From Pseudomonas sp. K2I15 (lineage in GTDB: Bacteria; Pseudomonadota; Gammaproteobacteria; Pseudomonadales; Pseudomonadaceae): DNA of 64,000 bases. This document shows, piece after piece, positions 1-64,000 of this stretch. The position numbers and the translations under genes are program-made. The number at the start of each line of letters is the position of its first letter. Position 1 is the stretch's first letter. Below the pieces are notes generated by a model, which made no database searches, had not been told where the DNA came from, and worked only from the letters and a program-made list of their open reading frames with translations. Location of the stretch: the NCBI RefSeq assembly GCF_002204795.1, contig NZ_NIXO01000001.1:372001-436000 (forward strand), given 5' to 3'.

Positions 1-1
1 G

Positions 2-154
2 GATGATGATGTTCAGGCCCGGCTTGAGGGTGTTGGTGTAGCGGCCGAAGCGCTCGACCGTCCACTGGTAACCCTGTGGGACGACCTTGAAGCCCATGAA
101 GAGGATGGCGACAGCCAAGCCTACAAAAAGAAGCAGTACGGTTCCGATCTGCAT
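2..154 (-). CDS. SPFH/band-7 domain membrane protein, N-terminal part
   Basis: Only the first 51 codons lie in the window; the rest runs off the left edge. The sequence opens with a hydrophobic anchor (MQIGTVLLLFVGLAVAILF) and continues VPQGYQWTVERFGRYTNTLKPG, broken here as VPQGYQWTVERFG then RYTNTLKPG, the standard entry into an SPFH (stomatin/prohibitin/QmcA) domain. Such proteins are anchored in the inner membrane and form oligomeric scaffolds that influence proteolysis or membrane organisation. A NfeD-family partner is often encoded next to it, but that side is outside the window. Family is confident; the exact paralogue is not. Confidence 0.8.
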   Translation of the reverse strand, partial: MQIGTVLLLFVGLAVAILFMGFKVVPQGYQWTVERFGRYTNTLKPGLNIII

Positions 155-357
155 AACGATTCCTTGTCTGGTGATGGCATTGAAGCGAGGTTTGCCTGAT
201 TGTAACGGGCTTGCCAGAGATAAGAACGGTTTACTCCGCGCACAAACAAGGGCTGGCGTTGCTTCCCGCCGTTTGAGGCCCGCCGATGCCCTCTACGTCG
301 CGCATTCACTCAGCCTAGGCGCCTCCTGCCTATTAAGTGTGCTGATGTTGCCGCGCA

Positions 358-2058
358 TCACTGCGGCGTCACGCGCAGCACTTCCTTTATCGTGGTCAGT
401 CCTTGCGCCACCTTTTGCGCGCCTGAAAGCCGCAAGCTGTGCATGCCGTTCTTCAGCGCCTCACGCCGCAGGGTCTGCAGGTTGGTATTCGGGCCGATCA
501 GCGCCTTGATGCCGTCATCCATCAGCATGATTTCGTAAACCCCGGCCCGTCCCCGGTAGCCGCTTTCCCTGCATTCCGGGCAGCCAGCAGCCTGGAAGAT
601 CTGCTCGGGGCGCGAAACAGGCCCCAAGGCATTCCATTCCTCTTGCGCAGGCGCCACGGGACACTTGCAGTGCGGGCACAACAGCCGCACCAGACGCTGG
701 GCCATCACCCCCAGCAACGTCGCATTGATCAGGTAATGGGGAATGCCCAGTTCCAGCAAGCGGCTGATAGCTCCCGGTGCGTCGTTGGTGTGCAGCGTCG
801 ACAGCACCAGGTGCCCGGTCAGGGCGGCCTGGATCGCCATTTCTGCGGTTTCCAGGTCGCGAATCTCGCCGATCATGATGATGTCCGGGTCCTGGCGCAT
901 CAGCGCGCGGATGCCGCTGGCGAAGGTCAGGTCGATATTGTGCTGGACCTGCATCTGGTTGAAGGCCGGCTCGACCATCTCGATCGGGTCTTCGACAGTG
1001 CACAGGTTGACCTCCCGGGTCGCCAGTTGTTTGAGCGTGGTGTACAGGGTGCTGGTCTTGCCCGAGCCGGTGGGGCCGGTGACCAGAATGATGCCGTTGG
1101 CTTGGCCGGTCATCGATTGCCAGCGTTGCAGGTCGTCGCAGGAGAGCCCCAGTTGCTGGAAATCCTTGTGCAGCACCTGTGGGTCGAAAATTCGCATTAC
1201 CAGCTTTTCGCCGAAGGCGGTGGGCAGGGTCGACAGGCGCAGCTCCACTTCACCGCCCGTGGGGCTTTTGGTTTTCACCCGGCCGTCCTGGGGTTTGCGT
1301 TTTTCCGCCACGTTCATTCGGCCGAGGCTTTTCAGGCGGCTGACCACGGCCATCGTCACCTGGGACGGGAATTGATAGACATCATGCAGCAGCCCATCGA
1401 TGCGAAAACGCACACGGCCCTGATCGCGCCCGGGTTCGATATGGATATCACTGGCCCGCTGGCCAAAGGCGTATTGCAGCAGCCAGTCGACGATATTGAC
1501 GATATGCGCGTCATTGGCGTCGGGCTCCTGGTCGCTGGCGCCGAGGTTGAGCAGTTGCTCGATGTTGGGGGCGCCGGATGTTTTTTGATCAACAGCGCCG
1601 CTCACCGATTTCGCCAACCGGTAAAACTCCACGGTGCAGCGCTGAATATCCAGGGGATTGGCGACCACACGCCTGATGGAGCGTTTCAATACCTGGGCCA
1701 GGCCGGCTTCCCAGCTGCCCACGTACGGTTGGGCGCTGGCGACTGTAACGCTGTGGGCATCCACCGCAACGGCGAGGATCCTGTGCCGCTGGGCAAAGGC
1801 ATAGGACATCAGCGGCACCACCGCCGCGACATCGATTTTCAACGGGTCGATACGCAGGTAGGGCTGGCCGCAGCGACGGGCGAGCCATTCGGTCAGCATT
1901 TCCAGGGACGGCCCATGGCTGGCAATGCACTCCAGGGGATGCAGCTCGCTGTTCGCCGGCAGGGTTAGATCGGCAGGCACCAGACCCTGGTCGATCAGGG
2001 CGGGCAACAATTGATGGATTTCCAGCCAGCGATCCTGGGGATTTGGCGCAACGGACAT
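358..2058 (-). CDS. GspE/PilB-family secretion or pilus assembly ATPase (orphan)
   Basis: A 566-residue hexameric-type ATPase of the type II secretion/type IV pilus class. An N-terminal GspE_N-like region (about 20-150) is followed by the catalytic core: Walker A GPTGSGKTS at 328-336, Walker B/Asp box PDIIMIGEIRD near 390, His box TGHLVLSTLHTND, and a Cys4 zinc motif (CPHC...CPEC) near 465-500. I chose the ATG at 2058, which has AGGAA about 8 bases upstream, over a TTG six codons earlier. No secretin, pseudopilin or GspF-like gene is adjacent, so its partner machine must be elsewhere, or the gene stands alone. It could serve a type II system or a type IV pilus. Confidence 0.85.
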   Translation of the reverse strand: MSVAPNPQDRWLEIHQLLPALIDQGLVPADLTLPANSELHPLECIASHGPSLEMLTEWLARRCGQPYLRIDPLKIDVAAVVPLMSYAFAQRHRILAVAVDAHSVTVASAQPYVGSWEAGLAQVLKRSIRRVVANPLDIQRCTVEFYRLAKSVSGAVDQKTSGAPNIEQLLNLGASDQEPDANDAHIVNIVDWLLQYAFGQRASDIHIEPGRDQGRVRFRIDGLLHDVYQFPSQVTMAVVSRLKSLGRMNVAEKRKPQDGRVKTKSPTGGEVELRLSTLPTAFGEKLVMRIFDPQVLHKDFQQLGLSCDDLQRWQSMTGQANGIILVTGPTGSGKTSTLYTTLKQLATREVNLCTVEDPIEMVEPAFNQMQVQHNIDLTFASGIRALMRQDPDIIMIGEIRDLETAEMAIQAALTGHLVLSTLHTNDAPGAISRLLELGIPHYLINATLLGVMAQRLVRLLCPHCKCPVAPAQEEWNALGPVSRPEQIFQAAGCPECRESGYRGRAGVYEIMLMDDGIKALIGPNTNLQTLRREALKNGMHSLRLSGAQKVAQGLTTIKEVLRVTPQ

Positions 2059-2142
2059 GGTGACATTCCTGGGCAACGGTTAGGCGTAGTCCTCAGGCTA
2101 GTCACCCTGTGCGTTTCGGCTTCCAGGGTTTATTGCAGGCCG

Positions 2143-2481
2143 TTACCGACCGGCCGCCTGCACCGCCGGAGGCCGCGCAGCATCAGCCGGGTGCAGTTCC
2201 AGCGAGCACACGCTGATCAGGTTACGAAGTTTTTCACCGATCACCTGGGCCCGATGCCAGCTCAGGCCATCCATCACGATATCGATCGCCATCAGGTCAT
2301 CCTCGCGCTGCACGTTTACGTGGAGAGGAACCAGGAACTGCAGGGCAAAATAGTTGAGCACCCGGCACAACACATCGGGCTCAGCCTCGGCGAGGATTTG
2401 GTAGTGCGCCTGGCAGTGGGCATTGCTGACCGCCCAGGCATCGACGCGTGGGGCGGGGCTGGCGGCTTCGACGACGTGCAT
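2143..2481 (-). CDS. Small IlvM-like/ACT-fold protein
   Basis: A 112-residue protein with a strong Shine-Dalgarno (GGAG, 7 bases before the ATG). Residues about 25-95 read like the small regulatory ACT subunit of acetolactate synthase (IlvM): a 'YQILAEAEPDVLCRVLNYFA' helix, then 'VPLHVNVQ', then 'LMAIDIVMDG' and a C-terminal helix ending in 'LRNLISV'. No acetolactate synthase large subunit is adjacent. It is transcribed divergently from an Lrp-type regulator, so it is probably that regulator's target and may bind an amino acid. The fold is inferred from pattern only; function unknown. Confidence 0.6.
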   Translation of the reverse strand: MHVVEAASPAPRVDAWAVSNAHCQAHYQILAEAEPDVLCRVLNYFALQFLVPLHVNVQREDDLMAIDIVMDGLSWHRAQVIGEKLRNLISVCSLELHPADAARPPAVQAAGR

Positions 2482-2543
2482 GATGATTCTCCGGATTCGA
2501 CTGCAGAAATTTTTACATTCGGCGCGGGAGATTTCTTATCTAA

Positions 2544-2563
2544 AAAAGCCCATATTGGCTTTT
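2544..2563. promoter_or_regulatory. Palindrome between the IlvM-like gene and lrp-type gene, candidate operator
   Basis: AAAAGCC and GGCTTTT form perfect 7-base arms around a 6-base AT-rich spacer, in the AT-rich 127-base gap between the divergent starts. It lies about 45 bases before the Lrp-type start. The position suits autoregulation by the Lrp/AsnC-type protein. It is not followed by a run of T in a way that suggests a terminator. Confidence 0.35.
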
Positions 2564-2608
2564 AAGAGAATAAAGCAATTCGATAAATCATGTTTAACGG
2601 GTATTTCT

Positions 2609-3079
2609 ATGCACAGTGAGTTGGACGTGTACGACCGGCGCATCCTGGCGCTGTTGCAGGAAGACGCTTCGCTTTCCAGCGCGCAGATCGCCGAACAGGT
2701 CGGCCTGTCGCAGTCGCCGTGCTGGCGGCGGATTCAGCGGCTGAAAGAGGAGGGTGTGATTCGCGGCCAGGTCACCCTGCTGGATCGCAAGAAAATCGGC
2801 CTCAACACGCAGATTTTCGCTGAGGTGAAACTCAACGCCCACGGTCGTTCCAACTTCACGGAGTTCACCGAGGCGATTCGCGGCTTTCCGGAGGTGTTGG
2901 AGTGTTATGTGCTGATGGGGGCGGTGGACTTTTTACTGAGGATCGTCACGTCGGACATCGAGGCGTATGAGCGGTTCTTCTTCGAAAAACTGTCGATGGT
3001 GCCGGGGATCCAGGAGGTCAACTCGATAGTGGCCTTGTCGGAGATCAAGTCCACTACCAGCCTGCCGGTTTTGCGCTGA
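2609..3079 (+). CDS. Lrp/AsnC-family transcriptional regulator
   Basis: A 156-residue regulator with the usual two parts: an N-terminal winged helix-turn-helix (LDVYDRRILALLQEDASLSS, AEQVGLSQSPCWRRIQRLKEEG) and a C-terminal RAM/ACT-type ligand domain (about 65-150; 'FPEVLECYVLMGAVDFLLRIV'). Family members sense amino acids and assemble as octamers on DNA. The ATG at 2609 is used because an upstream extension would add 62 non-family residues. The divergent IlvM-like gene is the probable target, along with its own promoter. The ligand cannot be read from the sequence. Confidence 0.92.
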   Translation: MHSELDVYDRRILALLQEDASLSSAQIAEQVGLSQSPCWRRIQRLKEEGVIRGQVTLLDRKKIGLNTQIFAEVKLNAHGRSNFTEFTEAIRGFPEVLECYVLMGAVDFLLRIVTSDIEAYERFFFEKLSMVPGIQEVNSIVALSEIKSTTSLPVLR

Positions 3080-3088
3080 CAGTGACGG

Positions 3089-3162
3089 CGCCATCGCGGG
3101 CAAGCCCGGCTCCCACATTGGAATGCATTCCCCTGTGGGAGCCGGGCTTGCCCGCGATGGCG
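3089..3162. repeat. REPIN-like palindrome, variant core
   Basis: Perfect 29-base inverted arms (3089-3117 and 3134-3162) with a 16-base loop. The core is a variant of the common one: TGTGGGAGCCGGGCTTGCCC then GCGATGGCG, instead of the usual CTTGCTCGCGAA ending. It sits between the convergent lrp-type and CYTH genes and almost touches the CYTH stop, so it may also limit read-through. Confidence 0.85.
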
Positions 3163-3165
3163 ATC

Positions 3166-4533
3166 TTACAGGCGCAGTAGGGTTTTCCAGGCGCGATTTT
3201 GATAAACCGCGATCGCCTGATGCATCCGCGCATCCAGCGACTCATCGGTAATCGGCTGATTGGCCAGGTGCGCCAGCTTGTTCAGCTCGCCATACAAACG
3301 GTCCAGCTCGGCGATATCCAGCACCTGGCGCGCATGGTGCAGCCAGGCCAGGATGCGTTCGATACGCGGCAGTTGCTCGGCCAGGTCTTCCGGCTGTTGC
3401 TGGTAGCGCGGCAGTTGCAAGGCGACGGCGTCGTCGGCCAGCAGGCGCGGCAGCCAGTTGGCGATCTGTGCAGCGCCTTGGCGGTTGCCACGCACGTTGC
3501 GCTCCGCCGCCCAGGTACGGGCCAGCAGCCAGCGGGACGTGGTCAGGGAGAACAGGCCCCAGCGCACGTCTTCCAGTTCTTCGGCGAACTGTTCCGGCGC
3601 GGCTTTGCGGATGTCTTCGTCGTCGTCACCGGCCTGGACCAGCGGGCGCCAGTCTTCCAGCAAGGCGTCCAGTGCAGCGCGCAGTTCGCTGGTGGACTGG
3701 CGTGGTGCGGCCTGGCCGAGGCTGCCGAGCAGGGCACGCAACTCGCCGAGGTTTTCTACCCAGTCTTGCAGCAGGCGCCAGTGGCCATTGAAACGGTATT
3801 GCTCGGCCAGGCGCTGGCTGCTGCCCAACAGGTGCCACATGACGGCGGCGAAGGCGTCGTCCAGCGGCATTTCGGCTTGCAGCACCGGCGCCGGCAGGCT
3901 CAGGGAATAGCTGTTGGCGTCGAACAGGCGATAGCCACGCTCGGCCTTGCTGATATCGCACGGCATCAGTGCCAGGGTGGCGGCCAGCTCGGCGGCCAGT
4001 TCCAGCAGGGCGGCCGGGTCGCCTTCGCGCAGTTCCAGTTCCAGCTCGCAGATTTCTTCTTTCTGCTTGCCGGCGACCACGTGGCCCAGGTCCAGGGCGG
4101 CTTCGATCACGACTTTGGCCTTGCCGCGGCCCCAGGCGATTTCGGCGCGCTCGCGCACGAAGTCGGTGGTGAAGATCGGCTTGAGGGTCTTTTTGTCCAA
4201 CTCGGCCAGTTGCTCGGGCCAGCATTCGCCGTCGAGTTTCTTCACGTCGAGCTTGGCTTTGGCCAGGTCCCAATTGTACTCATTGCGTTCCGACAAGCCG
4301 GCGACACTCTGGCCACGGGTCTTGAGGGTCTGGATCACTTCGTCGCCGTCTTTGCGCAGGCGCAGGGCCACTTTGGCCTGGGCCAGGTCGCGTTCCGGGG
4401 TGTCGAAGTACTGGTTCATCAACTCACGGCGTTCCCAGCCACTTTTGTTGCGTTTTTTCAGTAACGGGTGCTCACGTAGCGCGGCGAGGGTTTCGCGGCT
4501 GACGCGGAGCTTGATTTCGGTTTCTTTCTGCAT
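3166..4533 (-). CDS. CYTH and CHAD domain inorganic triphosphatase (YgiF-like)
   Basis: A 455-residue two-domain protein. The N-terminus has the CYTH signature ExExK (E4, E6, K8) followed by the Arg/Lys/Glu-rich strands of the triphosphate tunnel (about 1-200). The C-terminal half is the helical, His/Arg-containing CHAD domain, thought to bind polyphosphate. E. coli YgiF, with the same domain order and similar length, hydrolyses inorganic triphosphate. The start is the ATG at 4533, right before the ETEIK motif. Cytoplasmic. Substrate preference is inferred from the family. Confidence 0.88.
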   Translation of the reverse strand: MQKETEIKLRVSRETLAALREHPLLKKRNKSGWERRELMNQYFDTPERDLAQAKVALRLRKDGDEVIQTLKTRGQSVAGLSERNEYNWDLAKAKLDVKKLDGECWPEQLAELDKKTLKPIFTTDFVRERAEIAWGRGKAKVVIEAALDLGHVVAGKQKEEICELELELREGDPAALLELAAELAATLALMPCDISKAERGYRLFDANSYSLSLPAPVLQAEMPLDDAFAAVMWHLLGSSQRLAEQYRFNGHWRLLQDWVENLGELRALLGSLGQAAPRQSTSELRAALDALLEDWRPLVQAGDDDEDIRKAAPEQFAEELEDVRWGLFSLTTSRWLLARTWAAERNVRGNRQGAAQIANWLPRLLADDAVALQLPRYQQQPEDLAEQLPRIERILAWLHHARQVLDIAELDRLYGELNKLAHLANQPITDESLDARMHQAIAVYQNRAWKTLLRL

Positions 4534-4691
4534 GGCCGGAAAATCCAGGATCGGGAGCGCAGCCGGGGAAATGTGTGGCTGCCAAGGTCGTGCAGTGTAC
4601 AGGACTGAGCCCGGCAACGTGCCGCAACGGTTTATTGTGTCGTGCAGATGGTTCTATGATGGGGCTCGTCCGGGAAGTTGAGAGACCGCGC

Positions 4692-5840
4692 ATGCCTTTG
4701 CCGTCCATGAAAGAACAGTTCGCCGCGCTGATTGCCGCGCCTTCGGTCAGTTGCACCCAGGCCTCTCTCGACCAATCCAACCGCCCGGTGATCGATTTGC
4801 TCGCCACCTGGCTGGGGGACCTGGGCTTTGCCTGCGACATCCAGCAGGTCAGCCCGGGCAAATTCAATCTGTTGGCCAGTTTCGGCACCGGCCCTGGCGG
4901 CCTGGTGTTGGCAGGGCACAGTGACACCGTGCCGTACGACGGCGCGCTGTGGCAGACCGATCCGCTCAAGCTGACGGAAGTCGACGGACGCTGGGTAGGA
5001 CTGGGCAGCTGTGACATGAAGGGCTTTTTCGCCCTGGTGATTGAGGCCGTGCAGCCGCTGCTGGACCAACCCTTCAAGCAGCCGCTGTTGATCCTCGCTA
5101 CCTGCGATGAAGAAAGCTCCATGGCCGGCGCCCGTGCGCTGGCCGAGGCGGGCCGTCCTTTAGGCCGCGCGGCAGTGATCGGCGAGCCCACCGGCCTCAA
5201 ACCCATCCGCCTGCACAAAGGCGTGATGATGGAGCGCATCGATATTCTCGGGCGCAGCGGCCATTCGTCGGATCCAAGCCTGGGCCACAGCGCCCTCGAA
5301 GCCATGCACGACGCCATCGGTGAACTGCGCGGCCTGCGCCTGGCCTGGCAGCGCGAATACCGCAACCCGCAGTTCAGCGTGCCGCAACCCACCCTGAATT
5401 TCGGCTGCATCCACGGCGGCGATAACCCCAACCGCATCTGCGGCCAATGCTCCCTGGAATTTGACCTTCGGCCCTTGCCGGGCATGGATCCCCAGGTGCT
5501 GCGCGCCGCCATCCGGCAGAAGCTTGAGCCCTTGGCCGAGCGCCATCAGGTGAAGATCGACTACGCCCCGTTGTTCCCGGAAGTACCGCCGTTCGAGCAG
5601 GCCGAGGACGCGGAGTTGGTGCGGGTGGCTGAACGACTTACCGGTCATCGCGCCGAAGCAGTAGCGTTCGGCACCGAAGCGCCTTATCTTCAGCGCCTTG
5701 GTTGCGAAACCCTGGTGCTCGGCCCTGGCGACATCGCCTGCGCCCACCAGCCTGGCGAGTACCTTGAAATGTCACGCTTGACGCCTACAGTGCGTCTATT
5801 GCGGGAACTGATTCAACATTACTGCCTGAAGCCTGCATAA
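4692..5840 (+). CDS. argE: Acetylornithine deacetylase ArgE
   Basis: A 382-residue M20-family zinc peptidase-like enzyme that removes acetate from N2-acetylornithine to give ornithine. Visible landmarks are the metal-site motifs 'LAGHSDTVPYDG' (His, Asp) and 'GLGSCDMKGFFALVI' (Asp), the catalytic Glu pair in 'TCDEESSMAG', and a dimerisation domain from about 180 to 290. ATG 4692 is chosen by family length; the ribosome site is weak (GAGA). It lies about 135 bases upstream of argA in the same direction, so both ends of the acetylated ornithine route are together. Confidence 0.93.
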   Translation: MPLPSMKEQFAALIAAPSVSCTQASLDQSNRPVIDLLATWLGDLGFACDIQQVSPGKFNLLASFGTGPGGLVLAGHSDTVPYDGALWQTDPLKLTEVDGRWVGLGSCDMKGFFALVIEAVQPLLDQPFKQPLLILATCDEESSMAGARALAEAGRPLGRAAVIGEPTGLKPIRLHKGVMMERIDILGRSGHSSDPSLGHSALEAMHDAIGELRGLRLAWQREYRNPQFSVPQPTLNFGCIHGGDNPNRICGQCSLEFDLRPLPGMDPQVLRAAIRQKLEPLAERHQVKIDYAPLFPEVPPFEQAEDAELVRVAERLTGHRAEAVAFGTEAPYLQRLGCETLVLGPGDIACAHQPGEYLEMSRLTPTVRLLRELIQHYCLKPA

Positions 5841-5879
5841 ATTAACCCCTGCCCATCCGTACATAGAAGGAGAGCGAGC

Positions 5880-5906
5880 GTGTCGCCAAGCCTGTTCCGA
5901 CGATAA
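5880..5906 (+). CDS. Possible 8-codon leader peptide before argA
   Basis: GTG TCG CCA AGC CTG TTC CGA CGA TAA (V/M-S-P-S-L-F-R-R) follows a strong Shine-Dalgarno, AAGGAGA at 5867-5873, with 7-base spacing. It ends with two adjacent CGA arginine codons, 70 bases before argA. This would suit arginine-dependent ribosome stalling, but no clear terminator/anti-terminator pair is visible downstream and the frame is very short, so chance cannot be excluded. Confidence 0.3.
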   Translation: MSPSLFRR

Positions 5907-5975
5907 CCAACAGCCCGCTGTGCGTTTTCATGATTCATCCTTTTTTGGCTGCTTTTTATTACAGGCCCAGGTTTT

Positions 5976-7274
5976 ATGCCCGAATACGTCAATTGGCTTC
6001 GTCACGCTTCGCCTTACATCAATGCCCACCGCGACTGCACCTTTGTTGTGATGCTGCCGGGCGATGGTGTGGCACACCCGAACTTCGGCAATATCGTCCA
6101 CGACATGGTGCTGCTCCACAGCCTGGGCGTGCGTCTGGTGTTGGTGCACGGTTCGCGCCCGCAAATTGAAACCCGCCTCGCCGCTCGCGGCCTGACCCCG
6201 GCTTACCACGAAGGCTTGCGCATCACCGATGCCGCGACGCTTGAGTGTGTGATCGATGCGGTCGGCCATCTGCGTATTGCCATCGAAGCACGGTTGTCGA
6301 TGGACATGGCCTCCTCGCCGATGCAGGGCTCGCGCCTGCGGGTGGCCAGCGGCAACCTGGTGACAGCGCGCCCGATCGGCGTACTTGAAGGTGTCGACTA
6401 TCACCACACCGGCGAAGTGCGCCGGGTCGACCGCAAGGGCATCAACCGCCTGCTGGACGAGCGCTCTATCGTGTTGCTGTCGCCGCTGGGTTACTCGCCC
6501 ACTGGTGAAATCTTCAACCTAGCCTGCGAAGACGTCGCCACCCGTGCCGCTATCGACCTGGGCGCGGACAAGCTGCTGCTGTTCGGCGCTGACCTTGGCT
6601 TGATCGACGAACACGGCCGCCTGGTACGTGAACTGCGCCCGCAACAGGTGCCCGCGCACCTGCAACGCCTGGGCAACAACTACCAGGCCGAGTTGCTGGA
6701 CGCGGCAGCCGAGGCTTGCCGTGGTGGAGTGGGGCGCAGCCATATTGTCAGTTATGCCGAAGATGGTGCCTTGCTGACCGAGCTGTTCACCCGGGACGGC
6801 GGCGGTACGCTGGTGGCCCAGGAACAGTTCGAATTGGTACGCGAAGCGGCGATTGAAGACGTCGGCGGCTTGCTGGACCTGATCAGTCCGCTGGAAGAGC
6901 AGGGGATTCTGGTGCGTCGTTCCCGGGAAGTGCTGGAGCGGGAAATCGAGCAGTTCAGCGTGGTGGAACGTGAAGGCATGATCATCGCCTGTGCGGCGCT
7001 GTATCAGATCGCCGACTCGGACGCAGGCGAGCTGGCGTGCCTGGCAGTGAACCCGGAGTACCGCCATGGTGGTCGCGGGGATGAACTGCTGGAGCGCATC
7101 GAGACCCGTGCCCGGGCTCAGGGTTTGAAGACGTTGTTCGTGCTTACTACCCGCACTGCCCATTGGTTCCGCGAGCGTGGTTTTGTGCCAAGCAGTGTCG
7201 ACCGCCTACCGTCGGCGCGAGCTTCGTTATACAACTATCAGCGTAATTCGAAGATTTTCGAAAAGGCGTTATAA
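5976..7274 (+). CDS. argA: N-acetylglutamate synthase ArgA
   Basis: A 432-residue enzyme that transfers acetyl from acetyl-CoA to glutamate, the first step of arginine synthesis. Residues about 1-285 are an amino-acid kinase-like domain ('VVMLPGDGVAHPNFGNIVHD', 'LVLVHGSRPQIE') that serves as the arginine feedback site. Residues about 290-432 are a GNAT acetyltransferase domain ('LACLAVNPEYRHGGRGDELL' is the acetyl-CoA loop). The length matches gammaproteobacterial ArgA. The start follows 'CCAGGTTTT'. It sits just after argE. Confidence 0.95.
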   Translation: MPEYVNWLRHASPYINAHRDCTFVVMLPGDGVAHPNFGNIVHDMVLLHSLGVRLVLVHGSRPQIETRLAARGLTPAYHEGLRITDAATLECVIDAVGHLRIAIEARLSMDMASSPMQGSRLRVASGNLVTARPIGVLEGVDYHHTGEVRRVDRKGINRLLDERSIVLLSPLGYSPTGEIFNLACEDVATRAAIDLGADKLLLFGADLGLIDEHGRLVRELRPQQVPAHLQRLGNNYQAELLDAAAEACRGGVGRSHIVSYAEDGALLTELFTRDGGGTLVAQEQFELVREAAIEDVGGLLDLISPLEEQGILVRRSREVLEREIEQFSVVEREGMIIACAALYQIADSDAGELACLAVNPEYRHGGRGDELLERIETRARAQGLKTLFVLTTRTAHWFRERGFVPSSVDRLPSARASLYNYQRNSKIFEKAL

Positions 7275-7914
7275 GCTTGACCGGGCGAGAGGGTGAACCT
7301 CTCGTCTGTCAATTCGGCGTTTTTTTCAGTTACGACTACGCTGATGGTTTTTGCGGCTGGATTTGTCGATTTGTCGATACGACTGCCATTAAAGTGACAT
7401 CATTGCGCCCGATACTCTGAAACATCCCAATACCATAACCGTCATGATCGCCAGGGTAGGCTGAGTCAGCTTGATGAGACGGCAAAAAAATTTCATCAGT
7501 ACAAAAACTGTAACAAATTGACGAGATGATAGGCATTTGGCCATGATGGCGTCGCGTTTTTGATCGTGAGTGACGTATGACCCTCTGGGGGAGTACAAAA
7601 CGATCTAAAAAAACGCAGAGAAATACTCTTCAGGAATAATTTTATGGAGCGGTACTGCCTCATTGGCCTAACGGCCCCATGGATGGCCTTATTCCTGAAT
7701 CGTATGAAAAAGGATGAAACAATTCTTTTTGGGTGTATGAAAAACTCATTACCCTGCAAGGACCAAATCAACTGTGGTTAGACGAAGGTAGTAGACACAC
7801 AAGGTTACGATTGACTTGTCAGTCACTATCTGGCGCTAATCGCGCATCTGTGGATCAAGGGCGTCAGACCCGAGACCTAAGAAATACAAAAATTAGAAAT
7901 GAGAGGAGCGGTAC
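7275..7914. other. 640-base gene-free region before the porin gene
   Basis: No convincing gene is visible. The stretch is clearly richer in A and T than its surroundings. It begins with a 7-base stem (7286-7292/7298-7304) after argA, with a T run only 14 bases later, so it is a weak terminator at best. An 11-base perfect inverted repeat lies at 7629-7639/7689-7699. The last 30 bases before the porin start are A-rich and contain the ribosome site GAGAGGAGCG. The length suggests a regulated promoter and a long untranslated leader, or a small RNA. Confidence 0.5.
7629..7699. other. Inverted repeat with internal GGCC palindromes
   Basis: The arms TTCAGGAATAA and TTATTCCTGAA are perfect over 11 bases and enclose 49 bases that hold two smaller palindromes, GGCC-TAAC-GGCC and GGCC-CCATGGAT-GGCC. 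As RNA this would be a long branched hairpin. It lies 216 bases before the porin start. I do not recognise it as a known RNA family. Confidence 0.4.
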
Positions 7915-9264
7915 ATGAAGAAGTCAACATTGGCGTTGGCCGTAGCTTTGGGGGCAATCGCCCAACAAGCAGGCGCCGCAGGTTTTATCGAAGACAGTAA
8001 GGCAACACTGGGTCTGCGTAACTTCTACATCAACACTGACAACCGTGATGGCGCGCCAGGCACAACCACCCGTAGCAAGAACGCTGAATGGGGCCAAGGC
8101 TTCGACCTGCGTTTCATCTCGGGTTTCACCCAAGGTACTGTTCAGTTTGGTGTTGACGCAATTGGCCTGTACGGCATGCGTCTGGATTCCAGCCGCGCAG
8201 ATCACGGTAACTACAGCGGCACCGCTTCGGGCGGCACTGTATTCCCAAGTGACGGCAACAAAGCGGTTGATGACTACGCTAGCCTGGGTCTGACCGGCAA
8301 GGTCAAAATTTCCCAGACCGTGCTGAAGATCGGCACCCTGCAGCCAAACAACCCGGTTATCAAAACCAACGATGGTCGTCTGCTGCCGCAGACCTTCCAG
8401 GGCGGCGAAATCGTTTCGAACGATATCAAGGACCTGACCCTGACTGCTGGTCAGATCGAGCACGGCAAGGGCCGTAACTCCAGCAACAACGAAGGTTTGT
8501 CCATCGCTGGTGCCAACGGCAGCTCGAACTATGACGCCGGTAACTTCGTCAACAAGTTCTACTACGCCGGTGCTGACTACAAAATCACCAAAGACCTGAC
8601 CGCCTCGTACTACTACGGCGAGCTGAAGGACTTCTACGCTCAGAACTTCCTGGGTCTGGTGCACAACTGGGCTATCGGCCCGGGCGTCCTGAAAAGCGAC
8701 CTGCGTTACTACCGCAGCCGTGACAACGGTGCAAACGGTGATACCGCTGGTTACTACACCACCGGTTACTACTCGGATCACACAACCAACGCTACCAAGG
8801 TCAAGGGCAAGGTCGACAACGACCTGTACAGCTACCTGGCGCTGTACTCGGTTGCTGGTCACACCTTCGGTGGCGGTTACCAGTACACCAAGGGCGACAG
8901 CGACTTCCCATGGTTGAACCAAGGTGATGGCTCGTCGAACAGCACCACTACCGACATGCAAATCCAGAAGTTTGCCCGTGCTGGCGAACGTACCTGGCAA
9001 GCTCGCTACGCCTATGACTTCGCCAAGGTTGGCGTACCTGGCCTGACCGCCGGTGTTGTTTACCTCAAAGGTAGCAACATCCAGACCACCACCGGCGACA
9101 AAACCGAGTGGGAACGTGATATCACTCTGGCATACGTCGTTCCACAAGGCCCGCTGAAAAACCTCGGTGTTGCCTGGAAAAACGCTATGTGGCGTACCGA
9201 CGTGGCTACCCGCGACCAGGACGAAAACCGTCTGATCGTCAGCTACTCGATCCCGCTGTTGTAA
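7915..9264 (+). CDS. OprD-family outer membrane porin
   Basis: A 449-residue porin. A signal peptide (MKKSTLALAVALGAIAQQAGA, cleavage near 22) is followed by 'GFIEDSKATLGLRNFYINTD', the usual OprD opening, alternating amphipathic strands, and a C-terminus 'NRLIVSYSIPLL' suited to BAM recognition. OprD porins are 18-strand channels for basic amino acids or small carboxylates. Without a search I cannot tell OprD, OprE, OprQ or an Occ subtype apart; the Gly/Thr/Asn-rich body is reminiscent of OprE. Codon choice (many GGT, AAC, CGT) suggests high expression. It is monocistronic, with a strong Shine-Dalgarno and a hairpin after the stop. Confidence 0.93.
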   Translation: MKKSTLALAVALGAIAQQAGAAGFIEDSKATLGLRNFYINTDNRDGAPGTTTRSKNAEWGQGFDLRFISGFTQGTVQFGVDAIGLYGMRLDSSRADHGNYSGTASGGTVFPSDGNKAVDDYASLGLTGKVKISQTVLKIGTLQPNNPVIKTNDGRLLPQTFQGGEIVSNDIKDLTLTAGQIEHGKGRNSSNNEGLSIAGANGSSNYDAGNFVNKFYYAGADYKITKDLTASYYYGELKDFYAQNFLGLVHNWAIGPGVLKSDLRYYRSRDNGANGDTAGYYTTGYYSDHTTNATKVKGKVDNDLYSYLALYSVAGHTFGGGYQYTKGDSDFPWLNQGDGSSNSTTTDMQIQKFARAGERTWQARYAYDFAKVGVPGLTAGVVYLKGSNIQTTTGDKTEWERDITLAYVVPQGPLKNLGVAWKNAMWRTDVATRDQDENRLIVSYSIPLL

Positions 9265-9274
9265 GAGCGTAAAA

Positions 9275-9301
9275 CCTTGCCCGGCGCAATGCCGGGCAGG
9301 G
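9275..9301 (+). terminator. Probable terminator after the porin gene
   Basis: An 11-base stem (CCTTGCCCGGC / GCCGGGCAGGG, one G-U pair) with a 5-base loop starts 10 bases after the porin stop. The T tract behind it is weak (TGCTTTACTG), so termination may be partial or the hairpin may protect the mRNA 3' end. Confidence 0.6.
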
Positions 9302-9424
9302 TGCTTTACTGTTCAAGTCGGGCTCAACCCCCGCAAGCCCTTCCTGAATCCCCTCTTTGTACAGCGTCTCAAGGCCTTCTCGAGCCTTGAAGAGATGGTG
9401 CGCTTCGCCCGTTCGACTTTCCAA

Positions 9425-9490
9425 TGAATAGATTTTTAATATTCCTTTATCGTCTAGATAAGTCGATATTTATTCTTTTTAAATAATCCC
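9425..9490 (+). promoter_or_regulatory. AT-rich upstream region of lsfA
   Basis: A block of about 65 bases, mostly A and T, ends about 45 bases before lsfA. AT-rich upstream tracts fit a promoter activated by a LysR-type regulator such as CysB, which governs sulfate-starvation genes in pseudomonads. This is inference from context; no specific box is claimed. Confidence 0.3.
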
Positions 9491-9536
9491 CAACACAGGC
9501 ACAGTGGTTCCATAAGCACTCATCAGGAGCCACACC

Positions 9537-10175
9537 ATGAGCCTCAGACTGGGCGACATCGCCCCCGACTTTGAACAGGATTCCAGCGCCGGCAAGATTC
9601 GTTTCCACGAGTGGCTGGGCGATAGCTGGGGCGTGCTGTTTTCTCACCCGGCGGACTTCACCCCGGTGTGCACCACAGAGCTGGGTTTTACCGCCAAGCT
9701 GAAAGACGAATTTGCCAAGCGTGGCGTCAAGGCCATTGCCCTGTCGGTCGACCCGGTGGACTCGCACCACAAGTGGATCGAAGACATCAACGAAACCCAG
9801 AACACCCTCGTCAACTTCCCGATCCTGGCCGACGCTGACCGCAAAGTCTCCGACCTGTACGACCTGATTCACCCGAACGCCAGCGACACCCTCACCGTGC
9901 GTTCGTTGTTCGTGATTGATCCGAACAAAAAGATTCGCCTGACTATTACCTACCCGGCCAGCACCGGCCGCAACTTCCACGAAATCCTGCGGGTGATCGA
10001 CTCGCTGCAGCTGACCGACAGCCACAAAGTCGCCACCCCGGCCAACTGGCAGGACGGTGACGAAGTGGTGATCGTGCCGTCGCTCAAGGACGAGGAAGAG
10101 ATCAAGAAACGCTTTCCGAAGGGTTACCGGGCGGTGAAGCCGTACCTGCGACTCACTCCCCAACCGAATCGCTGA
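9537..10175 (+). CDS. lsfA: 1-Cys peroxiredoxin LsfA
   Basis: A 212-residue Prx6-type peroxiredoxin that reduces hydroperoxides in the cytoplasm. The peroxidatic cysteine is C45 in HPADFTPVCTTEL, and the longer C-terminal domain (about 150-212) is typical of the Prx6 group. There is no obvious resolving cysteine, as expected for a 1-Cys enzyme. The Shine-Dalgarno AGGAG precedes the ATG. It stands just upstream of ssuEADCBF, the same arrangement as in P. putida, where lsfA is induced by sulfate starvation. A strong terminator separates it from ssuE, so it is a separate unit of the same regulon. Confidence 0.93.
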   Translation: MSLRLGDIAPDFEQDSSAGKIRFHEWLGDSWGVLFSHPADFTPVCTTELGFTAKLKDEFAKRGVKAIALSVDPVDSHHKWIEDINETQNTLVNFPILADADRKVSDLYDLIHPNASDTLTVRSLFVIDPNKKIRLTITYPASTGRNFHEILRVIDSLQLTDSHKVATPANWQDGDEVVIVPSLKDEEEIKKRFPKGYRAVKPYLRLTPQPNR

Positions 10176-10187
10176 CACTGAACCAAA

Positions 10188-10277
10188 TGTGGGAGCGGGC
10201 TTGCTCGCGAAAGCGGTGTGTCATTCAAAGATGCGTCAGCTGACAGTCCGCATTCGCGAGCAAGCCCGCACACACAT
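10188..10277. repeat. REPIN (two inverted REP arms)
   Basis: The left arm starts TGTGGGAGCGGGCTTGCT and the right arm is its reverse complement, degraded at the end (CCCGCACACACA instead of CCCGCTCCCACA). The loop is about 42 bases. It lies 12 bases after the lsfA stop and before the terminator. Confidence 0.88.
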
Positions 10278-10324
10278 TTTGACCGAGTTTCAAGCTGCAA
10301 ACCGTCTCACAAAGCAGGGGTTTT

Positions 10325-10349
10325 AAGGCCGTTTCGACGGCCTTTTTTT
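10325..10349 (+). terminator. Rho-independent terminator after lsfA
   Basis: An 8-base perfect stem (AAGGCCGT / ACGGCCTT) closes a TTCG tetraloop and runs into a tract of seven T. A textbook intrinsic terminator that separates lsfA from the ssu operon. Confidence 0.93.
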
Positions 10350-10359
10350 ATGACTGGTG

Positions 10360-10440
10360 TTTAGTGAATGACATATGCATTTAAAGAATAAACAAATGAA
10401 AAAATAAGATTTATAGATATATAAATTGGCTGATATGGTC
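10360..10440 (+). promoter_or_regulatory. AT-rich promoter region of the ssu operon
   Basis: After the lsfA terminator, about 80 bases of strongly AT-rich sequence precede the ssuE leader. This is the only non-coding space in front of ssuE and so must hold the operon promoter. Control by CysB-type sulfur regulators is expected from the family; no exact box can be defended by eye. Confidence 0.4.
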
Positions 10441-10503
10441 TGTCCCATCTTGGCGCCATCGCCACATAGCGAACCGCCGACACTTTCCAAAGGAATTTCC
10501 TAC

Positions 10504-11097
10504 ATGCTGGTCGTAACACTTGGTGGTAGCCCCAGCCAACGTTCCCGGTCCGGGGTCTTGCTGGATCACAGCCGCAACTGGTTGCAGCAACAAGGCGTGG
10601 AAGTGGTGAGTTATCAGATACGGGACTTCCCGGCCGAAGACTTGCTGCACGCACGGTTCGACAGCCCGAAGATCATCGACCTGCTGGAGCAAGTGGCGAA
10701 TGCCGATGGCCTGGTGATCGCCACGCCGGTGTACAAGGCCTCGTTTTCCGGCGCCCTGAAAACCGTCCTCGACCTGCTGCCCGAACGCGCCCTGGCCCAC
10801 AAAATCGTATTGCCGATGGCCACCGGCGGCAGCATCGCTCACATGCTGGCGGTGGACTACGCGCTGAAGCCGGTGCTGTCGGCCCTGAAAGCCCAGGAAT
10901 TGCTCCACGGGATTTTCGCCGAAGACAGCCAGATCGCTTACGGCGAAGGCAGTGCTCAGGCGCAACTGGTGCCGGTGCTGGAACAACGTTTGAGCGAGGC
11001 CCTGGAGACGTTCTACAGCGCCATGGCCCGCCGCCCGAAACCCCTTGATCCCCATGTGTTGAATGAACGTTTGTTGAGTGCTCGCTGGAGCATTTAA
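10504..11097 (+). CDS. ssuE: NADPH-dependent FMN reductase SsuE
   Basis: A 197-residue flavodoxin-fold reductase that supplies FMNH2 to the alkanesulfonate monooxygenase SsuD. The N-terminus has the flavin-phosphate loop '[12 protein letters not shown]', and '[24 protein letters not shown]' is the family core. ATG 10504 follows AAAGGAA; a 26-residue upstream extension is unlike the family. First gene of ssuEADCBF. Confidence 0.93.
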
Positions 11098-11205
11098 GCC
11101 TCACCCAGCTTTACCTGAATTCAACAAGTAGTACTCACCTTACTCAGCCGCCAACGGCCAAGCAGGTGCAGCCAACCCCCTAATCGTATATGTGGAGAGA
11201 GCGCC

Positions 11206-12174
11206 ATGCGCACTGTCATCTTGCGTCGTGGTCTGGTCGCACTGTTTGCTGCGGCTGTGTCCTTCGGCGCCATTGTTCAAGCTCAAGCCGCCGAGACCCT
11301 GCGGATCGGCTATCAAAAGTACGGCACGCTGGTGCTGCTCAAGGCCAAGGGCTCGCTGGAAAAGCGCCTGGCGGAGCAGGGCGTGCAGGTGCAATGGACT
11401 GAGTTTCCCGGCGGCCCGCAGTTGCTGGAAGGATTGAACGTCGGCTCCATCGACTTCGGCGTCACCGGCGAAACCCCGCCCGTGTTCGCCCAGGCCGCCG
11501 GTGCCGATCTGCTTTACGTCGCCTACGAGCCACCGGCACCGACCAGTGAAGCGATCCTGGTGCCGAAAGATTCGCCGATCAAATCGGTGCAAGACCTCAA
11601 GGGCAAGAAAGTCGTCCTCAATAAAGGCTCCAATGTGCACTACCTGCTGGTACGTGCCCTGGAAGATGCCGGCCTGAAATACACCGACGTGCAGACCGTG
11701 TTCCTGCCGCCCGCCGACGCCCGCGCCGCGTTCGAGCGTGGCAGCGTCGATGCCTGGGTGATCTGGGACCCGTACCAGGCCGCCGCCGAGAAACAGCTGC
11801 AAGCCCGCACCCTGCGTGACGGCACTGGCATCGCCGACAACCATCAGTTCTACCTGGCCACCAAGCCCTACGCCGAAAAGCACCCTGAAGTGATCAAGGC
11901 ATTGGTGGAAGAAGTACGCGCCGTGGGCGAATGGTCCAAGGCCAACCCGGAGCAGGTCACCGAACAAGTCGCACCGCTGCTGGGCCTGCCCGCCGACATC
12001 ACCCTGACCTCGGTGAAACGCCAGGGCTACGGCGCGCTGTTCCTGACGCCTGAAGTGGTCGCCGCGCAGCAGAAGATTGCCGACAGCTTCTACCAACTCA
12101 AATTGATCCCCAAACCCTTGAACATCAAGGACGTGATCTGGACGCCGCCCGCCGCCGTTGCCAAAGCGCCGTAA
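11206..12174 (+). CDS. ssuA: Aliphatic sulfonate ABC transporter binding protein SsuA
   Basis: A 322-residue periplasmic binding protein. The signal peptide spans about 1-29 ([22 protein letters not shown]) and the mature part begins '[13 protein letters not shown]', typical of the SsuA/TauA/NrtA group. '[28 protein letters not shown]' is the ligand-cleft segment. It delivers alkanesulfonates to SsuCB. The Shine-Dalgarno GGAGAG is clear. It lies 108 bases after ssuE. Confidence 0.93.
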
Positions 12175-12199
12175 TCCGATTTCTTCAGGAGACAACTCC

Positions 12200-13348
12200 A
12201 TGAGCCTCAATATTTTCTGGTTCCTGCCTACCCACGGCGACGGCCATTACCTTGGCACCGCCGAAGGCGCTCGCGCCGTTGATCACGGTTACTTGCAGCA
12301 AGTGGCCCAGGCGGCAGACCGCCTTGGTTTCGGCGGGGTGCTGATCCCCACCGGTCGCTCCTGCGAAGATTCGTGGCTGGTAGCGGCGTCGCTGATCCCG
12401 GTGACCCAACGCTTGAAATTCCTTGTCGCGCTGCGCCCCGGGATCATTTCCCCGACGGTGGCTGCGCGTCAGGCGGCAACCCTGGATCGTTTGTCCGGTG
12501 GCCGGGCGTTGTTCAACCTGGTAACCGGTGGCGACCCGGAAGAATTGGCCGGCGACGGTTTGTTCCTGACCCATGAAGAGCGTTATCAGGCGTCTGTGGA
12601 ATTCACCCGCATCTGGCGCCGCGTGCTGGAAGGCGAAACCGTCGATTACGATGGCCAGCACATCAGTGTCAAAGGCGCCAAATTGCTCTACCCACCGATC
12701 CAGCAACCGCGTCCGCCGCTGTATTTCGGTGGCTCCTCCGAAGCGGCCCAGGACCTGGCAGCCGAACAAGTGGAAATGGTCCTGACCTGGGGCGAGCCGC
12801 CGGCCGCAGTGGCGGAAAAGATCGCACAGGTTCGCGCCAAGGCCGCCAAGCTCGGGCGTACCTTGCGCTTCGGCATTCGCCTGCATGTGATCGTGCGTGA
12901 AACCAACGCCGAAGCCTGGCAGGCCGCCGACAAACTGATCTCCCACGTGGACGATGAAACCATCGCCCGCGCCCAGGCCTCGTTGTCGCGTTTTGATTCC
13001 GTAGGCCAGCAACGCATGGCCGCCTTGCACGGCGGCAGCCGCGACAACCTGGAAGTCAGCCCCAACCTGTGGGCAGGTGTAGGCCTGGTACGTGGCGGCG
13101 CCGGCACCGCCTTGGTAGGCGATGGCCCAACCGTGGCGGCGCGAGTGAAGGAATACGCCGACCTTGGCATCGATACCTTTATCTTCTCCGGTTATCCACA
13201 CCTGGAAGAGTCGTATCGCGTGGCTGAGTTGCTGTTCCCGCACCTGGATATCGAACGTCCCGAGCTGCCCAAAGGCGCCGGTTACGTCAGCCCGTTCGGC
13301 GAAATGGTCGCCAACGACATTCTTCCCAAAGCTGCGTCCCAGAGCTGA
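12200..13348 (+). CDS. ssuD: FMNH2-dependent alkanesulfonate monooxygenase SsuD
   Basis: A 382-residue bacterial luciferase-like TIM-barrel enzyme that splits alkanesulfonates into an aldehyde and sulfite using FMNH2 from SsuE and O2. The opening '[20 protein letters not shown]' and the central '[21 protein letters not shown]' are characteristic of SsuD. ATG 12200 follows CAGGAGA. Length matches E. coli SsuD (381). It lies 25 bases after ssuA. Confidence 0.95.
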
Positions 13349-13357
13349 GGCGTCGCC

Positions 13358-14146
13358 ATGAACCTTGAAAAATTAAGTCATCGATTGGCGCCTTGGGCGC
13401 TGCCGATTCTGTTGCTGGCGGTATGGCAGTTGTCTGTGTCGGCCGGTTGGTTGTCGACGCGCATTCTGCCGGCGCCCAGCGCTGTGATCGAGGCGGGTGT
13501 CAGCCTGGTCCGCAGCGGCGAAATCTGGACCCATCTGGCCATTAGTGGCTGGCGTGCGGGCCTGGGCTTTGTGATCGGCGGCAGCATCGGCCTGGCCCTG
13601 GGCTTTATCACCGGCCTGTCGACCTGGGGTGAACGCCTGCTGGACAGCTCGGTGCAGATGATCCGCAACGTGCCGCACCTGGCGCTGATCCCACTGGTGA
13701 TCCTGTGGTTCGGCATTGATGAGACGGCGAAGATATTCCTGGTCGCCCTCGGCACGCTGTTCCCGATCTACCTCAATACTTACCACGGCATCCGCAACGT
13801 CGACCCGGCGCTGGTGGAGATGGCCCGCAGTTATGGCCTGTCCGGTTTCAGCCTGTTTCGCCAGGTGATCTTGCCGGGCGCCTTGCCTTCGATTCTTGTC
13901 GGCGTGCGCTTTGCGTTGGGCTTTATGTGGCTGACGCTGATCGTTGCAGAAACCATCTCTGCCAGTTCCGGCATTGGCTACCTGGCGATGAACGCCCGGG
14001 AGTTCCTGCAAACCGACGTGGTGGTATTGGCGATCGTGCTGTACGCCGTGCTCGGCAAGCTGGCAGACCTGGCGGCGCGTGGCCTGGAACGCGTCTGGCT
14101 GCGCTGGCACCCGGCTTATCAAGTGAATAAAGGAGGTGCGGCATGA
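13358..14146 (+). CDS. ssuC: Aliphatic sulfonate ABC transporter permease SsuC
   Basis: A 262-residue inner-membrane permease with about six hydrophobic segments. The EAA-type loop that docks the ATPase is visible as '[29 protein letters not shown]', broken here as [14 protein letters not shown] then [10 protein letters not shown]. It starts 9 bases after ssuD and its stop overlaps the ssuB start by 4 bases (ATGA), suggesting translational coupling. Confidence 0.93.
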
Positions 14147-14949
14147 CCGCTCAACAACCTCCACGCCTGCTGCAGGGCATTCCCCTGGCAGTGCGCAAGT
14201 TGCGCAAGTCTTTTGGCTCGCGGGAAGTGCTGAAGGAAATCGACCTGCATATTCCGGCCGGTCAGTTTGTTGCGGTCGTGGGCCGTAGTGGCTGCGGCAA
14301 AAGCACCTTGCTGCGTCTGCTGGCCGGGCTGGACAAAGCCAGTGGCGGCGAGTTGCTCGCCGGTTCAGCGCCGCTGAGTGATGCGATTGAAGACACACGG
14401 TTGATGTTCCAGGAAGCGCGCCTGCTGCCGTGGAAAAAGATCATCGACAACGTGGGCCTGGGTCTCAAGGGCAACTGGCGCCCCAAGGCATTGGAAGCGT
14501 TGGAAGCGGTCGGCCTGGCCGAGCGCGCCAATGAGTGGCCTGCGGCGTTGTCCGGTGGCCAGAAGCAACGCGTGGCCCTGGCCCGCGCCCTGATCCACCA
14601 ACCACGCCTGTTGCTACTGGACGAGCCGCTGGGGGCCCTGGATGCCCTGACCCGGATCGAGATGCAGCAACTGATCGAGAACCTCTGGCGCAAACACGGC
14701 TTTACCGTGTTGCTGGTGACCCACGACGTCAGCGAAGCCGTGGCCATTGCCGACCGGGTGATCCTGATCGAAGAAGGCGAAATCGGCCTCGACCTGCACG
14801 TGGAACTCCCACGCCCGCGGGTGCGTGGCTCCCACCGCCTGGCGGCGCTGGAAACCGAAGTGCTTAACCGTGTGTTGTCGCTGCCCGGCACGCCGCCGGA
14901 ACCCGAACCTGTTTCACCGCTGCCTACGCAATTGCGTTGGGCTCAATAA
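14143..14949 (+). CDS. ssuB: Aliphatic sulfonate ABC transporter ATPase SsuB
   Basis: A 268-residue ABC ATPase: Walker A '[18 protein letters not shown]', Q loop '[12 protein letters not shown]', signature '[17 protein letters not shown]', Walker B '[12 protein letters not shown]', switch 'LVTHDVSEA'. It energises sulfonate uptake with SsuA and SsuC. It overlaps ssuC by 4 bases. The C-terminal 40 residues are Pro-rich and look non-catalytic. Confidence 0.94.
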
Positions 14950-14978
14950 CTCACTTGTCTTACACAGGAAGAACGACC

Positions 14979-15194
14979 ATGACTATTAAAGCCATCAACG
15001 TGCGTAACCAGTTCAAAGGCACCATCAAGGAAATCGTCGAAGGCGACGTACTGTCGGAAATCGACGTGCAGACCGCGTCCGGCATCGTGACCTCGGTGAT
15101 TACCACTCGCTCGGTCAAAGAGCTGGAGCTGGTGATTGGCAGTGAAGTGATTGCCTTCGTTAAATCCACCGAGGTGTCGATCGCCAAGTTGTGA
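14979..15194 (+). CDS. ssuF: Molbindin-like TOBE protein SsuF
   Basis: A 71-residue single TOBE (molbindin-like) domain: 'IKAINVRNQFKGTIKEIVEG...SEIDVQTASGIVTSVITTRSV', the pattern of small oxyanion-binding proteins. ssuF is the last gene of the P. putida ssu operon, where it is needed for growth on some sulfonates, though its biochemical role is unclear. ATG 14979 follows ACAGGAA. A terminator follows directly. Confidence 0.88.
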   Translation: MTIKAINVRNQFKGTIKEIVEGDVLSEIDVQTASGIVTSVITTRSVKELELVIGSEVIAFVKSTEVSIAKL

Positions 15195-15208
15195 TCGATG
15201 TTTCCCAC

Positions 15209-15241
15209 AAAACCCCGAAGGTGAAAGCCTGTCGGGGTTTT
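15209..15241 (+). terminator. Rho-independent terminator of the ssu operon
   Basis: AAAACCCCGA pairs with TCGGGGTTTT around a 13-base loop, 14 bases after the ssuF stop; the right arm ends in T. Confidence 0.85.
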
Positions 15242-15260
15242 CGTCGTTCTTGAGATCGCT

Positions 15261-15342
15261 TTCGCGAGCAAGCCTGCTCCCACATTCGACCGAGTTCTAC
15301 CGTTGGAATGCAGTCGAATGTGGGAGCGGGCTTGCTCGCGAA
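15261..15342. repeat. REPIN, opposite arm order
   Basis: It begins with TTCGCGAGCAAGCCTGCTCC and ends with TGTGGGAGCGGGCTTGCT plus CGCGAA, so the head-in arms enclose a short loop containing a GAATGCAGTCGAAT-type stretch. One base of the left arm differs (CCTGC for CCCGC). It lies between the convergent ssu operon and tetR-type gene. Confidence 0.88.
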
Positions 15343-15366
15343 GAGGCCGACACAGGCAACAAAAAA

Positions 15367-16005
15367 TTAGAGCGAAGCCACCCGCTTGGGTAAAAACGCC
15401 GGCAAATAAAGCCCCACATACGCATCAAACACCCGCATGCCTTCCTCGGCCATACGCGGGGTGATCTGTCCGTACTGATGCACCGAGCGCGCATAGACGC
15501 GGTCGCTCAGCTCCAGGGCCAGGGCAAACACGTCGACATCGGCAGGCAGGCTCGGCACTTCGAAGTGCCGGTTGAACACTTCATACATCAGGTTTCCCAG
15601 CTCCAGGTCATGCTGGCGGTCGGCCTGTGTCACTTCGGTCAACCCGTGCTGGGCGAGAATCAATTGCCGGGCGGCGGCGTCGTTGCTGTAGATAGTGAGC
15701 ATGCGCTGCTCCACCACGCCCGACAGGTCGCGCCAGTGCTTGAGTGACTCGTGGTCGATGGGTGCTTGAATGGCCGCGCGAAAGGCTGCATGCACATCGG
15801 CGGTCAATGCTTCGAGCAAAGCCGGCACGCTGGCGAAGAAGTGGTACACCGATGACGGCGGAATCTGCGCCCGTTCGGCCACGCTGTAGATCGACAGGCT
15901 GGCCACGCCTTCGGCGGCCAGCAAGGTGCGGGCGGCATCGAGGATCGCGTCGATCCGGGCCCGGCTGCGGGCGCGGGGTTTGCGAGGGGCGGCGGGGCGA
16001 TTCAT
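15367..16005 (-). CDS. TetR-family transcriptional regulator
   Basis: A 212-residue regulator. The N-terminal helix-turn-helix is clear: 'RIDAILDAARTLLAAEGVASLSIYSVAERAQIPPSSVYHFF' (split: ARTLLAAEGVASLSIYS and VAERAQIPPSSVYHFF). The C-terminal ligand domain is family-variable. The first 15 residues are Arg/Pro-rich. The Shine-Dalgarno TAGGAGA precedes the ATG. It stands alone between two REPINs, so no target is suggested by position; being convergent with ssu, it is not an obvious ssu regulator. Confidence 0.9.
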   Translation of the reverse strand: MNRPAAPRKPRARSRARIDAILDAARTLLAAEGVASLSIYSVAERAQIPPSSVYHFFASVPALLEALTADVHAAFRAAIQAPIDHESLKHWRDLSGVVEQRMLTIYSNDAAARQLILAQHGLTEVTQADRQHDLELGNLMYEVFNRHFEVPSLPADVDVFALALELSDRVYARSVHQYGQITPRMAEEGMRVFDAYVGLYLPAFLPKRVASL

Positions 16006-16069
16006 TGAAGTCTCCTACAGGGCAGCGGGCATTGTATGAGCAGGAAGGTGTGTTGTCTGCCAAGCCGCC

Positions 16070-16152
16070 TTCGCGAGCAAGCCCGCTCCCACATTCAACT
16101 GCATTCCCCCTGTTGGAACCCGGTCAAATGTGGGAGCGGGCTTGCTCGCGAA
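16070..16152. repeat. REPIN, opposite arm order
   Basis: TTCGCGAGCAAGCCCGCTCC opens and the TGTGGGAGCGGGCTTGCT arm closes it, with about 35 bases of loop (CATTCAACTGCATTCC...). The arms are perfect. It is located between the tetR-type start and the spuI terminator. Confidence 0.9.
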
Positions 16153-16183
16153 GAGGCCAGATCGGTCTCCCGGAAGAGCCCAT

Positions 16184-16217
16184 AAAAAAACGCCGCAGGC
16201 CAAAAGCCAGCGGCGTT
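16184..16217 (-). terminator. Rho-independent terminator of spuI
   Basis: Read on the minus strand, AACGCCGC pairs with GCGGCGTT around a 13-base loop and is followed by a run of seven T, 20 bases after the spuI stop. Confidence 0.9.
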
Positions 16218-16236
16218 CCTTTAATCAAGCAACCGC

Positions 16237-17613
16237 TTACACGGTATGCAGGTACCAGTTGTACTCAAGGTCGGAGATGGAGTGTTCAAACTCTTCCAGC
16301 TCACTTTCCTTACAGGCGACGAAGATATCGATGTATTTAGGATCGATGTACTTGGCCATCACCTCGCTGTCGTCCAACTCGCGCAGGGCATCACGCAGGT
16401 TGTTCGGCAGGCTCTGTTCGTTCTGCTCGTAGCTGTTGCCTTCCACCGGTGCGCCAGGCTCGATCTTGTTGGTCAGGCCGTGATGCACGCCTGCCAGAAC
16501 CGAAGCCATCAGCAGGTAAGGGTTGGCGTCGGCGCCGGCCACACGGTGTTCGATACGTACGGCGTCGGACGAGCCGGTCGGTACGCGAATCGCCACGGTG
16601 CGGTTGTCCAGGCCCCAGCACGGCGAGTTCGGCACGTAGAACTGTGCGCCGAAACGGCGGTAGGAGTTGACGTTAGGGCACAGGAACGCCATTTGGGCGG
16701 GTAGGGTCTCCAGCACACCGCCGATCGCGTGACGCAATGCGGCGTTCTGCTCGGGATCCTCGCTGGCAAAGATGTTCTTGCCGTCCTTGTCCAGGATCGA
16801 AATGTGCACGTGTAAGCCGTTGCCTGCCTGGCCTGGGTAAGGCTTGGCCATGAAGGTGGTGTCCATCTCATGGTCGTAGGCAATGTTCTTGATCAGACGC
16901 TTGAGCAGTACCGCGTAGTCGCAGGCCTTTATAGGGTCGGCAACGTGGTGCAGGTTCACTTCGAACTGCGCCGGGGCACTTTCCTTGACGATGGCGTCGG
17001 CAGGGATGCCTTGCTCTTTTGCACCTTCCAGAATGTCCTGGAGGCAGTCGACGTATTCGTCGAGGTCGTCGATCAGGTAGACCTGTGTCGAGTGCGGGCG
17101 TTTGCCGGAGATCGGCGAGCGGGGCGGTTGTGGCCGGCCATTCACGTTCTCCTGGTCAATCAGGTAGAACTCAAGCTCAAATGCGGCGCAGATGGTCAGA
17201 CCGAGGTCGTCAAATTTGCTTACAACTTGGCGGAGTACTTCGCGAGGATCGGCGAAGAAAGGTTCACCTTCGAGTTCGTGCATGGTCATCAACAATTGCG
17301 CGGTTGGGCGCTTTTGCCACGGCTCGTTGCACAGGGTGTCGGGGATTGGATAACAGATTCGGTCAGCATCACCGATGTCCAGGCCCAGGCCGGTGCTTTC
17401 CACCGTTGAGCCATTGATATCCAGGGCAAATAGAGAGGCAGGCAGGTTAATGCCCTTCTCGTAAACCTTGTGGAGGCTGGTGCGTTCGATGCGCTTGCCG
17501 CGCACCACACCATTCATATCCGCAATTAGAAGGTCTACGTACAGAACCTCAGGATGATCCTTAAGGAACGCGTTCGCTTCGTTAAGCTGAACGGCACGCG
17601 GGGGTACCGACAT
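16237..17613 (-). CDS. spuI: Gamma-glutamylputrescine synthetase SpuI (glutamine synthetase family)
   Basis: A 458-residue glutamine synthetase-like ligase that joins glutamate to putrescine at the cost of ATP. Landmarks are 'DMNGVVRGKRIERTSL' near the N-terminus, the metal/Glu site 'FELEFYLI', 'NGLHVHISILD' and 'RIEHRVAGADANPYL' in the catalytic barrel. It is divergent from spuA, the order seen in P. aeruginosa (PA0296 beside PA0297). The start follows AAAGGTGT. The spu set holds a second synthetase, spuB; the two may prefer different polyamines. Confidence 0.9.
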   Translation of the reverse strand: MSVPPRAVQLNEANAFLKDHPEVLYVDLLIADMNGVVRGKRIERTSLHKVYEKGINLPASLFALDINGSTVESTGLGLDIGDADRICYPIPDTLCNEPWQKRPTAQLLMTMHELEGEPFFADPREVLRQVVSKFDDLGLTICAAFELEFYLIDQENVNGRPQPPRSPISGKRPHSTQVYLIDDLDEYVDCLQDILEGAKEQGIPADAIVKESAPAQFEVNLHHVADPIKACDYAVLLKRLIKNIAYDHEMDTTFMAKPYPGQAGNGLHVHISILDKDGKNIFASEDPEQNAALRHAIGGVLETLPAQMAFLCPNVNSYRRFGAQFYVPNSPCWGLDNRTVAIRVPTGSSDAVRIEHRVAGADANPYLLMASVLAGVHHGLTNKIEPGAPVEGNSYEQNEQSLPNNLRDALRELDDSEVMAKYIDPKYIDIFVACKESELEEFEHSISDLEYNWYLHTV

Positions 17614-17713
17614 GATGCAACACCTTTGTTGTTAAAAATATCAATCATTGATCTCTTCGGGTTTCAGTCAACCCGAACGGCATGCCGAAGTCAAGCGAGG
17701 CCTTTTTTGCCCT

Positions 17714-17738
17714 AAAAAAGCGCCCTGAGGGCTTTTTT
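17714..17738. other. A/T-armed hairpin in the spuI-spuA gap
   Basis: AAAAAAGC and GCTTTTTT flank a GC-rich centre that contains CCCTGAGGG, so the hairpin has T runs on both strands and resembles a bidirectional terminator. It sits about 100 bases upstream of spuI and 154 bases upstream of spuA, followed by more G-rich T-rich repeats (GGGGCTTTTTGGGGC). It could insulate or attenuate the divergent units. Confidence 0.45.
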
Positions 17739-17891
17739 GGGGCTTTTTGGGGCAATTTTTTGGGTTTGGGGCGCTTGGAACCAGCACGTTTGAGCGGGCC
17801 GTGTTGTATTTTTTACGGGGGTGTTGTGTAAAAAAATGAACAAGGCTAAGCTCGATTCAAACCCATAACAGCAATAATACCGGGGTGCTTC

Positions 17892-18671
17892 ATGTCTCGC
17901 CTGCCGTTAATCGGCGTCACCGCCTGCTCCAAACAGGTCGGTCTGCATGCTTATCACATCAGTGGCGACAAATACGTCCGTGCAGTGGCCACCGCTGCCA
18001 AGGGCTTGCCATTGATTATTCCGTCCCTGGCGGATTTGCTCGACCCGGCCAATATTCTTGACGGCCTGGACGGCATTCTTTTTACCGGCTCACCTTCCAA
18101 CATCGAACCCTTTCACTATGACGGTCCGGCCAGCGCGCCCGGGACCGCTCATGATTCTGCACGGGACCAAACCACCCTGCCGCTGCTGCGTGCCGCCCTT
18201 TTGGCAGGCGTTCCGGTGCTGGGGATTTGCCGTGGCTTCCAGGAAATGAACGTGGCATTTGGCGGCAGCCTGCACCAGAAGGTTCACGAAGTGCCGGGCA
18301 TGATGGATCACCGCGAAGATGACACCCAGCCGCTGGAAATCCAGTACGGGCCGGCACATCCGGTAACCATCTCCCCGAATGGGGTATTGGCAAGCCTGGG
18401 CTTGCCGCACACGATCCAGGTCAACTCGATTCATTCACAGGGCATTGATCGCCTGGCGGCCGGTTTTCAGGTCGAGGCAACCGCGCCGGATGGCCTGATC
18501 GAAGGCTTTTCAGTGCCCGCGGGCAAGGCTTTTGCTTTAGGAGTGCAATGGCACCCCGAATGGCAGGTAAGCTCTAACCCGCACTACCTCGCGATCTTCC
18601 AGGCATTTGGCAATGCCTGTCGAAAGCGGGTGATGCAACGCGACGCGGATGCTGCGTCAACTTACGCCTGA
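17892..18671 (+). CDS. spuA: Gamma-glutamyl-GABA hydrolase SpuA (PuuD-like)
   Basis: A 259-residue class I glutamine amidotransferase-like hydrolase that frees GABA from its gamma-glutamyl adduct. The nucleophile is C113 in 'VLGICRGFQEMNVAFGG'; the catalytic His-Glu pair is in 'LGVQWHPEWQ' near 220. 'GILFTGSPSNIEP' matches the PuuD oxyanion region. First gene of the spuABCDEFGH run; the divergent spuI shares its promoter region. Confidence 0.92.
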   Translation: MSRLPLIGVTACSKQVGLHAYHISGDKYVRAVATAAKGLPLIIPSLADLLDPANILDGLDGILFTGSPSNIEPFHYDGPASAPGTAHDSARDQTTLPLLRAALLAGVPVLGICRGFQEMNVAFGGSLHQKVHEVPGMMDHREDDTQPLEIQYGPAHPVTISPNGVLASLGLPHTIQVNSIHSQGIDRLAAGFQVEATAPDGLIEGFSVPAGKAFALGVQWHPEWQVSSNPHYLAIFQAFGNACRKRVMQRDADAASTYA

Positions 18672-18710
18672 CCTTTAATGGATGTCAGGAAACACAGCCC
18701 AGAGGCATTT

Positions 18711-20069
18711 ATGAGTAACAACCTCGACCAGCTCACCGATTGGTTGAAAGACCACAAGATCACAGAAGTCGAATGCATGATTGGCGACCTCACCGGCATC
18801 ACCCGGGGCAAGATCTCGCCGACCAACAAGTTCATCGCCGAAAAAGGCATGCGCCTGCCCGAGAGCGTTCTATTACAGACCGTGACCGGCGACTATGTCG
18901 AAGACGACATCTATTACGAATTGCTCGACCCGGCCGACATCGACATGATCTGCCGCCCGGACGAGAACGCGGTATTCCTGGTGCCCTGGGCCATAGAGCC
19001 TACCGCCCAGGTGATCCACGACACCTACGACAAGCAAGGCAACCCGATCGAGCTGTCGCCGCGTAACGTGCTCAAGAAAGTCCTCAAGCTCTACGCCGAT
19101 AAAGGCTGGCAGCCTATCGTGGCGCCGGAGATGGAGTTCTACCTGACCAAACGCTGCGAAGACCCGGACTTCCCGCTGCAACCGCCGATTGGCCGTTCTG
19201 GTCGCCCGGAAACCGGTCGCCAGTCCTTCTCTATAGAAGCGGCCAACGAATTCGACCCGTTGTTCGAAGACGTCTACGACTGGTGCGAGCTGCAGGAACT
19301 GGACCTCGACACGCTGATCCATGAAGACGGCACGGCGCAGATGGAAATCAACTTCCGTCACGGCGACGCGTTGTCCCTGGCCGACCAGATCCTGGTGTTC
19401 AAACGCACCATGCGCGAAGCGGCGCTCAAGCACAACGTGGCGGCCACCTTTATGGCCAAGCCCATGACCGGCGAGCCCGGCAGCGCGATGCACCTGCACC
19501 AGAGCATCATCGACATCGCCACCGGCAAGAACGTTTTCTCCAATGAAGACGGGAGCAAGAGCGAGCTGTTCCTGCACCACATCGGCGGCCTGCAGAAATT
19601 CATCCCCGAACTGTTGCCGCTGTTCGCGCCTAACGTCAATTCGTTCCGCCGCTTCCTGCCTGATACGTCGGCGCCGGTAAACGTGGAGTGGGGCGAAGAA
19701 AACCGCACGGTTGGCCTGCGGGTTCCGGATGCCGGCCCACAAAACCGCCGGGTGGAAAACCGTCTGCCGGGCGCCGACGCCAACCCGTACCTGGCGATTG
19801 CCGCCAGCTTATTGTGTGGCTACATCGGCATGGTCGAAGGCATCAGCCCAAGCGCGCCGGTGGTTGGCCGTGGTTACGAGCGACGCAACCTGCGCCTGCC
19901 GCTGACCATCGAAGACGCCCTGGAACGCATGGAAAACAGCAAGACCATCGAGAAATACCTGGGTAAGAAATTCATCACAGGCTACGTCGCGGTCAAGCGG
20001 GCCGAGCATGAAAACTTCAAGCGCGTGATCAGTTCGTGGGAGCGGGAATTCCTGCTCTTCGCCGTCTGA
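18711..20069 (+). CDS. spuB: Gamma-glutamylpolyamine synthetase SpuB (glutamine synthetase family)
   Basis: A 452-residue glutamine synthetase-like enzyme, clearly related to SpuI but distinct. Visible are 'MIGDLTGITRGKISPTNKF', the metal site 'PEMEFYLTKR', 'MHLHQSI' and 'RRVENRLPGADANPYLAIA'. It glutamylates a polyamine in the first degradation step. ATG 18711 follows AGAGG; an 11-residue upstream extension is less likely. It lies 39 bases after spuA. Confidence 0.92.
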   Translation: MSNNLDQLTDWLKDHKITEVECMIGDLTGITRGKISPTNKFIAEKGMRLPESVLLQTVTGDYVEDDIYYELLDPADIDMICRPDENAVFLVPWAIEPTAQVIHDTYDKQGNPIELSPRNVLKKVLKLYADKGWQPIVAPEMEFYLTKRCEDPDFPLQPPIGRSGRPETGRQSFSIEAANEFDPLFEDVYDWCELQELDLDTLIHEDGTAQMEINFRHGDALSLADQILVFKRTMREAALKHNVAATFMAKPMTGEPGSAMHLHQSIIDIATGKNVFSNEDGSKSELFLHHIGGLQKFIPELLPLFAPNVNSFRRFLPDTSAPVNVEWGEENRTVGLRVPDAGPQNRRVENRLPGADANPYLAIAASLLCGYIGMVEGISPSAPVVGRGYERRNLRLPLTIEDALERMENSKTIEKYLGKKFITGYVAVKRAEHENFKRVISSWEREFLLFAV

Positions 20070-20127
20070 TGCGCCGGGCGCGCCCTTCAAACGGCGCGTC
20101 CTCACCTGAAACATCTAGGAGATTGGT

Positions 20128-21492
20128 ATGTCCAGCAACAACCCGCAAACCCGTGAATGGCAAGCTTTGAGCAGCGATCACCACCTGGCGCCGTTCAGCG
20201 ACTTCAAGCAATTGAAAGAGAAAGGCCCACGGATCATCACCAAAGCCCACGGCGTTTACCTGTGGGACAGCGAAGGCAACAAGATTCTCGACGGCATGGC
20301 CGGCCTGTGGTGCGTAGCGATCGGTTACGGTCGTGATGAACTGGCTGACGCCGCCGCCAAGCAGATGAAAGAGCTGCCTTACTACAACCTGTTCTTCCAG
20401 ACCGCCCACCCGCCGGTGCTGGAACTGGCCAAAGCCATCTCCGATATCGCCCCACAAGGCATGAACCACGTGTTCTTCACCGGTTCCGGCTCCGAAGGCA
20501 ACGACACCATGCTGCGTATGGTCCGCCACTATTGGGCGATCAAAGGCCAGCCGAACAAGAAAACCATCATCAGCCGCAAGAATGGCTACCACGGTTCCAC
20601 CGTAGCCGGCGCGAGCCTGGGCGGCATGACCTATATGCATGAACAGGGCGACTTGCCGATCCCGGGTATCGTCCACATCGCCCAGCCGTACTGGTTCGGC
20701 GAAGGCGGCGACATGAGCCCGGAAGAATTCGGCGTGTGGGCGGCCAACCAGCTGGAAGAGAAGATTCTGGAGCTGGGCGTGGACAACGTCGGTGCCTTTA
20801 TTGCCGAGCCGATCCAGGGTGCCGGTGGCGTGATCGTTCCGCCCGCCAGCTACTGGCCGCGCATCAAGGAAATCCTCGCCAAGTACGACATCCTGTTCGT
20901 GGCCGATGAAGTGATCTGCGGCTTTGGCCGTACCGGTGAGTGGTTCGGTAGCGATTTCTACGACCTCAAGCCCGACATGATGACCATCGCCAAGGGCCTG
21001 ACCTCGGGCTACATCCCGATGGGCGGCCTGATCGTGCGCGACGAAGTGGTCGCCGTGCTGAATGAAGGCGGCGATTTCAACCACGGCTTCACCTATTCCG
21101 GTCACCCGGTTGCGGCGGCGGTAGCCCTGGAAAACATCCGCATCATGCGCGATGAACAAATTGTTAAGCGCGTTCATGACGAAACGGCACCCTATTTGCA
21201 AAAGCGTCTGAGGGAGCTGGCTGATCACCCGTTGGTGGGTGAAGTTCGCGGTGTGGGCATGCTCGGTGCAATCGAGCTGGTGAAAGACAAGGCAACGCGC
21301 AAGCGTTACGAAGGTCGTGGCGTTGGCATGATCTGCCGCACGTTCTGCTTCGAGAATGGCCTGATCATGCGCGCCGTGGGCGACACCATGATCATTTCGC
21401 CACCGCTGGTGATCAGCAAGGCCGAGATTGACGAGTTGGTGACCAAGGCGCGGCATTGCCTGGACCTGACTTTGGCGGCTTTGCAGGGCTAA
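20128..21492 (+). CDS. spuC: Polyamine:pyruvate aminotransferase SpuC
   Basis: A 454-residue class III PLP aminotransferase that moves the terminal amino group of putrescine or related amines to pyruvate. The PLP lysine is K289 in 'MMTIAKGLTSGYIPMGG'; the cofactor Asp is in 'LFVADEVICGFGRTG'; 'FTYSGHPVAAAVALENI' is the family signature. The Shine-Dalgarno TAGGAGA is strong. It lies 58 bases after spuB. Confidence 0.94.
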   Translation: MSSNNPQTREWQALSSDHHLAPFSDFKQLKEKGPRIITKAHGVYLWDSEGNKILDGMAGLWCVAIGYGRDELADAAAKQMKELPYYNLFFQTAHPPVLELAKAISDIAPQGMNHVFFTGSGSEGNDTMLRMVRHYWAIKGQPNKKTIISRKNGYHGSTVAGASLGGMTYMHEQGDLPIPGIVHIAQPYWFGEGGDMSPEEFGVWAANQLEEKILELGVDNVGAFIAEPIQGAGGVIVPPASYWPRIKEILAKYDILFVADEVICGFGRTGEWFGSDFYDLKPDMMTIAKGLTSGYIPMGGLIVRDEVVAVLNEGGDFNHGFTYSGHPVAAAVALENIRIMRDEQIVKRVHDETAPYLQKRLRELADHPLVGEVRGVGMLGAIELVKDKATRKRYEGRGVGMICRTFCFENGLIMRAVGDTMIISPPLVISKAEIDELVTKARHCLDLTLAALQG

Positions 21493-21507
21493 GTGCTAGG
21501 CTCAGTG

Positions 21508-21530
21508 CGCAGTGCCTTTTGGGTGCTGCG
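21508..21530 (+). other. Hairpin after spuC
   Basis: CGCAGTGCC and GGTGCTGCG form a 9-base RNA stem with two G-U pairs around a 5-base loop, 15 bases after the spuC stop. It has no T tract, so it is more likely an mRNA stabiliser or partial pause site than a full terminator before spuD. Confidence 0.35.
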
Positions 21531-21699
21531 TCTGGGATGTTTTAAAAAGGCATTTATAAAAAGAGCGCTTTGGTTGAAAGCCGGCCCTTGAACTTGCCAG
21601 ACTGTCGCCCTGTTTTGTTGCCCCTTAGACGGGCTGCGAAACACGTTGTACTTAAAGAACGAACGTGGCCCAAAAAAGAAAAAATTGGAGCATGACCGA

Positions 21700-22809
21700 A
21701 TGAAGGCATTAGGTTTGAAGAACGCTGGCAAGACCCTCCTGGCCTTGTCCCTGATGGGGGCCATGGCAGGCGCGGCGCACGCCGACGATAAAGTGCTGCA
21801 CGTTTATAACTGGTCCGACTACATCGCACCGGACACCATCGCGAACTTTGAAAAAGAGTCCGGGATCAAGGTGGTCTATGACGTGTTTGACTCCAACGAA
21901 ACCCTGGAAGCCAAGTTGCTGGCAGGCAAGTCCGGCTACGACATCGTCGTGCCGTCGAACAACTTCCTCGCCAAGCAGATCAAGGCCGGTGTTTACCAGG
22001 AGCTGGACAAGTCCAAGCTGACCAACTACGGCAACCTGAACAAGTCGCTGCTTAAAGCCGTGTCTGTCAGCGACCCGGACAACAAGCACGCCTTCCCGTA
22101 CATGTGGGGCTCCATCGGCATCGGCTACAACCCCGAGAAGGTCAAGGCTGCACTGGGTATCGACAAGATCGACTCGTGGGATGTCATCCTCAAGCCGGAA
22201 AACCTCGCCAAGCTGAAAGGCTGCGGTGTGAGCTTCCTCGACTCGCCAACCGAAATGCTGCCGGTGGCACTGCATTACCTTGGCCTGCCGACCGACACCC
22301 AGAAGAAAGAAGACCTCAAGCAAGCCGAGGCCCTGTTCCTCAAGCTGCGCCCTTCGATCGGCTATTTCCATTCGTCCAAGTACATCTCGGACCTGGCCAA
22401 CGGCAACATCTGCGTAGCCGTGGGTTACTCGGGTGACGTGCAACAGGCCAAGTCCCGCGCGGCTGAAGCCGGTGGCAAGGTCAAAGTGGCTTACGACATT
22501 CCGAAAGAAGGTGCCGGCAGCTTCTATGACATGGTCGCCATCCCTAAAGATGCCGAAAACGTCGACGCCTCCTACAAGTTCATGAACTACCTGCTCAAGC
22601 CGGAAGTCATGGCCAGCATTACCAACAGCGTCCGTTTCCCGAACGGTAACGAGAAAGCTACCGCGTTGGTCGACAAAGACATCACCAGCGACCCGGGCAT
22701 CTACCCGCCAGCGGACGTGCAAGCCAAGCTTTATGCAATTGCTGACTTGCCTGCCGCTACTCAGCGGGAAATGACTCGCAGCTGGACCAAAATCAAATCG
22801 GGTAAGTAA
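21700..22809 (+). CDS. spuD: Polyamine ABC transporter binding protein SpuD (PotF-like)
   Basis: A 369-residue periplasmic binding protein. The signal peptide ends near 'GAMAGAAHA' (about 27) and the mature N-terminus reads '[19 protein letters not shown]', the polyamine-binder hallmark. In P. aeruginosa SpuD binds putrescine. ATG 21700 has GGAG 9 bases upstream; the in-frame extension upstream is Lys-rich and would spoil the signal peptide. It is followed by a close paralogue, spuE. Confidence 0.93.
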
Positions 22810-22820
22810 GCCTTAAAACC

Positions 22821-22909
22821 TGTGGGAGCGGGATTGCTCGCGAAAGCGGTGTATCAGTTGATACATATGCTGGCTGACACGCCGCCTTCGCGAGCAAGCC
22901 CGCTCCCAC
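22821..22909. repeat. REPIN inside the spu operon
   Basis: The arms start TGTGGGAGCGGGATTGCT (one base off the core) and end with the reverse complement; the loop is about 41 bases. It lies between spuD and spuE, 11 bases after the spuD stop. Confidence 0.9.
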
Positions 22910-23006
22910 CAATTAAATGACACAAAGTTTTGCCGGATCGGTTTATCGAGGGTAAGTTGCGCGCCGGTTTTGTTGCCGGGCAACAACTTTGGGCCCAACT
23001 ATTTAA

Positions 23007-24113
<1,107 letters not shown>

Positions 24114-24181
24114 AGCTCAAACTATCCTGGGTTTGCCCGTATTGGGTGAACTGCACTCTTTTTATTCTGGGAGTTTCGTAA

Positions 24182-25324
24182 ATGGCAGTTGCCTCCGGCG
24201 CCTATAAGAAAGCCCTCGAGGGCGACCAGACACCGAAAAAGGTGCTGGTCAAAATCGACCGGGTCACGAAGAAATTCGACGAGACGATCGCCGTGGACGA
24301 TGTGTCCCTGGAAATCAAGAAAGGCGAGATCTTCGCCTTGCTCGGCGGATCGGGTTCGGGTAAATCCACCTTGCTGCGCATGCTCGCAGGCTTCGAGCGC
24401 CCAACGGAAGGACGCATTTACCTCGACGGTGTGGACATCACCGACATGCCGCCGTACGAGCGGCCGATCAACATGATGTTCCAGTCCTACGCCTTGTTCC
24501 CCCACATGACCGTGGCCCAGAACATCGCGTTTGGCCTGCAACAGGACAAGATCCCCAAGTCTGAAGTCGACGCCCGCGTGGCCGAGATGCTCAAGCTGGT
24601 ACAGATGAGCCAGTACGCCAAGCGCAAGCCGCACCAACTGTCTGGCGGTCAACGTCAGCGGGTGGCACTGGCGCGTTCCCTGGCCAAGCGTCCGAAACTG
24701 CTGTTGCTCGATGAGCCGATGGGCGCACTGGACAAGAAGCTGCGTTCGCAAATGCAACTGGAGCTGGTGGAGATCATCGAGCGCGTAGGCGTGACCTGCG
24801 TGATGGTGACCCACGACCAGGAAGAGGCCATGACCATGGCCGAGCGCATCGCGATCATGCACCTGGGCTGGATTGCCCAGATCGGCAGCCCGATCGACAT
24901 CTATGAAACGCCTACCAGCCGCCTGGTGTGCGAGTTCATCGGCAACGTCAACATCTTCGATACCCAGGTGGTGGACGACGCCGAAGGTCACGCGGTACTC
25001 AAGTGCCCGGACCTGGACCGTGACATCTACGTTGGTTACGGCATCGCCACGTCGGTGGAAGACAAGTCGGTGACCTACGCCATCCGCCCTGAAAAGCTGC
25101 TGGTGACCACCGAAATGCCGACCTGCGAGCACAACTGGTCCAGCGGCAAGGTGCACGACATCGCCTACCTCGGCGGCCACTCGGTGTTCTACGTTGAATT
25201 GCCGAGCGGCAAGCTGGTGCAGTCGTTTGTCGCCAACGCCGAGCGCCGTGGCCAGCGCCCAACTTGGGGTGACCAGGTGTACGTGTGGTGGGAAGACGAC
25301 AGCGGCGTGGTACTTCGCTCATGA
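24182..25324 (+). CDS. spuF: Polyamine ABC transporter ATPase SpuF (PotA/PotG-like)
   Basis: A 380-residue ABC ATPase: Walker A 'GGSGSGKSTLLRMLAGFE', signature 'LSGGQRQRVALARSLAK', Walker B '[12 protein letters not shown]', switch 'MVTHDQEEAMT'. A C-terminal TOBE regulatory domain spans about 290-380. The Shine-Dalgarno GGGAG is clear. Its stop overlaps the spuG start by 4 bases. Confidence 0.94.
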   Translation: MAVASGAYKKALEGDQTPKKVLVKIDRVTKKFDETIAVDDVSLEIKKGEIFALLGGSGSGKSTLLRMLAGFERPTEGRIYLDGVDITDMPPYERPINMMFQSYALFPHMTVAQNIAFGLQQDKIPKSEVDARVAEMLKLVQMSQYAKRKPHQLSGGQRQRVALARSLAKRPKLLLLDEPMGALDKKLRSQMQLELVEIIERVGVTCVMVTHDQEEAMTMAERIAIMHLGWIAQIGSPIDIYETPTSRLVCEFIGNVNIFDTQVVDDAEGHAVLKCPDLDRDIYVGYGIATSVEDKSVTYAIRPEKLLVTTEMPTCEHNWSSGKVHDIAYLGGHSVFYVELPSGKLVQSFVANAERRGQRPTWGDQVYVWWEDDSGVVLRS

Positions 25325-26241
25325 ACATGAAGAAGTTCAAACGCCAGCTGCAACGAATAACCCCCGGTGGCCGGCATGTGGTCATCGGGATCCCTTTCCT
25401 CTGGTTGTTCCTGTTCTTCATGCTGCCGTTCTTCATCGTCTTGAAGATCAGCTTTGCCGAAGCCGACGTGGCGATCCCGCCGTATACCGAGATCTACACC
25501 TTCGTTGAACAGAAGCTGCAACTGGTGCTGAACCTGGCCAACTACAGCCTGCTGGCAGGCGATGATTTGTACATTGCGGCGTACCTGGGCTCGCTGAAGA
25601 TGGCGTTTTTCAGCACGCTGTTGTGCCTGCTGATCGGCTACCCGATGGCCTATGCCATTGCCAGTGCGCGCAAGGAAATGCAGACCGTGCTGGTGCTGCT
25701 GATCATGATGCCGACCTGGACCGCGATCCTGATCCGCGTGTATGCGTGGATGGGCATCCTCAGCAACAACGGTTTGCTCAACGGCTTTTTGATGTCCATG
25801 GGGCTGATCAACGAGCCGCTGCAGATCCTCAACACCAACATCGCGGTGTATATCGGCGTGGTGTATTCCTACCTGCCGTTCATGATCCTGCCGCTGTACG
25901 CCAACCTGGTGAAACACGATCAGAGCCTGCTGGAAGCCGCATCGGACCTCGGTTCGAGCACCTTCAACAGCTTCTGGAAAATCACCGTGCCGCTGTCCAA
26001 GAACGGCATCATCGCCGGCTGCATGCTGGTGTTTATCCCGGTGGTGGGCGAGTTCGTGATCCCGGAACTGCTGGGCGGCCCGGAAACCCTGATGATCGGT
26101 AAAGTGTTGTGGCAAGAGTTCTTCAACAACCGTGACTGGCCGGTGGCGTCTGCCCTGGCGGTGGTGATGCTGGCGATCCTGATTGTGCCAATCATCCTGT
26201 TCAACCGCAGCCAAGCCAAAGAGATGGAGGGCAAGATATGA
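25321..26241 (+). CDS. spuG: Polyamine ABC transporter permease SpuG (PotH-like)
   Basis: A 306-residue inner-membrane permease with about six transmembrane helices ('IGIPFLWLFLFFMLPFFIVL' is the first). The ATPase-docking loop is 'LLEAASDLGSSTFNSFWKIT'. The start at 25321 overlaps the spuF stop (ATGA), and its own stop overlaps spuH in the same way, so the three are translationally coupled. Confidence 0.93.
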   Translation: MNMKKFKRQLQRITPGGRHVVIGIPFLWLFLFFMLPFFIVLKISFAEADVAIPPYTEIYTFVEQKLQLVLNLANYSLLAGDDLYIAAYLGSLKMAFFSTLLCLLIGYPMAYAIASARKEMQTVLVLLIMMPTWTAILIRVYAWMGILSNNGLLNGFLMSMGLINEPLQILNTNIAVYIGVVYSYLPFMILPLYANLVKHDQSLLEAASDLGSSTFNSFWKITVPLSKNGIIAGCMLVFIPVVGEFVIPELLGGPETLMIGKVLWQEFFNNRDWPVASALAVVMLAILIVPIILFNRSQAKEMEGKI

Positions 26242-27122
26242 AGCGCGTCAGTTTCTCAAGCTTCATGCTGGTGGCGGGGTTGTTGTTCATCTACCTGCCG
26301 ATGCTGATCCTGGTGATCTACTCGTTTAACGAATCCAAACTGGTGACGGTGTGGGGCGGTTGGTCGATCAAGTGGTACGTCGGCCTTTTGGACAACACCC
26401 AGTTGATGGGCTCGGTCGGTCGCTCCCTGGAAATCGCCTGCTACACGGCGATTGCGGCGGTGGCGCTGGGTACGTTGGCGGCGTTTGTGCTGACGCGTAT
26501 CAGCCAGTTCAAGGGCCGCACGCTGTTCGGCGGCCTGGTGACGGCGCCGCTGGTCATGCCGGAAGTGATCACCGGTCTGTCGCTGTTGCTGCTGTTCGTG
26601 GCCATGGCGCAGATGATCGGTTGGCCGCAGGAACGTGGCCTGGTCACCATCTGGATCGCTCACACCACGTTCTGTTCGGCGTATGTGGCGGTGGTGGTGT
26701 CGGCGCGCTTGCGTGAGCTGGACCTGTCGATTGAAGAGGCTGCGATGGATTTGGGTGCGCGGCCATGGAAGGTGTTCTTCCTGATCACCATCCCGATGAT
26801 CGCGCCTTCGCTGGCGGCGGGCGGCATGATGTCGTTCGCGCTGTCGCTGGATGACCTGGTGTTGGCGAGCTTTGTGTCGGGGCCGGGGTCTACCACGTTG
26901 CCGATGGAAGTGTTCTCGGCGGTGCGCCTGGGGGTTAAGCCTGAGATCAACGCCGTGGCCAGCTTGATTCTGTTGGCGGTGTCGATCGTGACGTTCCTGG
27001 TGTGGTTCTTCAGCCGTCGTGCCGAAGAGCTCCGCAAGAAAGCGATCCAGCAGGCGATTGAAGAAGCTGCGGCGGATGGCTGGGAGAAGCCGGACGCGCG
27101 TCGGGCTCCAGCGCCGGTCTAA
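26238..27122 (+). CDS. spuH: Polyamine ABC transporter permease SpuH (PotI-like)
   Basis: A 294-residue second permease of the importer, with about six hydrophobic helices and the coupling loop 'EEAAMDLGARPWKVFFLITI'. The C-terminal tail (about 260-294) is charged and cytoplasmic. Last gene of the spu operon; a REPIN follows instead of a clear terminator. Confidence 0.93.
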   Translation: MKRVSFSSFMLVAGLLFIYLPMLILVIYSFNESKLVTVWGGWSIKWYVGLLDNTQLMGSVGRSLEIACYTAIAAVALGTLAAFVLTRISQFKGRTLFGGLVTAPLVMPEVITGLSLLLLFVAMAQMIGWPQERGLVTIWIAHTTFCSAYVAVVVSARLRELDLSIEEAAMDLGARPWKVFFLITIPMIAPSLAAGGMMSFALSLDDLVLASFVSGPGSTTLPMEVFSAVRLGVKPEINAVASLILLAVSIVTFLVWFFSRRAEELRKKAIQQAIEEAAADGWEKPDARRAPAPV

Positions 27123-27152
27123 TCAGGTCTACCTGAAGAAACCGAATCAAAA

Positions 27153-27242
27153 TGTGGGAGCGGGCTTGCTCGCGAAAGCGCTGGATCAGTCGACATATCC
27201 AGTGACTGACACTGCGCCTTCGCGAGCAAGCCCGCTCCCACA
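27153..27242. repeat. REPIN after spuH
   Basis: Perfect 24-base arms on the TGTGGGAGCGGGCTTGCT core. The 90-base unit, loop included, differs from the one at 37643-37732 at only about six positions, so whole units, not just arms, have spread. Confidence 0.92.
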
Positions 27243-27263
27243 TTTGATTGCATTCCAGGCCGG

Positions 27264-27905
27264 TTAAGCCACCCAAGGCGACTTGCGAATCACCTCGACA
27301 AAGTTCATCGGCTTGAACCCCGGCTCCTGATCCACCAGCACATCCGTCTTCACGTTGCCAAACGTGGTCTGCGGACGATGGCGCAGGCCGTCGGCAAACG
27401 CGCAGATGATGCATTCCTTGAACCCTTCACCCCGTGGATGCGCGTGCACCACTGCTTCGCGCTGCACGCTGCTAAAGGCTGCGTACTCCATGCCCAATAC
27501 GTCCATCTCGACACCCGCAGTCACCAGCGCCACGGTCGGACGCAGATGCTTGGGCACGCCCGGCGTGGTGTGCAGGGCGATGGACAGCCACACCTGCTCG
27601 ATATCGTCGTCACTCAACCCGTAAGGCTTGAGGAAGTCCGCTGCTGCGTTGGCGCCGTCCACTTCAAAGCGTTCGTCGTCACTGCGGTGGCCTTCCACCA
27701 GGCCCAGGTCGTGGAACATGGCACCGACGTACAGCAGCTCCGGGTTATAGGCCAACTGCTGGCGCTCACCGCTCAATGCGCCGAACAGAAACACCCGGCG
27801 GGAGTGGTGGTACAGCAGGTCGGATTCGATGTCGCGGATGTATTCGGTGGTGGCCTTGGCCAGGGCGCTGTCCGGGATCTTGATGCCGGCGATGGTGGTG
27901 CTCAT
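27264..27905 (-). CDS. HD-domain hydrolase, cyanamide hydratase-like
   Basis: A 213-residue single HD-domain protein. Metal ligands are visible as 'LYHHSRRVFLFG' (His), 'YVGAMFHDLGLVEGH' (the His-Asp pair) and later His in 'SIALHTTPG'. The start 'IPDSALAKATTEYIRD' and the 'HSRRVFLFG' motif are typical of the group related to fungal cyanamide hydratase and yeast Ddi2. Members hydrate nitrile-like groups or hydrolyse phosphoesters; the substrate here is unknown. The Shine-Dalgarno GAGGAG precedes the ATG. It is divergent from a GlxA-type regulator, its probable controller. Confidence 0.8.
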   Translation of the reverse strand: MSTTIAGIKIPDSALAKATTEYIRDIESDLLYHHSRRVFLFGALSGERQQLAYNPELLYVGAMFHDLGLVEGHRSDDERFEVDGANAAADFLKPYGLSDDDIEQVWLSIALHTTPGVPKHLRPTVALVTAGVEMDVLGMEYAAFSSVQREAVVHAHPRGEGFKECIICAFADGLRHRPQTTFGNVKTDVLVDQEPGFKPMNFVEVIRKSPWVA

Positions 27906-28060
27906 GGTCGTTCTCCTCAAGAAAGCGCCGGGTGGGCGCCGATGAGTCCAGTCTGGTCGCGCACCCGCGAGGGAGCCACCGCGGCGAGGGCGCGATCCCG
28001 GCCAATGTGCCGCGATATCGCGCCAAGCGGACTAGTCTCTTGAAAACTGTGAAGATCAAA

Positions 28061-28145
28061 TGTGGGGCTTGCTCGCGAAAGCGGTGTGTCAGTTAATACA
28101 TGTGTCGACTGGCCCAGCGCTTTCGCGAGCAAGCCCGCTCCCACA
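28061..28145. repeat. REPIN with a 5-base deletion in one arm
   Basis: The left arm reads TGTGGGGCTTGCTCGCGAA, missing five bases (AGCGG) of the usual core; the right arm is intact. It lies in the promoter region of the divergent HD-hydrolase/GlxA-regulator pair. Confidence 0.85.
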
Positions 28146-28186
28146 GGGGGGTGCATTTATTCAGTTGAAAAAAGGTGTGTTTATCC

Positions 28187-29152
28187 ATGGGCAAAACCGT
28201 CGCCATCCTGATCTTCCCCGGCGTCCAGTCACTGGACGTGACCGGCCCCCTGGATGTGTTCTGCGAGGCCAACCGTTTTCTCCCGCCCGAGGAGCATTAC
28301 CAACTGGAAGTGATTGGCCTGGGCCACGGCAACATGGCCTGTTCCAACGGCTTGTCGTTGCAGGCGCATCGGCATTTCAGCGAAGCCCTCGAACCTTACG
28401 ATTTGCTGTTGATGGCCGGCGGGCCGCAGTTGCCGTTCGAGGATTTTGGCCCGGTGTTCACTCAATGGCTGCGTGACGCCAGCGCGCGAGCCAAACGCTT
28501 CGGCTCCATCTGCAACGGCGCCTTCATACTCGCCCGCGCGGGGTTACTGGATGGGCGCACCGTCACCACCCACTGGGGCGACGCCGCCGACTTGGCCAGC
28601 TTGTGCCCATCGGCCCAGGTGCAAGCCGACCGCCTCTACGTGCAGGACGGCAACCTCTACACCTCCGCCGGGGTGACGGCGGGTATCGACCTGTCACTGT
28701 ACCTGCTGGCGCAGGACCATGGGCCGGAAGTGGCGCTCAGTGTGGCCAAGCGGCTGGTTGTATTTACCCAGCGGTCGGGCGGGCAATCGCAGTTCAGTCC
28801 GTTCCTTACACCCCACGCCGAAGCCACCTCGGCGGTGGCGCTGGTGCAGCTCTACGTATTGGCGAACCTGACGGGGGACCTGACCATCGCCGATCTGGCC
28901 AAGGCCGCCAACATGAGCGCGCGCAACTTCTCCCGGGTATTCGCCCGGGAAGCGCAAATCACCCCGGCGGAGTTCGTCGAGCGGGCACGGGTGGATGCGG
29001 CGCGGGTGATGCTGGAAAGCACCCACGCACCGCTCAAGACCGTGGCTTACCAGTGTGGCTTTCGCGATGCGCAGCACATGCGCAGCGTGTTCAACCGCCG
29101 GCTGGGGGTGACGCCACAACAATTCAGGCTGAATTTCGCGGTGCCGGTTTAA
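28187..29152 (+). CDS. GlxA-family (DJ-1/PfpI plus AraC) transcriptional regulator
   Basis: A 321-residue regulator. The N-terminal DJ-1/PfpI-like domain (about 1-185; 'VAILIFPGVQSLDVTGPLDVF', 'SICNGAFILARAGLLDGR') is probably a ligand sensor. The C-terminal AraC DNA-binding domain (about 215-321) carries two helix-turn-helix units, 'LTIADLAKAANMSARNFSRVF' (shown split as LTIADLAKAANMS and ARNFSRVF) and 'KTVAYQCGFRDAQHMRSVFN'. ATG 28187 is preferred to a GTG four codons earlier that lies within the ribosome site. It faces away from the HD hydrolase. Confidence 0.9.
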   Translation: MGKTVAILIFPGVQSLDVTGPLDVFCEANRFLPPEEHYQLEVIGLGHGNMACSNGLSLQAHRHFSEALEPYDLLLMAGGPQLPFEDFGPVFTQWLRDASARAKRFGSICNGAFILARAGLLDGRTVTTHWGDAADLASLCPSAQVQADRLYVQDGNLYTSAGVTAGIDLSLYLLAQDHGPEVALSVAKRLVVFTQRSGGQSQFSPFLTPHAEATSAVALVQLYVLANLTGDLTIADLAKAANMSARNFSRVFAREAQITPAEFVERARVDAARVMLESTHAPLKTVAYQCGFRDAQHMRSVFNRRLGVTPQQFRLNFAVPV

Positions 29153-29170
29153 GGTCAACATAGAGCAAAA

Positions 29171-29293
29171 TGTGGGAGCGGGCTTGCTGTGGTGAGGGGG
29201 CTTGTCCCCCGTCGGGTTCACCACAGATTGATGGGGCTGCTTCGCAGCCCAACGCGGGGCAAGCCCGCTCACCACAGCAAGCTCGCTCCCGCA
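29171..29293. repeat. Composite palindrome: one REP type nested in another
   Basis: The outer arms TGTGGGAGCGGGCTTGCT (29171-29188) and AGCAAGCTCGCTCCCGCA (29276-29293) belong to the common family. Between them, 29189-29275 is a different palindrome with ends GTGGTGAGGGGGCTTGTCCC and its imperfect reverse complement, related to the element at 60897-61032. The centre also holds GGGCTGCTTCGCAGCCC, a small hairpin. Confidence 0.88.
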
Positions 29294-29314
29294 TTGGGTC
29301 TTCTGTTTCTTCAG

Positions 29315-31678
29315 TTATTGCGGTGTCCGCGCGGGCAACAGCTTGAGCGTGCTGCGGGTATTCGCCGTCACTTCCTCCTCATTGAAATGCGCCTGCTCAT
29401 ACCCGCCCTCGATATACGTTTCCGCCTGGTCGGAATAGTGCTTGTCGAATGGCACACCACTCTGTCCAACCGGGTTGATGGTCAGCGCATGCGCGGCGTC
29501 AGCGAAGTCGATCAGGCGCCGTGTCGACGGTCCGTACGTCACCGGCCACGGCGCAGGGCCGATCGGCGCGGATTGGTTATTGGGTACTTCATGGCTGCCG
29601 GGAGCGGCGAACGGGCCGACGTTGACGATCTTGTCCAACGGCTTCTGCGAGCCCAGCGGATGGCCGTGGGTCAGGGTGTGGGCCTTGCCCCATTGCCATT
29701 GCGCCGGGTCGTCACCGAAGGTCGCGTTGAGGTGTTGCAGGCTGTTGTCCCAGGCGAGCTTGACGGTGTCGGCGCGGTGGCCGTTCCACCATGGTGAATC
29801 CGGCGAAGCGGTGAGCCGCGGCAAGGCCGCATCCACCACGCGGGTGTTGAGCAATGTCTTGAACATCGCGTCGCCCAGCTTTGGGTGAAACGCCGCGTCG
29901 GTGAGGTTGAACAGGAACTGGTTGAACAGCGTGGCAGTGGTGGAGTCCAGCGGGTAATCGCCTTTCCACGTGGCCAATTGCTCCACCAGCTTCAACTGCG
30001 CCGGGTCCTTGACCACTTCACGCAGCACCGGCAGCAGCGGCGCCAGCAGCCGTGGGCCGTAGGCGGTGGTGGTGCCGAGCTGCAAGGCCTGGCTGTTGTC
30101 CACGTCCCATTTCACGCTGTTGTCGCTCAATTGCGCGTTCAACTGCTGGCCACGGTCCGCCAGGTTGTAATAACCGGGGATCGGCATGCCGGTGGGCGAC
30201 GCCGGTTGGGCGTTGGCGGACACCACATAACCGCGGGCCGGGTTTTCTTCCTGGGGGTTGGCGCTGAACGGGTAGAAGCCGAGTTTGTCGGCCTGGGCGG
30301 TGCTGCCGTCGAGGATAAAGCCCGGGTTGACTCCTGCCGGGCGGATCGGCAATTGCGCCGCCGCCCACCAGCCGATATCACCCTTGGCACTGGCCCATAC
30401 GATGTTCAAGCCCGGCGCCTGGACCTTGGCCGCTGCGGCGCGGGCCTTGGCCAGGGTGTCGGCACGGTTGAGCTGGTAGAAGCCTTCGAGGATTGGGTTT
30501 TCGGTATCCAGGAAGGCCCACCACATGGCAATCGGCGTCTTGCCCGCATTCTCACCCAGTACATCGTTGATGATCGGACCGTGGGGCGACCTGCGCAGGG
30601 TCAGGGTCACCGGGTCCTGGCCTTTGACCGCGATCTGCTGCTCGCTGCTGGTCATGTCCACCCACTTATCGTGGTACCAGACCTGGTTGGGGTTGTCCGG
30701 GTTGACCTTCTCGGCGATCAGGTCGAGGTCATCGTTCTGGAACATGGTCAGGCTCCAGCCGAAATCCTTGTTGTGGCCCAGGAACGCCACCGGCACCAGC
30801 GCGTTGTGATAACCGTAAAGCTCGAAGCCCGGCGCCGACAGCTGCGCCTCGTACCACACCGACGGCACCGAGAAGCGGATATGCGGGTCGCCCGCCAGCA
30901 GCGGCTTGCCGCTCTTGGTGCGGCTGCCGCTGATGGCCCAGGCGTTGCTGCCTTCGAACTGCGGCAGGCCGTTGTCGGCCATCGCCTGTTCACTCAATTG
31001 GGCGATGGCGCCGAGGTCTTTCCAGTCACCGGCCGCCAGGTTCAGCGCGCCCTTGGGCTGCCAGTCGAGGTCGAAGACTTTCAGGTAGTCGTTGCCCAAC
31101 TGATCGCGTACGTACGTCAGCAAGGGTTCGGTGCGGAAGGCGGCGGCAAAGCTGTAGGCCAGGTAGCCGGCGACGCTGATAGTGTCTTCGGCGGTAAACG
31201 GGCGCTTGGGGATGCCCAGTATGTCGAACTCCATGGGTCTGGCGTGGCTGTCCTGATACTGGTTGACGCCGTCAAGATAGGCTTGCAGGGCCTTCCAGGA
31301 CGCAGACTCGTGGTCCATGTGCTCCACGTAGCTGAGTGCGCGTTCGCGAATGCGCAGGCTGCGGAACAGTTTGTCGGTCTCCAGCAGCTTGGGGCCCAGC
31401 ACTTCGGCCAGCTCGCCACGGGACAGGCGCCGCATGATCTCCATCTGGAACAGCCGGTCCTGGGCGTGCACATAGCCGAGGGCGCGGTACAGGTCGGTCT
31501 CGTTCTCGGCGCGGATATGCGGCACGCCACGGTCGTCGTAACGCACGGTGACCGAACCTTGCAGGTGGGCCAACTCCACCGTGCCCTGGCGGGTCGGCTG
31601 CTTGCTGTACACGTACCAGCCGGCGCCAACCATAAGGGCTACGAGCAGGATGGCCAGCGCGGTCAGGATGCGTTTCAT
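29315..31678 (-). CDS. Penicillin acylase-family amidase, probable acyl-homoserine lactone acylase
   Basis: A 787-residue Ntn-hydrolase precursor. An N-terminal hydrophobic segment (about 4-22) exports or anchors it. The precursor should cleave itself before S244 in 'FEGSNAWAISGSRTKSGKPLL' (split: FEGSNAWAIS, GSRTKSGKPLL), making S244 the nucleophile of the beta chain. 'LGYVHAQDRLFQME' is a family signature in the alpha chain. In P. aeruginosa the AHL acylase HacB (PA0305) lies right after the spu genes, so this is probably its orthologue, although two genes intervene here. It could instead act on beta-lactams or other amides. Confidence 0.85.
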   Translation of the reverse strand: MKRILTALAILLVALMVGAGWYVYSKQPTRQGTVELAHLQGSVTVRYDDRGVPHIRAENETDLYRALGYVHAQDRLFQMEIMRRLSRGELAEVLGPKLLETDKLFRSLRIRERALSYVEHMDHESASWKALQAYLDGVNQYQDSHARPMEFDILGIPKRPFTAEDTISVAGYLAYSFAAAFRTEPLLTYVRDQLGNDYLKVFDLDWQPKGALNLAAGDWKDLGAIAQLSEQAMADNGLPQFEGSNAWAISGSRTKSGKPLLAGDPHIRFSVPSVWYEAQLSAPGFELYGYHNALVPVAFLGHNKDFGWSLTMFQNDDLDLIAEKVNPDNPNQVWYHDKWVDMTSSEQQIAVKGQDPVTLTLRRSPHGPIINDVLGENAGKTPIAMWWAFLDTENPILEGFYQLNRADTLAKARAAAAKVQAPGLNIVWASAKGDIGWWAAAQLPIRPAGVNPGFILDGSTAQADKLGFYPFSANPQEENPARGYVVSANAQPASPTGMPIPGYYNLADRGQQLNAQLSDNSVKWDVDNSQALQLGTTTAYGPRLLAPLLPVLREVVKDPAQLKLVEQLATWKGDYPLDSTTATLFNQFLFNLTDAAFHPKLGDAMFKTLLNTRVVDAALPRLTASPDSPWWNGHRADTVKLAWDNSLQHLNATFGDDPAQWQWGKAHTLTHGHPLGSQKPLDKIVNVGPFAAPGSHEVPNNQSAPIGPAPWPVTYGPSTRRLIDFADAAHALTINPVGQSGVPFDKHYSDQAETYIEGGYEQAHFNEEEVTANTRSTLKLLPARTPQ

Positions 31679-31904
31679 GGGTTGTCCCTTATTAGTGATC
31701 CGGGCAGTTTAGTGGGTTTGGCGAGCGGGGAGGAAGAAGCTGTTGGCTTCGAGTTCCCTGAACCTCACCTGCATGAAGTCGGGGTTCTGAAGTTCGGCGT
31801 GGGTGGGCGGGTTATTATGTTTACTCTGTTACATGAAACCAGCGGCGCCACGACTCAACGGGCCATCCGGGCGCGCCTTTGCTATCACTTTCGGAATGCA
31901 ATTT

Positions 31905-32990
31905 ATGACAGATCCCAGCCGTGCACAGGTGCCTTATGCCTGCTGCATGGAAACGCCATCGCTGATCAGCAGCTTTTTGCGATACCCGCCGGTGGGCTTC
32001 AACGCCCAGCTGTCAGCACAGGGACTGCCGTACTTTTTCACCCGGTTCGACCTGCAAACCACCGCCGACGATGAGCTGCGCGCCCGCCTGCGCAGTTGGC
32101 CGGGGTACCGCTGGTGGCAGTCATGGCTGCATATCGACACCTGCTTTGTCGGCACCACGGTCAGTGAATATTCGCCGTTCCCGCTGAACGTACCGCCACA
32201 GGATATGGCGCAATGGCTGCAAGAAGAATGTGCACCGCAACGCAAACTCACCATCGTCAAAGACGTACCGCTGGATTCTCCGCTGCTCAGCGTCGAGGAC
32301 AATCGCTACGCACAAGGCTTGATCGAGGCCTGCACCCAGCGCGGGTTCATCAGTGTCGAAGGCCAGGCGCTGGCCTATGTACCCATCGACTTCACCTCGA
32401 TTGACGAGTATCTGTCGCGGTTGTCCCATAGCCGGCGCCGTAATATTCGCCGCAAGTTGCGCAGCCGCGACGAACTGCGCATTGAGATCCTGGACACCGG
32501 CGATACGCGGTTCAGCGATGAGCAATGGCAGCAGGAACTGTACCGGCTGTACAAGGCGGTGTACGCGCAGAGCGAAATCCACTTCGATTTGCTCACGCCC
32601 GAATTCTTCATCCAGTTGCTCACCGATGCCAGCAGTGGCGGGCATGTGTTCTGCTATTGGGACGAGGATGAACTGGTCGGTTATAACCTGTGCTATGTGC
32701 AAGACGGCAAGCTGCTCGACAAGTACATCGGCCTTAACTACCCGCTGGCGCTGGAGCACAACCTGTACTTCGTCAGCTGGTTTGTGAACCTGGAGTACGC
32801 CCTGGAAAAGGGCCTGCAGTTTTACGTGGCGGGCTGGACCGATCCGCAGGTCAAGTCCAGCCTCGGCGCCAGGTTCACCTTCACCCGCCATCTGGTGTGG
32901 GTGCGTAACCCGCTGCTGCGCAAGGTGTTGAGCCGTTTCCGACACCATTTTGAAAGCGACATGCAGTGGCAGCAGGAGCAAACCGCATGA
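31905..32990 (+). CDS. FemAB/CelD-like GNAT-fold acyltransferase
   Basis: A 361-residue protein whose central part, 'YLSRLSHSRRRNIRRKLRSRDEL' (shown split: YLSRLSHSRRRNIRRK, LRSRDEL), is the basic helix typical of FemAB-like/CelD-type acyl-CoA or aminoacyl transferases. It continues with the GNAT-like strands 'HVFCYWDEDELVGYNLCYVQ' and 'YIGLNYPLALEHNLYFVSWF'. ATG 31905 is preferred: CGGA lies 9 bases upstream. Its stop overlaps the start of the arginase-fold gene by 4 bases, so the two act together. Acyl donor and acceptor are unknown; a role in modifying an amine or peptide is inferred. Confidence 0.7.
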   Translation: MTDPSRAQVPYACCMETPSLISSFLRYPPVGFNAQLSAQGLPYFFTRFDLQTTADDELRARLRSWPGYRWWQSWLHIDTCFVGTTVSEYSPFPLNVPPQDMAQWLQEECAPQRKLTIVKDVPLDSPLLSVEDNRYAQGLIEACTQRGFISVEGQALAYVPIDFTSIDEYLSRLSHSRRRNIRRKLRSRDELRIEILDTGDTRFSDEQWQQELYRLYKAVYAQSEIHFDLLTPEFFIQLLTDASSGGHVFCYWDEDELVGYNLCYVQDGKLLDKYIGLNYPLALEHNLYFVSWFVNLEYALEKGLQFYVAGWTDPQVKSSLGARFTFTRHLVWVRNPLLRKVLSRFRHHFESDMQWQQEQTA

Positions 32991-33868
32991 GCCAGGCCCG
33001 ACCCGCATTGATCCTCGATTTTGATGGCGCCGTGAATAACATTCCCGGCGCCATTACCCTGCCACTGCAAGCCTGGCAGGAGAAGATTCGTTTCGGCTGC
33101 CGCTGGGCGCAGTTCAAGGAGCTGGAGAGCGCCCTGCAAGCACAGATGCCCAGTGACTACGGCTGCGTGTTTACCGGCAGCGGTGACTATCATCACCTCA
33201 GCCAGCTGTTGCTGAACCGCCTGCCCACCCAGCAAAAAATCCAGCTGATCATTTGCGACAACCACCCCGACAACATGCGCTATCCGTTTGGTATCCATTG
33301 TGGTTCGTGGGTTTACTGGGCCAGCCGCCTGCCGCAGGTCGAGCATGTTCACGTGCTAGGCATTGGTTCGCCGGACATTTCCCTCAAGCACGCCTGGGAG
33401 AATCACTGGTCACCGCTGGTGAAACGCAAGCTGACCTACTGGAACACCAACGTTGATACCCGCTGGTTGAACTGGATCGGCGCAGGCCGCAGCAATCGCG
33501 CCTTCACCAACGCGGACGAGTTGATGAGCGCGTTCCTGGCGCAACTCGACCGCTCGCTGCCGGTGTATCTCTCCATCGATAAAGACGTGCTGAGCCCGGA
33601 AGTGGTGAATACCAACTGGGACCAGGGCGAGTTTCTGGAGAAGCACTTGAATGCGCTGATCGATGCCTGCCATGGCAACATTATTGGTGCGGACATTACC
33701 GGCGACGTTTCGGCCTATCACTACCAGAGCAAGTTCAAGCGGTGGCTGAGTGCCTCTGATGGCCAGGAAGAGTTGCCGGAAAACCAGGTGGTCATCTGGC
33801 AACAGCAGCAGAATGAGTTGAATGCGCGCTTGTTGACCCGTATCGATCAGAGCTGGGTCAGCGTTTAA
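32987..33868 (+). CDS. Arginase/deacetylase-fold amidinohydrolase-like protein
   Basis: A 293-residue protein with the three metal-site motifs of the arginase family in altered form: GDYHH (67-70) for GGDH, DNHPD (91-95) for DAHxD, and SIDKDVLSP (196-204) for SxDxDxxDP, the last with Ser in place of the final Asp. The opening 'ALILDFDGAVNNIPGAI' is not that of a standard arginase or agmatinase. Metal binding therefore looks possible, but the substrate is probably not arginine. It is coupled by a 4-base overlap to the acyltransferase and convergent with the aminotransferase gene, whose 3' end it overlaps by 11 bases. Confidence 0.75.
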   Translation: MSQARPALILDFDGAVNNIPGAITLPLQAWQEKIRFGCRWAQFKELESALQAQMPSDYGCVFTGSGDYHHLSQLLLNRLPTQQKIQLIICDNHPDNMRYPFGIHCGSWVYWASRLPQVEHVHVLGIGSPDISLKHAWENHWSPLVKRKLTYWNTNVDTRWLNWIGAGRSNRAFTNADELMSAFLAQLDRSLPVYLSIDKDVLSPEVVNTNWDQGEFLEKHLNALIDACHGNIIGADITGDVSAYHYQSKFKRWLSASDGQEELPENQVVIWQQQQNELNARLLTRIDQSWVSV

Positions 33869-35084
33869 GAATCCGCCGTAGATGATCCAGTACTTGCTCA
33901 AACAGTTCGTCCGTCAGCCAGTGGCTGTTGCTGATCGACAGCGTCTGGGCGGCGAAGCTTTGTGCGCAGGGGATCTCGGCGCCTGGCTGTAACAGCGGGG
34001 CGAGTGCCGGGTAGCCCGGCAATACGTGGATGAACAGGCGGGTGACGCCCAGGCCGGCCGTCCACAGTTGCGCCATCGCGGTATCGCGGGTTTGTGCGCT
34101 GGGCATCACCACCATCAGGAAGGGCCAGGTTCCTTGCTGGCCCGGGCTGTCGGCCAATACCGAAACGCCGGGCAAGCTGTTGAGCTGCGCCACGCGGCGC
34201 AATGCCCGCTGGCGCCCTTGCTGCAAATACTCGGGCAAGCGTACCAGCGCTGCGGCGCCGACCTTCTGGCGATAGCCGCCCAGGCGGTGCAACGGAATAT
34301 CGTCGACGGAAAAGTCATCGCCCACCGCCGCCACTTCATCGCCCCGCGCCAGCGCCGCACGCAATGGTTTGCCATACACGTACTTCAGGCCGCGAGGCTG
34401 ATAGGCTGCGGCATAGCCCCACAGCTCGGCGCTGCGTTGCAGTTCCCAGCGCAGGCTGAAGGGCAAATCCTGCCGGCATTGCTGGTGCAGCGCCTGATGC
34501 AGCGACGCGTCCCGGCTGAACAACACGCCGCCTTCTGCCGTGGTCAGGCCTTTGCCCAGCGCCATGCTGAAAAAACCGATGTCGCCTTTAAGCCCGACAC
34601 TTTTGCCCTCATCCAGCGCGCCCATGGCTTGGGCGGCGTCTTCGATGACCGCCACGCCGAGCGGCTCGGCAATGCGTTTGGCGGCATCCACATCCGCCAC
34701 GCGCCCAGCCAGGTGGGTGACGACGATCGCCAAGGTGTTTTGGTTGCACAGCTGCGCCAGCTGTTGCTCGTCCAGGTCGATGCTGCCGGGCTGTAAATCG
34801 CACGGCACCACGCGCAAAGGCGGGCAGTGATGCGCAGCCAGGGCCACCAGCGGGCAGGTATACGCCGGCACGATGAGCTCGGTGCGCCCAGGCATGCGCT
34901 GCTGCAACACGCGCAGCGCCATGATCAGTGCGGCGGTGCCAGAGCAGGGCAGGGCCGGCAGGGGAATATCGAGTTGCTGGGCCAGCGAACGGGCCAGGTC
35001 GCCTGAAACGCTGAATAAATCCTGCCAGCGTAGGGGAAGCCCCGCCGTTGGCGGGATCTCCCGTTGGCTGGCAACGCGGGTCAT
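33858..35084 (-). CDS. DegT/DnrJ/EryC1/StrS-family PLP aminotransferase
   Basis: A 408-residue sugar-aminotransferase-type enzyme. Landmarks are 'LPCSGTAALIMALRVL', 'LIVPAYTCPLVALAAHHCPP', the Asp of 'VIEDAAQAMGA', and the PLP lysine in 'FFSMALGKGLTTAEGGVLF'. Such enzymes aminate keto-sugars or related ketones. ATG 35084 overlaps the stop of the upstream small transporter gene by 4 bases. No sugar nucleotide genes are nearby, so the substrate is open. Confidence 0.85.
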   Translation of the reverse strand: MTRVASQREIPPTAGLPLRWQDLFSVSGDLARSLAQQLDIPLPALPCSGTAALIMALRVLQQRMPGRTELIVPAYTCPLVALAAHHCPPLRVVPCDLQPGSIDLDEQQLAQLCNQNTLAIVVTHLAGRVADVDAAKRIAEPLGVAVIEDAAQAMGALDEGKSVGLKGDIGFFSMALGKGLTTAEGGVLFSRDASLHQALHQQCRQDLPFSLRWELQRSAELWGYAAAYQPRGLKYVYGKPLRAALARGDEVAAVGDDFSVDDIPLHRLGGYRQKVGAAALVRLPEYLQQGRQRALRRVAQLNSLPGVSVLADSPGQQGTWPFLMVVMPSAQTRDTAMAQLWTAGLGVTRLFIHVLPGYPALAPLLQPGAEIPCAQSFAAQTLSISNSHWLTDELFEQVLDHLRRILKR

Positions 35085-35494
35085 GACGCCAGCGTCTGCG
35101 ATGGCTCGGCCTCGACGGTCTTGCTCTCTTTGTCTTCGCTGCGCGCCAGGCACAGGATGCCCGCGATAATCAGCGCGCCACCGACGACTTTGGGCAGGGT
35201 CAAGGTGTCGTTGAACAGCCAGACAGAGATCAGCGTCACGCTGATCAGCTCCAGGTGTGAGGCCGCAAACGCCGGGCCGACTGGCGCGTACTTGAGCAGG
35301 GTCATCCAGGTAAAGAACGCGCCGATGTAGCCCACAAATGCGCCGTAGATCCATGGCGCACCGAACACGCGTATCAGCCAGGCGGCGTCCATCGTCAGCG
35401 GCTCGGCATGAATCGAGGCGAATTTAAAACTGACCTGCGCCAACGTATCGAAAATGATCAGCGACAGAAAACCCAGGATATAAAACCGTTTCAT
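35081..35494 (-). CDS. Small EamA/DMT-type membrane protein, second of a pair
   Basis: A 137-residue protein with four predicted helices ('FYILGFLSLIIFDTLAQVSF', 'WIYGAFVGYIGAFFTWMTLL', 'AASHLELISVTLISVWLF', 'VVGGALIIAGILCLA') and a charged tail. Size and the 'LAQVSFKFA' and 'APVGPAFAASHLE' motifs resemble ArnE/ArnF-type lipid-linked aminoarabinose flippase subunits and other half-size DMT proteins. The Glu in helix 1 that EmrE-type drug pumps need is absent. It touches its paralogue upstream (stop and start share one base), which suggests a heterodimer. Confidence 0.75.
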   Translation of the reverse strand: MKRFYILGFLSLIIFDTLAQVSFKFASIHAEPLTMDAAWLIRVFGAPWIYGAFVGYIGAFFTWMTLLKYAPVGPAFAASHLELISVTLISVWLFNDTLTLPKVVGGALIIAGILCLARSEDKESKTVEAEPSQTLAS

Positions 35495-35850
35495 TACTCA
35501 AACCCCACGACGGTCACGCCACAGGCGATCAGCATGATGCCGATCAACCGCCATTTGGTCAGGCTTTCCTTGAACAGGAAACGCCCGGCAATCATGATCA
35601 CGACAATGTTGATGGAGCCCAGCATCACCCCGACCGACAACGGCACCAGGGTCAGGAAGGCCAGCCACAGCACGAACTCGAAGACGTAGCAGATGATGCC
35701 CAGCCAGATCCACGGACGCTTGAGCATATGGCGCCAGTGGGCCATGCCGTCATGCTCGGCGCTGGCTGAGGCAGCGGCTTTGAACGCCAACTGGCCGGAC
35801 GTATCAACGATAACGTTGAGCATCCAGAGGATGATGGTTAATTGGCTCAT
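35494..35850 (-). CDS. Small EamA/DMT-type membrane protein, first of a pair
   Basis: A 118-residue protein with four helices. 'NVIVDTSGQLAFKAAA' in helix 1 and 'VLWLAFLTLVPLSVGVMLG' with 'ESLTKWRLIGIMLIACGVTVV' are close in style to ArnE/ArnF. ATG 35850 has CGGGAA upstream. It is the first of the tight set 118-aa gene, 137-aa gene, aminotransferase, all overlapping. The pair probably forms a heterodimeric transporter or flippase for the product of the aminotransferase. Confidence 0.75.
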   Translation of the reverse strand: MSQLTIILWMLNVIVDTSGQLAFKAAASASAEHDGMAHWRHMLKRPWIWLGIICYVFEFVLWLAFLTLVPLSVGVMLGSINIVVIMIAGRFLFKESLTKWRLIGIMLIACGVTVVGFE

Positions 35851-35993
35851 GTGTTCCCGTGTCGTCTGCTTATACGCCTGGCACCGACGACTCAAACGCC
35901 GTCCGCCCCGCTAGCTGCTTACGATACAGGAGCATGCCGATACAGTTGTTCGAGTTTGCCGAACGAACAGCGTCTGTTCAGCTTGCGCCCGGG

Positions 35994-36578
35994 TCAGGGT
36001 GGAGGGGCTGCGGCGTTCCACTCGCAATAACAGCCTACCGCCAGGGTGTGGGTCGCATTGACCTCGCGCCCGGCTCCGAGGGCTTGCAGGATGGGCTCGA
36101 TAAAGCTGTTGCTGGAGTTACAGGTCAGCCCTTCGCTGTAGGGCCCGAAATAGGCCAGCTTGCCGCTGCGGTCCCAGATGCCCACGGCGGGGCTGGCCGG
36201 CAGGTGTTGGGCGCCGGGCACGGCCTTGAGGGCCTTCATTGCGCCGAGAGTAGCGGGCAACTGGCCGTGGCTGCCGGCTTTCTGCAGGGAATAGAACTCC
36301 ACGCCTTGGGGAGCGTACTGCTCGATCAGCTCGCCGAGGTGCTGCTGGTTACCGACGTTGCACGGGCAGGCCGGGTCCCAGAAGTGCACCAGCCGGATGG
36401 GGCCCGGGCCGGCAAGCTCGGCGGGCAGGCTCAGGGCGTCACCGGAAAACACCGCCGTATGCTCGCTGAACGCCCGCAGGTAACGACCCTGGAACCAGTC
36501 ATACGCCGCCCATAACACGCCGGCGCAAATGATCACGATCAGGCTGGCGAAGAGGGTGGTGCGGTAGGGCTGTCGCAT
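35994..36578 (-). CDS. Membrane-anchored thioredoxin-like protein with CPC motif
   Basis: A 194-residue protein: an N-terminal transmembrane anchor (about 8-28) then a thioredoxin-like fold, 'IRLVHFWDPACPCNVGNQQHL'-type (split: IRLVHFWDPACPC, NVGNQQHL). The usual CxxC is shortened to CPC. Later cysteines occur in 'GLTCNSSN' and the C-terminal 'VGCYCEWN', another closely spaced pair. It probably faces the periplasm. ATG 36578 with GAGGA upstream is preferred to a TTG three codons earlier. It lies 143 bases upstream of the small transporter pair in the same direction, so co-transcription is possible. Confidence 0.75.
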   Translation of the reverse strand: MRQPYRTTLFASLIVIICAGVLWAAYDWFQGRYLRAFSEHTAVFSGDALSLPAELAGPGPIRLVHFWDPACPCNVGNQQHLGELIEQYAPQGVEFYSLQKAGSHGQLPATLGAMKALKAVPGAQHLPASPAVGIWDRSGKLAYFGPYSEGLTCNSSNSFIEPILQALGAGREVNATHTLAVGCYCEWNAAAPPP

Positions 36579-36689
36579 TTGGATCAATCCTCGGAGGACG
36601 CATAGCTTGCCATGCTTGCCCTGACAGATGAATATCGCGGCTCGATATTCATCTGTTCAATGCGTTGAAGCCACAGTCTGGAAGTTCTT

Positions 36690-37631
36690 ATGCCCGTTAC
36701 GTTTGACCCTGATCATCTACGCGAAAGCTTGCGGCCCCTGGTGGACGCGCAGCCGCTTTCAGCCGAGGCCCGGGTCTACCAGCGCTTCTACGGCCTGGAC
36801 CTGCCTGCCCGCAAGGTGCCGGCGGTGAGCCGCCTGGGGCGCTTTGCGGTGGACGGGTTCGACGTGGTTTGCCAGGTGTGGTGGCCGCCGCAACCTGTGG
36901 CGACGATGTTCCTGTTTCATGGCTTCTACGACCATATGGGCCTGTACCGCAACGCCGTGGATTGGGCGCTGGACCAGGGCTTTGTAGTGATCGCCTGCGA
37001 CTTGCCGGGCCATGGCCTGTCCAGCGGAGAGCGGGCCAGCATCGATGATTTTGCGGTGTACCAGGACGTGGTGCAGGCGCTGTTTGAACAGGCCAAGGCG
37101 CTGCAATTGCCGCAGCCGTGGCACTTGTTCGGGCAAAGCACCGGCGGCGCGATTGTGGTGGATCACCTGCTTAGCCACGGCGCTGACAGCCCGGCGCAGG
37201 GCAAGACCTTTTTGCTGTCACCGTTGGTGCGGCCGCGCGCGTGGGGCTGGTCGCAGCTCAGTTATTACCTGCTCCGGCCGTTCGTCAAAGGCATCGCCCG
37301 GCGTTTCAGCGATAACACCAACGACCCGCAGTTCAAGCCGTTCCTGGAGGCTGACCCGTTGCAGCCACGGCAACTGCCGACCGCTTGGGTGGGTGCGTTG
37401 GCGCGCTGGATCAAACGCATTGAAGCGGCGCCACGCAGTACGCGCAGGCCGTTGATCGTGCAGGGCGAGGAGGACATGACGGTGGACTGGCAGCACAACC
37501 TGAAGGTGCTGCGCAGCAAGTTCGACCAGCCGGAGGTCTTGATGCTGCCGCGCGGCAGGCATCATCTGGCGAATGAGATTCCGGAGATTCGGCAGCAATA
37601 CTTCAGGTTTCTCAGCGACCACCTGAAATAA
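36690..37631 (+). CDS. Alpha/beta hydrolase, lysophospholipase/monoacylglycerol lipase-like
   Basis: A 313-residue serine hydrolase. The nucleophile is S150 in 'LFGQSTGGAIV'; the oxyanion region is 'MFLFHGFYDHMGLY'; 'IACDLPGHGLSSGERASIDDF' is characteristic of the PldB-like (hydrolase_4) group. The acid is in 'GEEDMTVD' and the His in 'GRHHLANE'. No signal peptide, so cytoplasmic or inner-face. It is divergent from the CPC protein gene. Confidence 0.85.
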   Translation: MPVTFDPDHLRESLRPLVDAQPLSAEARVYQRFYGLDLPARKVPAVSRLGRFAVDGFDVVCQVWWPPQPVATMFLFHGFYDHMGLYRNAVDWALDQGFVVIACDLPGHGLSSGERASIDDFAVYQDVVQALFEQAKALQLPQPWHLFGQSTGGAIVVDHLLSHGADSPAQGKTFLLSPLVRPRAWGWSQLSYYLLRPFVKGIARRFSDNTNDPQFKPFLEADPLQPRQLPTAWVGALARWIKRIEAAPRSTRRPLIVQGEEDMTVDWQHNLKVLRSKFDQPEVLMLPRGRHHLANEIPEIRQQYFRFLSDHLK

Positions 37632-37642
37632 CACAATCGAAA

Positions 37643-37732
37643 TGCGGGAGCGGGCTTGCTCGCGAAAGCGGTGGATCAGTCAACATATCCAGTGACTGAC
37701 ACACCGTCTTCGCGAGCAAGCCCGCTCCCACA
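37643..37732. repeat. REPIN after the alpha/beta hydrolase
   Basis: Arms on the common core (left arm TGCGGGAGCGGGCTTGCT, one change). The loop GGATCAGTCAACATATCCAG is nearly the same as in the unit at 27153-27242. It lies between convergent genes. Confidence 0.92.
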
Positions 37733-37735
37733 GGG

Positions 37736-38488
37736 TTACTGCGCCAAGTTTGAAGTGCTTTGGCCAACGGCCAAACCGGCGCGAATCGCCGCCAGGGCCG
37801 CCTTGTAATACGCCTTGCCGTCTGGCGACTCCGCGAACGTTGCGAACTCTTCCAGCTCCGGGTCGGACAAATCCCGGTAGACGTACAGCAGCGTGTTGTT
37901 CAGATCATTGCCAATCTGCTGCATCAACCGTTCACGCTGGCCGTTCAACATGCCTTGCGCCTGACCTCCGCCCAACAGGCCGGGGATCATCTGGCTCAAG
38001 CTGTCGGCGGCCACACCGGCGATCGCCAGGCTGACTTCAGCCCCGGCTTCCCGCGCAGGCAGCGCCTGGGCCAAATGCCCGATGATCAAGCTACGGGTGG
38101 CGTCGGCTTCGATATGCGGCAAGCCCTGGGCATTCTTCGCCAGTTGATCACGACGGGTGGCCAGCAACTCGGCGGCGACAATCTTGCGGCCAAGGGGCGA
38201 CTGGAAGAAGGCCAATGCCGGCTTCGGGTCCGCCAAATTCTTGCGCAGCTGCGCTTCGGCGCGCTGGTCTACCGACTGGGGCGCAAAGCGTTTATTGCTG
38301 TTGTCCACCAGCGCCTGATACACCGCGGGCGGCAAGCTGTTGCGGTAGCGCTGCTGGGCGGCACTGAGGGCGTCATTAAAATGCGCGCGCTGGTCTGCCC
38401 AGCCGGCGACCTTGTACAACTGGTCATGGCTGTCTGCCCAGGCGGGCAAAACGCAGAACATCAGCAAGGAAAAAAACAAACGACGCAT
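37736..38488 (-). CDS. DUF2059-type exported protein
   Basis: A 250-residue protein with a signal peptide (about 1-18, ending 'CVLPAWA'). The body is alpha-helical, and its C-terminal part ('LLYVYRDLSDPELEEFATFA', 'SPDGKAYYKAALAAI') matches the DUF2059 pattern. Function unknown; probably periplasmic. A second, weaker copy of the same helical motif ('SPLGRKIVAAELLATR') occurs near residue 97, suggesting internal duplication. The Shine-Dalgarno CAGGAG is clear. Confidence 0.75.
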   Translation of the reverse strand: MRRLFFSLLMFCVLPAWADSHDQLYKVAGWADQRAHFNDALSAAQQRYRNSLPPAVYQALVDNSNKRFAPQSVDQRAEAQLRKNLADPKPALAFFQSPLGRKIVAAELLATRRDQLAKNAQGLPHIEADATRSLIIGHLAQALPAREAGAEVSLAIAGVAADSLSQMIPGLLGGGQAQGMLNGQRERLMQQIGNDLNNTLLYVYRDLSDPELEEFATFAESPDGKAYYKAALAAIRAGLAVGQSTSNLAQ

Positions 38489-38610
38489 ATGGACTCCTGT
38501 CAGTCGGCCACTATTGTCCGTGTCGGGCGTAGGATTTGTCGAGAAATCCTATCGGTCACCTGACTAAAGTGTATTCAGACGCTCGGCGGCGCTGTCGGAT
38601 TCACAGGCGT

Positions 38611-39252
38611 ATGGATACTATGCGCGCCATGCCCATACCCTCCGATCACCCGCTGCTGCTACGCATTGTCGATGATCTGGCCGCACAAGGCTGGTCGCAG
38701 CAGAATATCTTCCTGCCCGAGGCTCTGACCCTCGAACTTGCGGCTGAGTGCCATAAACGCGCCGCCGAAGGCGAATTGGCACCGGCAGCCGTCGGGCGCG
38801 GGCCGTCCCAGGAGATTCGCGAGGGTATTCGGGGTGACCATATCCAGTGGCTGGAGCCGGGTGAAGTGGTCGCCTGCGACAACTATCTGGAATTGATGGA
38901 CAGCCTGCGGGTGGCGATGAACCGGGGCCTGTTCCTGGGCCTGGAAGACTTCGAAAGCCACTTCGCGCTGTACCCGCCGGGGGCGTTTTACCTCAAGCAT
39001 GTGGACCGTTTTCGCGATGACGACCGGCGCATGGTGTCGGCGGTGATCTACTTGAACAACGCCTGGCTGCCGGAGCACGGTGGCCAGTTGCGCATGTACC
39101 TCAAGGGCGACGTCGAATACGATGTGGTGCCCACCGGTGGTTGCCTGGTGGTGTTTCTGTCGGGGGAAATTCCCCATGAAGTCATGCCCGCCACCCGCGA
39201 ACGCCTGTCCCTCACCGGCTGGTTTCGCCGGCGGGGTAACGAGCCGTTTTGA
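38611..39252 (+). CDS. 2-oxoglutarate/Fe(II)-dependent oxygenase (SM-20/prolyl hydroxylase type)
   Basis: About 213 residues. The double-stranded beta-helix metal site is visible: HxD in 'FYLKHVDRFRDDDRRMVSAV' and the distal His in 'LSGEIPHEVMPATRERLSLT', whose Arg should bind 2-oxoglutarate. It probably hydroxylates a protein or small molecule. The start is uncertain: ATGs at 38611, 38620 and 38629 are in frame. 38611 has CAGG just upstream. The stop overlaps the next start by one base (TGATG). Confidence 0.82.
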   Translation: MDTMRAMPIPSDHPLLLRIVDDLAAQGWSQQNIFLPEALTLELAAECHKRAAEGELAPAAVGRGPSQEIREGIRGDHIQWLEPGEVVACDNYLELMDSLRVAMNRGLFLGLEDFESHFALYPPGAFYLKHVDRFRDDDRRMVSAVIYLNNAWLPEHGGQLRMYLKGDVEYDVVPTGGCLVVFLSGEIPHEVMPATRERLSLTGWFRRRGNEPF

Positions 39253-39749
39253 TGATGCAAAAGATACTGGTCAGCCGCTGCCTGCTGGGGCACCGGGTAC
39301 GCTACGACGGAGGGGCCAGCGGGCCTTTCGACCAACTGGCCGCGTGGCAGGCCGAAGGTCGGGTGGTTGCCGTGTGCCCGGAAGTGGCGGGTGGTTTGCC
39401 GACGCCGCGCCCGTCGGCCGAGATCCCGGGCGGGCAGGGGATTGATGTCTGGGAAGGGCGCGCTCAAGTGCTGACGGCCCAAGGGGAAGATGTCAGCGGA
39501 GCCTTCCTCGATGGTGCCCGTCAGGCGTTGGCGTTGGTGCAATGCCACAATATCCGGGTCGCCGTGCTCAAGGCCAACAGCCCGTCTTGCGGCAATCTGC
39601 TGACCTATGACGGCACCTTCACCGGCGTGAAGGTGACGGGCGAAGGCGTGACGGCGGCGTTGCTCAAGCGCCATGGGGTGTTGGTGTTCAGTGAACTGGA
39701 ACTGCCCGAAGCCGCAGTGGCCCTGGCAAAATTATCGAGCCCGACATAG
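39252..39749 (+). CDS. DUF523-family protein
   Basis: A 165-residue protein of the DUF523 (YbbK-like) family: 'ILVSRCLLGHRVRYDGGASG' at the N-terminus, 'VAVCPEVAGGLPTPRPSAEI' and 'VAVLKANSPSCGN' are signature segments with three conserved Cys (SRCLLG, VCPE, SPSCG) that suggest metal or Fe-S binding. Function not established. Translationally coupled to the oxygenase gene (stop/start share one base); a second ATG one codon later is also possible. Confidence 0.85.
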   Translation: MMQKILVSRCLLGHRVRYDGGASGPFDQLAAWQAEGRVVAVCPEVAGGLPTPRPSAEIPGGQGIDVWEGRAQVLTAQGEDVSGAFLDGARQALALVQCHNIRVAVLKANSPSCGNLLTYDGTFTGVKVTGEGVTAALLKRHGVLVFSELELPEAAVALAKLSSPT

Positions 39750-39755
39750 ATCAAC

Positions 39756-39845
39756 TGTGGGAGCGGGCTTGCTCGTGAAAGCGGAGTATCAGTCGCCAGA
39801 TGTTCAAGCTGACCCACCGCATTCGCGAGCAAGCCCGCTCCCACA
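39756..39845. repeat. REPIN after the DUF523 gene
   Basis: Arms on the common core, with one change in the left arm (CTCGTGAA for CTCGCGAA). 90 bases long; starts 6 bases after the stop codon, between convergent genes. Confidence 0.9.
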
Positions 39846-39858
39846 TTGACCGAGTCGT

Positions 39859-40638
39859 TTATTCGGCCTTGGCCACCGGCTTGCTCGCATCCATCCCGAA
39901 CCACTTCTCCGACAACGCCGTCAGCCGGCCATCGGCTTTCACTCGTTGCAGGGCCTTGTCCAGGCTGGCCTTGAACGCCGGGTTACCCTTTTGGAATGGA
40001 ATCGCCAGGCTCAACGTCGGGCCGACGTCTGCACCTCCCTTCACAGGCAACTCGCTGTCACGAATCGCGTAGGGAATCAGCAGCCGGTCACTGATGGCCG
40101 CATCGATCTGTTGGTCGGCGACGTCCTTGATCGGCTGCTTGGCATCGGCATAGCTACGCAAATCAATACCCTCGGCGGTGCGCGCCTGCTCCACGAACTG
40201 GCTGCCTTGGGCCACGCCCAACGCCTTGCCCTTGAGCGCTGCAAAGCTGCCCAGCGGGCGTTGTTCCTGTTTGCGCACGATCAGCTGTGCGCTGGAGTAG
40301 CTGTAGGGCTCGCTGAAGTCGAAACGATCCGCCAGTTCAGGAGTCATAGCGATATGGTTGATCGCCACGTCGTACTTGGCGCTTTCTACGCCCGGCAGCA
40401 AATCCGCCGCATCGACAGTGATAAAGGAGGCGCGTACGTCCATTTCCTTGGCCAGCAATTCACCCAGTTCCACTTCAAAACCGGTGAGTTTTTCGCCTTC
40501 CTTGAAATTGAACGGTGGGGTGTTGGCTTCCAGAGCGATGCGCAATTCCCCACGGTCAAACACGTCGTCGATCAGTTCGGCATGGGCCAAGGGGCTCACA
40601 AGGGGCAGTAAAAGTAACAGGCCAGGCAGCAAACGCAT
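39859..40638 (-). CDS. Family 3 amino-acid ABC transporter binding protein
   Basis: A 259-residue periplasmic binding protein. The signal peptide ends near 'VSPLAHA' (about 20). The mature part has 'RGELRIALEANTPPFNFKEG' and 'KLTGFEVELGELLAKEM', the family 3 signature, and 'DVAINHIAMTPELADRFDFS'. No permease or ATPase is adjacent, so it must use a transporter encoded elsewhere or act as a sensor. The position corresponds to P. aeruginosa PA0314, annotated as a cystine/cysteine binder; the ligand here is inferred. Confidence 0.85.
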   Translation of the reverse strand: MRLLPGLLLLLPLVSPLAHAELIDDVFDRGELRIALEANTPPFNFKEGEKLTGFEVELGELLAKEMDVRASFITVDAADLLPGVESAKYDVAINHIAMTPELADRFDFSEPYSYSSAQLIVRKQEQRPLGSFAALKGKALGVAQGSQFVEQARTAEGIDLRSYADAKQPIKDVADQQIDAAISDRLLIPYAIRDSELPVKGGADVGPTLSLAIPFQKGNPAFKASLDKALQRVKADGRLTALSEKWFGMDASKPVAKAE

Positions 40639-40772
40639 GGTCTCTCCTAAAGAATTCGAATGAGCGACGCGCTGTTCAGGCTCGCTTTGCTATGGTGTTG
40701 AGTGCCTTGGACAGCAATTTGTCGCGAAGTTGTCATAACCCTACAGATTTCCCGGAAAAACTGGAGAAGTGA

Positions 40773-41213
40773 ATGAAAGCCTTTTTGACCCGTACAACGC
40801 TGGCCAGCCTGCTCTTGGGCGTTTCGATGCTGGCAACCGCCGCCGATGGCATTGCGCGTAGCGCGCCGCCTGAAGGTGCCAAGGTGTTTATCGTGTCGCC
40901 GAAAGATGGCGCCACCGTCGATAAAACCTTCACCGTGAAATTCGGCATGGAAGGCCTGAAACTGGCCCCGGCCACCAGCCAGGACCCGGGCACCGGCCAC
41001 CACCACCTGCTGATCGACCAGAAAGCCCTGCCGGACGCCAGCGTACCGATCCCGGCCACCGACACCGTGATCCACTACGGCAAGGCCCAGACCGAAACCG
41101 AGCTGACCCTCGCCCCAGGCAAACACACACTGCAACTGGTAGCCGGCGACAAACTGCACATGCAGTTCAACCCGACTGTAGCGTCTAAAGTCATCACGGT
41201 TAACGTCAAGTAA
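40773..41213 (+). CDS. DUF4399-type small exported protein
   Basis: A 146-residue protein with a signal peptide (about 1-24, ending 'MLATAA'). The mature domain has 'VFIVSPKDGATVDKTFTVKFG' at its start, split as VFIVSPKDGATV and DKTFTVKFG, then 'GTGHHHLLIDQ', a His-rich strand typical of DUF4399, which may bind metal. Beta-rich and periplasmic. Function unknown. It ends at a strong bidirectional terminator shared with serA. Confidence 0.82.
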   Translation: MKAFLTRTTLASLLLGVSMLATAADGIARSAPPEGAKVFIVSPKDGATVDKTFTVKFGMEGLKLAPATSQDPGTGHHHLLIDQKALPDASVPIPATDTVIHYGKAQTETELTLAPGKHTLQLVAGDKLHMQFNPTVASKVITVNVK

Positions 41214-41226
41214 GATTTGTTCAGAC

Positions 41227-41259
41227 AAAAAAAGGGAGACCCGAGGGTCTCCCTTTTTT
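41227..41259. terminator. Bidirectional rho-independent terminator
   Basis: GGGAGACC and GGTCTCCC pair around a 4-base loop, flanked by A6 on the left and T6 on the right, so it terminates both the DUF4399 gene (plus) and serA (minus), which converge here. Confidence 0.95.
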
Positions 41260-41275
41260 GTGCACGTTTTAACGA

Positions 41276-42505
41276 TTAGAACAACACGCGGCTACGGATA
41301 GTGCCGTTGATGTGTTGCAGCTTCTCTTGCGCCAGGTCCGAGTACTCGGCGTCTACGTCGATAACCACGTAGCCGACTTTCTCGTTGGTCTGCAGGAACT
41401 GACCGGAAATGTTGATGCCGTTTTCTGCGAAGACCTTGTTGATCTCCATCATCACGCCAGGGATGTTCTGGTGGATGTGCAGCAGACGGTGCTTGCCAGG
41501 GTGAGCCGGCAGGGCCACTTCCGGGAAGTTGACCGAGGACACCGACGTACCGTTGTCGCTGTACTTGACCAGTTTCTCCGACACTTCCAGGCCGATGTTG
41601 GCTTGGGCTTCAGCGGTGGAACCGCCGATGTGCGGGGTCAGGATCACGTTGTCCAGGCCACGCAGCGGGCTTTCGAAGATGTCGTCGTTAGAGCGTGGCT
41701 CTACCGGGAACACGTCGATGGCGGCGCCGATCAGGTGCTTGTCCTTGATCGCGTCGGCCAGGGCATCCAGCTCGACCACGGTGCCGCGTGCGGCGTTGAT
41801 CAGGATCCCGCCCTTCTTGATGGCGCGGATTTCCTTCTCGCCGATCATCCACTGGGTCTCAGCGGTTTCCGGTACGTGCAGGGTCACGATGTCGGACATG
41901 CCCAACAGCTCGGTCAGGCTGCCCACTTGGGTAGCGTTGCCCAATGGCAGCTTGGTCAGGGTGTCGTAGAAGAACACCTGCATGCCAAGGCCTTCGGCCA
42001 GAACCGACAGTTGAGTGCCGATCGAGCCGTAACCGACGATACCCAGCTTCTTGCCGCGGATTTCGAAGGAGTTGGCTGCGCTCTTGATCCAGCCGCCACG
42101 GTGGCAGGAAGCGTTCTTCTCAGGAATGCCGCGCAACAACAGGATCGCCTCGGCCAATACCAGCTCGGCTACGGAGCGGGTGTTGGAGTACGGTGCGTTG
42201 AACACCGCGATGCCGCGCTCGCGCGCAGCGTTAAGGTCGACCTGGTTGGTGCCGATGCAGAAACAGCCGACAGCCACCAACTTCTTGGCGTGATCGAAGA
42301 CCTCTTCGGTCAGCTGAGTGCGGGAGCGAATGCCGATAAAGTGCGCGTCGGCGATCTTTTCCTTTAGCTGGGCTTCCGGCAGAGAACTGGTGATGTACTC
42401 AATGCTGGTGTACCCGGCGGCCTTCAGGACTTCGACGGCCGATGGGTGGACGCCTTCCAGAAGAAGGAACTTGATCTTGCTCTTATCGAGAGAAGTCTTG
42501 CTCAT
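41276..42505 (-). CDS. serA: D-3-phosphoglycerate dehydrogenase SerA
   Basis: A 409-residue NAD-dependent dehydrogenase that starts serine synthesis. The Rossmann loop is 'LGIVGYGSIGTQLSVLAEGL'; catalytic Arg is in 'LINAARGTVVELD', Glu in 'DVFPVEP' and His in 'LTPHIGGSTAEAQ'. A C-terminal ACT domain (about 335-409; 'HRLLHIHQNIPGVMMEINKV') should bind serine for feedback inhibition. ATG 42505 gives the family N-terminus 'MSKTSLDKSKIKFLLLEG'. It is divergent from a D-2-hydroxyglutarate dehydrogenase. Confidence 0.95.
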   Translation of the reverse strand: MSKTSLDKSKIKFLLLEGVHPSAVEVLKAAGYTSIEYITSSLPEAQLKEKIADAHFIGIRSRTQLTEEVFDHAKKLVAVGCFCIGTNQVDLNAARERGIAVFNAPYSNTRSVAELVLAEAILLLRGIPEKNASCHRGGWIKSAANSFEIRGKKLGIVGYGSIGTQLSVLAEGLGMQVFFYDTLTKLPLGNATQVGSLTELLGMSDIVTLHVPETAETQWMIGEKEIRAIKKGGILINAARGTVVELDALADAIKDKHLIGAAIDVFPVEPRSNDDIFESPLRGLDNVILTPHIGGSTAEAQANIGLEVSEKLVKYSDNGTSVSSVNFPEVALPAHPGKHRLLHIHQNIPGVMMEINKVFAENGINISGQFLQTNEKVGYVVIDVDAEYSDLAQEKLQHINGTIRSRVLF

Positions 42506-42709
42506 CTGCGTAAACCTGTATCCCGGAGAAAAATGGCAGGGAATCGAGCAGCGCAAGCTGACCCGGACGGCAGGAAAGCCGTCACCGCAGAACGCCCTTG
42601 GGCACTATCCTGCGGGGGCGGTATGCTAGCATACGTGCCCCGCTAAACACCCATTCCTGCGACGTGAAGCGTTCTCAGGATGACCATGAATTGTTCGAGA
42701 GTTCTGTCG

Positions 42710-44104
42710 ATGACCCATCCTGCCCTGATTGATGAGCTGAAGACCCTGGTTGAGCCTGGCAAGGTCCTGACCGATGCTGACTCCCTTGAGGCTTACGGCA
42801 AGGACTGGACCAAGCATTTCGCGCCGGCCCCGGTGGCCATCGTCTTCCCGAAGACCACCGAACAGGTGCAGGCCATTGTCCGTTGGGCCAATGAGCACAA
42901 GATGGCGCTGGTGCCGTCCGGTGGCCGTACCGGCCTGTCGGCCGCTGCAGTGGCAGCCAATGGCGAAGTGGTCGTGTCGTTCGACTATATGAACCAGATT
43001 CTCGACGTGAACCTCACCGACCGCACCGCCGTGTGCCAGCCGGGCGTGGTCACCAAGCAATTGCAGAACGTCGCCGAAGAAAAAGGCCTGTACTACCCGG
43101 TGGACTTCGCCTCGTCCGGTTCCAGCCAGATTGGCGGCAATATCGGCACCAATGCCGGCGGGATCAAGGTCATTCGCTACGGCATGACCCGTAACTGGGT
43201 AGCCGGCATGAAAGTCGTCACCGGCAAGGGCGACCTGCTGGAACTGAACAAAGACCTGATCAAGAACGCCACCGGCTACGACATGCGCCAGCTGTTCATC
43301 GGCGCTGAAGGCACCCTGGGCTTTGTGGTCGAGGCCACCATGCGCCTGGACCGTGCGCCGAAAAACCTCACGGCCATGGTGCTGGGCACCACCGACTTCG
43401 ACTCGATCATGCCGGTGCTGCACGCCTTCCAAAGCAAGCTGGACCTGACCGCTTTCGAGTTCTTCTCCGACAAGGCCCTGGCCAAAGTCCTCGGCCGTGG
43501 CGACGTGCCGGCGCCGTTCGAATCCGACTGCCCGTGCTACGCGCTGCTGGAATTTGAAGCGACCACCGAAGAAGTGGCCAACGATGCCCTGGCCACGTTC
43601 GAGCACTGCGTGGAGCAGGGCTGGGTGCTGGACGGCGTGATGAGCCAGAGCGAAACCCAACTGCACAACCTGTGGAAGCTGCGCGAGTACATCTCCGAGA
43701 CCATCTCCCACTGGACGCCCTACAAGAACGACATTTCGGTCACCGTGTCGAAAGTGCCGGCATTCCTGAAGGAAATCGACGCGATCGTCGGCGAACACTA
43801 CCCGGATTTCGAAATCGTCTGGTTCGGTCACATCGGCGACGGCAACCTGCACTTGAACATCCTCAAGCCGGAAACCCTGAGCAAGGACGAGTTCTTCGCC
43901 AAGTGCGCCACCGTCAACAAGTGGGTGTTCGAGACTGTGCAGAAGTACAACGGCTCGATCTCGGCCGAACACGGGGTGGGCATGACCAAGCGCGATTACC
44001 TGACCTACAGCCGCTCGCCGGTTGAAATTGAATACATGAAGGCAGTGAAAGCGGTGTTCGACCCTAACGGGATCATGAACCCGGGCAAGATTTTCGCTGT
44101 TTAA
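42710..44104 (+). CDS. FAD-dependent D-2-hydroxyglutarate dehydrogenase
   Basis: A 464-residue flavoenzyme of the GlcD/DLD class. The FAD-binding PCMH domain has 'PSGGRTGLSAAAVA' and 'FASSGSSQIGGNIGTNAGG'; the C-terminal cap has the metal/substrate site 'WFGHIGDGNLHLNIL' and 'SAEHGVGMTKRDYL'. SerA makes D-2-hydroxyglutarate from 2-oxoglutarate while recycling its NADH, and the orthologous enzyme in pseudomonads reoxidises it, so the divergent pairing is functional. ATG 42710 gives the family length; earlier ATGs at 42680 and 42686 are less likely. Confidence 0.88.
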   Translation: MTHPALIDELKTLVEPGKVLTDADSLEAYGKDWTKHFAPAPVAIVFPKTTEQVQAIVRWANEHKMALVPSGGRTGLSAAAVAANGEVVVSFDYMNQILDVNLTDRTAVCQPGVVTKQLQNVAEEKGLYYPVDFASSGSSQIGGNIGTNAGGIKVIRYGMTRNWVAGMKVVTGKGDLLELNKDLIKNATGYDMRQLFIGAEGTLGFVVEATMRLDRAPKNLTAMVLGTTDFDSIMPVLHAFQSKLDLTAFEFFSDKALAKVLGRGDVPAPFESDCPCYALLEFEATTEEVANDALATFEHCVEQGWVLDGVMSQSETQLHNLWKLREYISETISHWTPYKNDISVTVSKVPAFLKEIDAIVGEHYPDFEIVWFGHIGDGNLHLNILKPETLSKDEFFAKCATVNKWVFETVQKYNGSISAEHGVGMTKRDYLTYSRSPVEIEYMKAVKAVFDPNGIMNPGKIFAV

Positions 44105-44126
44105 CAGTCCCTGAAGGAGTCGGTCC

Positions 44127-44792
44127 ATGAGCTACCAGCACAAGTATGTCGACGGCACCAATATTCACTTTCCGCTAGGGAAAGTGGTGTGCATCGGGCG
44201 TAACTACGCCGAACACGCCAAGGAACTGGATAACCCGGTACCTACCGAGCCGCTGCTGTTTATCAAGCCAGGCAGCTGCGTGGTGGCGCTGGAAGGCGGT
44301 TTTGCCATCCCTACCGAGCGCGGTTCGGTGCATTACGAAGCGGAAATCGCGGTGTTGATCGGCAAGCCGTTGTCGACCAAGCCGAGCCGCGAAGAAGTGC
44401 TGGACGCCATCTCCGGCTTCGCCCCGGCCCTGGACTTGACCCTGCGGGACAAACAGGCCGAGCTGAAAGCCAAGGGCCTGCCGTGGGAAATCGCCAAGTC
44501 GTTTGATGGCGCGGCGGTGATTGCACCGTTCGTCGTTGGCAGCACCTTCCCGGACGTGACCGACATCGGCATCCGCCTGACCATCAATGGCGAAGTGCGC
44601 CAGGACGGCAACAGCGCGATCATGCTCAACCCGATCATCCCGATGATCCAGTACATGGCCGGCTGCTTCTCGCTGCAGGCCGGGGATGTAATCCTCACTG
44701 GCACGCCGGCAGGCGTGGGCCCGCTGAATGTGGGTGATGAGCTGGTGTTGGAACTACCGGGTGTGAGCCGTTTCGAAAGCAGCGTTCGCTAA
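44127..44792 (+). CDS. Fumarylacetoacetate hydrolase-family protein
   Basis: A 221-residue FAH-fold enzyme. Metal ligands are visible in 'VHYEAEIAVLIGK' (Glu-x-Glu), and 'GRNYAEHAKELDNPVPTEPL' with 'ILTGTPAGVGPLNVGDEL' are signature stretches. This size class includes acylpyruvases and oxaloacetate decarboxylases. It follows the D-2-hydroxyglutarate dehydrogenase by 22 bases with the Shine-Dalgarno GAAGGAG, so the two are probably co-expressed; an oxaloacetate- or keto-acid-clearing role would fit. Confidence 0.88.
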   Translation: MSYQHKYVDGTNIHFPLGKVVCIGRNYAEHAKELDNPVPTEPLLFIKPGSCVVALEGGFAIPTERGSVHYEAEIAVLIGKPLSTKPSREEVLDAISGFAPALDLTLRDKQAELKAKGLPWEIAKSFDGAAVIAPFVVGSTFPDVTDIGIRLTINGEVRQDGNSAIMLNPIIPMIQYMAGCFSLQAGDVILTGTPAGVGPLNVGDELVLELPGVSRFESSVR

Positions 44793-44815
44793 TACCTGGC
44801 AACCGCGGTCAAAAA

Positions 44816-44905
44816 TGTGGGAGCGGGCTTGCTCGCGAAGGCGCAGTGTCAGTCACCGAATCTGTCGACTGATACACCGCATTCGCGAGCAAGCCCGCTC
44901 CCACA
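44816..44905. repeat. REPIN after the FAH-family gene
   Basis: Perfect arms on the common core; 42-base loop ending in GTCGACTGATACACCGCA. Confidence 0.92.
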
Positions 44906-45036
44906 TTGTTTTGTGTTTGCCTGGAGATATCGGGTTTTGCATTTTTTTCACACCCCATCCGGATAATCCTCAGCCTCCTGCGCGCGGACCCTCTGATCCT
45001 GTGCTATCCCCTAAAGCTGACTTTCTGGAAAGCGAA

Positions 45037-45966
45037 ATGGCCGTGCCTCTCCCATCCGTAAAACCCACGCTGCGTTCACGCTTTGCCATGCGCTGGTATT
45101 CCTGGCTGTTCCTGGCCGGCGCGATCATCTATGGCGTGGCCTGGGCGATGCACTGGGACGACCGTGGCTTGCTGTGGGTGGCAGAGCGCTTCGAAACCCC
45201 GACCGAGCGCCTGCAAAGCGTCTGGCTGCCGGACTACCACGCGGTGATCGACGCCAAGCTGCTGCCCGGCATGGAGAAGGACGAAGCCTCGGACCTGGCC
45301 TATAACCCGCAGACCAAAACCCTGTTTTCGGTCATGGGCAAGAACCCGTTCCTGGTTGAGCTGACCCTGCAAGGCGACGTGCTGCGCAAGATGCCGCTCA
45401 ACGGCTGGAACAACCCGGAAGGCGTGACCATGATGGAAAACGGTCTGATGGCTGTGGTCGATGAGCGCCAGCACAGCCTGACCATCATCAAGGTCGACCC
45501 ACAGACCCAGCAATTGAACAAGGCTGACTTCCCGTCCTATGACCTGGGCCCCTCCAAGGACCAGAACAAAGCCTTTGAAGCGGTCACCTGGGACAAGCGC
45601 AACCAACAGCTGATCCTCGGCGAAGAGCGCCCACCGGCCCTGTTCACCTGGAAAAGCGACGGCAGCCAGACCCTCACCGGCGACAAGCAAAAGCTCGCCA
45701 ACACTGAACTGGACATGCGCAACCTCTCGGCACTGACCGTCGACCCACGCACTGGCCATCTGCTGGCGCTGTCGGCCGACTCCCATCTGCTGCTGGAGCT
45801 GGACGAAAAAGGCGAGCAGGTCAGCTTCATGACCTTGCTCGGCGGCTTCAATGGCTTGAAGAACACCATTCCCCGTGCCGAAGGCGTGACTATGGACGAG
45901 AACGGCACGCTGTACATGGTCAGCGAGCCGAACCTGTTCTATCGCTTCGAGAAGCAGGCTCAGTAG
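45037..45966 (+). CDS. SdiA-regulated-domain membrane-anchored protein 1
   Basis: A 309-residue protein: an N-terminal transmembrane anchor (about 20-40; 'YSWLFLAGAIIYGVAWAM') then a beta-propeller-like SdiA-regulated domain (about 65-305) with repeats such as 'EASDLAYNPQTKTLFSVMGK' and 'LSALTVDPRTGHLLALSADS', closing with 'GTLYMVSEPNLFYRFEK'. It probably sits in the periplasm or at the envelope. The name comes from E. coli genes controlled by SdiA, not from a known activity. Followed by a paralogue 119 bases later. Confidence 0.82.
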   Translation: MAVPLPSVKPTLRSRFAMRWYSWLFLAGAIIYGVAWAMHWDDRGLLWVAERFETPTERLQSVWLPDYHAVIDAKLLPGMEKDEASDLAYNPQTKTLFSVMGKNPFLVELTLQGDVLRKMPLNGWNNPEGVTMMENGLMAVVDERQHSLTIIKVDPQTQQLNKADFPSYDLGPSKDQNKAFEAVTWDKRNQQLILGEERPPALFTWKSDGSQTLTGDKQKLANTELDMRNLSALTVDPRTGHLLALSADSHLLLELDEKGEQVSFMTLLGGFNGLKNTIPRAEGVTMDENGTLYMVSEPNLFYRFEKQAQ

Positions 45967-46084
45967 TTCGATTACGTCAGATTTTTCTCTATCTGCGGCA
46001 TCCGCCAGACACCCGGGGCGTTTAAGTTTAAATTCAGGCGACCGTGATATTCATTCGCCAGTTTTCACTTTGAGCCCCGCCCTG

Positions 46085-46999
46085 ATGCGTCGACTTGCCC
46101 GCCCCAAACCTGCGTTTTTCATCCTGGTCCTGCTCGCCCTGGTGGCTTGCGGCGTGGTTGCTCAGCAATTTCGTCTGTTCGAACGTGCGTGGTTCAACTG
46201 GCAATCCTGGCGCCATCCTGCTGACGAACGTTCGATTGGCCTAGGGGATTACCAGGTGAACCTGGAAGCGCAGGTGATCGATGGCCTCGACGATGATGTC
46301 TCGGCCCTGACCTTTGATCCGGTGCGCAACAGCCTGTTTACCGTCACCAACAAGAATGCCGAGTTGGTCGAGCTGTCCCTGGACGGCAAAATCCTGCGGC
46401 GCATTGCGCTGGTGGGCTTTGGTGATGCCGAGGCGGTGGAGTACATCAGCGACAACACCTACGTCATCAGCGATGAGCACCAGCAGCGGCTGATCAAGGT
46501 CCATGTGGATGACGACACCCAATTCCTGGATGCTGCGGATGCCGAGCAAATGACCCTCGGCGTACACCTGGGTGGCAACAAGGGTTTCGAAGGCCTGGCC
46601 TATGACTCGGTGGGCAAGCGCCTGTTTGTGGCCAAGGAGCGCGATCCGATGCTGATCTACGAGGTCCACGGCTTTCCCCATTTCAAACCGGAAAAAACCT
46701 ACTCGGTGCACGTGATCAACAACCCCAAGCGCGATGCCGGGTTGTTTGTGCGCGACCTGTCGAGCCTGCAATACGATGAGCGCAGCGGCCATTTGCTGGC
46801 GCTGTCGGATGAGTCATTCCTGGTGCTGGAACTGGATATCGACGGTCGCCCCCTGAGCAGTTTGTCGCTGCTCAAGGGGCGCCATGGCCTGAAGCAGCGA
46901 GTGCCTCAGGCCGAAGGGATTGCCATGGACAACGACGGCACGTTGTACATGGTCAGTGAGCCCAATCTTTTCTATGTATTCAAAAAAACCAAGTCTTGA
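46085..46999 (+). CDS. SdiA-regulated-domain membrane-anchored protein 2
   Basis: A 304-residue paralogue of the preceding gene. Residues about 10-30 form the anchor, and the same propeller motifs recur ('DVSALTFDPVRNSLFTVTNK', 'LSSLQYDERSGHLLALSDES', 'GTLYMVSEPNLFYVFKK'). ATG 46085 is preferred; a TTG five codons upstream is possible. Tandem duplication is clear, but the copies have diverged substantially, so they probably have separate partners or timing. Confidence 0.82.
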   Translation: MRRLARPKPAFFILVLLALVACGVVAQQFRLFERAWFNWQSWRHPADERSIGLGDYQVNLEAQVIDGLDDDVSALTFDPVRNSLFTVTNKNAELVELSLDGKILRRIALVGFGDAEAVEYISDNTYVISDEHQQRLIKVHVDDDTQFLDAADAEQMTLGVHLGGNKGFEGLAYDSVGKRLFVAKERDPMLIYEVHGFPHFKPEKTYSVHVINNPKRDAGLFVRDLSSLQYDERSGHLLALSDESFLVLELDIDGRPLSSLSLLKGRHGLKQRVPQAEGIAMDNDGTLYMVSEPNLFYVFKKTKS

Positions 47000-47015
47000 G
47001 TCTTGTGCAGAACAA

Positions 47016-47031
47016 ATGTGGGAGCGGGCTT
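47016..47031. repeat. Solitary truncated REP arm
   Basis: TGTGGGAGCGGGCTTT: a single REP arm broken off within the core, with no inverted partner, 5 bases from the rpiA stop codon. Confidence 0.75.
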
Positions 47032-47035
47032 TGCA

Positions 47036-47707
47036 TTATGCCTTGAGGGTTTTCACGCCTTCCGGGGTGCCCAGCAGCAGAACGTCAGCCGGGCGGGCTG
47101 CGAACAGGCCGTTAGTGACGACGCCGACGATGGCGTTGATCTGACGCTCCAGCTCCACCGGGTTGGTGATCTGCATATTGAACACGTCGATGATGATGTT
47201 GCCATTGTCGGTCAGCACGCCTTCGCGGTACACCGGGTCGCCGCCCAGTTTCACCAGCTCGCGGGCCACGTGGCTGCGGGCCATCGGGATCACTTCCACC
47301 GGCAGGGGGAAGGCGCCGAGTACCGGCACCAGTTTGCTGGCGTCGGCGATGCAGATGAAGGTCTTGGCCACGGCCGCAACGATCTTCTCGCGGGTCAGGG
47401 CTGCGCCGCCGCCCTTGATCAGGTTCAGGTGCGCGTCGCTTTCATCGGCACCGTCGACATAGAACTCCAGGTCGCTGACGGTGTTCAGCTCGTACACCGG
47501 AATACCGTGGCCCTTGAGCCGTGCAGCGGTGGCTTCGGAACTGGCGACTGCGCCGTCGAACGCGCCCTTGTGCAAGGCCAGCGCGTCGATAAAGCAGTTG
47601 GCGGTGGAGCCGGTGCCGACACCGACGATGCTTTTATCGTCGAGTTTAGGAAGGATTAAATCGACGGCGGCCTGGGCCACTGCCTGTTTGAGTTGATCCT
47701 GGGTCAT
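47036..47707 (-). CDS. rpiA: Ribose-5-phosphate isomerase A
   Basis: A 223-residue enzyme that interconverts ribose-5-phosphate and ribulose-5-phosphate. Signature parts are '[16 protein letters not shown]', '[20 protein letters not shown]' (catalytic Asp/Glu region) and '[14 protein letters not shown]'. ATG 47707 (CCGGAG upstream) gives the expected length. Divergent from ilvA, 136 bases away. Confidence 0.95.
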
Positions 47708-47843
47708 GCGGGCTCCGGAACGGGCGGGGAGTAAAGAGGGGCGCGAGTATAACCCAACAAAACCTCTGTTTTCGTGTGGTCGCCCGGCCAAACGCTGGGT
47801 TAGACTCCTTGGCCCTGCCCAACCCGCCCAGTGATGCTTTCCG

Positions 47844-49358
47844 ATGCTTGAACAGTACGTCAAAAAGATCCTCACCTCGCGCGTTTACGACGTTGCCGTA
47901 GAAACCCCGCTGCAGACCGCCCGCCAGCTCTCCGAGCGCCTGGGCAACAAGGTCTGGCTCAAGCGCGAAGACTTGCAGCCGGTGTTCTCGTTCAAGATTC
48001 GCGGCGCCTACAACAAGCTGACCCAACTGAGTTTGGAGGAGCGTGCGCGCGGCGTGGTCACCGCTTCGGCGGGCAACCACGCCCAGGGCCTGGCCCTGGC
48101 GGCCAAGGTGCTGGGGGTCAAGGCCACCATCGTGATGCCCAAGACCACGCCCGAGATCAAGGTCGAAGGCGTGCGCTCCCGTGGCGGCAAAGTGGTGCTG
48201 CACGGGGACTCCTTCCCGGAGGCGCTGGCGTATTCGCTGAAGCTGGTCGACGAAAAAGGCTACGTCTACATTCACCCCTACGATGATCCGCACACCATTG
48301 CCGGGCAGGGCACCGTGGCGATGGAGATTCTGCGCCAGCACCCGGGGCCGCTGGACGCGATTTTCGTGCCGGTGGGCGGCGGCGGTTTGATCGCCGGTAT
48401 CGCGGCGTACGTGAAGTACCTGCGGCCTGAGATCAAGATCATCGGCGTCGAGCCAGACGACTCCAACTGCCTGCAAGCCGCCATGGCGGCGGGCGAGCGC
48501 GTGGTATTGCCGACCGTGGGCATCTTCGCCGACGGCGTGGCGGTGGCGCAGATCGGCCAGCACACCTTCGACATCTGCAAGGATTACGTGGATGAAGTGA
48601 TCACCGTCAGCACCGATGAAATCTGCGCGGCGATCAAGGACATCTACGACGACACCCGCTCCATCACAGAACCCGCTGGCGCCCTGGGCGTGGCCGGAAT
48701 CAAGAAGTACGTCGAGACCCGTGGCATCACCGGGCAAACCCTGGTGGCGATTGATTCCGGGGCCAACGTCAACTTCGACCGCCTGCGCCATGTGGCCGAG
48801 CGCGCCGAGCTGGGTGAAGGCCGCGAAGCCATCATCGCCGTGACCATTCCCGAGAAGCCGGGCAGCTTCAAGGCCTTCTGCGAGGCCGTGGGCAAGCGCC
48901 AGATCACCGAATTCAACTATCGCTACCACTCCGGCCGTGAGGCGCACATTTTTGTTGGCGTGCAGACCCACCCGGAAAACGACCCGCGCAGCGCGCTGAT
49001 CGCCAGCCTCACCAGCCAGGGTTTCCCGGTGCTGGACCTGACGGAAAACGAGCTGGCCAAGCTGCACATTCGTCATATGGTCGGTGGCCATGCGGCAAAA
49101 GTCAGCGACGAAGTGGTGCTGCGCTTCGAATTCCCGGAGCGTCCGGGGGCGTTGTTCAACTTTCTTAACAAATTGGGCGGGCGCTGGAACATCTCGATGT
49201 TCCACTATCGCAACCACGGCGCAGCCGATGGGCGTGTGGTGGCGGGCCTGCAAGTGCCGGCGGACGAGCGCCACCTGGTGCCGGCAGCGCTGGAGGCCAT
49301 TGGCTACCCGTATTGGGATGAAAGTGATAACCCGGCCTACCAGCTGTTCCTCGGTTGA
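47844..49358 (+). CDS. ilvA: Threonine ammonia-lyase, biosynthetic (IlvA)
   Basis: A 504-residue PLP enzyme that deaminates threonine to 2-oxobutyrate for isoleucine synthesis. The PLP lysine is K51 in '[14 protein letters not shown]'; the phosphate loop is '[17 protein letters not shown]'. Two C-terminal ACT-like regulatory domains (about 330-504; '[20 protein letters not shown]', '[20 protein letters not shown]') mark the isoleucine-inhibited biosynthetic form rather than the short catabolic one. Synteny with rpiA agrees with P. aeruginosa. Confidence 0.95.
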
Positions 49359-49398
49359 GCGACTACGCTGACTGAGCGGCCTTCAAGGAATCGAGAAC

Positions 49399-49812
49399 AT
49401 GGAAACGCTGACCACCCTTAAAGTTATCCACGTCGCGGCCACGGTGTTGCTGCTGCTCAGCGGTGTTGCGCTGGCGGTGCTGGCCTGGCGCAAACGCAGC
49501 GCGGGGCCTGCCTATACCGTGCAGCGGCCGTGGGTGTTTGTGTGGCTGTTGATGGGGATTTGCGTGGTGAGCATGCCGTTCACCGGCTGGTGGCTGGCGC
49601 ATTTGATCGGCTGGCCGCTGGGGCAAACCTGGATTTTGGGCTCGAGTGTGATCTACACCGTGGCGGCGCTGAGCTGGTTCTGGCTGGTGGCGCGGCTTAA
49701 TCGACTGCGGTTGGGCGGGGCGGGGAGTTTGAACTTCACCGTGGCGCTGGCGGTTGTGAGCCTGGTGGGGTTTGTGGCGATTGCCGGGTTGATGGGGGCC
49801 AAACCCGTTTAA
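49399..49812 (+). CDS. DUF2269-type integral membrane protein
   Basis: A 137-residue protein with four hydrophobic helices ('VIHVAATVLLLLSGVALAVL', 'WVFVWLLMGICVVSMPFTGW', 'GSSVIYTVAALSWFWLVA', 'VALAVVSLVGFVAIAGLM'). The His in helix 1 and the 'PFTGWWLAH' stretch match the DUF2269 pattern. Function unknown; heme or small-ligand binding through the buried His is only a possibility. It lies 40 bases after ilvA in the same direction. Confidence 0.75.
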   Translation: METLTTLKVIHVAATVLLLLSGVALAVLAWRKRSAGPAYTVQRPWVFVWLLMGICVVSMPFTGWWLAHLIGWPLGQTWILGSSVIYTVAALSWFWLVARLNRLRLGGAGSLNFTVALAVVSLVGFVAIAGLMGAKPV

Positions 49813-49835
49813 GGCTTGAAACCGGGTCGCCTTCA

Positions 49836-49917
49836 TTCGCGAGCAAGCCCGCTCCCACATTCGACTGCATTCCAAAGGTGGAACTCGATCAAATGTGGGA
49901 GCGGGCTTGCTCGCGAA
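49836..49917. repeat. REPIN, opposite arm order
   Basis: TTCGCGAGCAAGCCCGCTCC opens and the TGTGGGAGCGGGCTTGCT arm closes it. The loop (TTCGACTGCATTCC...) is of the same type as at 15261-15342 and 16070-16152. Between convergent genes, it ends 7 bases from the HAD stop. Confidence 0.92.
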
Positions 49918-49924
49918 AGCTTTA

Positions 49925-50581
49925 TCAGCCGCGCAGGCTAATCACCGGCCAGCCACGCTTCTCGGCCTCAGCCCGCAGATTCGGATCCGGATCCACCGCC
50001 ACCGCATGCGTCACCTGTTCCAGCAACGGCAGGTCATTCATCGAATCGCTGTAAAAGTAGCTGTCCTCCAGGTTATACCCGGTCTCTTCCAGCCAACGAT
50101 TCAAGCGCGTCACCTTGCCCTCGCGAAAGCACGGAATATCCGTACTGCGCCCGGTGTAACGGCCACCTTCCATCTCGCATTCCGTCGCAATCAGGGTTTC
50201 AACCCCCAGCCGCTCCGCAATCGGGGCCGTCACAAAGCGGTTGGTCGCGGTGATGATCACCAGCTTGTCGCCCGCCGCGCGGTGCGTGGCCAGCAATTCA
50301 ACCGCCTGGGGCAGCATGATCGGCTCGATGCAGTCGCGCATGTAGTCGCGGTGCCATTCATCCAGCTGGGCCATCTCGGTGCGGCCGAGGATTTCCAGGC
50401 AGAAGTTCAGGTATTCGGCGTTATCCAGCGTGCCGGCCAGGTAATCCTGGTAGAACTCGTCGTTGCGGGCCTTGTAGGCCACTGCGTCGAGAATCCCGCG
50501 TTCACAGAGGTAATCGCCCCAGGCGTGATCGCTGTCACCCCCCAAAAGCGTGTTGTCCAAGTCGAATAAAGCCAGGCGCAT
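49925..50581 (-). CDS. HAD-family (IB) phosphatase, possible histidinol-phosphatase
   Basis: A 218-residue HAD phosphatase. Motif I '[16 protein letters not shown]' (nucleophile Asp), motif II '[10 protein letters not shown]', motif III Lys in '[10 protein letters not shown]', motif IV '[15 protein letters not shown]'. The position and type match P. aeruginosa PA0335, which I recall as having been identified as the missing histidinol-phosphatase; that role is by analogy. Other HAD-IB members act on phosphoserine. It is divergent from rppH. Confidence 0.85.
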
Positions 50582-50724
50582 TGCAGTTACTCGCTGAAAA
50601 GTCTGTAAAAAGGCGTCCAGAATACGGTCTTTTCACAAGAGTGCACATAAGGTAAGCAGCCTCGTTGCCGCTGTATCAATCTTTGTGGAACAATGCGGTG
50701 ACATGCGTTTGCGAGGTTGTTGCC

Positions 50725-51204
50725 GTGATCGACCCCGATGGTTTCCGTCCTAATGTCGGGATTATTCTTACGAATGATGCCGGACAGGTGCTATGGGCTC
50801 GCCGTATCAACCAAGATGCCTGGCAGTTTCCTCAAGGCGGGATCAACCCCGACGAAACCCCTGAAGACGCCTTGTACCGCGAGTTGAACGAAGAAGTAGG
50901 CCTTGAACGTGAAGATGTGCAAATTCTGGCCTGCACCCGAGGCTGGTTGCGCTATCGTTTGCCGCAACGTCTGGTACGTACCCACAGCCAACCGCTGTGC
51001 ATCGGCCAGAAACAGAAATGGTTTCTCCTGCGCCTGATCTCCAACGAGCAGCGGGTGCGGATGGATTTGACCGGTAAACCGGAGTTCGATGGCTGGCGCT
51101 GGGTCAGTTATTGGTATCCGTTGGGCCAGGTGGTGACATTCAAGCGCGAGGTTTATCGTCGCGCTCTTAAAGAGCTTGCCCCGCGCCTTTTAGCGCGCGA
51201 CTGA
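50725..51204 (+). CDS. rppH: RNA pyrophosphohydrolase RppH (NudH)
   Basis: A 159-residue Nudix hydrolase that removes pyrophosphate from mRNA 5' ends and so triggers decay. The Nudix box is complete: '[20 protein letters not shown]' followed by VGL. The start is the GTG at 50725 ([15 protein letters not shown]), with GAGG 8 bases before it; this gives the normal length, while an upstream ATG would add 20 atypical residues. It lies 22 bases before ptsP, as in other gammaproteobacteria. Confidence 0.93.
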
Positions 51205-51226
51205 CGACGGAGTTCGACCCCGAGCC

Positions 51227-53506
51227 ATGCTCAATACGCTGCGCAAGATCGTCCAGGAAGTTAACTCCGCCAAGGATCTCAAGGCGGCGTTGGGGATTAT
51301 TGTGTTGCGCGTCAAGGAAGCCATGGGCAGCCAGGTCTGCTCGGTTTACCTGCTGGACCCCGAGACCAACCGTTTTGTCCTGATGGCCACCGAGGGCTTG
51401 AACAAGCGCTCCATCGGCAAGGTCAGCATGGCGCCCAATGAAGGTCTGGTGGGCCTGGTGGGGACGCGCGAAGAACCCCTGAACCTCGAAAACGCTGCCG
51501 ATCACCCGCGTTATCGCTACTTTGCCGAAACCGGCGAAGAGCGCTACGCCTCGTTCCTCGGTGCACCGATCATTCACCACCGCCGCGTTGTCGGCGTGTT
51601 GGTCATCCAGCAAAAAGAACGCCGCCAGTTCGACGAGGGTGAAGAAGCCTTCCTCGTGACCATGAGCGCGCAACTCGCCGGGGTTATCGCCCACGCCGAG
51701 GCCACCGGTTCGATTCGCGGCCTGGGGCGCCAGGGCAAGGGCATCCAGGAAGCCAAGTTCGTCGGCGTGCCGGGTTCGCCTGGCGCGGCCGTCGGTACCG
51801 CCGTGGTCATGCTGCCACCCGCCGACCTGGACGTGGTGCCGGACAAGACCGTCACCGACATCGACGCTGAAATCATCCTGTTCAAGACCGCCCTCGAAGG
51901 CGTGCGCAATGACATGCGCACCCTGTCGACCAAGCTGGCCACCCAGCTGCGGCCTGAAGAACGGGCGTTGTTCGACGTGTACCTGATGATGCTCGACGAC
52001 GCGTCCCTGGGCAGCGAAGTCAAGGGCGTGATCAAGACCGGCCAGTGGGCCCAGGGCGCGCTGCGCCAGGTGGTCACCGATCACGTCAACCGTTTTGAAT
52101 TGATGGACGACGCCTACCTGCGCGAACGCGCCTCGGACGTGAAAGACCTCGGTCGCCGTCTGCTGGCCTACCTGCAGGAAGAACGCTCGACCACGCTGGT
52201 ATACCCCGACAACACCATCCTGATCAGTGAAGAACTGACCGCCACCATGCTCGGCGAAGTGCCGGAAGGTAAACTGGTGGGCCTGGTCTCGGTATTGGGT
52301 TCGGGCAACTCCCACGTCGCGATCCTGGCCCGGGCCATGGGCATCCCGACGGTGATGGGCCTGGTGGACCTGCCGTATTCCAAGGTCGACGGCATCGAAA
52401 TGATCGTCGACGGCTACCACGGCGAGGTCTACACCAACCCCAGCGAAGTGTTGCGCAAGCAATACGCCGAAGTGGTGGAAGAAGAGCGCCAGCTGTCCCA
52501 GGGCCTCGACGCCCTGCGCGAACTGCCGTGCGTGACCCTTGACGGCCACCGCGTACCGCTGCTGGTCAACACCGGCCTGCTGGCGGACGTGGCACGGGCA
52601 CAACAGCGTGGCGCCGAAGGTGTAGGGCTGTACCGCACCGAAGTGCCGTTCATGATCAACCAGCGTTTTCCGAGTGAGAAGGAGCAGCTGGCGATTTATC
52701 GCGAGCAACTGTCCGCCTTCCATCCGCTGCCGGTGACCATGCGCAGCCTGGACATTGGCGGCGACAAGTCACTGTCGTATTTCCCGATCAAGGAAGACAA
52801 CCCCTTCCTTGGCTGGCGCGGTATTCGCGTTACCCTCGACCACCCGGAAATCTTCCTCGTTCAGACCCGCGCGATGCTCAAGGCCAGCGAAGGCCTGAAC
52901 AACCTGCGCATTCTGCTCCCGATGATCTCCGGCACCCACGAGCTGGAAGAAGCCCTGCACCTGATCCACCGGGCCTGGGGCGAAGTGCGCGACGAAGGCG
53001 CCGACGTGCCGATGCCGCCGATTGGCGTGATGATCGAGATTCCGGCCGCGGTGTACCAGGCTAAAGAGCTGGCGCGGCAGGTGGACTTCCTGTCGGTGGG
53101 TTCCAACGACCTGACCCAGTACCTGCTGGCCGTGGACCGCAACAACCCGCGGGTGGCCGACCTCTACGACTACCTGCACCCGGCGGTGCTGCAAGCGTTG
53201 CAGAACGTGGTGCGTGACGCCCATGCCGAAGGCAAGCAGGTGAGTATCTGTGGCGAGATGGCCGGTGACCCGGCGGCGGCGGTGCTGTTGATGGCGATGG
53301 GCTTTGACAGCTTGTCGATGAACGCCACCAACTTGCCGAAGGTGAAATGGATGCTGCGCCAGATCAACCTGAGCCGGGCCAAGGAACTGCTGGCGGAGTT
53401 GATGACCATCGACAACCCGCAAGTTATCCACAGCTCGTTGCAATTGGCGCTGAAGAACCTTGGGTTGGCGCGGATGATTAATCCGGCGTCTGCAAAAAGC
53501 CTCTAA
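51227..53506 (+). CDS. ptsP: Nitrogen-PTS phosphoenolpyruvate-protein phosphotransferase PtsP (EI-Ntr)
   Basis: A 759-residue Enzyme I paralogue that takes phosphate from PEP and passes it to NPr. The N-terminal GAF sensor domain spans about 1-165; the phospho-His domain has H363 in 'GSGNSHVAILARAMGIPTVM'; the PEP-binding barrel has 'RSLDIGGDKSLSYFPIKEDN' and 'FLSVGSNDLTQYLLAVDRNN'. The active Cys region 'QVSICGEMAGDPAA' is intact. It follows rppH. It regulates nitrogen and carbon metabolism, virulence traits and polyester storage in pseudomonads. Confidence 0.95.
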   Translation: MLNTLRKIVQEVNSAKDLKAALGIIVLRVKEAMGSQVCSVYLLDPETNRFVLMATEGLNKRSIGKVSMAPNEGLVGLVGTREEPLNLENAADHPRYRYFAETGEERYASFLGAPIIHHRRVVGVLVIQQKERRQFDEGEEAFLVTMSAQLAGVIAHAEATGSIRGLGRQGKGIQEAKFVGVPGSPGAAVGTAVVMLPPADLDVVPDKTVTDIDAEIILFKTALEGVRNDMRTLSTKLATQLRPEERALFDVYLMMLDDASLGSEVKGVIKTGQWAQGALRQVVTDHVNRFELMDDAYLRERASDVKDLGRRLLAYLQEERSTTLVYPDNTILISEELTATMLGEVPEGKLVGLVSVLGSGNSHVAILARAMGIPTVMGLVDLPYSKVDGIEMIVDGYHGEVYTNPSEVLRKQYAEVVEEERQLSQGLDALRELPCVTLDGHRVPLLVNTGLLADVARAQQRGAEGVGLYRTEVPFMINQRFPSEKEQLAIYREQLSAFHPLPVTMRSLDIGGDKSLSYFPIKEDNPFLGWRGIRVTLDHPEIFLVQTRAMLKASEGLNNLRILLPMISGTHELEEALHLIHRAWGEVRDEGADVPMPPIGVMIEIPAAVYQAKELARQVDFLSVGSNDLTQYLLAVDRNNPRVADLYDYLHPAVLQALQNVVRDAHAEGKQVSICGEMAGDPAAAVLLMAMGFDSLSMNATNLPKVKWMLRQINLSRAKELLAELMTIDNPQVIHSSLQLALKNLGLARMINPASAKSL

Positions 53507-53537
53507 ACCGGATTTTAGGGTCTGCCCCCAATCAAAA

Positions 53538-53628
53538 TGTGGGAGCAGGCTTGCTCGCGAAAGCGGCGTGTCAGCCAATACATTAAGTTGACTGATACAC
53601 CGCCTTCGCGAGCAAGCCCGCTCCCACA
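53538..53628. repeat. REPIN after ptsP
   Basis: Arms on the common core with one change in the left arm (GCAGGC for GCGGGC); the right arm is perfect. Located between convergent ptsP and the NRDE-family gene. Confidence 0.91.
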
Positions 53629-53645
53629 TTTGATTTGTGTGAGGT

Positions 53646-54392
53646 TCAGATTTTGAGTTCAACCTCCCCAAGCCTGCCGCCGTGGGGCCCAAAACTGCGC
53701 TCCACGATATGCCGCGTCCCGTCGGCATTCACAATCAGCGCTGTACTCGCCCGCGTCCCGTAACTGGGGCTGGCGATAAACACACTCGACAACAAACTCT
53801 CCGTCGCCAACCCCACGCCTGTATCCGGCAAGTCGGCAAACGGCGCTGTCTGCGGGTCGCTCAAGATCCCCAGCAAGGCCTCAGGTTGCGGATCGTCCAG
53901 CACTTCAGCCAGTGCCGCCTTGGCCTTCAACAGCTTCGGCCACGGCGTATCCAGCCCTGCATTGGATAACCCATAAACCCCAGCTTCCAGCCGTGTCGGC
54001 GCAGATTCATTGGCGTTGTAATGCCACAACTCATCCCGCGTACCCACCAGCAGGTTAAACCCGGCATATTCAATCGATCGGCCGTTAACGTCGGCCAAAT
54101 AGTCGTCAATCGGCAGCGAACCACTGAGAAAGCGCGCCACCAACTCGCCCCGTGACTTACGCGCTGGCGGCTGGTGCGGGTCGCGAATATTGGTCAGCGC
54201 CGCAAAGCGCCTATCCGCCCCAAGCCCCAGCCAGGTGCCGCCCGCTTCCTGGTCCCTTCCTGCATAAACATCGGGCGCATCCAGCCACTGGGCCAACGGC
54301 AGGCTGGGCCGGGCATAAAACTCATCACGGTTGGCCGCGACGATCAGCGGTTGGGCATGGCCCGGCCGCCAGGCAAAAACAATCAGGCACAT
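53646..54392 (-). CDS. NRDE/TANGO2-family protein
   Basis: A 248-residue protein that begins 'MCLIVFAWRPGHAQPLIVAANRDEFYARP' (split: MCLIVFAWRPGHA, QPLIVAANRDEFYARP). The N-terminal Cys and the NRDE motif define the family, known in eukaryotes as TANGO2. The fold resembles Ntn hydrolases with Cys2 exposed after Met removal; a role in heme or acyl handling has been proposed for relatives. Biochemical function is not settled. The Shine-Dalgarno AAAGGGA is visible. Confidence 0.88.
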   Translation of the reverse strand: MCLIVFAWRPGHAQPLIVAANRDEFYARPSLPLAQWLDAPDVYAGRDQEAGGTWLGLGADRRFAALTNIRDPHQPPARKSRGELVARFLSGSLPIDDYLADVNGRSIEYAGFNLLVGTRDELWHYNANESAPTRLEAGVYGLSNAGLDTPWPKLLKAKAALAEVLDDPQPEALLGILSDPQTAPFADLPDTGVGLATESLLSSVFIASPSYGTRASTALIVNADGTRHIVERSFGPHGGRLGEVELKI

Positions 54393-54511
54393 CAGGCGAT
54401 CCCTTTTGTGTTTTTAGCCACTCTACCCACACAACCGCCGGCTATCCATCGTTGGAAGTTGGGTCGCGCGCCTTCCATCCGTTAACATGCCGGACTGATT
54501 TGGGGGCTCCC

Positions 54512-55294
54512 ATGGAGTTTGTGCTGTATTTGCTGCTGGGTTCCTGTGCGGGCATGCTCGCCGGGCTGTTTGGCGTGGGCGGCGGGATCATTATTGTCCC
54601 GGTGCTGGTGTTCAGTTTCACCTTGCAGGGCTTCGATCCCTCGGTGCTGACCCATCTCGCTGTCGGTACGTCCCTGGCGTCTATTATCTTCACCTCGGTG
54701 AATGCGGTGCGCGAGCATCACCGGCGGGGCGCAGTGCGCTGGCCGATCTTCGTGTGGATGGCCGTGGGCATCCTGATGGGCGCAGGCGTTGGCGCGCTGA
54801 CCGCCGAGGCGATCTCCGGGCCGCATTTGCAGAAGATCATCGGCGTGTTCGCCCTGGTGATCGCCGTGCAGATGACCTTGGAACTCAAGCCCAAGGCCAG
54901 CCGCCAGGTGCCGGGCAAGCTCGGCCTGACCTTGGCGGGTGGGGTGATTGGCTGGTCTTCGGCGATTTTCGGCACGGGCGGCGGTTCGTTGACCGTGCCG
55001 TTCCTGACCTGGCGCAGCGTGCCGATGCAACAGGCGGTGGCCACCTCGTCGGCCTGCGGCTTGCCGATCGCCCTGGCCAGTGCGTTAAGTTTCATGATTT
55101 TGGGCTGGCATGATCCGCTGCTGCCCGATCATAGTCTCGGCTTTGTGTATTTGCCGGCGCTGCTGGGCATTGCCCTGACCAGCATGGTGGCGGCCCGTTT
55201 CGGCGCGCGCCTGGCGCATCGGTTGTCGCCGCGCTTGCTCAAGCGGCTGTTCGCCGGGCTGCTGTTTTGTGTAGGGCTGAATTTTTTGCTGTAA
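54512..55294 (+). CDS. TauE/SafE-family membrane transporter
   Basis: A 260-residue membrane protein with about eight helices. The two family repeats, each with a Gly-rich turn, are visible: 'AGLFGVGGGIIIVPVLVFSF' near 15-35 and 'SSAIFGTGGGSLTVPFLTW' near 155. TauE/SafE proteins export sulfite, sulfoacetate or organic anions. ATG 54512 is just before the first helix. It lies 66 bases upstream of lgt, a conserved neighbourhood. Confidence 0.87.
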   Translation: MEFVLYLLLGSCAGMLAGLFGVGGGIIIVPVLVFSFTLQGFDPSVLTHLAVGTSLASIIFTSVNAVREHHRRGAVRWPIFVWMAVGILMGAGVGALTAEAISGPHLQKIIGVFALVIAVQMTLELKPKASRQVPGKLGLTLAGGVIGWSSAIFGTGGGSLTVPFLTWRSVPMQQAVATSSACGLPIALASALSFMILGWHDPLLPDHSLGFVYLPALLGIALTSMVAARFGARLAHRLSPRLLKRLFAGLLFCVGLNFLL

Positions 55295-55360
55295 CGCAGG
55301 CTTAATCGCGCACCGGCATGGTCCGATGCGCCAAGACTATTGATTTAACGAGGAGTCGCA

Positions 55361-56173
55361 ATGCTGCCTTACCCGCAGATCAACCCGGTGGCCGTGGCCA
55401 TCGGTCCGCTGCAAATCCACTGGTACGGGTTGATGTACCTGATCGGCATCGGCGGTGCCTGGTTGCTGGCTTCCCGGCGCCTGAACCGTTTTGACCCGAC
55501 CTGGACCAAGGAGAAACTCTCCGACATGGTGTTCTGGATGTCGATGGGGGTAATCGTCGGCGGACGCCTGGGGTATGTGCTGTTCTACGACCTGCCAGCC
55601 TACATCGCCAACCCGACGCTGATCTTCGAGGTGTGGAAGGGCGGCATGGCGTTCCACGGTGGATTTGTGGGCGTGATGATCGCCGCCTGGTGGTTTGGCC
55701 GGCGTAACGGCAAGTCGTTCTTCCAGTTGATGGACTTCGTCGCACCGTTCGTGCCGATTGGCCTGGGCGCCGGGCGCATCGGTAACTTCATCAACGCCGA
55801 GTTGTGGGGCAAGCCAAGTGACGTGCCGTGGGCCATGGTGTTCCCGCCGTTCAGCGACCCGGCGCAATTGCCGCGCCACCCGTCGCAGCTGTACCAGTTC
55901 GCCCTGGAAGGCGTGGCACTGTTCCTGATCCTCTACCTCTTCTCGCGCAAGCCACGCCCCACCATGGCGGTTTCGGGCATGTTCGCGTTGTTCTACGGGA
56001 TCTTCCGCTTTATCGTCGAGTTCGTGCGCGTGCCGGATGCACAGCTGGGCTACCTCGCGTGGGGCTGGTTGACCATGGGTCAGATTCTCAGCCTGCCGAT
56101 GATCATCGCCGGCCTGGGCCTGCTGTGGTGGGCTTACAATCGCCCGCAAGGCATCAAGAACACCGCGCTTTAA
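55361..56173 (+). CDS. lgt: Prolipoprotein diacylglyceryl transferase Lgt
   Basis: A 270-residue inner-membrane enzyme that transfers diacylglycerol from phosphatidylglycerol to the lipobox Cys of prolipoproteins. The Lgt signature '[20 protein letters not shown]' and the essential '[14 protein letters not shown]' His region are present, with seven hydrophobic segments. The Shine-Dalgarno GAGGAG is strong. thyA follows 51 bases later. Confidence 0.95.
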
Positions 56174-56181
56174 ATTCGAAT

Positions 56182-56203
56182 GCCGGGGCCCGAGGGTCCC
56201 GGC
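56182..56203 (+). other. Hairpin between lgt and thyA
   Basis: GCCGGG and CCCGGC arms enclose a further GGG/CCC pairing. No T tract follows; the stem lies 22 bases before the thyA start and could modulate its translation or protect lgt mRNA. Confidence 0.4.
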
Positions 56204-56224
56204 TTCAACGATACAGGTATACAC

Positions 56225-57058
56225 ATGAAGCAATATCTCGAACTACTGAACGATGTCGTGACCAATGGACTGACCAAGGGCGATCGCACCGGCACCGGCA
56301 CCAAGGCCGTGTTTGCCCGTCAGTTTCGGCATAGCTTGGCCGACGGCTTTCCGCTGCTGACCACCAAGAAGCTTCACTTCAAAAGCATCGCCAACGAATT
56401 GATCTGGATGTTGAGCGGCAACACCAACATCAAGTGGCTGAATGAAAACGGCGTAAAGATCTGGGACGAATGGGCCACCGAAGAAGGTGACCTGGGCCCG
56501 GTGTACGGCGAGCAGTGGACCGCCTGGCCGACCAAGGACGGCGGCAAGATCAACCAGATCGACTACATGGTCGAGACGCTGAAGACCAACCCCAACAGCC
56601 GTCGCATCCTGTTCCACGGCTGGAACGTCGAGTACCTGCCGGACGAGACCAAAAGCCCGCAGCAAAACGCCCGCGACGGCAAGCAAGCCCTGCCGCCGTG
56701 CCACCTGCTGTACCAGGCTTTTGTGCATGACGGTCATCTGTCGATGCAGTTGTACATCCGCAGCTCCGACGTATTCCTCGGCCTGCCGTACAACACCGCA
56801 GCCCTGGCGCTGCTGACCCATATGCTGGCCCAGCAATGCGATCTGATCCCTCACGAAATCATCGTGACCACTGGCGACACTCACGCCTATAGCAACCACA
56901 TGGAGCAGATCCAGACCCAACTGGCCCGCACTCCAAAAGCCTTGCCGAAGCTGGTGATCAAGCGCAAACCCGAGTCGATCTACGATTACAAATTCGAAGA
57001 CTTTGAAATCGTGGGCTACGACGCCGACCCGAGCATCAAGGCTGACGTAGCCATCTAA
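56225..57058 (+). CDS. thyA: Thymidylate synthase ThyA
   Basis: A 277-residue enzyme that methylates dUMP to dTMP with methylenetetrahydrofolate. The active Cys is C159 in '[20 protein letters not shown]'; '[20 protein letters not shown]' near the N-terminus binds dUMP phosphate; '[20 protein letters not shown]' is the folate region. ATG 56225 gives the family N-terminus 'MKQYLELL'. The lgt-thyA pairing is conserved in gammaproteobacteria. Confidence 0.96.
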
Positions 57059-57076
57059 AGGCGGTCTCGGTCCAAA

Positions 57077-57165
57077 TGTGGGAGCGGGCTTGCTCGCGAA
57101 TACGGTGTATCAGAAACACATTCAGTGACTGACACTCCGCTTTCGCGAGCAAGCCCGCTCCCACA
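57077..57165. repeat. REPIN after thyA
   Basis: Perfect arms on the common core; the loop ends in CAGTGACTGACACTCCGC, related to those of the units at 27153 and 37643. Between convergent thyA and cadR. Confidence 0.92.
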
Positions 57166-57183
57166 TTTTTTTTGTGTACACAA

Positions 57184-57633
57184 TTAATGGCCGTGGCTTC
57201 TGCCTACATGTGAGGGCTCAGCCTCGCTGGCCGCGACACTCCCGCTGATTTCCAGCCGCTGCAAAATCCCGCACTGATCCAGATCCGTCCCGCCGCCACA
57301 GCGTTGGCGCAGGTCGAGCAACTGTTCCTGCAACGCCAGCAACCCGTCGATCCGCGCCTTGACGTGGTGGATATGCTCGTCGATCAACGCATTCACGCTT
57401 TCGCACTGGTCCTGAGGGCTGTCCCGCAGGCCCAGCAGGCTGCGAATCTCCTCAAGGGTCATGTCCAAACTGCGGCAGTTGCGGATAAACACCAGCCGTT
57501 CGGTGTGCGCCTGGGTGTACAGGCGGTAATTACCGTCACTGCGCGCAGGCGGCGGCAGCAGGCCTTCCTTCTCGTAATAACGGATGGTTTCCACCTGGCA
57601 ATCCGTCAATTTTGCCAATTCGCCGATCTTCAT
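57184..57633 (-). CDS. cadR: MerR-family Cd(II)/Pb(II)-responsive regulator CadR
   Basis: A 149-residue MerR-type regulator. The N-terminal winged helix is 'MKIGELAKLTDCQVETIRYY' and is followed by 'EKEGLLPPPARSDGNYRLY'. The metal-site cysteines fit CadR: C in 'QDQCESVNALID', then 'QRCGGGTDLDQCGILQ'. The C-terminal tail has three His ('SHVGRSHGH'), also a CadR trait. ATG 57633 has TGGAG upstream. Divergent from cadA with a clear operator between them. Confidence 0.93.
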   Translation of the reverse strand: MKIGELAKLTDCQVETIRYYEKEGLLPPPARSDGNYRLYTQAHTERLVFIRNCRSLDMTLEEIRSLLGLRDSPQDQCESVNALIDEHIHHVKARIDGLLALQEQLLDLRQRCGGGTDLDQCGILQRLEISGSVAASEAEPSHVGRSHGH

Positions 57634-57656
57634 CGCAGCAATCTCCAAAAGGGTGC

Positions 57657-57687
57657 TTGACCCTATAGTGGCTACAGGGTCTTTACT
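57657..57687 (+). promoter_or_regulatory. cadA promoter with MerR-type operator
   Basis: TTGACC (-35, 57657-57662) and TTTACT (-10, 57682-57687) are separated by 19 bases, the overlong spacer that MerR-family activators correct by twisting DNA. The spacer region is covered by an inverted repeat at 57659-57681: the arms GACCCTATAG and CTACAGGGTC around TGG, with one mismatch. It lies 32 bases before the cadA start. Confidence 0.88.
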
Positions 57688-57718
57688 TGGCAACAGGCAC
57701 CTTTACGGACGCGACAGA

Positions 57719-59989
57719 ATGAGCGATTCCATCCACACCCCGCATAAGCACGACCATGATCATGACCACGCGCACGATCACGGCCCCAAGCTCAAACCTG
57801 TGCAGAAGCACGACCATGGCAGCCATGGCGATTCCTGCTGTTCCAGCAAGGCCGCGCCTGCACTGGTGAAGCTGACTGAAGCCCCGACAGCGGGCTCGCG
57901 GCTGAGCACCTTCCGCATCGAAGCCATGGACTGCCCCACCGAGCAAACGCTGATCCAGAACAAACTGGGCAAGCTCGCCGGTGTGCAGCAACTGGAGTTC
58001 AACCTGATCAACCGCATCCTCGGCGTCACTCATGACTTGCCGAGCACTGCGCCGATCATCGAGGCCATCAAGTCTTTGGGCATGCAGGCCGATCCTGTCG
58101 AAGAAGGTGTAGCCCCGGCCGAGCCACCCGCGAAGAAACACTGGTGGCCGCTGGCCGTGTCCGGCGTCGGCGCGTTGGGCGCTGAAGTACTGCACTTCAC
58201 CAACGCCGCACCAACGTGGGTGATTGCCCTGGTCGCGCTGATCTCGATCTTCAGCGGCGGCCTCACCACCTACAAAAAGGGCTGGATCGCCCTGAAAAAC
58301 CTCAACTTGAACATCAACGCCCTGATGAGCATCGCCGTGACCGGTGCGATCCTGATCGGCCAGTGGCCCGAAGCCGCGATGGTGATGTTCCTGTTTACCG
58401 TGGCCGAACTGATCGAAGCCAAGTCCCTCGACCGCGCACGTAACGCCATCAGTGGCTTGATGCAGATGACCCCGGAACAGGCCACGGTCCGTCAGGCCGA
58501 CGGCACTTGGGCTGAACAGGAGGTCAAAGTCATCGAACTCGGCGCTATCGTGCGGGTTCGTCCCGGCGAGCGCATTGGCCTGGACGGTGAAGTTACCTCC
58601 GGCCAGTCCACCATCGACCAAGCGCCGATTACCGGTGAAAGTCTGCCGATTGAAAAAACCGTGGGCGACAAAGTCTTCGCCGGCACCATCAACCAGGCCG
58701 GCTCCCTGGAATACAAGGTCACCGCAGCCGCCAACAACTCCACCCTGGCGCGGATCATCCACGCCGTGGAACAGGCCCAGGGCGCCCGCGCGCCAACCCA
58801 GCGTTTTGTCGACACCTTCGCCAAGGTCTACACCCCGGCGGTGTTCATCTTTGCCTTGGGCGTGGCGCTGATTCCGCCGCTGTTCATGGGGGGCGTCTGG
58901 TTCGAATGGGTTTACCGGGCGCTGGTATTGCTGGTCGTCGCCTGCCCGTGTGCGCTGGTGATTTCCACCCCGGTGACCATCGTCAGCGGCCTGGCCGCTG
59001 CGGCGCGCAAAGGTATTCTGATCAAGGGCGGCGTGTACCTGGAGGGCGGTTACAAGCTCGACTACCTGGCCCTCGACAAGACTGGCACCATCACTCACGG
59101 CAAACCGGTGCAAACCGATTACCTGGCGTTGTTCCCGAACATGGAAGACAGCGCACCGGCCTTGGCTGCTAGCCTGGCAGGGCGTTCCGATCACCCGGTG
59201 TCCCTGGCGATCGCCAATGCGGCGGTGGATAAAAACCTCACCGCGCACACTGTGGATAACTTCGAAGCCCTGACCGGTCGCGGCGTACGTGGCGAGATCA
59301 ATGGCGAGGTCTATTACCTGGGCAACCATCGCCTGGTGGAAGAACTGAACCTGTGCTCGCCGGCCCTCGAAGAAAAACTCTTCGCCCTGGAAAAACAAGG
59401 TAAGTCCGTGGTCCTGCTGCTGGACAAGTCCGGCCCGCTGGCGCTGTTCGCCGTGGCTGACACCGTGAAAGACACCAGCCGCGAAGCCATCCAGCAGTTA
59501 CATGAGCTTGGCATCAAGACCCTGATGCTCACCGGCGACAACACCCACACCGCCAAGGCGATTGCCGCTCAGGTCGGCATCGACCAGGCTCAGGGCGACC
59601 TGTTGCCCACCGACAAACTGCAAGCCATCGAAGCCCTCTACGCCAAGGGCCACCGCGTCGGCATGGTCGGCGACGGCATCAACGACGCCCCGGCGCTGGC
59701 CCGTTCCGAGATCGGTTTTGCCATGGCCGCCGCCGGTACCGACACCGCCATCGAGACCGCCGACGTGGCCTTGATGGACGACGACCTGCGCAAGATTCCG
59801 GCATTCATTCGGCTGTCGCGGCAAACGTCGAGTATCCTCAAGCAGAACATCGCCCTGGCCCTGGTGATCAAGGCGATCTTCCTGGCGGTGACCTTCCTGG
59901 GGATGGCCACCATGTGGATGGCGGTGTTCGCCGACATGGGCGTGAGCCTGCTGGTGGTGTTCAATGGTCTGCGCCTGTTGCGCAAATAG
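57719..59989 (+). CDS. cadA: Heavy-metal P1B-type ATPase CadA (Cd/Zn/Pb efflux)
   Basis: A 756-residue inner-membrane pump. The His/Asp-rich N-terminal tail (about 6-37) is followed by a CCSS cysteine pair and an HMA domain with 'MDCPTEQ' (C72). The membrane metal site is C409-P-C411 in 'VACPCALVIS'; the phosphorylated residue is D453 in 'LDKTGTITHGKP'; the hinge is 'GDGINDAPALARSEIGFAMA'. This matches divalent-metal (Zn/Cd/Pb) pumps rather than Cu ones. Adjacent cadR and the operator indicate metal-induced expression. ATG 57719 is chosen; an upstream extension would run through the promoter. Confidence 0.94.
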   Translation: MSDSIHTPHKHDHDHDHAHDHGPKLKPVQKHDHGSHGDSCCSSKAAPALVKLTEAPTAGSRLSTFRIEAMDCPTEQTLIQNKLGKLAGVQQLEFNLINRILGVTHDLPSTAPIIEAIKSLGMQADPVEEGVAPAEPPAKKHWWPLAVSGVGALGAEVLHFTNAAPTWVIALVALISIFSGGLTTYKKGWIALKNLNLNINALMSIAVTGAILIGQWPEAAMVMFLFTVAELIEAKSLDRARNAISGLMQMTPEQATVRQADGTWAEQEVKVIELGAIVRVRPGERIGLDGEVTSGQSTIDQAPITGESLPIEKTVGDKVFAGTINQAGSLEYKVTAAANNSTLARIIHAVEQAQGARAPTQRFVDTFAKVYTPAVFIFALGVALIPPLFMGGVWFEWVYRALVLLVVACPCALVISTPVTIVSGLAAAARKGILIKGGVYLEGGYKLDYLALDKTGTITHGKPVQTDYLALFPNMEDSAPALAASLAGRSDHPVSLAIANAAVDKNLTAHTVDNFEALTGRGVRGEINGEVYYLGNHRLVEELNLCSPALEEKLFALEKQGKSVVLLLDKSGPLALFAVADTVKDTSREAIQQLHELGIKTLMLTGDNTHTAKAIAAQVGIDQAQGDLLPTDKLQAIEALYAKGHRVGMVGDGINDAPALARSEIGFAMAAAGTDTAIETADVALMDDDLRKIPAFIRLSRQTSSILKQNIALALVIKAIFLAVTFLGMATMWMAVFADMGVSLLVVFNGLRLLRK

Positions 59990-60005
59990 TCGATGAGAGG
60001 GTGGT

Positions 60006-60872
60006 GTGCTGAGTGCCGAGCTGAAGGCTTTTTACATGGTCGCCCGCCTGGGCAGCATTACCCAGGCGGCGAAAAAGCTCGGGCTGAGCCAGCCCACGGT
60101 GACCACCCAGATTCGTCACCTGGAAAGCCAGTACTCGGTTGAGTTGTTCTACCGAGGCGGGCGCCGCCTGACCGTCAGCGACGAAGGCGCGCGGCTGTTG
60201 CCGATGGTCAAGGCGCTGCTGCAGCAGGAAGCGGATATCGAGTTTTTCCTGCGCAACAGTGGCCAGGTGCAAGGTGCTTTAAGGATTGCCGCGACGGCAC
60301 CGTATTACATCCTCGACCTGGTCAAAGCCTTCCGTGAGCGTCTGCCGCAGGTTGAGGTTTCGGTCGAAATCGGCAATTCCCAGCAGGTGCTGGAGGCGCT
60401 GGATGAATACCGCGTCGACGTTGCCGCCTCATCCCAACTGCTTGAAGACCCGCGCTTGATTCGCCGGGTGCTGGGCATGGACCCGCTGGTGCTGGCGGTG
60501 CATCGCAATCATCCGTTGGCAGTCCTCGACCATGTGCCACTGACCGCGCTGGCCGGGCACACCTTGCTGATGCGCGAGCCGGGTTCCACTACCCGACGGT
60601 TGACCGAAGAAATGTTGCAGGGCGCAGGCGTGAGTTACGGACCGCTGCTGGAGATCGGCAGCCGGGAGTCGATCCGTGAGGCGGTGTTGCGCAACATCGG
60701 TATCAGCATCATCGCCCGCCAGGAAGTGCCTCATGACCCGCAGCTGCGTGTGTTGAGCATCGAGAATGCGCCCCAGATTCCCGAGTATTTGTACTGCCTC
60801 AAGGAGCGAAAGGGCGCCCGGTTGCCAGCGGCGTTTCTGGGGTTGGCGCAGGAAATGTCCCCGGCAGGCTAA
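60006..60872 (+). CDS. LysR-family regulator
   Basis: A 288-residue LysR-type regulator. The N-terminal helix-turn-helix is 'ARLGSITQAAKKLGLSQPTV' followed by TTQIRHLES; the C-terminal ligand domain spans about 90-285. The start is GTG 60006, with GAGAGGG just upstream. It lies 16 bases after cadA but belongs functionally with the ABC importer that follows at 61167, an arrangement seen in 2-aminoethylphosphonate loci. The inducer is inferred. Confidence 0.88.
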   Translation: MLSAELKAFYMVARLGSITQAAKKLGLSQPTVTTQIRHLESQYSVELFYRGGRRLTVSDEGARLLPMVKALLQQEADIEFFLRNSGQVQGALRIAATAPYYILDLVKAFRERLPQVEVSVEIGNSQQVLEALDEYRVDVAASSQLLEDPRLIRRVLGMDPLVLAVHRNHPLAVLDHVPLTALAGHTLLMREPGSTTRRLTEEMLQGAGVSYGPLLEIGSRESIREAVLRNIGISIIARQEVPHDPQLRVLSIENAPQIPEYLYCLKERKGARLPAAFLGLAQEMSPAG

Positions 60873-60896
60873 CTTGCTTCTCTGCCGAGCGGGCCT

Positions 60897-61032
60897 TTGT
60901 GGCGAGGGGGCTTGTCCCCCGTTGGGCTGCGAAGCAACCCCAATAAGGTCACCGCATTTCCCCTGGCAGATCGCGCCAGCAGGTTTTAGGACTGCTGCGC
61001 AGCCCAACGGGGGACAAGCCCCCTCGCCACAA
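60897..61032. repeat. Second palindrome family, perfect 35-base arms
   Basis: Left arm 60897-60931 and right arm 60998-61032 are perfect reverse complements over 35 bases. The core begins TTGTGGCGAGGGGGCTTGTC. The 66-base loop contains no gene. This family differs from the common TGTGGGAGCGGGCTTGCT elements but shares GGGCTTG, and its relative is nested in the composite at 29171-29293. Confidence 0.92.
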
Positions 61033-61166
61033 GAGCCAGGCTCCAGATACTGGTCCAGTCCTACCCAAATCCACCAATACCACTATCGCCACGTTTTGCC
61101 TTTCTGCCACAAGAGGGACGCATTGCCGCCCTAGGATGACCTTCATCAGTTTGATGAGGTGCCTCC

Positions 61167-62231
61167 ATGAACACAGTCCTGACCAACCCCGGCGCACCAA
61201 TGAAGGTGCGCAGTGTGCAGAAACGCTTCGGCGCGTTCACCGCGCTGGATAACGTATCCCTGGACGTCGCCGCCGGCGAGCTGGTGTGCCTGCTGGGCCC
61301 GTCGGGCTGCGGCAAGACCACCTTGCTGCGTTGCATCGCGGGCCTCGAGCGTCAGGACAGCGGCGAGTTGTATCTCGGCGACCGCGACGTTTCCCTGCTG
61401 GCACCGCAGGCACGGGACTACGGCATTCTGTTCCAGTCCTACGCGCTCTTCCCCAACCTCACCGTCGAAGCAAACATCGGCTACGGCCTCACCGGCAGTG
61501 GCCGCGATGAAGTGCGCAAGCGCGTCGGGCAGATGCTCGAACTGGTAGGCCTTGTAGGCAGCGAAAAGAAATACCCCGGCCAACTCTCTGGCGGCCAACA
61601 GCAGCGCGTAGCCCTGGCCCGCGCGCTGGCACCGGCGCCGTCCTTGTTGCTGCTGGACGAGCCCATGTCGGCCCTCGACGCCCGGGTACGCGAGCATCTG
61701 TGCACCGAGCTGCGTCAACTGCAACGCCGCCTGGGCATCACCACCCTGATGGTCACCCACAACCAGGACGAGGCCATGTTGATGGCCGACCGCATTGCCG
61801 TGATGAACAACGGCAAGGTCGAGCAGTACGCCACGCCCCAGGAAATCTACGACCGCCCGGCCACGCCGTTCGTGGCCGAGTTTGTCGGCCAGGGCAACTG
61901 GCTTCCGTTCAGCCGCAACAGCGCCAGCCACGCCCAGGTCGGCGGGATGAATATGCGCCTGGCGGAAAACTCCGGCGCCGCAAAGTCGGGCCGTCTGTTC
62001 TGCCGCCCGGAAGCCATCAGCGTCAACCCACCGGTGCATGAAGAAAACCTGTTCCCGGCCAAGGTCCGCGAGATCACCTTCCTCGGCAACCGCTGCCGCA
62101 TGAGCTTCGAGCTGGACCAACTGCCTGGCCATCCGCTGCTGGCCGAGCTGGCCCCGGAAGCCATGCCGCGCCTAGGCGCCCAGGACATCTGGGTCGCGCT
62201 GCCCCCGCGCAGCCTGCAGGTGTTTGCCTGA
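61167..62231 (+). CDS. ABC transporter ATPase, 2-aminoethylphosphonate/iron type
   Basis: A 354-residue ABC ATPase: Walker A '[18 protein letters not shown]', signature '[17 protein letters not shown]', Walker B '[12 protein letters not shown]', switch '[11 protein letters not shown]', and a TOBE-like C-terminal domain (about 270-354). Together with a double-length permease and a following binding protein, this fits the putative 2-aminoethylphosphonate importer of pseudomonads (PhnT-like). Fe(III) import of the FbpC type is the alternative. The Shine-Dalgarno GAGG precedes the ATG. Confidence 0.87.
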
Positions 62232-62232
62232 G

Positions 62233-63957
62233 ATGGCCGCCGACATGACTCTGCCGATACCCGATAACGTGGCTCGTCAGGTTTCTCGTGCCGAACTCGG
62301 CGACCGTATTTTTGTAGTCGGCGGCAAGCTGCTGTGGCTGTGCCTGTTGGGCATCGCGGTGTTGATGCCGCTGATTGCGATCTTCTGGCGCGGTTTCAGC
62401 AGTGAAGCCGGGCAGGGCGGTGGCCTGGTGGCGGCGCGGGAGTTGGTCACCAGCGATAACTTCCACTGGTTGCTCGGTAACAGCTTGAAGGTTTCCCTCA
62501 GCGTGGCGGCCATCGTCGTACCCCTGGCTTACCTGTTTGCCTACGCCCTGCAACGCACGTTGATTCCGGGCAAGGCGATCTGGCGCGGCATGTCGCTGTT
62601 GCCGTTGATGGCGCCGTCGATGCTGCCGGGGATTGCGCTGGTTTACCTGTTCGGCAATCAGGGCATGTTGCGCGGGTTGCTGTCGGACAACATCTATGGC
62701 TTCTGGGGCATTGTCCTCGGCGAAGTGATCTACACCTTTCCCCATGCCTTGATGATTCTGTTGTCGGCGCTTTCCCTGGCGGATGCACGCTTGTTCGATG
62801 CCGCATCGAGCATGGGCGCCAGCCCGTCCCGGGCGTTTCGCAGCATCACCTGGCCTGCGACGCGCCAGGCGGTCTTCGCCGCGTTTTGCCTGGTGTTCAC
62901 CCTGACCATCACTGACTTCGGTGTGCCTGTCGTAGTCGGCGGCGACTACCAAGTGCTGGCGCTGGAAGCCTACAAGGCGGTGGTCGGCCAGCAACAGTTC
63001 GGTCGCGGAGCCTTGATCGGCATGGTTCTGCTGCTGCCGGCGCTGTTCAGTTTTGGCGTCGATGCCTGGCTGCGCCGTCGTCACGGCGACTCCATGAGCG
63101 GCCGCGCCCAAGTGTTCCAGCCGGCACCGTCGAAGCTGCGGGATGGCTGCTACCTGGCCATCGTCCTGCTGATCTGCGCGATCCTGCTGCTGGTGTTCGG
63201 CATGGCGGTCTACTCATCGCTGGTGAAATTCTGGCCCTATAACCTGTCGTTGTCGCTGGCCCACTACCAGTTCGAGGACACGGCGGGCGGTGGTTGGCTG
63301 GCCTATCGCAACAGCATCACCATGGCCCTGTGCACCGCGTTGATCGGCAGCGTGCTGATCTTCACCGGCGCCTACCTGATGGAAAAAACCAAGGGCCAGA
63401 AGGGCTTGAACCTGGCGTTGCGCATGCTCAGCTTTGTGCCGATGGCGGTGCCGGGGTTGGTACTGGGCCTGGGCTACGTGTTCTTTTTCAACCTCAACGG
63501 CAACCCGCTGCATGTGCTCTACGGCACCATGACGCTGCTGGTTGTGTGCACCATTGCTCACTATTTGACCACTGCGCAAATGACCGCCACCACGGCCCTG
63601 CGCCAGCTGGACGCCGAGTTCGAAGCCGCTGCGTTGTCCCTCAAGGCGCCGCTGTATCGCCATTACCTGAGGGTCACCGTGCCGATCTGCCTGCCGGCGT
63701 TGCTGGACATCGTGCGCTACCTGTTCGTCTCGGCGATGACCACCGTTTCCGCCGCAATCTTCCTCTACAGCCCCGACACCATCCTCGCCGCCGTCGCTGT
63801 GCTGAACATGGACGACGCCGGCAACGTCGGCGGCGCGGCGGCCATGTCGACCCTGATTCTGTTCACCTCGGCGGGCGTGTCCTTGCTGCTGGCGTGGGCC
63901 TCACGCGGCTTGTTGCGCCGCTCCCAGGCCTGGCGCCAAACCGCGCCCGGCCAATAA
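62233..63957 (+). CDS. Double-domain ABC transporter permease, 2-aminoethylphosphonate/iron type
   Basis: A 574-residue permease in which two full permease domains are fused. Two ATPase-docking loops are visible, 'FDAASSMGASPSRAFRSITW' in the first half and 'FEAAALSLKAPLYRHYLRVT' in the second, with about 12 helices in all. It starts two bases after the ATPase stop. This fused form is typical of FbpB-type iron and aminoethylphosphonate importers. Confidence 0.87.
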   Translation: MAADMTLPIPDNVARQVSRAELGDRIFVVGGKLLWLCLLGIAVLMPLIAIFWRGFSSEAGQGGGLVAARELVTSDNFHWLLGNSLKVSLSVAAIVVPLAYLFAYALQRTLIPGKAIWRGMSLLPLMAPSMLPGIALVYLFGNQGMLRGLLSDNIYGFWGIVLGEVIYTFPHALMILLSALSLADARLFDAASSMGASPSRAFRSITWPATRQAVFAAFCLVFTLTITDFGVPVVVGGDYQVLALEAYKAVVGQQQFGRGALIGMVLLLPALFSFGVDAWLRRRHGDSMSGRAQVFQPAPSKLRDGCYLAIVLLICAILLLVFGMAVYSSLVKFWPYNLSLSLAHYQFEDTAGGGWLAYRNSITMALCTALIGSVLIFTGAYLMEKTKGQKGLNLALRMLSFVPMAVPGLVLGLGYVFFFNLNGNPLHVLYGTMTLLVVCTIAHYLTTAQMTATTALRQLDAEFEAAALSLKAPLYRHYLRVTVPICLPALLDIVRYLFVSAMTTVSAAIFLYSPDTILAAVAVLNMDDAGNVGGAAAMSTLILFTSAGVSLLLAWASRGLLRRSQAWRQTAPGQ

Positions 63958-63980
63958 ATCATCCATAAAGGAACTGCACC

Positions 63981-64000
63981 ATGTTCAAGCCCCTGGCGTT
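63981..64000 (+). CDS. Start of the ABC transporter binding protein, truncated by the window
   Basis: ATG at 63981, encoding MFKPLA, has AAAGGAA 9 bases upstream and lies 23 bases after the permease stop. Position and N-terminus (Lys then hydrophobic residues) suit the signal peptide of the periplasmic binding protein expected here. Only 20 bases are visible. Confidence 0.6.

Follow-up and report, generated by a model that had tools for sequence, protein, structure and literature searches.

A movable five-gene cassette in Pseudomonas and its proposed role in completing an uncharacterized pathway found across many bacteria

Introduction

Aminoacyl-tRNA-dependent transferases with the GNAT fold include FemX, whose catalytic lysine is Lys305, and BD-12 Orf11/Sbb17, PacB, DhpH, and VlmA, all four from natural-product pathways. 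Among arginase-fold enzymes, proclavaminate amidinohydrolase hydrolyzes a guanidino group and releases urea in clavulanate synthesis. Here, we analyze a stretch of 64,000 nucleotides from Pseudomonas sp. K2I15 (hereafter, the window) and report that five neighboring genes in it constitute a movable cassette completing an uncharacterized pathway found across many bacteria. These genes probably belong to a pathway for the synthesis and export of a small compound rich in nitrogen. In agreement with a preliminary description of this DNA, we found no named pathway with this gene set in the open-access PMC literature.

Gene content and genomic context of the cassette

The cassette comprises two convergent units. 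On the plus strand, the gene of a FemAB-like/GNAT transferase, predicted to be of the aminoacyl-tRNA-dependent type (31905..32990; Pfam PF04339 and PF13480), overlaps by four bases with the gene of an arginase-fold hydrolase of the ureohydrolase branch (32987..33868; PF00491). The minus strand carries subunits A (35494..35850) and B (35081..35494) of a half-size EamA/SMR-like transporter (both Pfam EamA) and an accessory DegT-family PLP aminotransferase (33858..35084; PF01041). The subunit genes overlap by one base, the subunit B and DegT genes by four, and the DegT and arginase-fold genes overlap at their 3' ends by 11 bases (33858–33868). A sixth gene on the minus strand (35994..36578) encodes a CPC thioredoxin-like protein with Pfam domain DUF6436. 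The gene positions and overlaps given in the preliminary description were borne out for all six genes, with Pfam families in agreement; of the "five- or six-gene locus" that it proposed, the five genes stand as the conserved unit, and the DUF6436 gene falls outside.

Of 25 Pseudomonas genomes tested, 24 contain DUF6436, and in 19 of the 23 other genomes, none with a window-type cassette, it has the acylase gene no more than 1.5 kb away; it was therefore ruled out as a member of the system. The distance between the matched parts of the acylase gene and the DUF6436 gene is up to 260 bases in 13 of these 19 genomes (~45 bases in G004 and G017) and about 600–1400 bases in the other six. Since the two genes lie close together in cassette-free Pseudomonas, the flanking sequences reveal the five-gene cassette as an insertion between them, with an approximate extent of 31679..35993 as judged from the flank spacing. 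No tRNA gene was found in the whole window, no Rfam match in its positions 29000–39000, and no convincing direct repeats flank the cassette edges. Ten proteins had no matches to PADLOC anti-phage defense models (E ≤ 1e-4), and a phage search yielded two remote matches only.

Predicted functions of the cassette proteins

The transferase (361 aa) matches only the Pfam families FemAB_like and Acetyltransf_6. Its structure model (pLDDT 89.0) has a predicted two-GNAT-domain, FemX-like fold, the best matches being Sbb17 (Z 18.4, 256 aligned, 3.2 Å), FemX (Z 17.1), and MprF (Z 17.0; 15.6–17.0 for MprF synthase domains). Tandem GNAT acyltransferases reach Z 14.6 at most, about 1 to 4 units lower than the aminoacyl-tRNA-type enzymes. 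Structurally, the protein is thus predicted to be closest to aminoacyl-tRNA-dependent transferases, although its sequence similarity to Sbb17 is weak (E = 0.046, ranked below two unrelated chance matches). Lys317, a candidate counterpart of FemX Lys305, is invariant in 16/16 sequences. A fold of two GNAT domains is also known from acyl-CoA enzymes, which counts against a tRNA-dependent reading. Identity with MprF was rejected, as flippase and synthase are not joined in one protein here. Of 30 type I loci, 25 keep the four-base overlap of the transferase and ureohydrolase genes; pairwise identities of the two proteins are correlated (r = 0.97).

The arginase-fold protein matches Pfam Arginase at 24.2 bits (cut-off 22), and its model (pLDDT 87.7) aligns with agmatinase 1wog (Z 19.5, rmsd 3.0, 231 aligned), other fold matches including guanidinopropionase and the guanidine and metformin hydrolases. 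Residues H69/H70, D91, H93, D95, D198, and D200, invariant in 12/12 sequences, are by their motifs (His; DxHxD; DxD) presumably the ligands of a binuclear metal site. With these kept, the protein is a predicted ureohydrolase whose modeled structure places it near agmatinase and proclavaminate amidinohydrolase. The DxD motif is followed by TNWDQG; arginases have a different motif at this point. No NCBIfam model of any kind matched at E ≤ 1, and accordingly the protein was not assigned to any named substrate subfamily (arginase, agmatinase, or others). A PDB sequence search returned one chance match only. Deacetylase-branch relatives are absent from the fold matches listed, an absence that proves nothing.

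The DegT protein belongs to its fold family (PF01041, 142.5 bits) and scores far below every listed cut-off of the named sugar-aminotransferase models, the best being PseC with 93.6 of 423.5 bits. In an alignment of 23 sequences, Lys178, which we take to be the PLP lysine, falls in a column with at least 95% conservation. The DegT clade of the window is present in 7 of 199 Pseudomonas genomes. No DegT gene was found in type II clusters, and the gene is missing from two of the nine genomes with window-type cassettes; both observations count against our main reading. DegT is accessory and has been lost from some cassettes.

In the transporter pair, residue 16 is aspartate or glutamate in all 42 sequences of subunit A and in 37 of 39 of subunit B; from its spacing to a conserved lysine, we take this position to correspond to Glu14 of EmrE. 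The best NCBIfam matches of the pair are ArnE and ArnF, but with 36.2 of 92 bits and 32.9 of 99 bits the subunits stay well short of the equivalog cut-offs. Lipid SMRs often carry asparagine at the SMR center (PMC9574504), and the cassette pair, to judge from sequence, keeps an acidic center unlike these lipid flippases. Given the low scores and the lack of such a non-acidic center, identity with a lipid-type SMR of the ArnE/ArnF kind is not supported.

Distribution and architecture of the pathway

The ureohydrolase is present in 45 of 199 Pseudomonas genomes, all 45 of which also encode a class III aminotransferase, compared with 14 of the 154 others (Fisher p about 1e-32, uncorrected for relatedness). 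An aminotransferase gene lies within 5.2 kb of the Pseudomonas-native ureohydrolase in 34 of 36 genomes and of the ureohydrolase of window-type cassettes in none of nine, each of the latter having exactly one ureohydrolase match. In eight of these nine genomes, no EamA gene was found at the aminotransferase locus over at least 5.6 kb upstream of the phosphatase gene; in the ninth (L074), the contig ends after 1.1 kb, a stretch too short for this search. The EamA pair is kept in all three loci fetched from the 14 genomes with the aminotransferase and without the ureohydrolase.

In other Gammaproteobacteria, a single larger cluster usually unites these genes with those of an alpha/beta hydrolase, an MtnX-like phosphatase, and a class III aminotransferase that is very conserved; MipA is often present as well, and KS/ACP or an ABC-type exporter sometimes. 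Such single contiguous clusters were observed in Enterobacterales, Acinetobacter, Xanthomonas, and others. The order-level search gave a match in the own genome only (1/145), and hence the spread is patchy. Co-occurrence of the two convergent units, proposed earlier as a test, was found in unrelated genera; they therefore form a system.

The five genes are not a complete pathway, as the aminotransferase, phosphatase, and hydrolase are located elsewhere in the genome. A partner locus on contig C12 (positions 232–8549) of the same genome encodes a sigma-54 regulator, a histidine kinase, a second FemAB-like transferase, an alpha/beta hydrolase, a class III aminotransferase, an MtnX-like HAD phosphatase, and a MipA-type outer-membrane protein. 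It lacks the ureohydrolase and the transporter pair, both present in the window cassette, and its colinearity with complete loci stops at the end of MipA.

Of 17 type II loci fetched, 15 were scored, and 14 of these have a candidate sigma-54 (-24/-12) site upstream of the phosphatase gene; such sites also precede the ureohydrolase gene in 5/5 and, where the ureohydrolase is missing, the EamA gene in 3/3, the background rate being 0.8% of 200-base pieces. No such site was found in the window cassette, where the best score of 11 is at background level; this counts against the main reading, and co-regulation with C12 thus receives no support. Four further observations also count against it: among the nine window-type genomes, one has a broken aminotransferase frame (G139) and another lacks the second transferase (G157); a Roseomonas locus (L066) carries a different class III enzyme, and at another locus (L106), a stretch of 19 kb shows no aminotransferase and no phosphatase.

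Functional interpretation

We tentatively propose, with a probability of about 0.48 for the whole reading, that a pathway is split between two loci, half of it in the window and half on contig C12, and that it serves to produce and export a small, amine-rich (cationic) metabolite by way of an aminoacyl-tRNA-dependent step. This reading is favored by the co-occurrence, the lack of EamA hits at the separate aminotransferase loci, the colinearity, the contiguous clusters elsewhere, the -24/-12 sites of other loci, the gene overlap and correlated identities of transferase and ureohydrolase, the folds, the catalytic residues, and the acidic transporter center. In such a pathway, the class III aminotransferase and HAD phosphatase would produce an amino core, probably an amino-alcohol, to whose amine the FemAB-like enzyme would join an amino acid from aminoacyl-tRNA. 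By analogy with proclavaminate amidinohydrolase, the arginase-fold enzyme might hydrolyze a guanidino group and release urea; DegT could add an optional amination, and the alpha/beta hydrolase could trim or unmask an intermediate. The EamA pair would then export the cation in exchange for protons, and MipA or, in some genera, an ABC/FtsX-HlyD-TolC set might serve an outer-envelope step. A further, rather improbable reading is "write then trim," in which the coupled transferase and ureohydrolase act in two steps: arginine from arginyl-tRNA is placed on an amine acceptor, and the ureohydrolase then strips off urea. Ornithine, which the genetic code does not include, would thereby be installed in a tRNA-dependent manner.

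A different product would be a decorated envelope lipid: the FemAB-like enzyme would aminoacylate a membrane lipid in the manner of MprF, the EamA pair would flip it like ArnE/ArnF, the hydrolase would remove the modification, and MipA with the two-component system would sense membrane attack. The MprF fold matches and the ArnE/ArnF hits point in this direction, as do MipA genes at 12 (Sodalis query) or 19 (Pseudomonas query) of 46 loci examined, the CFA synthase gene adjoining the Rhizobium cluster, and the proposal (PMC10936184) that MipA is a polymyxin co-sensor in P. aeruginosa. However, the missed ArnE/ArnF cut-offs and the acidic center of both subunits speak against it, and two aminotransferases, a phosphatase, and a ureohydrolase would be superfluous for aminoacylating an existing lipid, so that we regard this explanation as unlikely. 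A little less likely again is an N-acyl amine, i.e., a secreted lipo-amine whose chain the FemAB-like enzyme takes from acyl-ACP or acyl-CoA. Four of the 46 loci (L060, L065, L101, and L106) have KS and ACP genes together, within the cluster or close to it (between the aminotransferase and transferase genes in L065 and L101), which suggests an acyl chain at least in these four; DevC-like/FtsX permease genes (5/46 loci), HlyD-type genes (6/46), and the fold matches to tandem GNAT acyltransferases fit as well. On the other hand, no KS or ACP was found in 42 of the 46 loci, some represented by short stretches, and the aminoacyl-tRNA-type enzymes have the higher Z scores.

Self-standing breakdown or detoxification of an external guanidino compound, with the EamA pair exporting the leftover, would suit both the hydrolases among the fold matches and the small, paired transporters. 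Yet the ureohydrolase strictly co-occurs with the transferase and class III aminotransferase, clusters with the phosphatase, and is coupled to the transferase by gene overlap and co-evolution, which makes this explanation highly improbable.

The preliminary description had suggested that the genes could "make, modify and export or flip an amino compound." Synthesis and export of a product are indeed likely, but the five genes do not suffice for them. A lipid A or sugar role, in contrast, is disfavored by the DegT and EamA scores below the respective cut-offs, and no glycosyltransferase or nucleotide-sugar enzyme is present among the annotated cluster genes; the exported product may possibly still be an envelope decoration.

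Comparison with known systems

This analysis delineates a pathway of biosynthesis and export that has no name and is spread over Alpha- and Gammaproteobacteria; its gene set is clear, it comes in two architectures, and a sigma-54 regulon is predicted for it. In the window, the pathway is completed by a cassette at a separate locus, and cluster-based genome mining would therefore miss half of it. It also offers a testable case outside Streptomyces in which probable aminoacyl-tRNA-dependent chemistry is paired with a ureohydrolase.

The transferase shares the predicted two-GNAT-domain fold with BD-12 Orf11/Sbb17, PacB, DhpH, VlmA, and FemX, but its sequence similarity to them is near noise, and its neighbor genes are presumably unlike those of the first four. 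The hydrolase resembles agmatinase and proclavaminate amidinohydrolase in fold and binuclear metal-site residues, and differs from known ureohydrolases in matching no NCBIfam model. The transporter pair resembles ArnE/ArnF and MdtI/MdtJ in consisting of two half-size subunits with overlapping genes; the pair scores below all NCBIfam cut-offs listed and differs from lipid SMRs in its acidic center. Finally, a transferase fold and a translocator are combined within one system both here and in MprF, whereas the cassette has them in separate genes, with an SMR-type translocator and extra biosynthetic enzymes.

Gene content and insertion site

Re-examination of the window bore out the positions and overlaps of the six genes in the preliminary description, and every family name used there is backed by Pfam. 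Its view of the six as one locus holds for five of them: a FemAB-like transferase (31905–32990, plus strand), an arginase-fold ureohydrolase (32987–33868, plus), a DegT aminotransferase (33858–35084, minus) and an EamA transporter pair (35081–35850, minus). The sixth, encoding a thioredoxin-like DUF6436 protein with a CPC motif (35994–36578, minus), lies outside the unit; since DUF6436 was found in 24/25 Pseudomonas genomes, we regard it as a bystander.

Comparison of the flanks indicates that the five-gene cassette is an insertion between DUF6436 and the penicillin-amidase-family acylase gene on its left (29315–31678), whose product falls far under the PvdQ NCBIfam cut-off (67.1 of 950 bits). 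Of 23 other Pseudomonas genomes, all without the window-type cassette, 19 have the acylase within the 1.5-kb flank fetched on that side of their best DUF6436 locus. The matched parts of the two genes are separated by no more than 260 bases in 13 of these 19, with about 45 bases in G004 and G017, and by about 600–1400 bases in the remaining six, a gap too small for the cassette; in the window, the gap is 4.3 kb and holds the five genes. The G+C content of the transferase and ureohydrolase genes is 57–60%, as against 61–65% to the left of them. A scan of the window found no tRNA gene, and the cassette edges show no convincing repeats. An alpha/beta hydrolase gene (36690–37631) matching the NCBIfam phospholipase BipL (538.5 bits; cut-off 450) belongs to an acylase–DUF6436–BipL–DUF2059 block conserved in Pseudomonas. 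In P. kitaguniensis (L043), DegT is missing and two additional reading frames (90 and 551 aa; 11840–13764) separate the EamA pair from DUF6436; from this locus, the insertion site looks variable.

Distribution of the cassette genes

A genome-collection scan yielded 33 loci, 15 of them from Pseudomonas, including P. salomonii, P. costantinii, P. antarctica, and P. poae. All 15 contain the transferase, the ureohydrolase, and both EamA genes, and 12 contain DegT. The five genes recur in the same convergent order in four Enterobacterales-type loci (Sodalis, Pantoea coffeiphila, a MAG, and 'Martelella alba' BGMRC 2031, the last grouped here by identity). The two convergent units joined in the preliminary description do co-occur in unrelated genera, which supports reading them as one system.

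The Enterobacterales-type clusters extend into an alpha/beta hydrolase and an MtnX-like HAD phosphatase, with a MipA/OmpV outer-membrane protein gene in three of four and a class III aminotransferase gene upstream of the transferase. This aminotransferase is present in 14/14 non-Pseudomonas loci (L046–L059). Most Acinetobacter loci form one cluster, its two halves a few kilobases apart. The Xanthomonas sacchari cluster has additional KS, ACP, and ABC/HlyD/TolC exporter genes; in Roseomonas, a HemL-like aminotransferase, itself a different class III enzyme, takes its place. A Bartonella plasmid (L064) carries the aminotransferase, transferase, and ureohydrolase; neither EamA nor DegT was matched within the fetched stretch. 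There, MBOAT acyltransferase and AlgX-like genes (12882–15404) adjoin the ureohydrolase, at the place that DegT and EamA take in other type I clusters (defined below).

A profile search detected the ureohydrolase in 16/398 genomes (8/212 genera) of the window's phylum. DegT occurs in eight of the ten clusters fetched afterwards, and the aminotransferase in seven of these eight (exception L106). KS and ACP occur together in 4/46 loci (L060, L065, L101, L106), an FtsX permease gene in five, and HlyD in six. Remote arginase-fold homologues (25–31% identity) were seen in Lachnospiraceae MAGs (L061–L063) and in two unannotated human-gut 'Bacteriophage sp.' contigs (phage-collection hits H21 and H22).

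Two cluster types and a hybrid genome

We term the DegT-type clusters type I and those of the kind in which no DegT was seen type II. In the type II cluster, native to many Pseudomonas, genes for the ureohydrolase and the EamA pair stand with those for MipA, the phosphatase, the aminotransferase, the hydrolase, and the transferase; wherever the fetched sequence is long enough, histidine kinase and NtrC-type regulator genes come next. Similar DegT-free sets occur in Rhizobium (L067), Asticcacaulis (L060), and two loci outside the window's class (L108, L109).

By sequence identity, the window genome is a hybrid, with type I genes in the window and a type II locus on another contig, C12. Four window genes are 65–76% identical to those of Sodalis, and DegT is 69% identical; identity to type II Pseudomonas homologues is 25–31%; the C12 aminotransferase is 95–97% identical to that of complete type II loci. 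The C12 locus is the full type II set minus the ureohydrolase and EamA pair, and its colinearity with complete loci ends where MipA ends.

Among 199 Pseudomonas genomes, 45 have the ureohydrolase, 59 the aminotransferase, 51 a transferase homologue, and 7 the window-type DegT. In all 45, the ureohydrolase is accompanied by both the aminotransferase and a transferase (ureohydrolase–aminotransferase association, Fisher p about 1e-32, relatedness not corrected). In 34 of 36 genomes with the native-type ureohydrolase, the two genes are at most 5.2 kb apart; the two exceptions are drafts with the genes on different contigs. They are close together in none of the nine window-type genomes, and more than a megabase apart in the three that have both on one contig. 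All nine gave just one ureohydrolase match. Around the aminotransferase, the eight informative window-type genomes gave no EamA match, the ninth locus (L074) stopping 1.1 kb past the phosphatase; the EamA pair is kept in 3/3 fetched loci from the 14 genomes with the aminotransferase and without the ureohydrolase. Of all the evidence that the cassette and the aminotransferase locus work together, this complementary pattern is the strongest. Counting against a simple story, DegT is missing in 2/9 window-type genomes, the second transferase is missing in G157, and G139 has a class III aminotransferase gene with a broken frame (L080, about 10285–11660), which is either a real loss or a draft-assembly error.

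Regulation

Strong −24/−12 (sigma-54) sites, scoring at least 14 of 15.5, precede the phosphatase gene in 14 of the 15 type II loci scored for it (17 fetched; exception L081), the ureohydrolase in 5/5, and the first EamA gene in 3/3 ureohydrolase-free loci; these loci are related, hence not independent. This threshold is reached by 0.8% of random 200-base pieces. The phosphatase-side and ureohydrolase/EamA-side promoter sequences are unlike each other. Together with the adjacent NtrC-type regulator, the sites suggest that both type II operons form one regulon. The sigma-54 search found no strong site in the window cassette.

Predicted functions and proposed pathway

The modeled arginase-fold protein (pLDDT 87.7) best matches agmatinase 1wog (Z 19.5; 3.0 Å over 231 residues), with Thermus arginase (18.8) and proclavaminate amidinohydrolase (18.6) less than one unit behind, so that the three are in effect tied. 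Its presumed metal ligands are invariant in 12/12 sequences of both types, two with truncated starts. The FemAB-like model (pLDDT 89.0) is closest to aminoacyl-tRNA-dependent enzymes, namely, Sbb17/Sba18 (Z 18.4/18.3), FemX (17.1), and MprF (15.6–17.0), a class whose role in natural-product synthesis is among the subjects of a review (PMC12945691); acyl-CoA tandem GNATs score lower (14.6 and under), and a protein of unknown function ranks between (15.2). As in the window, an overlap of exactly 4 bases joins the transferase and ureohydrolase genes in 25/30 scored type I loci. The pairwise identities of these two genes correlate best among 28 gene pairs (r = 0.97 over 16 loci), although such comparisons are not independent and all values are inflated by the deep type I/type II split. 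The two enzymes probably share an intermediate or work on successive ones.

In the class III aminotransferase, 239/459 positions are at least 95% conserved across 35 sequences (two partial rows dropped). The phosphatase retains DxDGT and GDGxSD motifs, and the hydrolase Ser-Asp-His in 31/33 sequences, with Ser replaced by Cys in two (one short row dropped). At the presumed SMR centre, which we take to be the EmrE Glu14 position, the residue is acidic in 42/42 and 37/39 sequences of the two EamA proteins.

The direct evidence consists of which genes are present and how they co-occur, together with folds and conserved residues; each chemical step is inferred. The product is most likely a small amine-rich metabolite: the aminotransferase and phosphatase would build it, an amino acid from aminoacyl-tRNA would be joined to it, the ureohydrolase would deguanidinate an intermediate, and the EamA pair would export the finished compound.

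The main rival is an MprF/Arn-like envelope modification, consistent with MprF being among the top fold matches and with the proposal in PMC10936184 of MipA as a polymyxin co-sensor in P. aeruginosa. The acidic centre kept in the EamA pair argues against lipid flipping: PMC9574504 describes lipid-type SMRs as often having Asn there and possibly lacking proton coupling, so cation export is favored. An N-acyl product ranks next, given that four clusters contain both KS and ACP.

All component families of the proposed amine-rich metabolite pathway are already known. The open-access PMC literature yielded no paper with this gene set, searched whole or by single parts, in line with the preliminary description, whose author knew of no named pathway with it. 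The novelty would therefore lie in the combination, a predicted biosynthesis and export pathway that couples an aminoacyl-tRNA-type transferase to a ureohydrolase and is here split over two loci.
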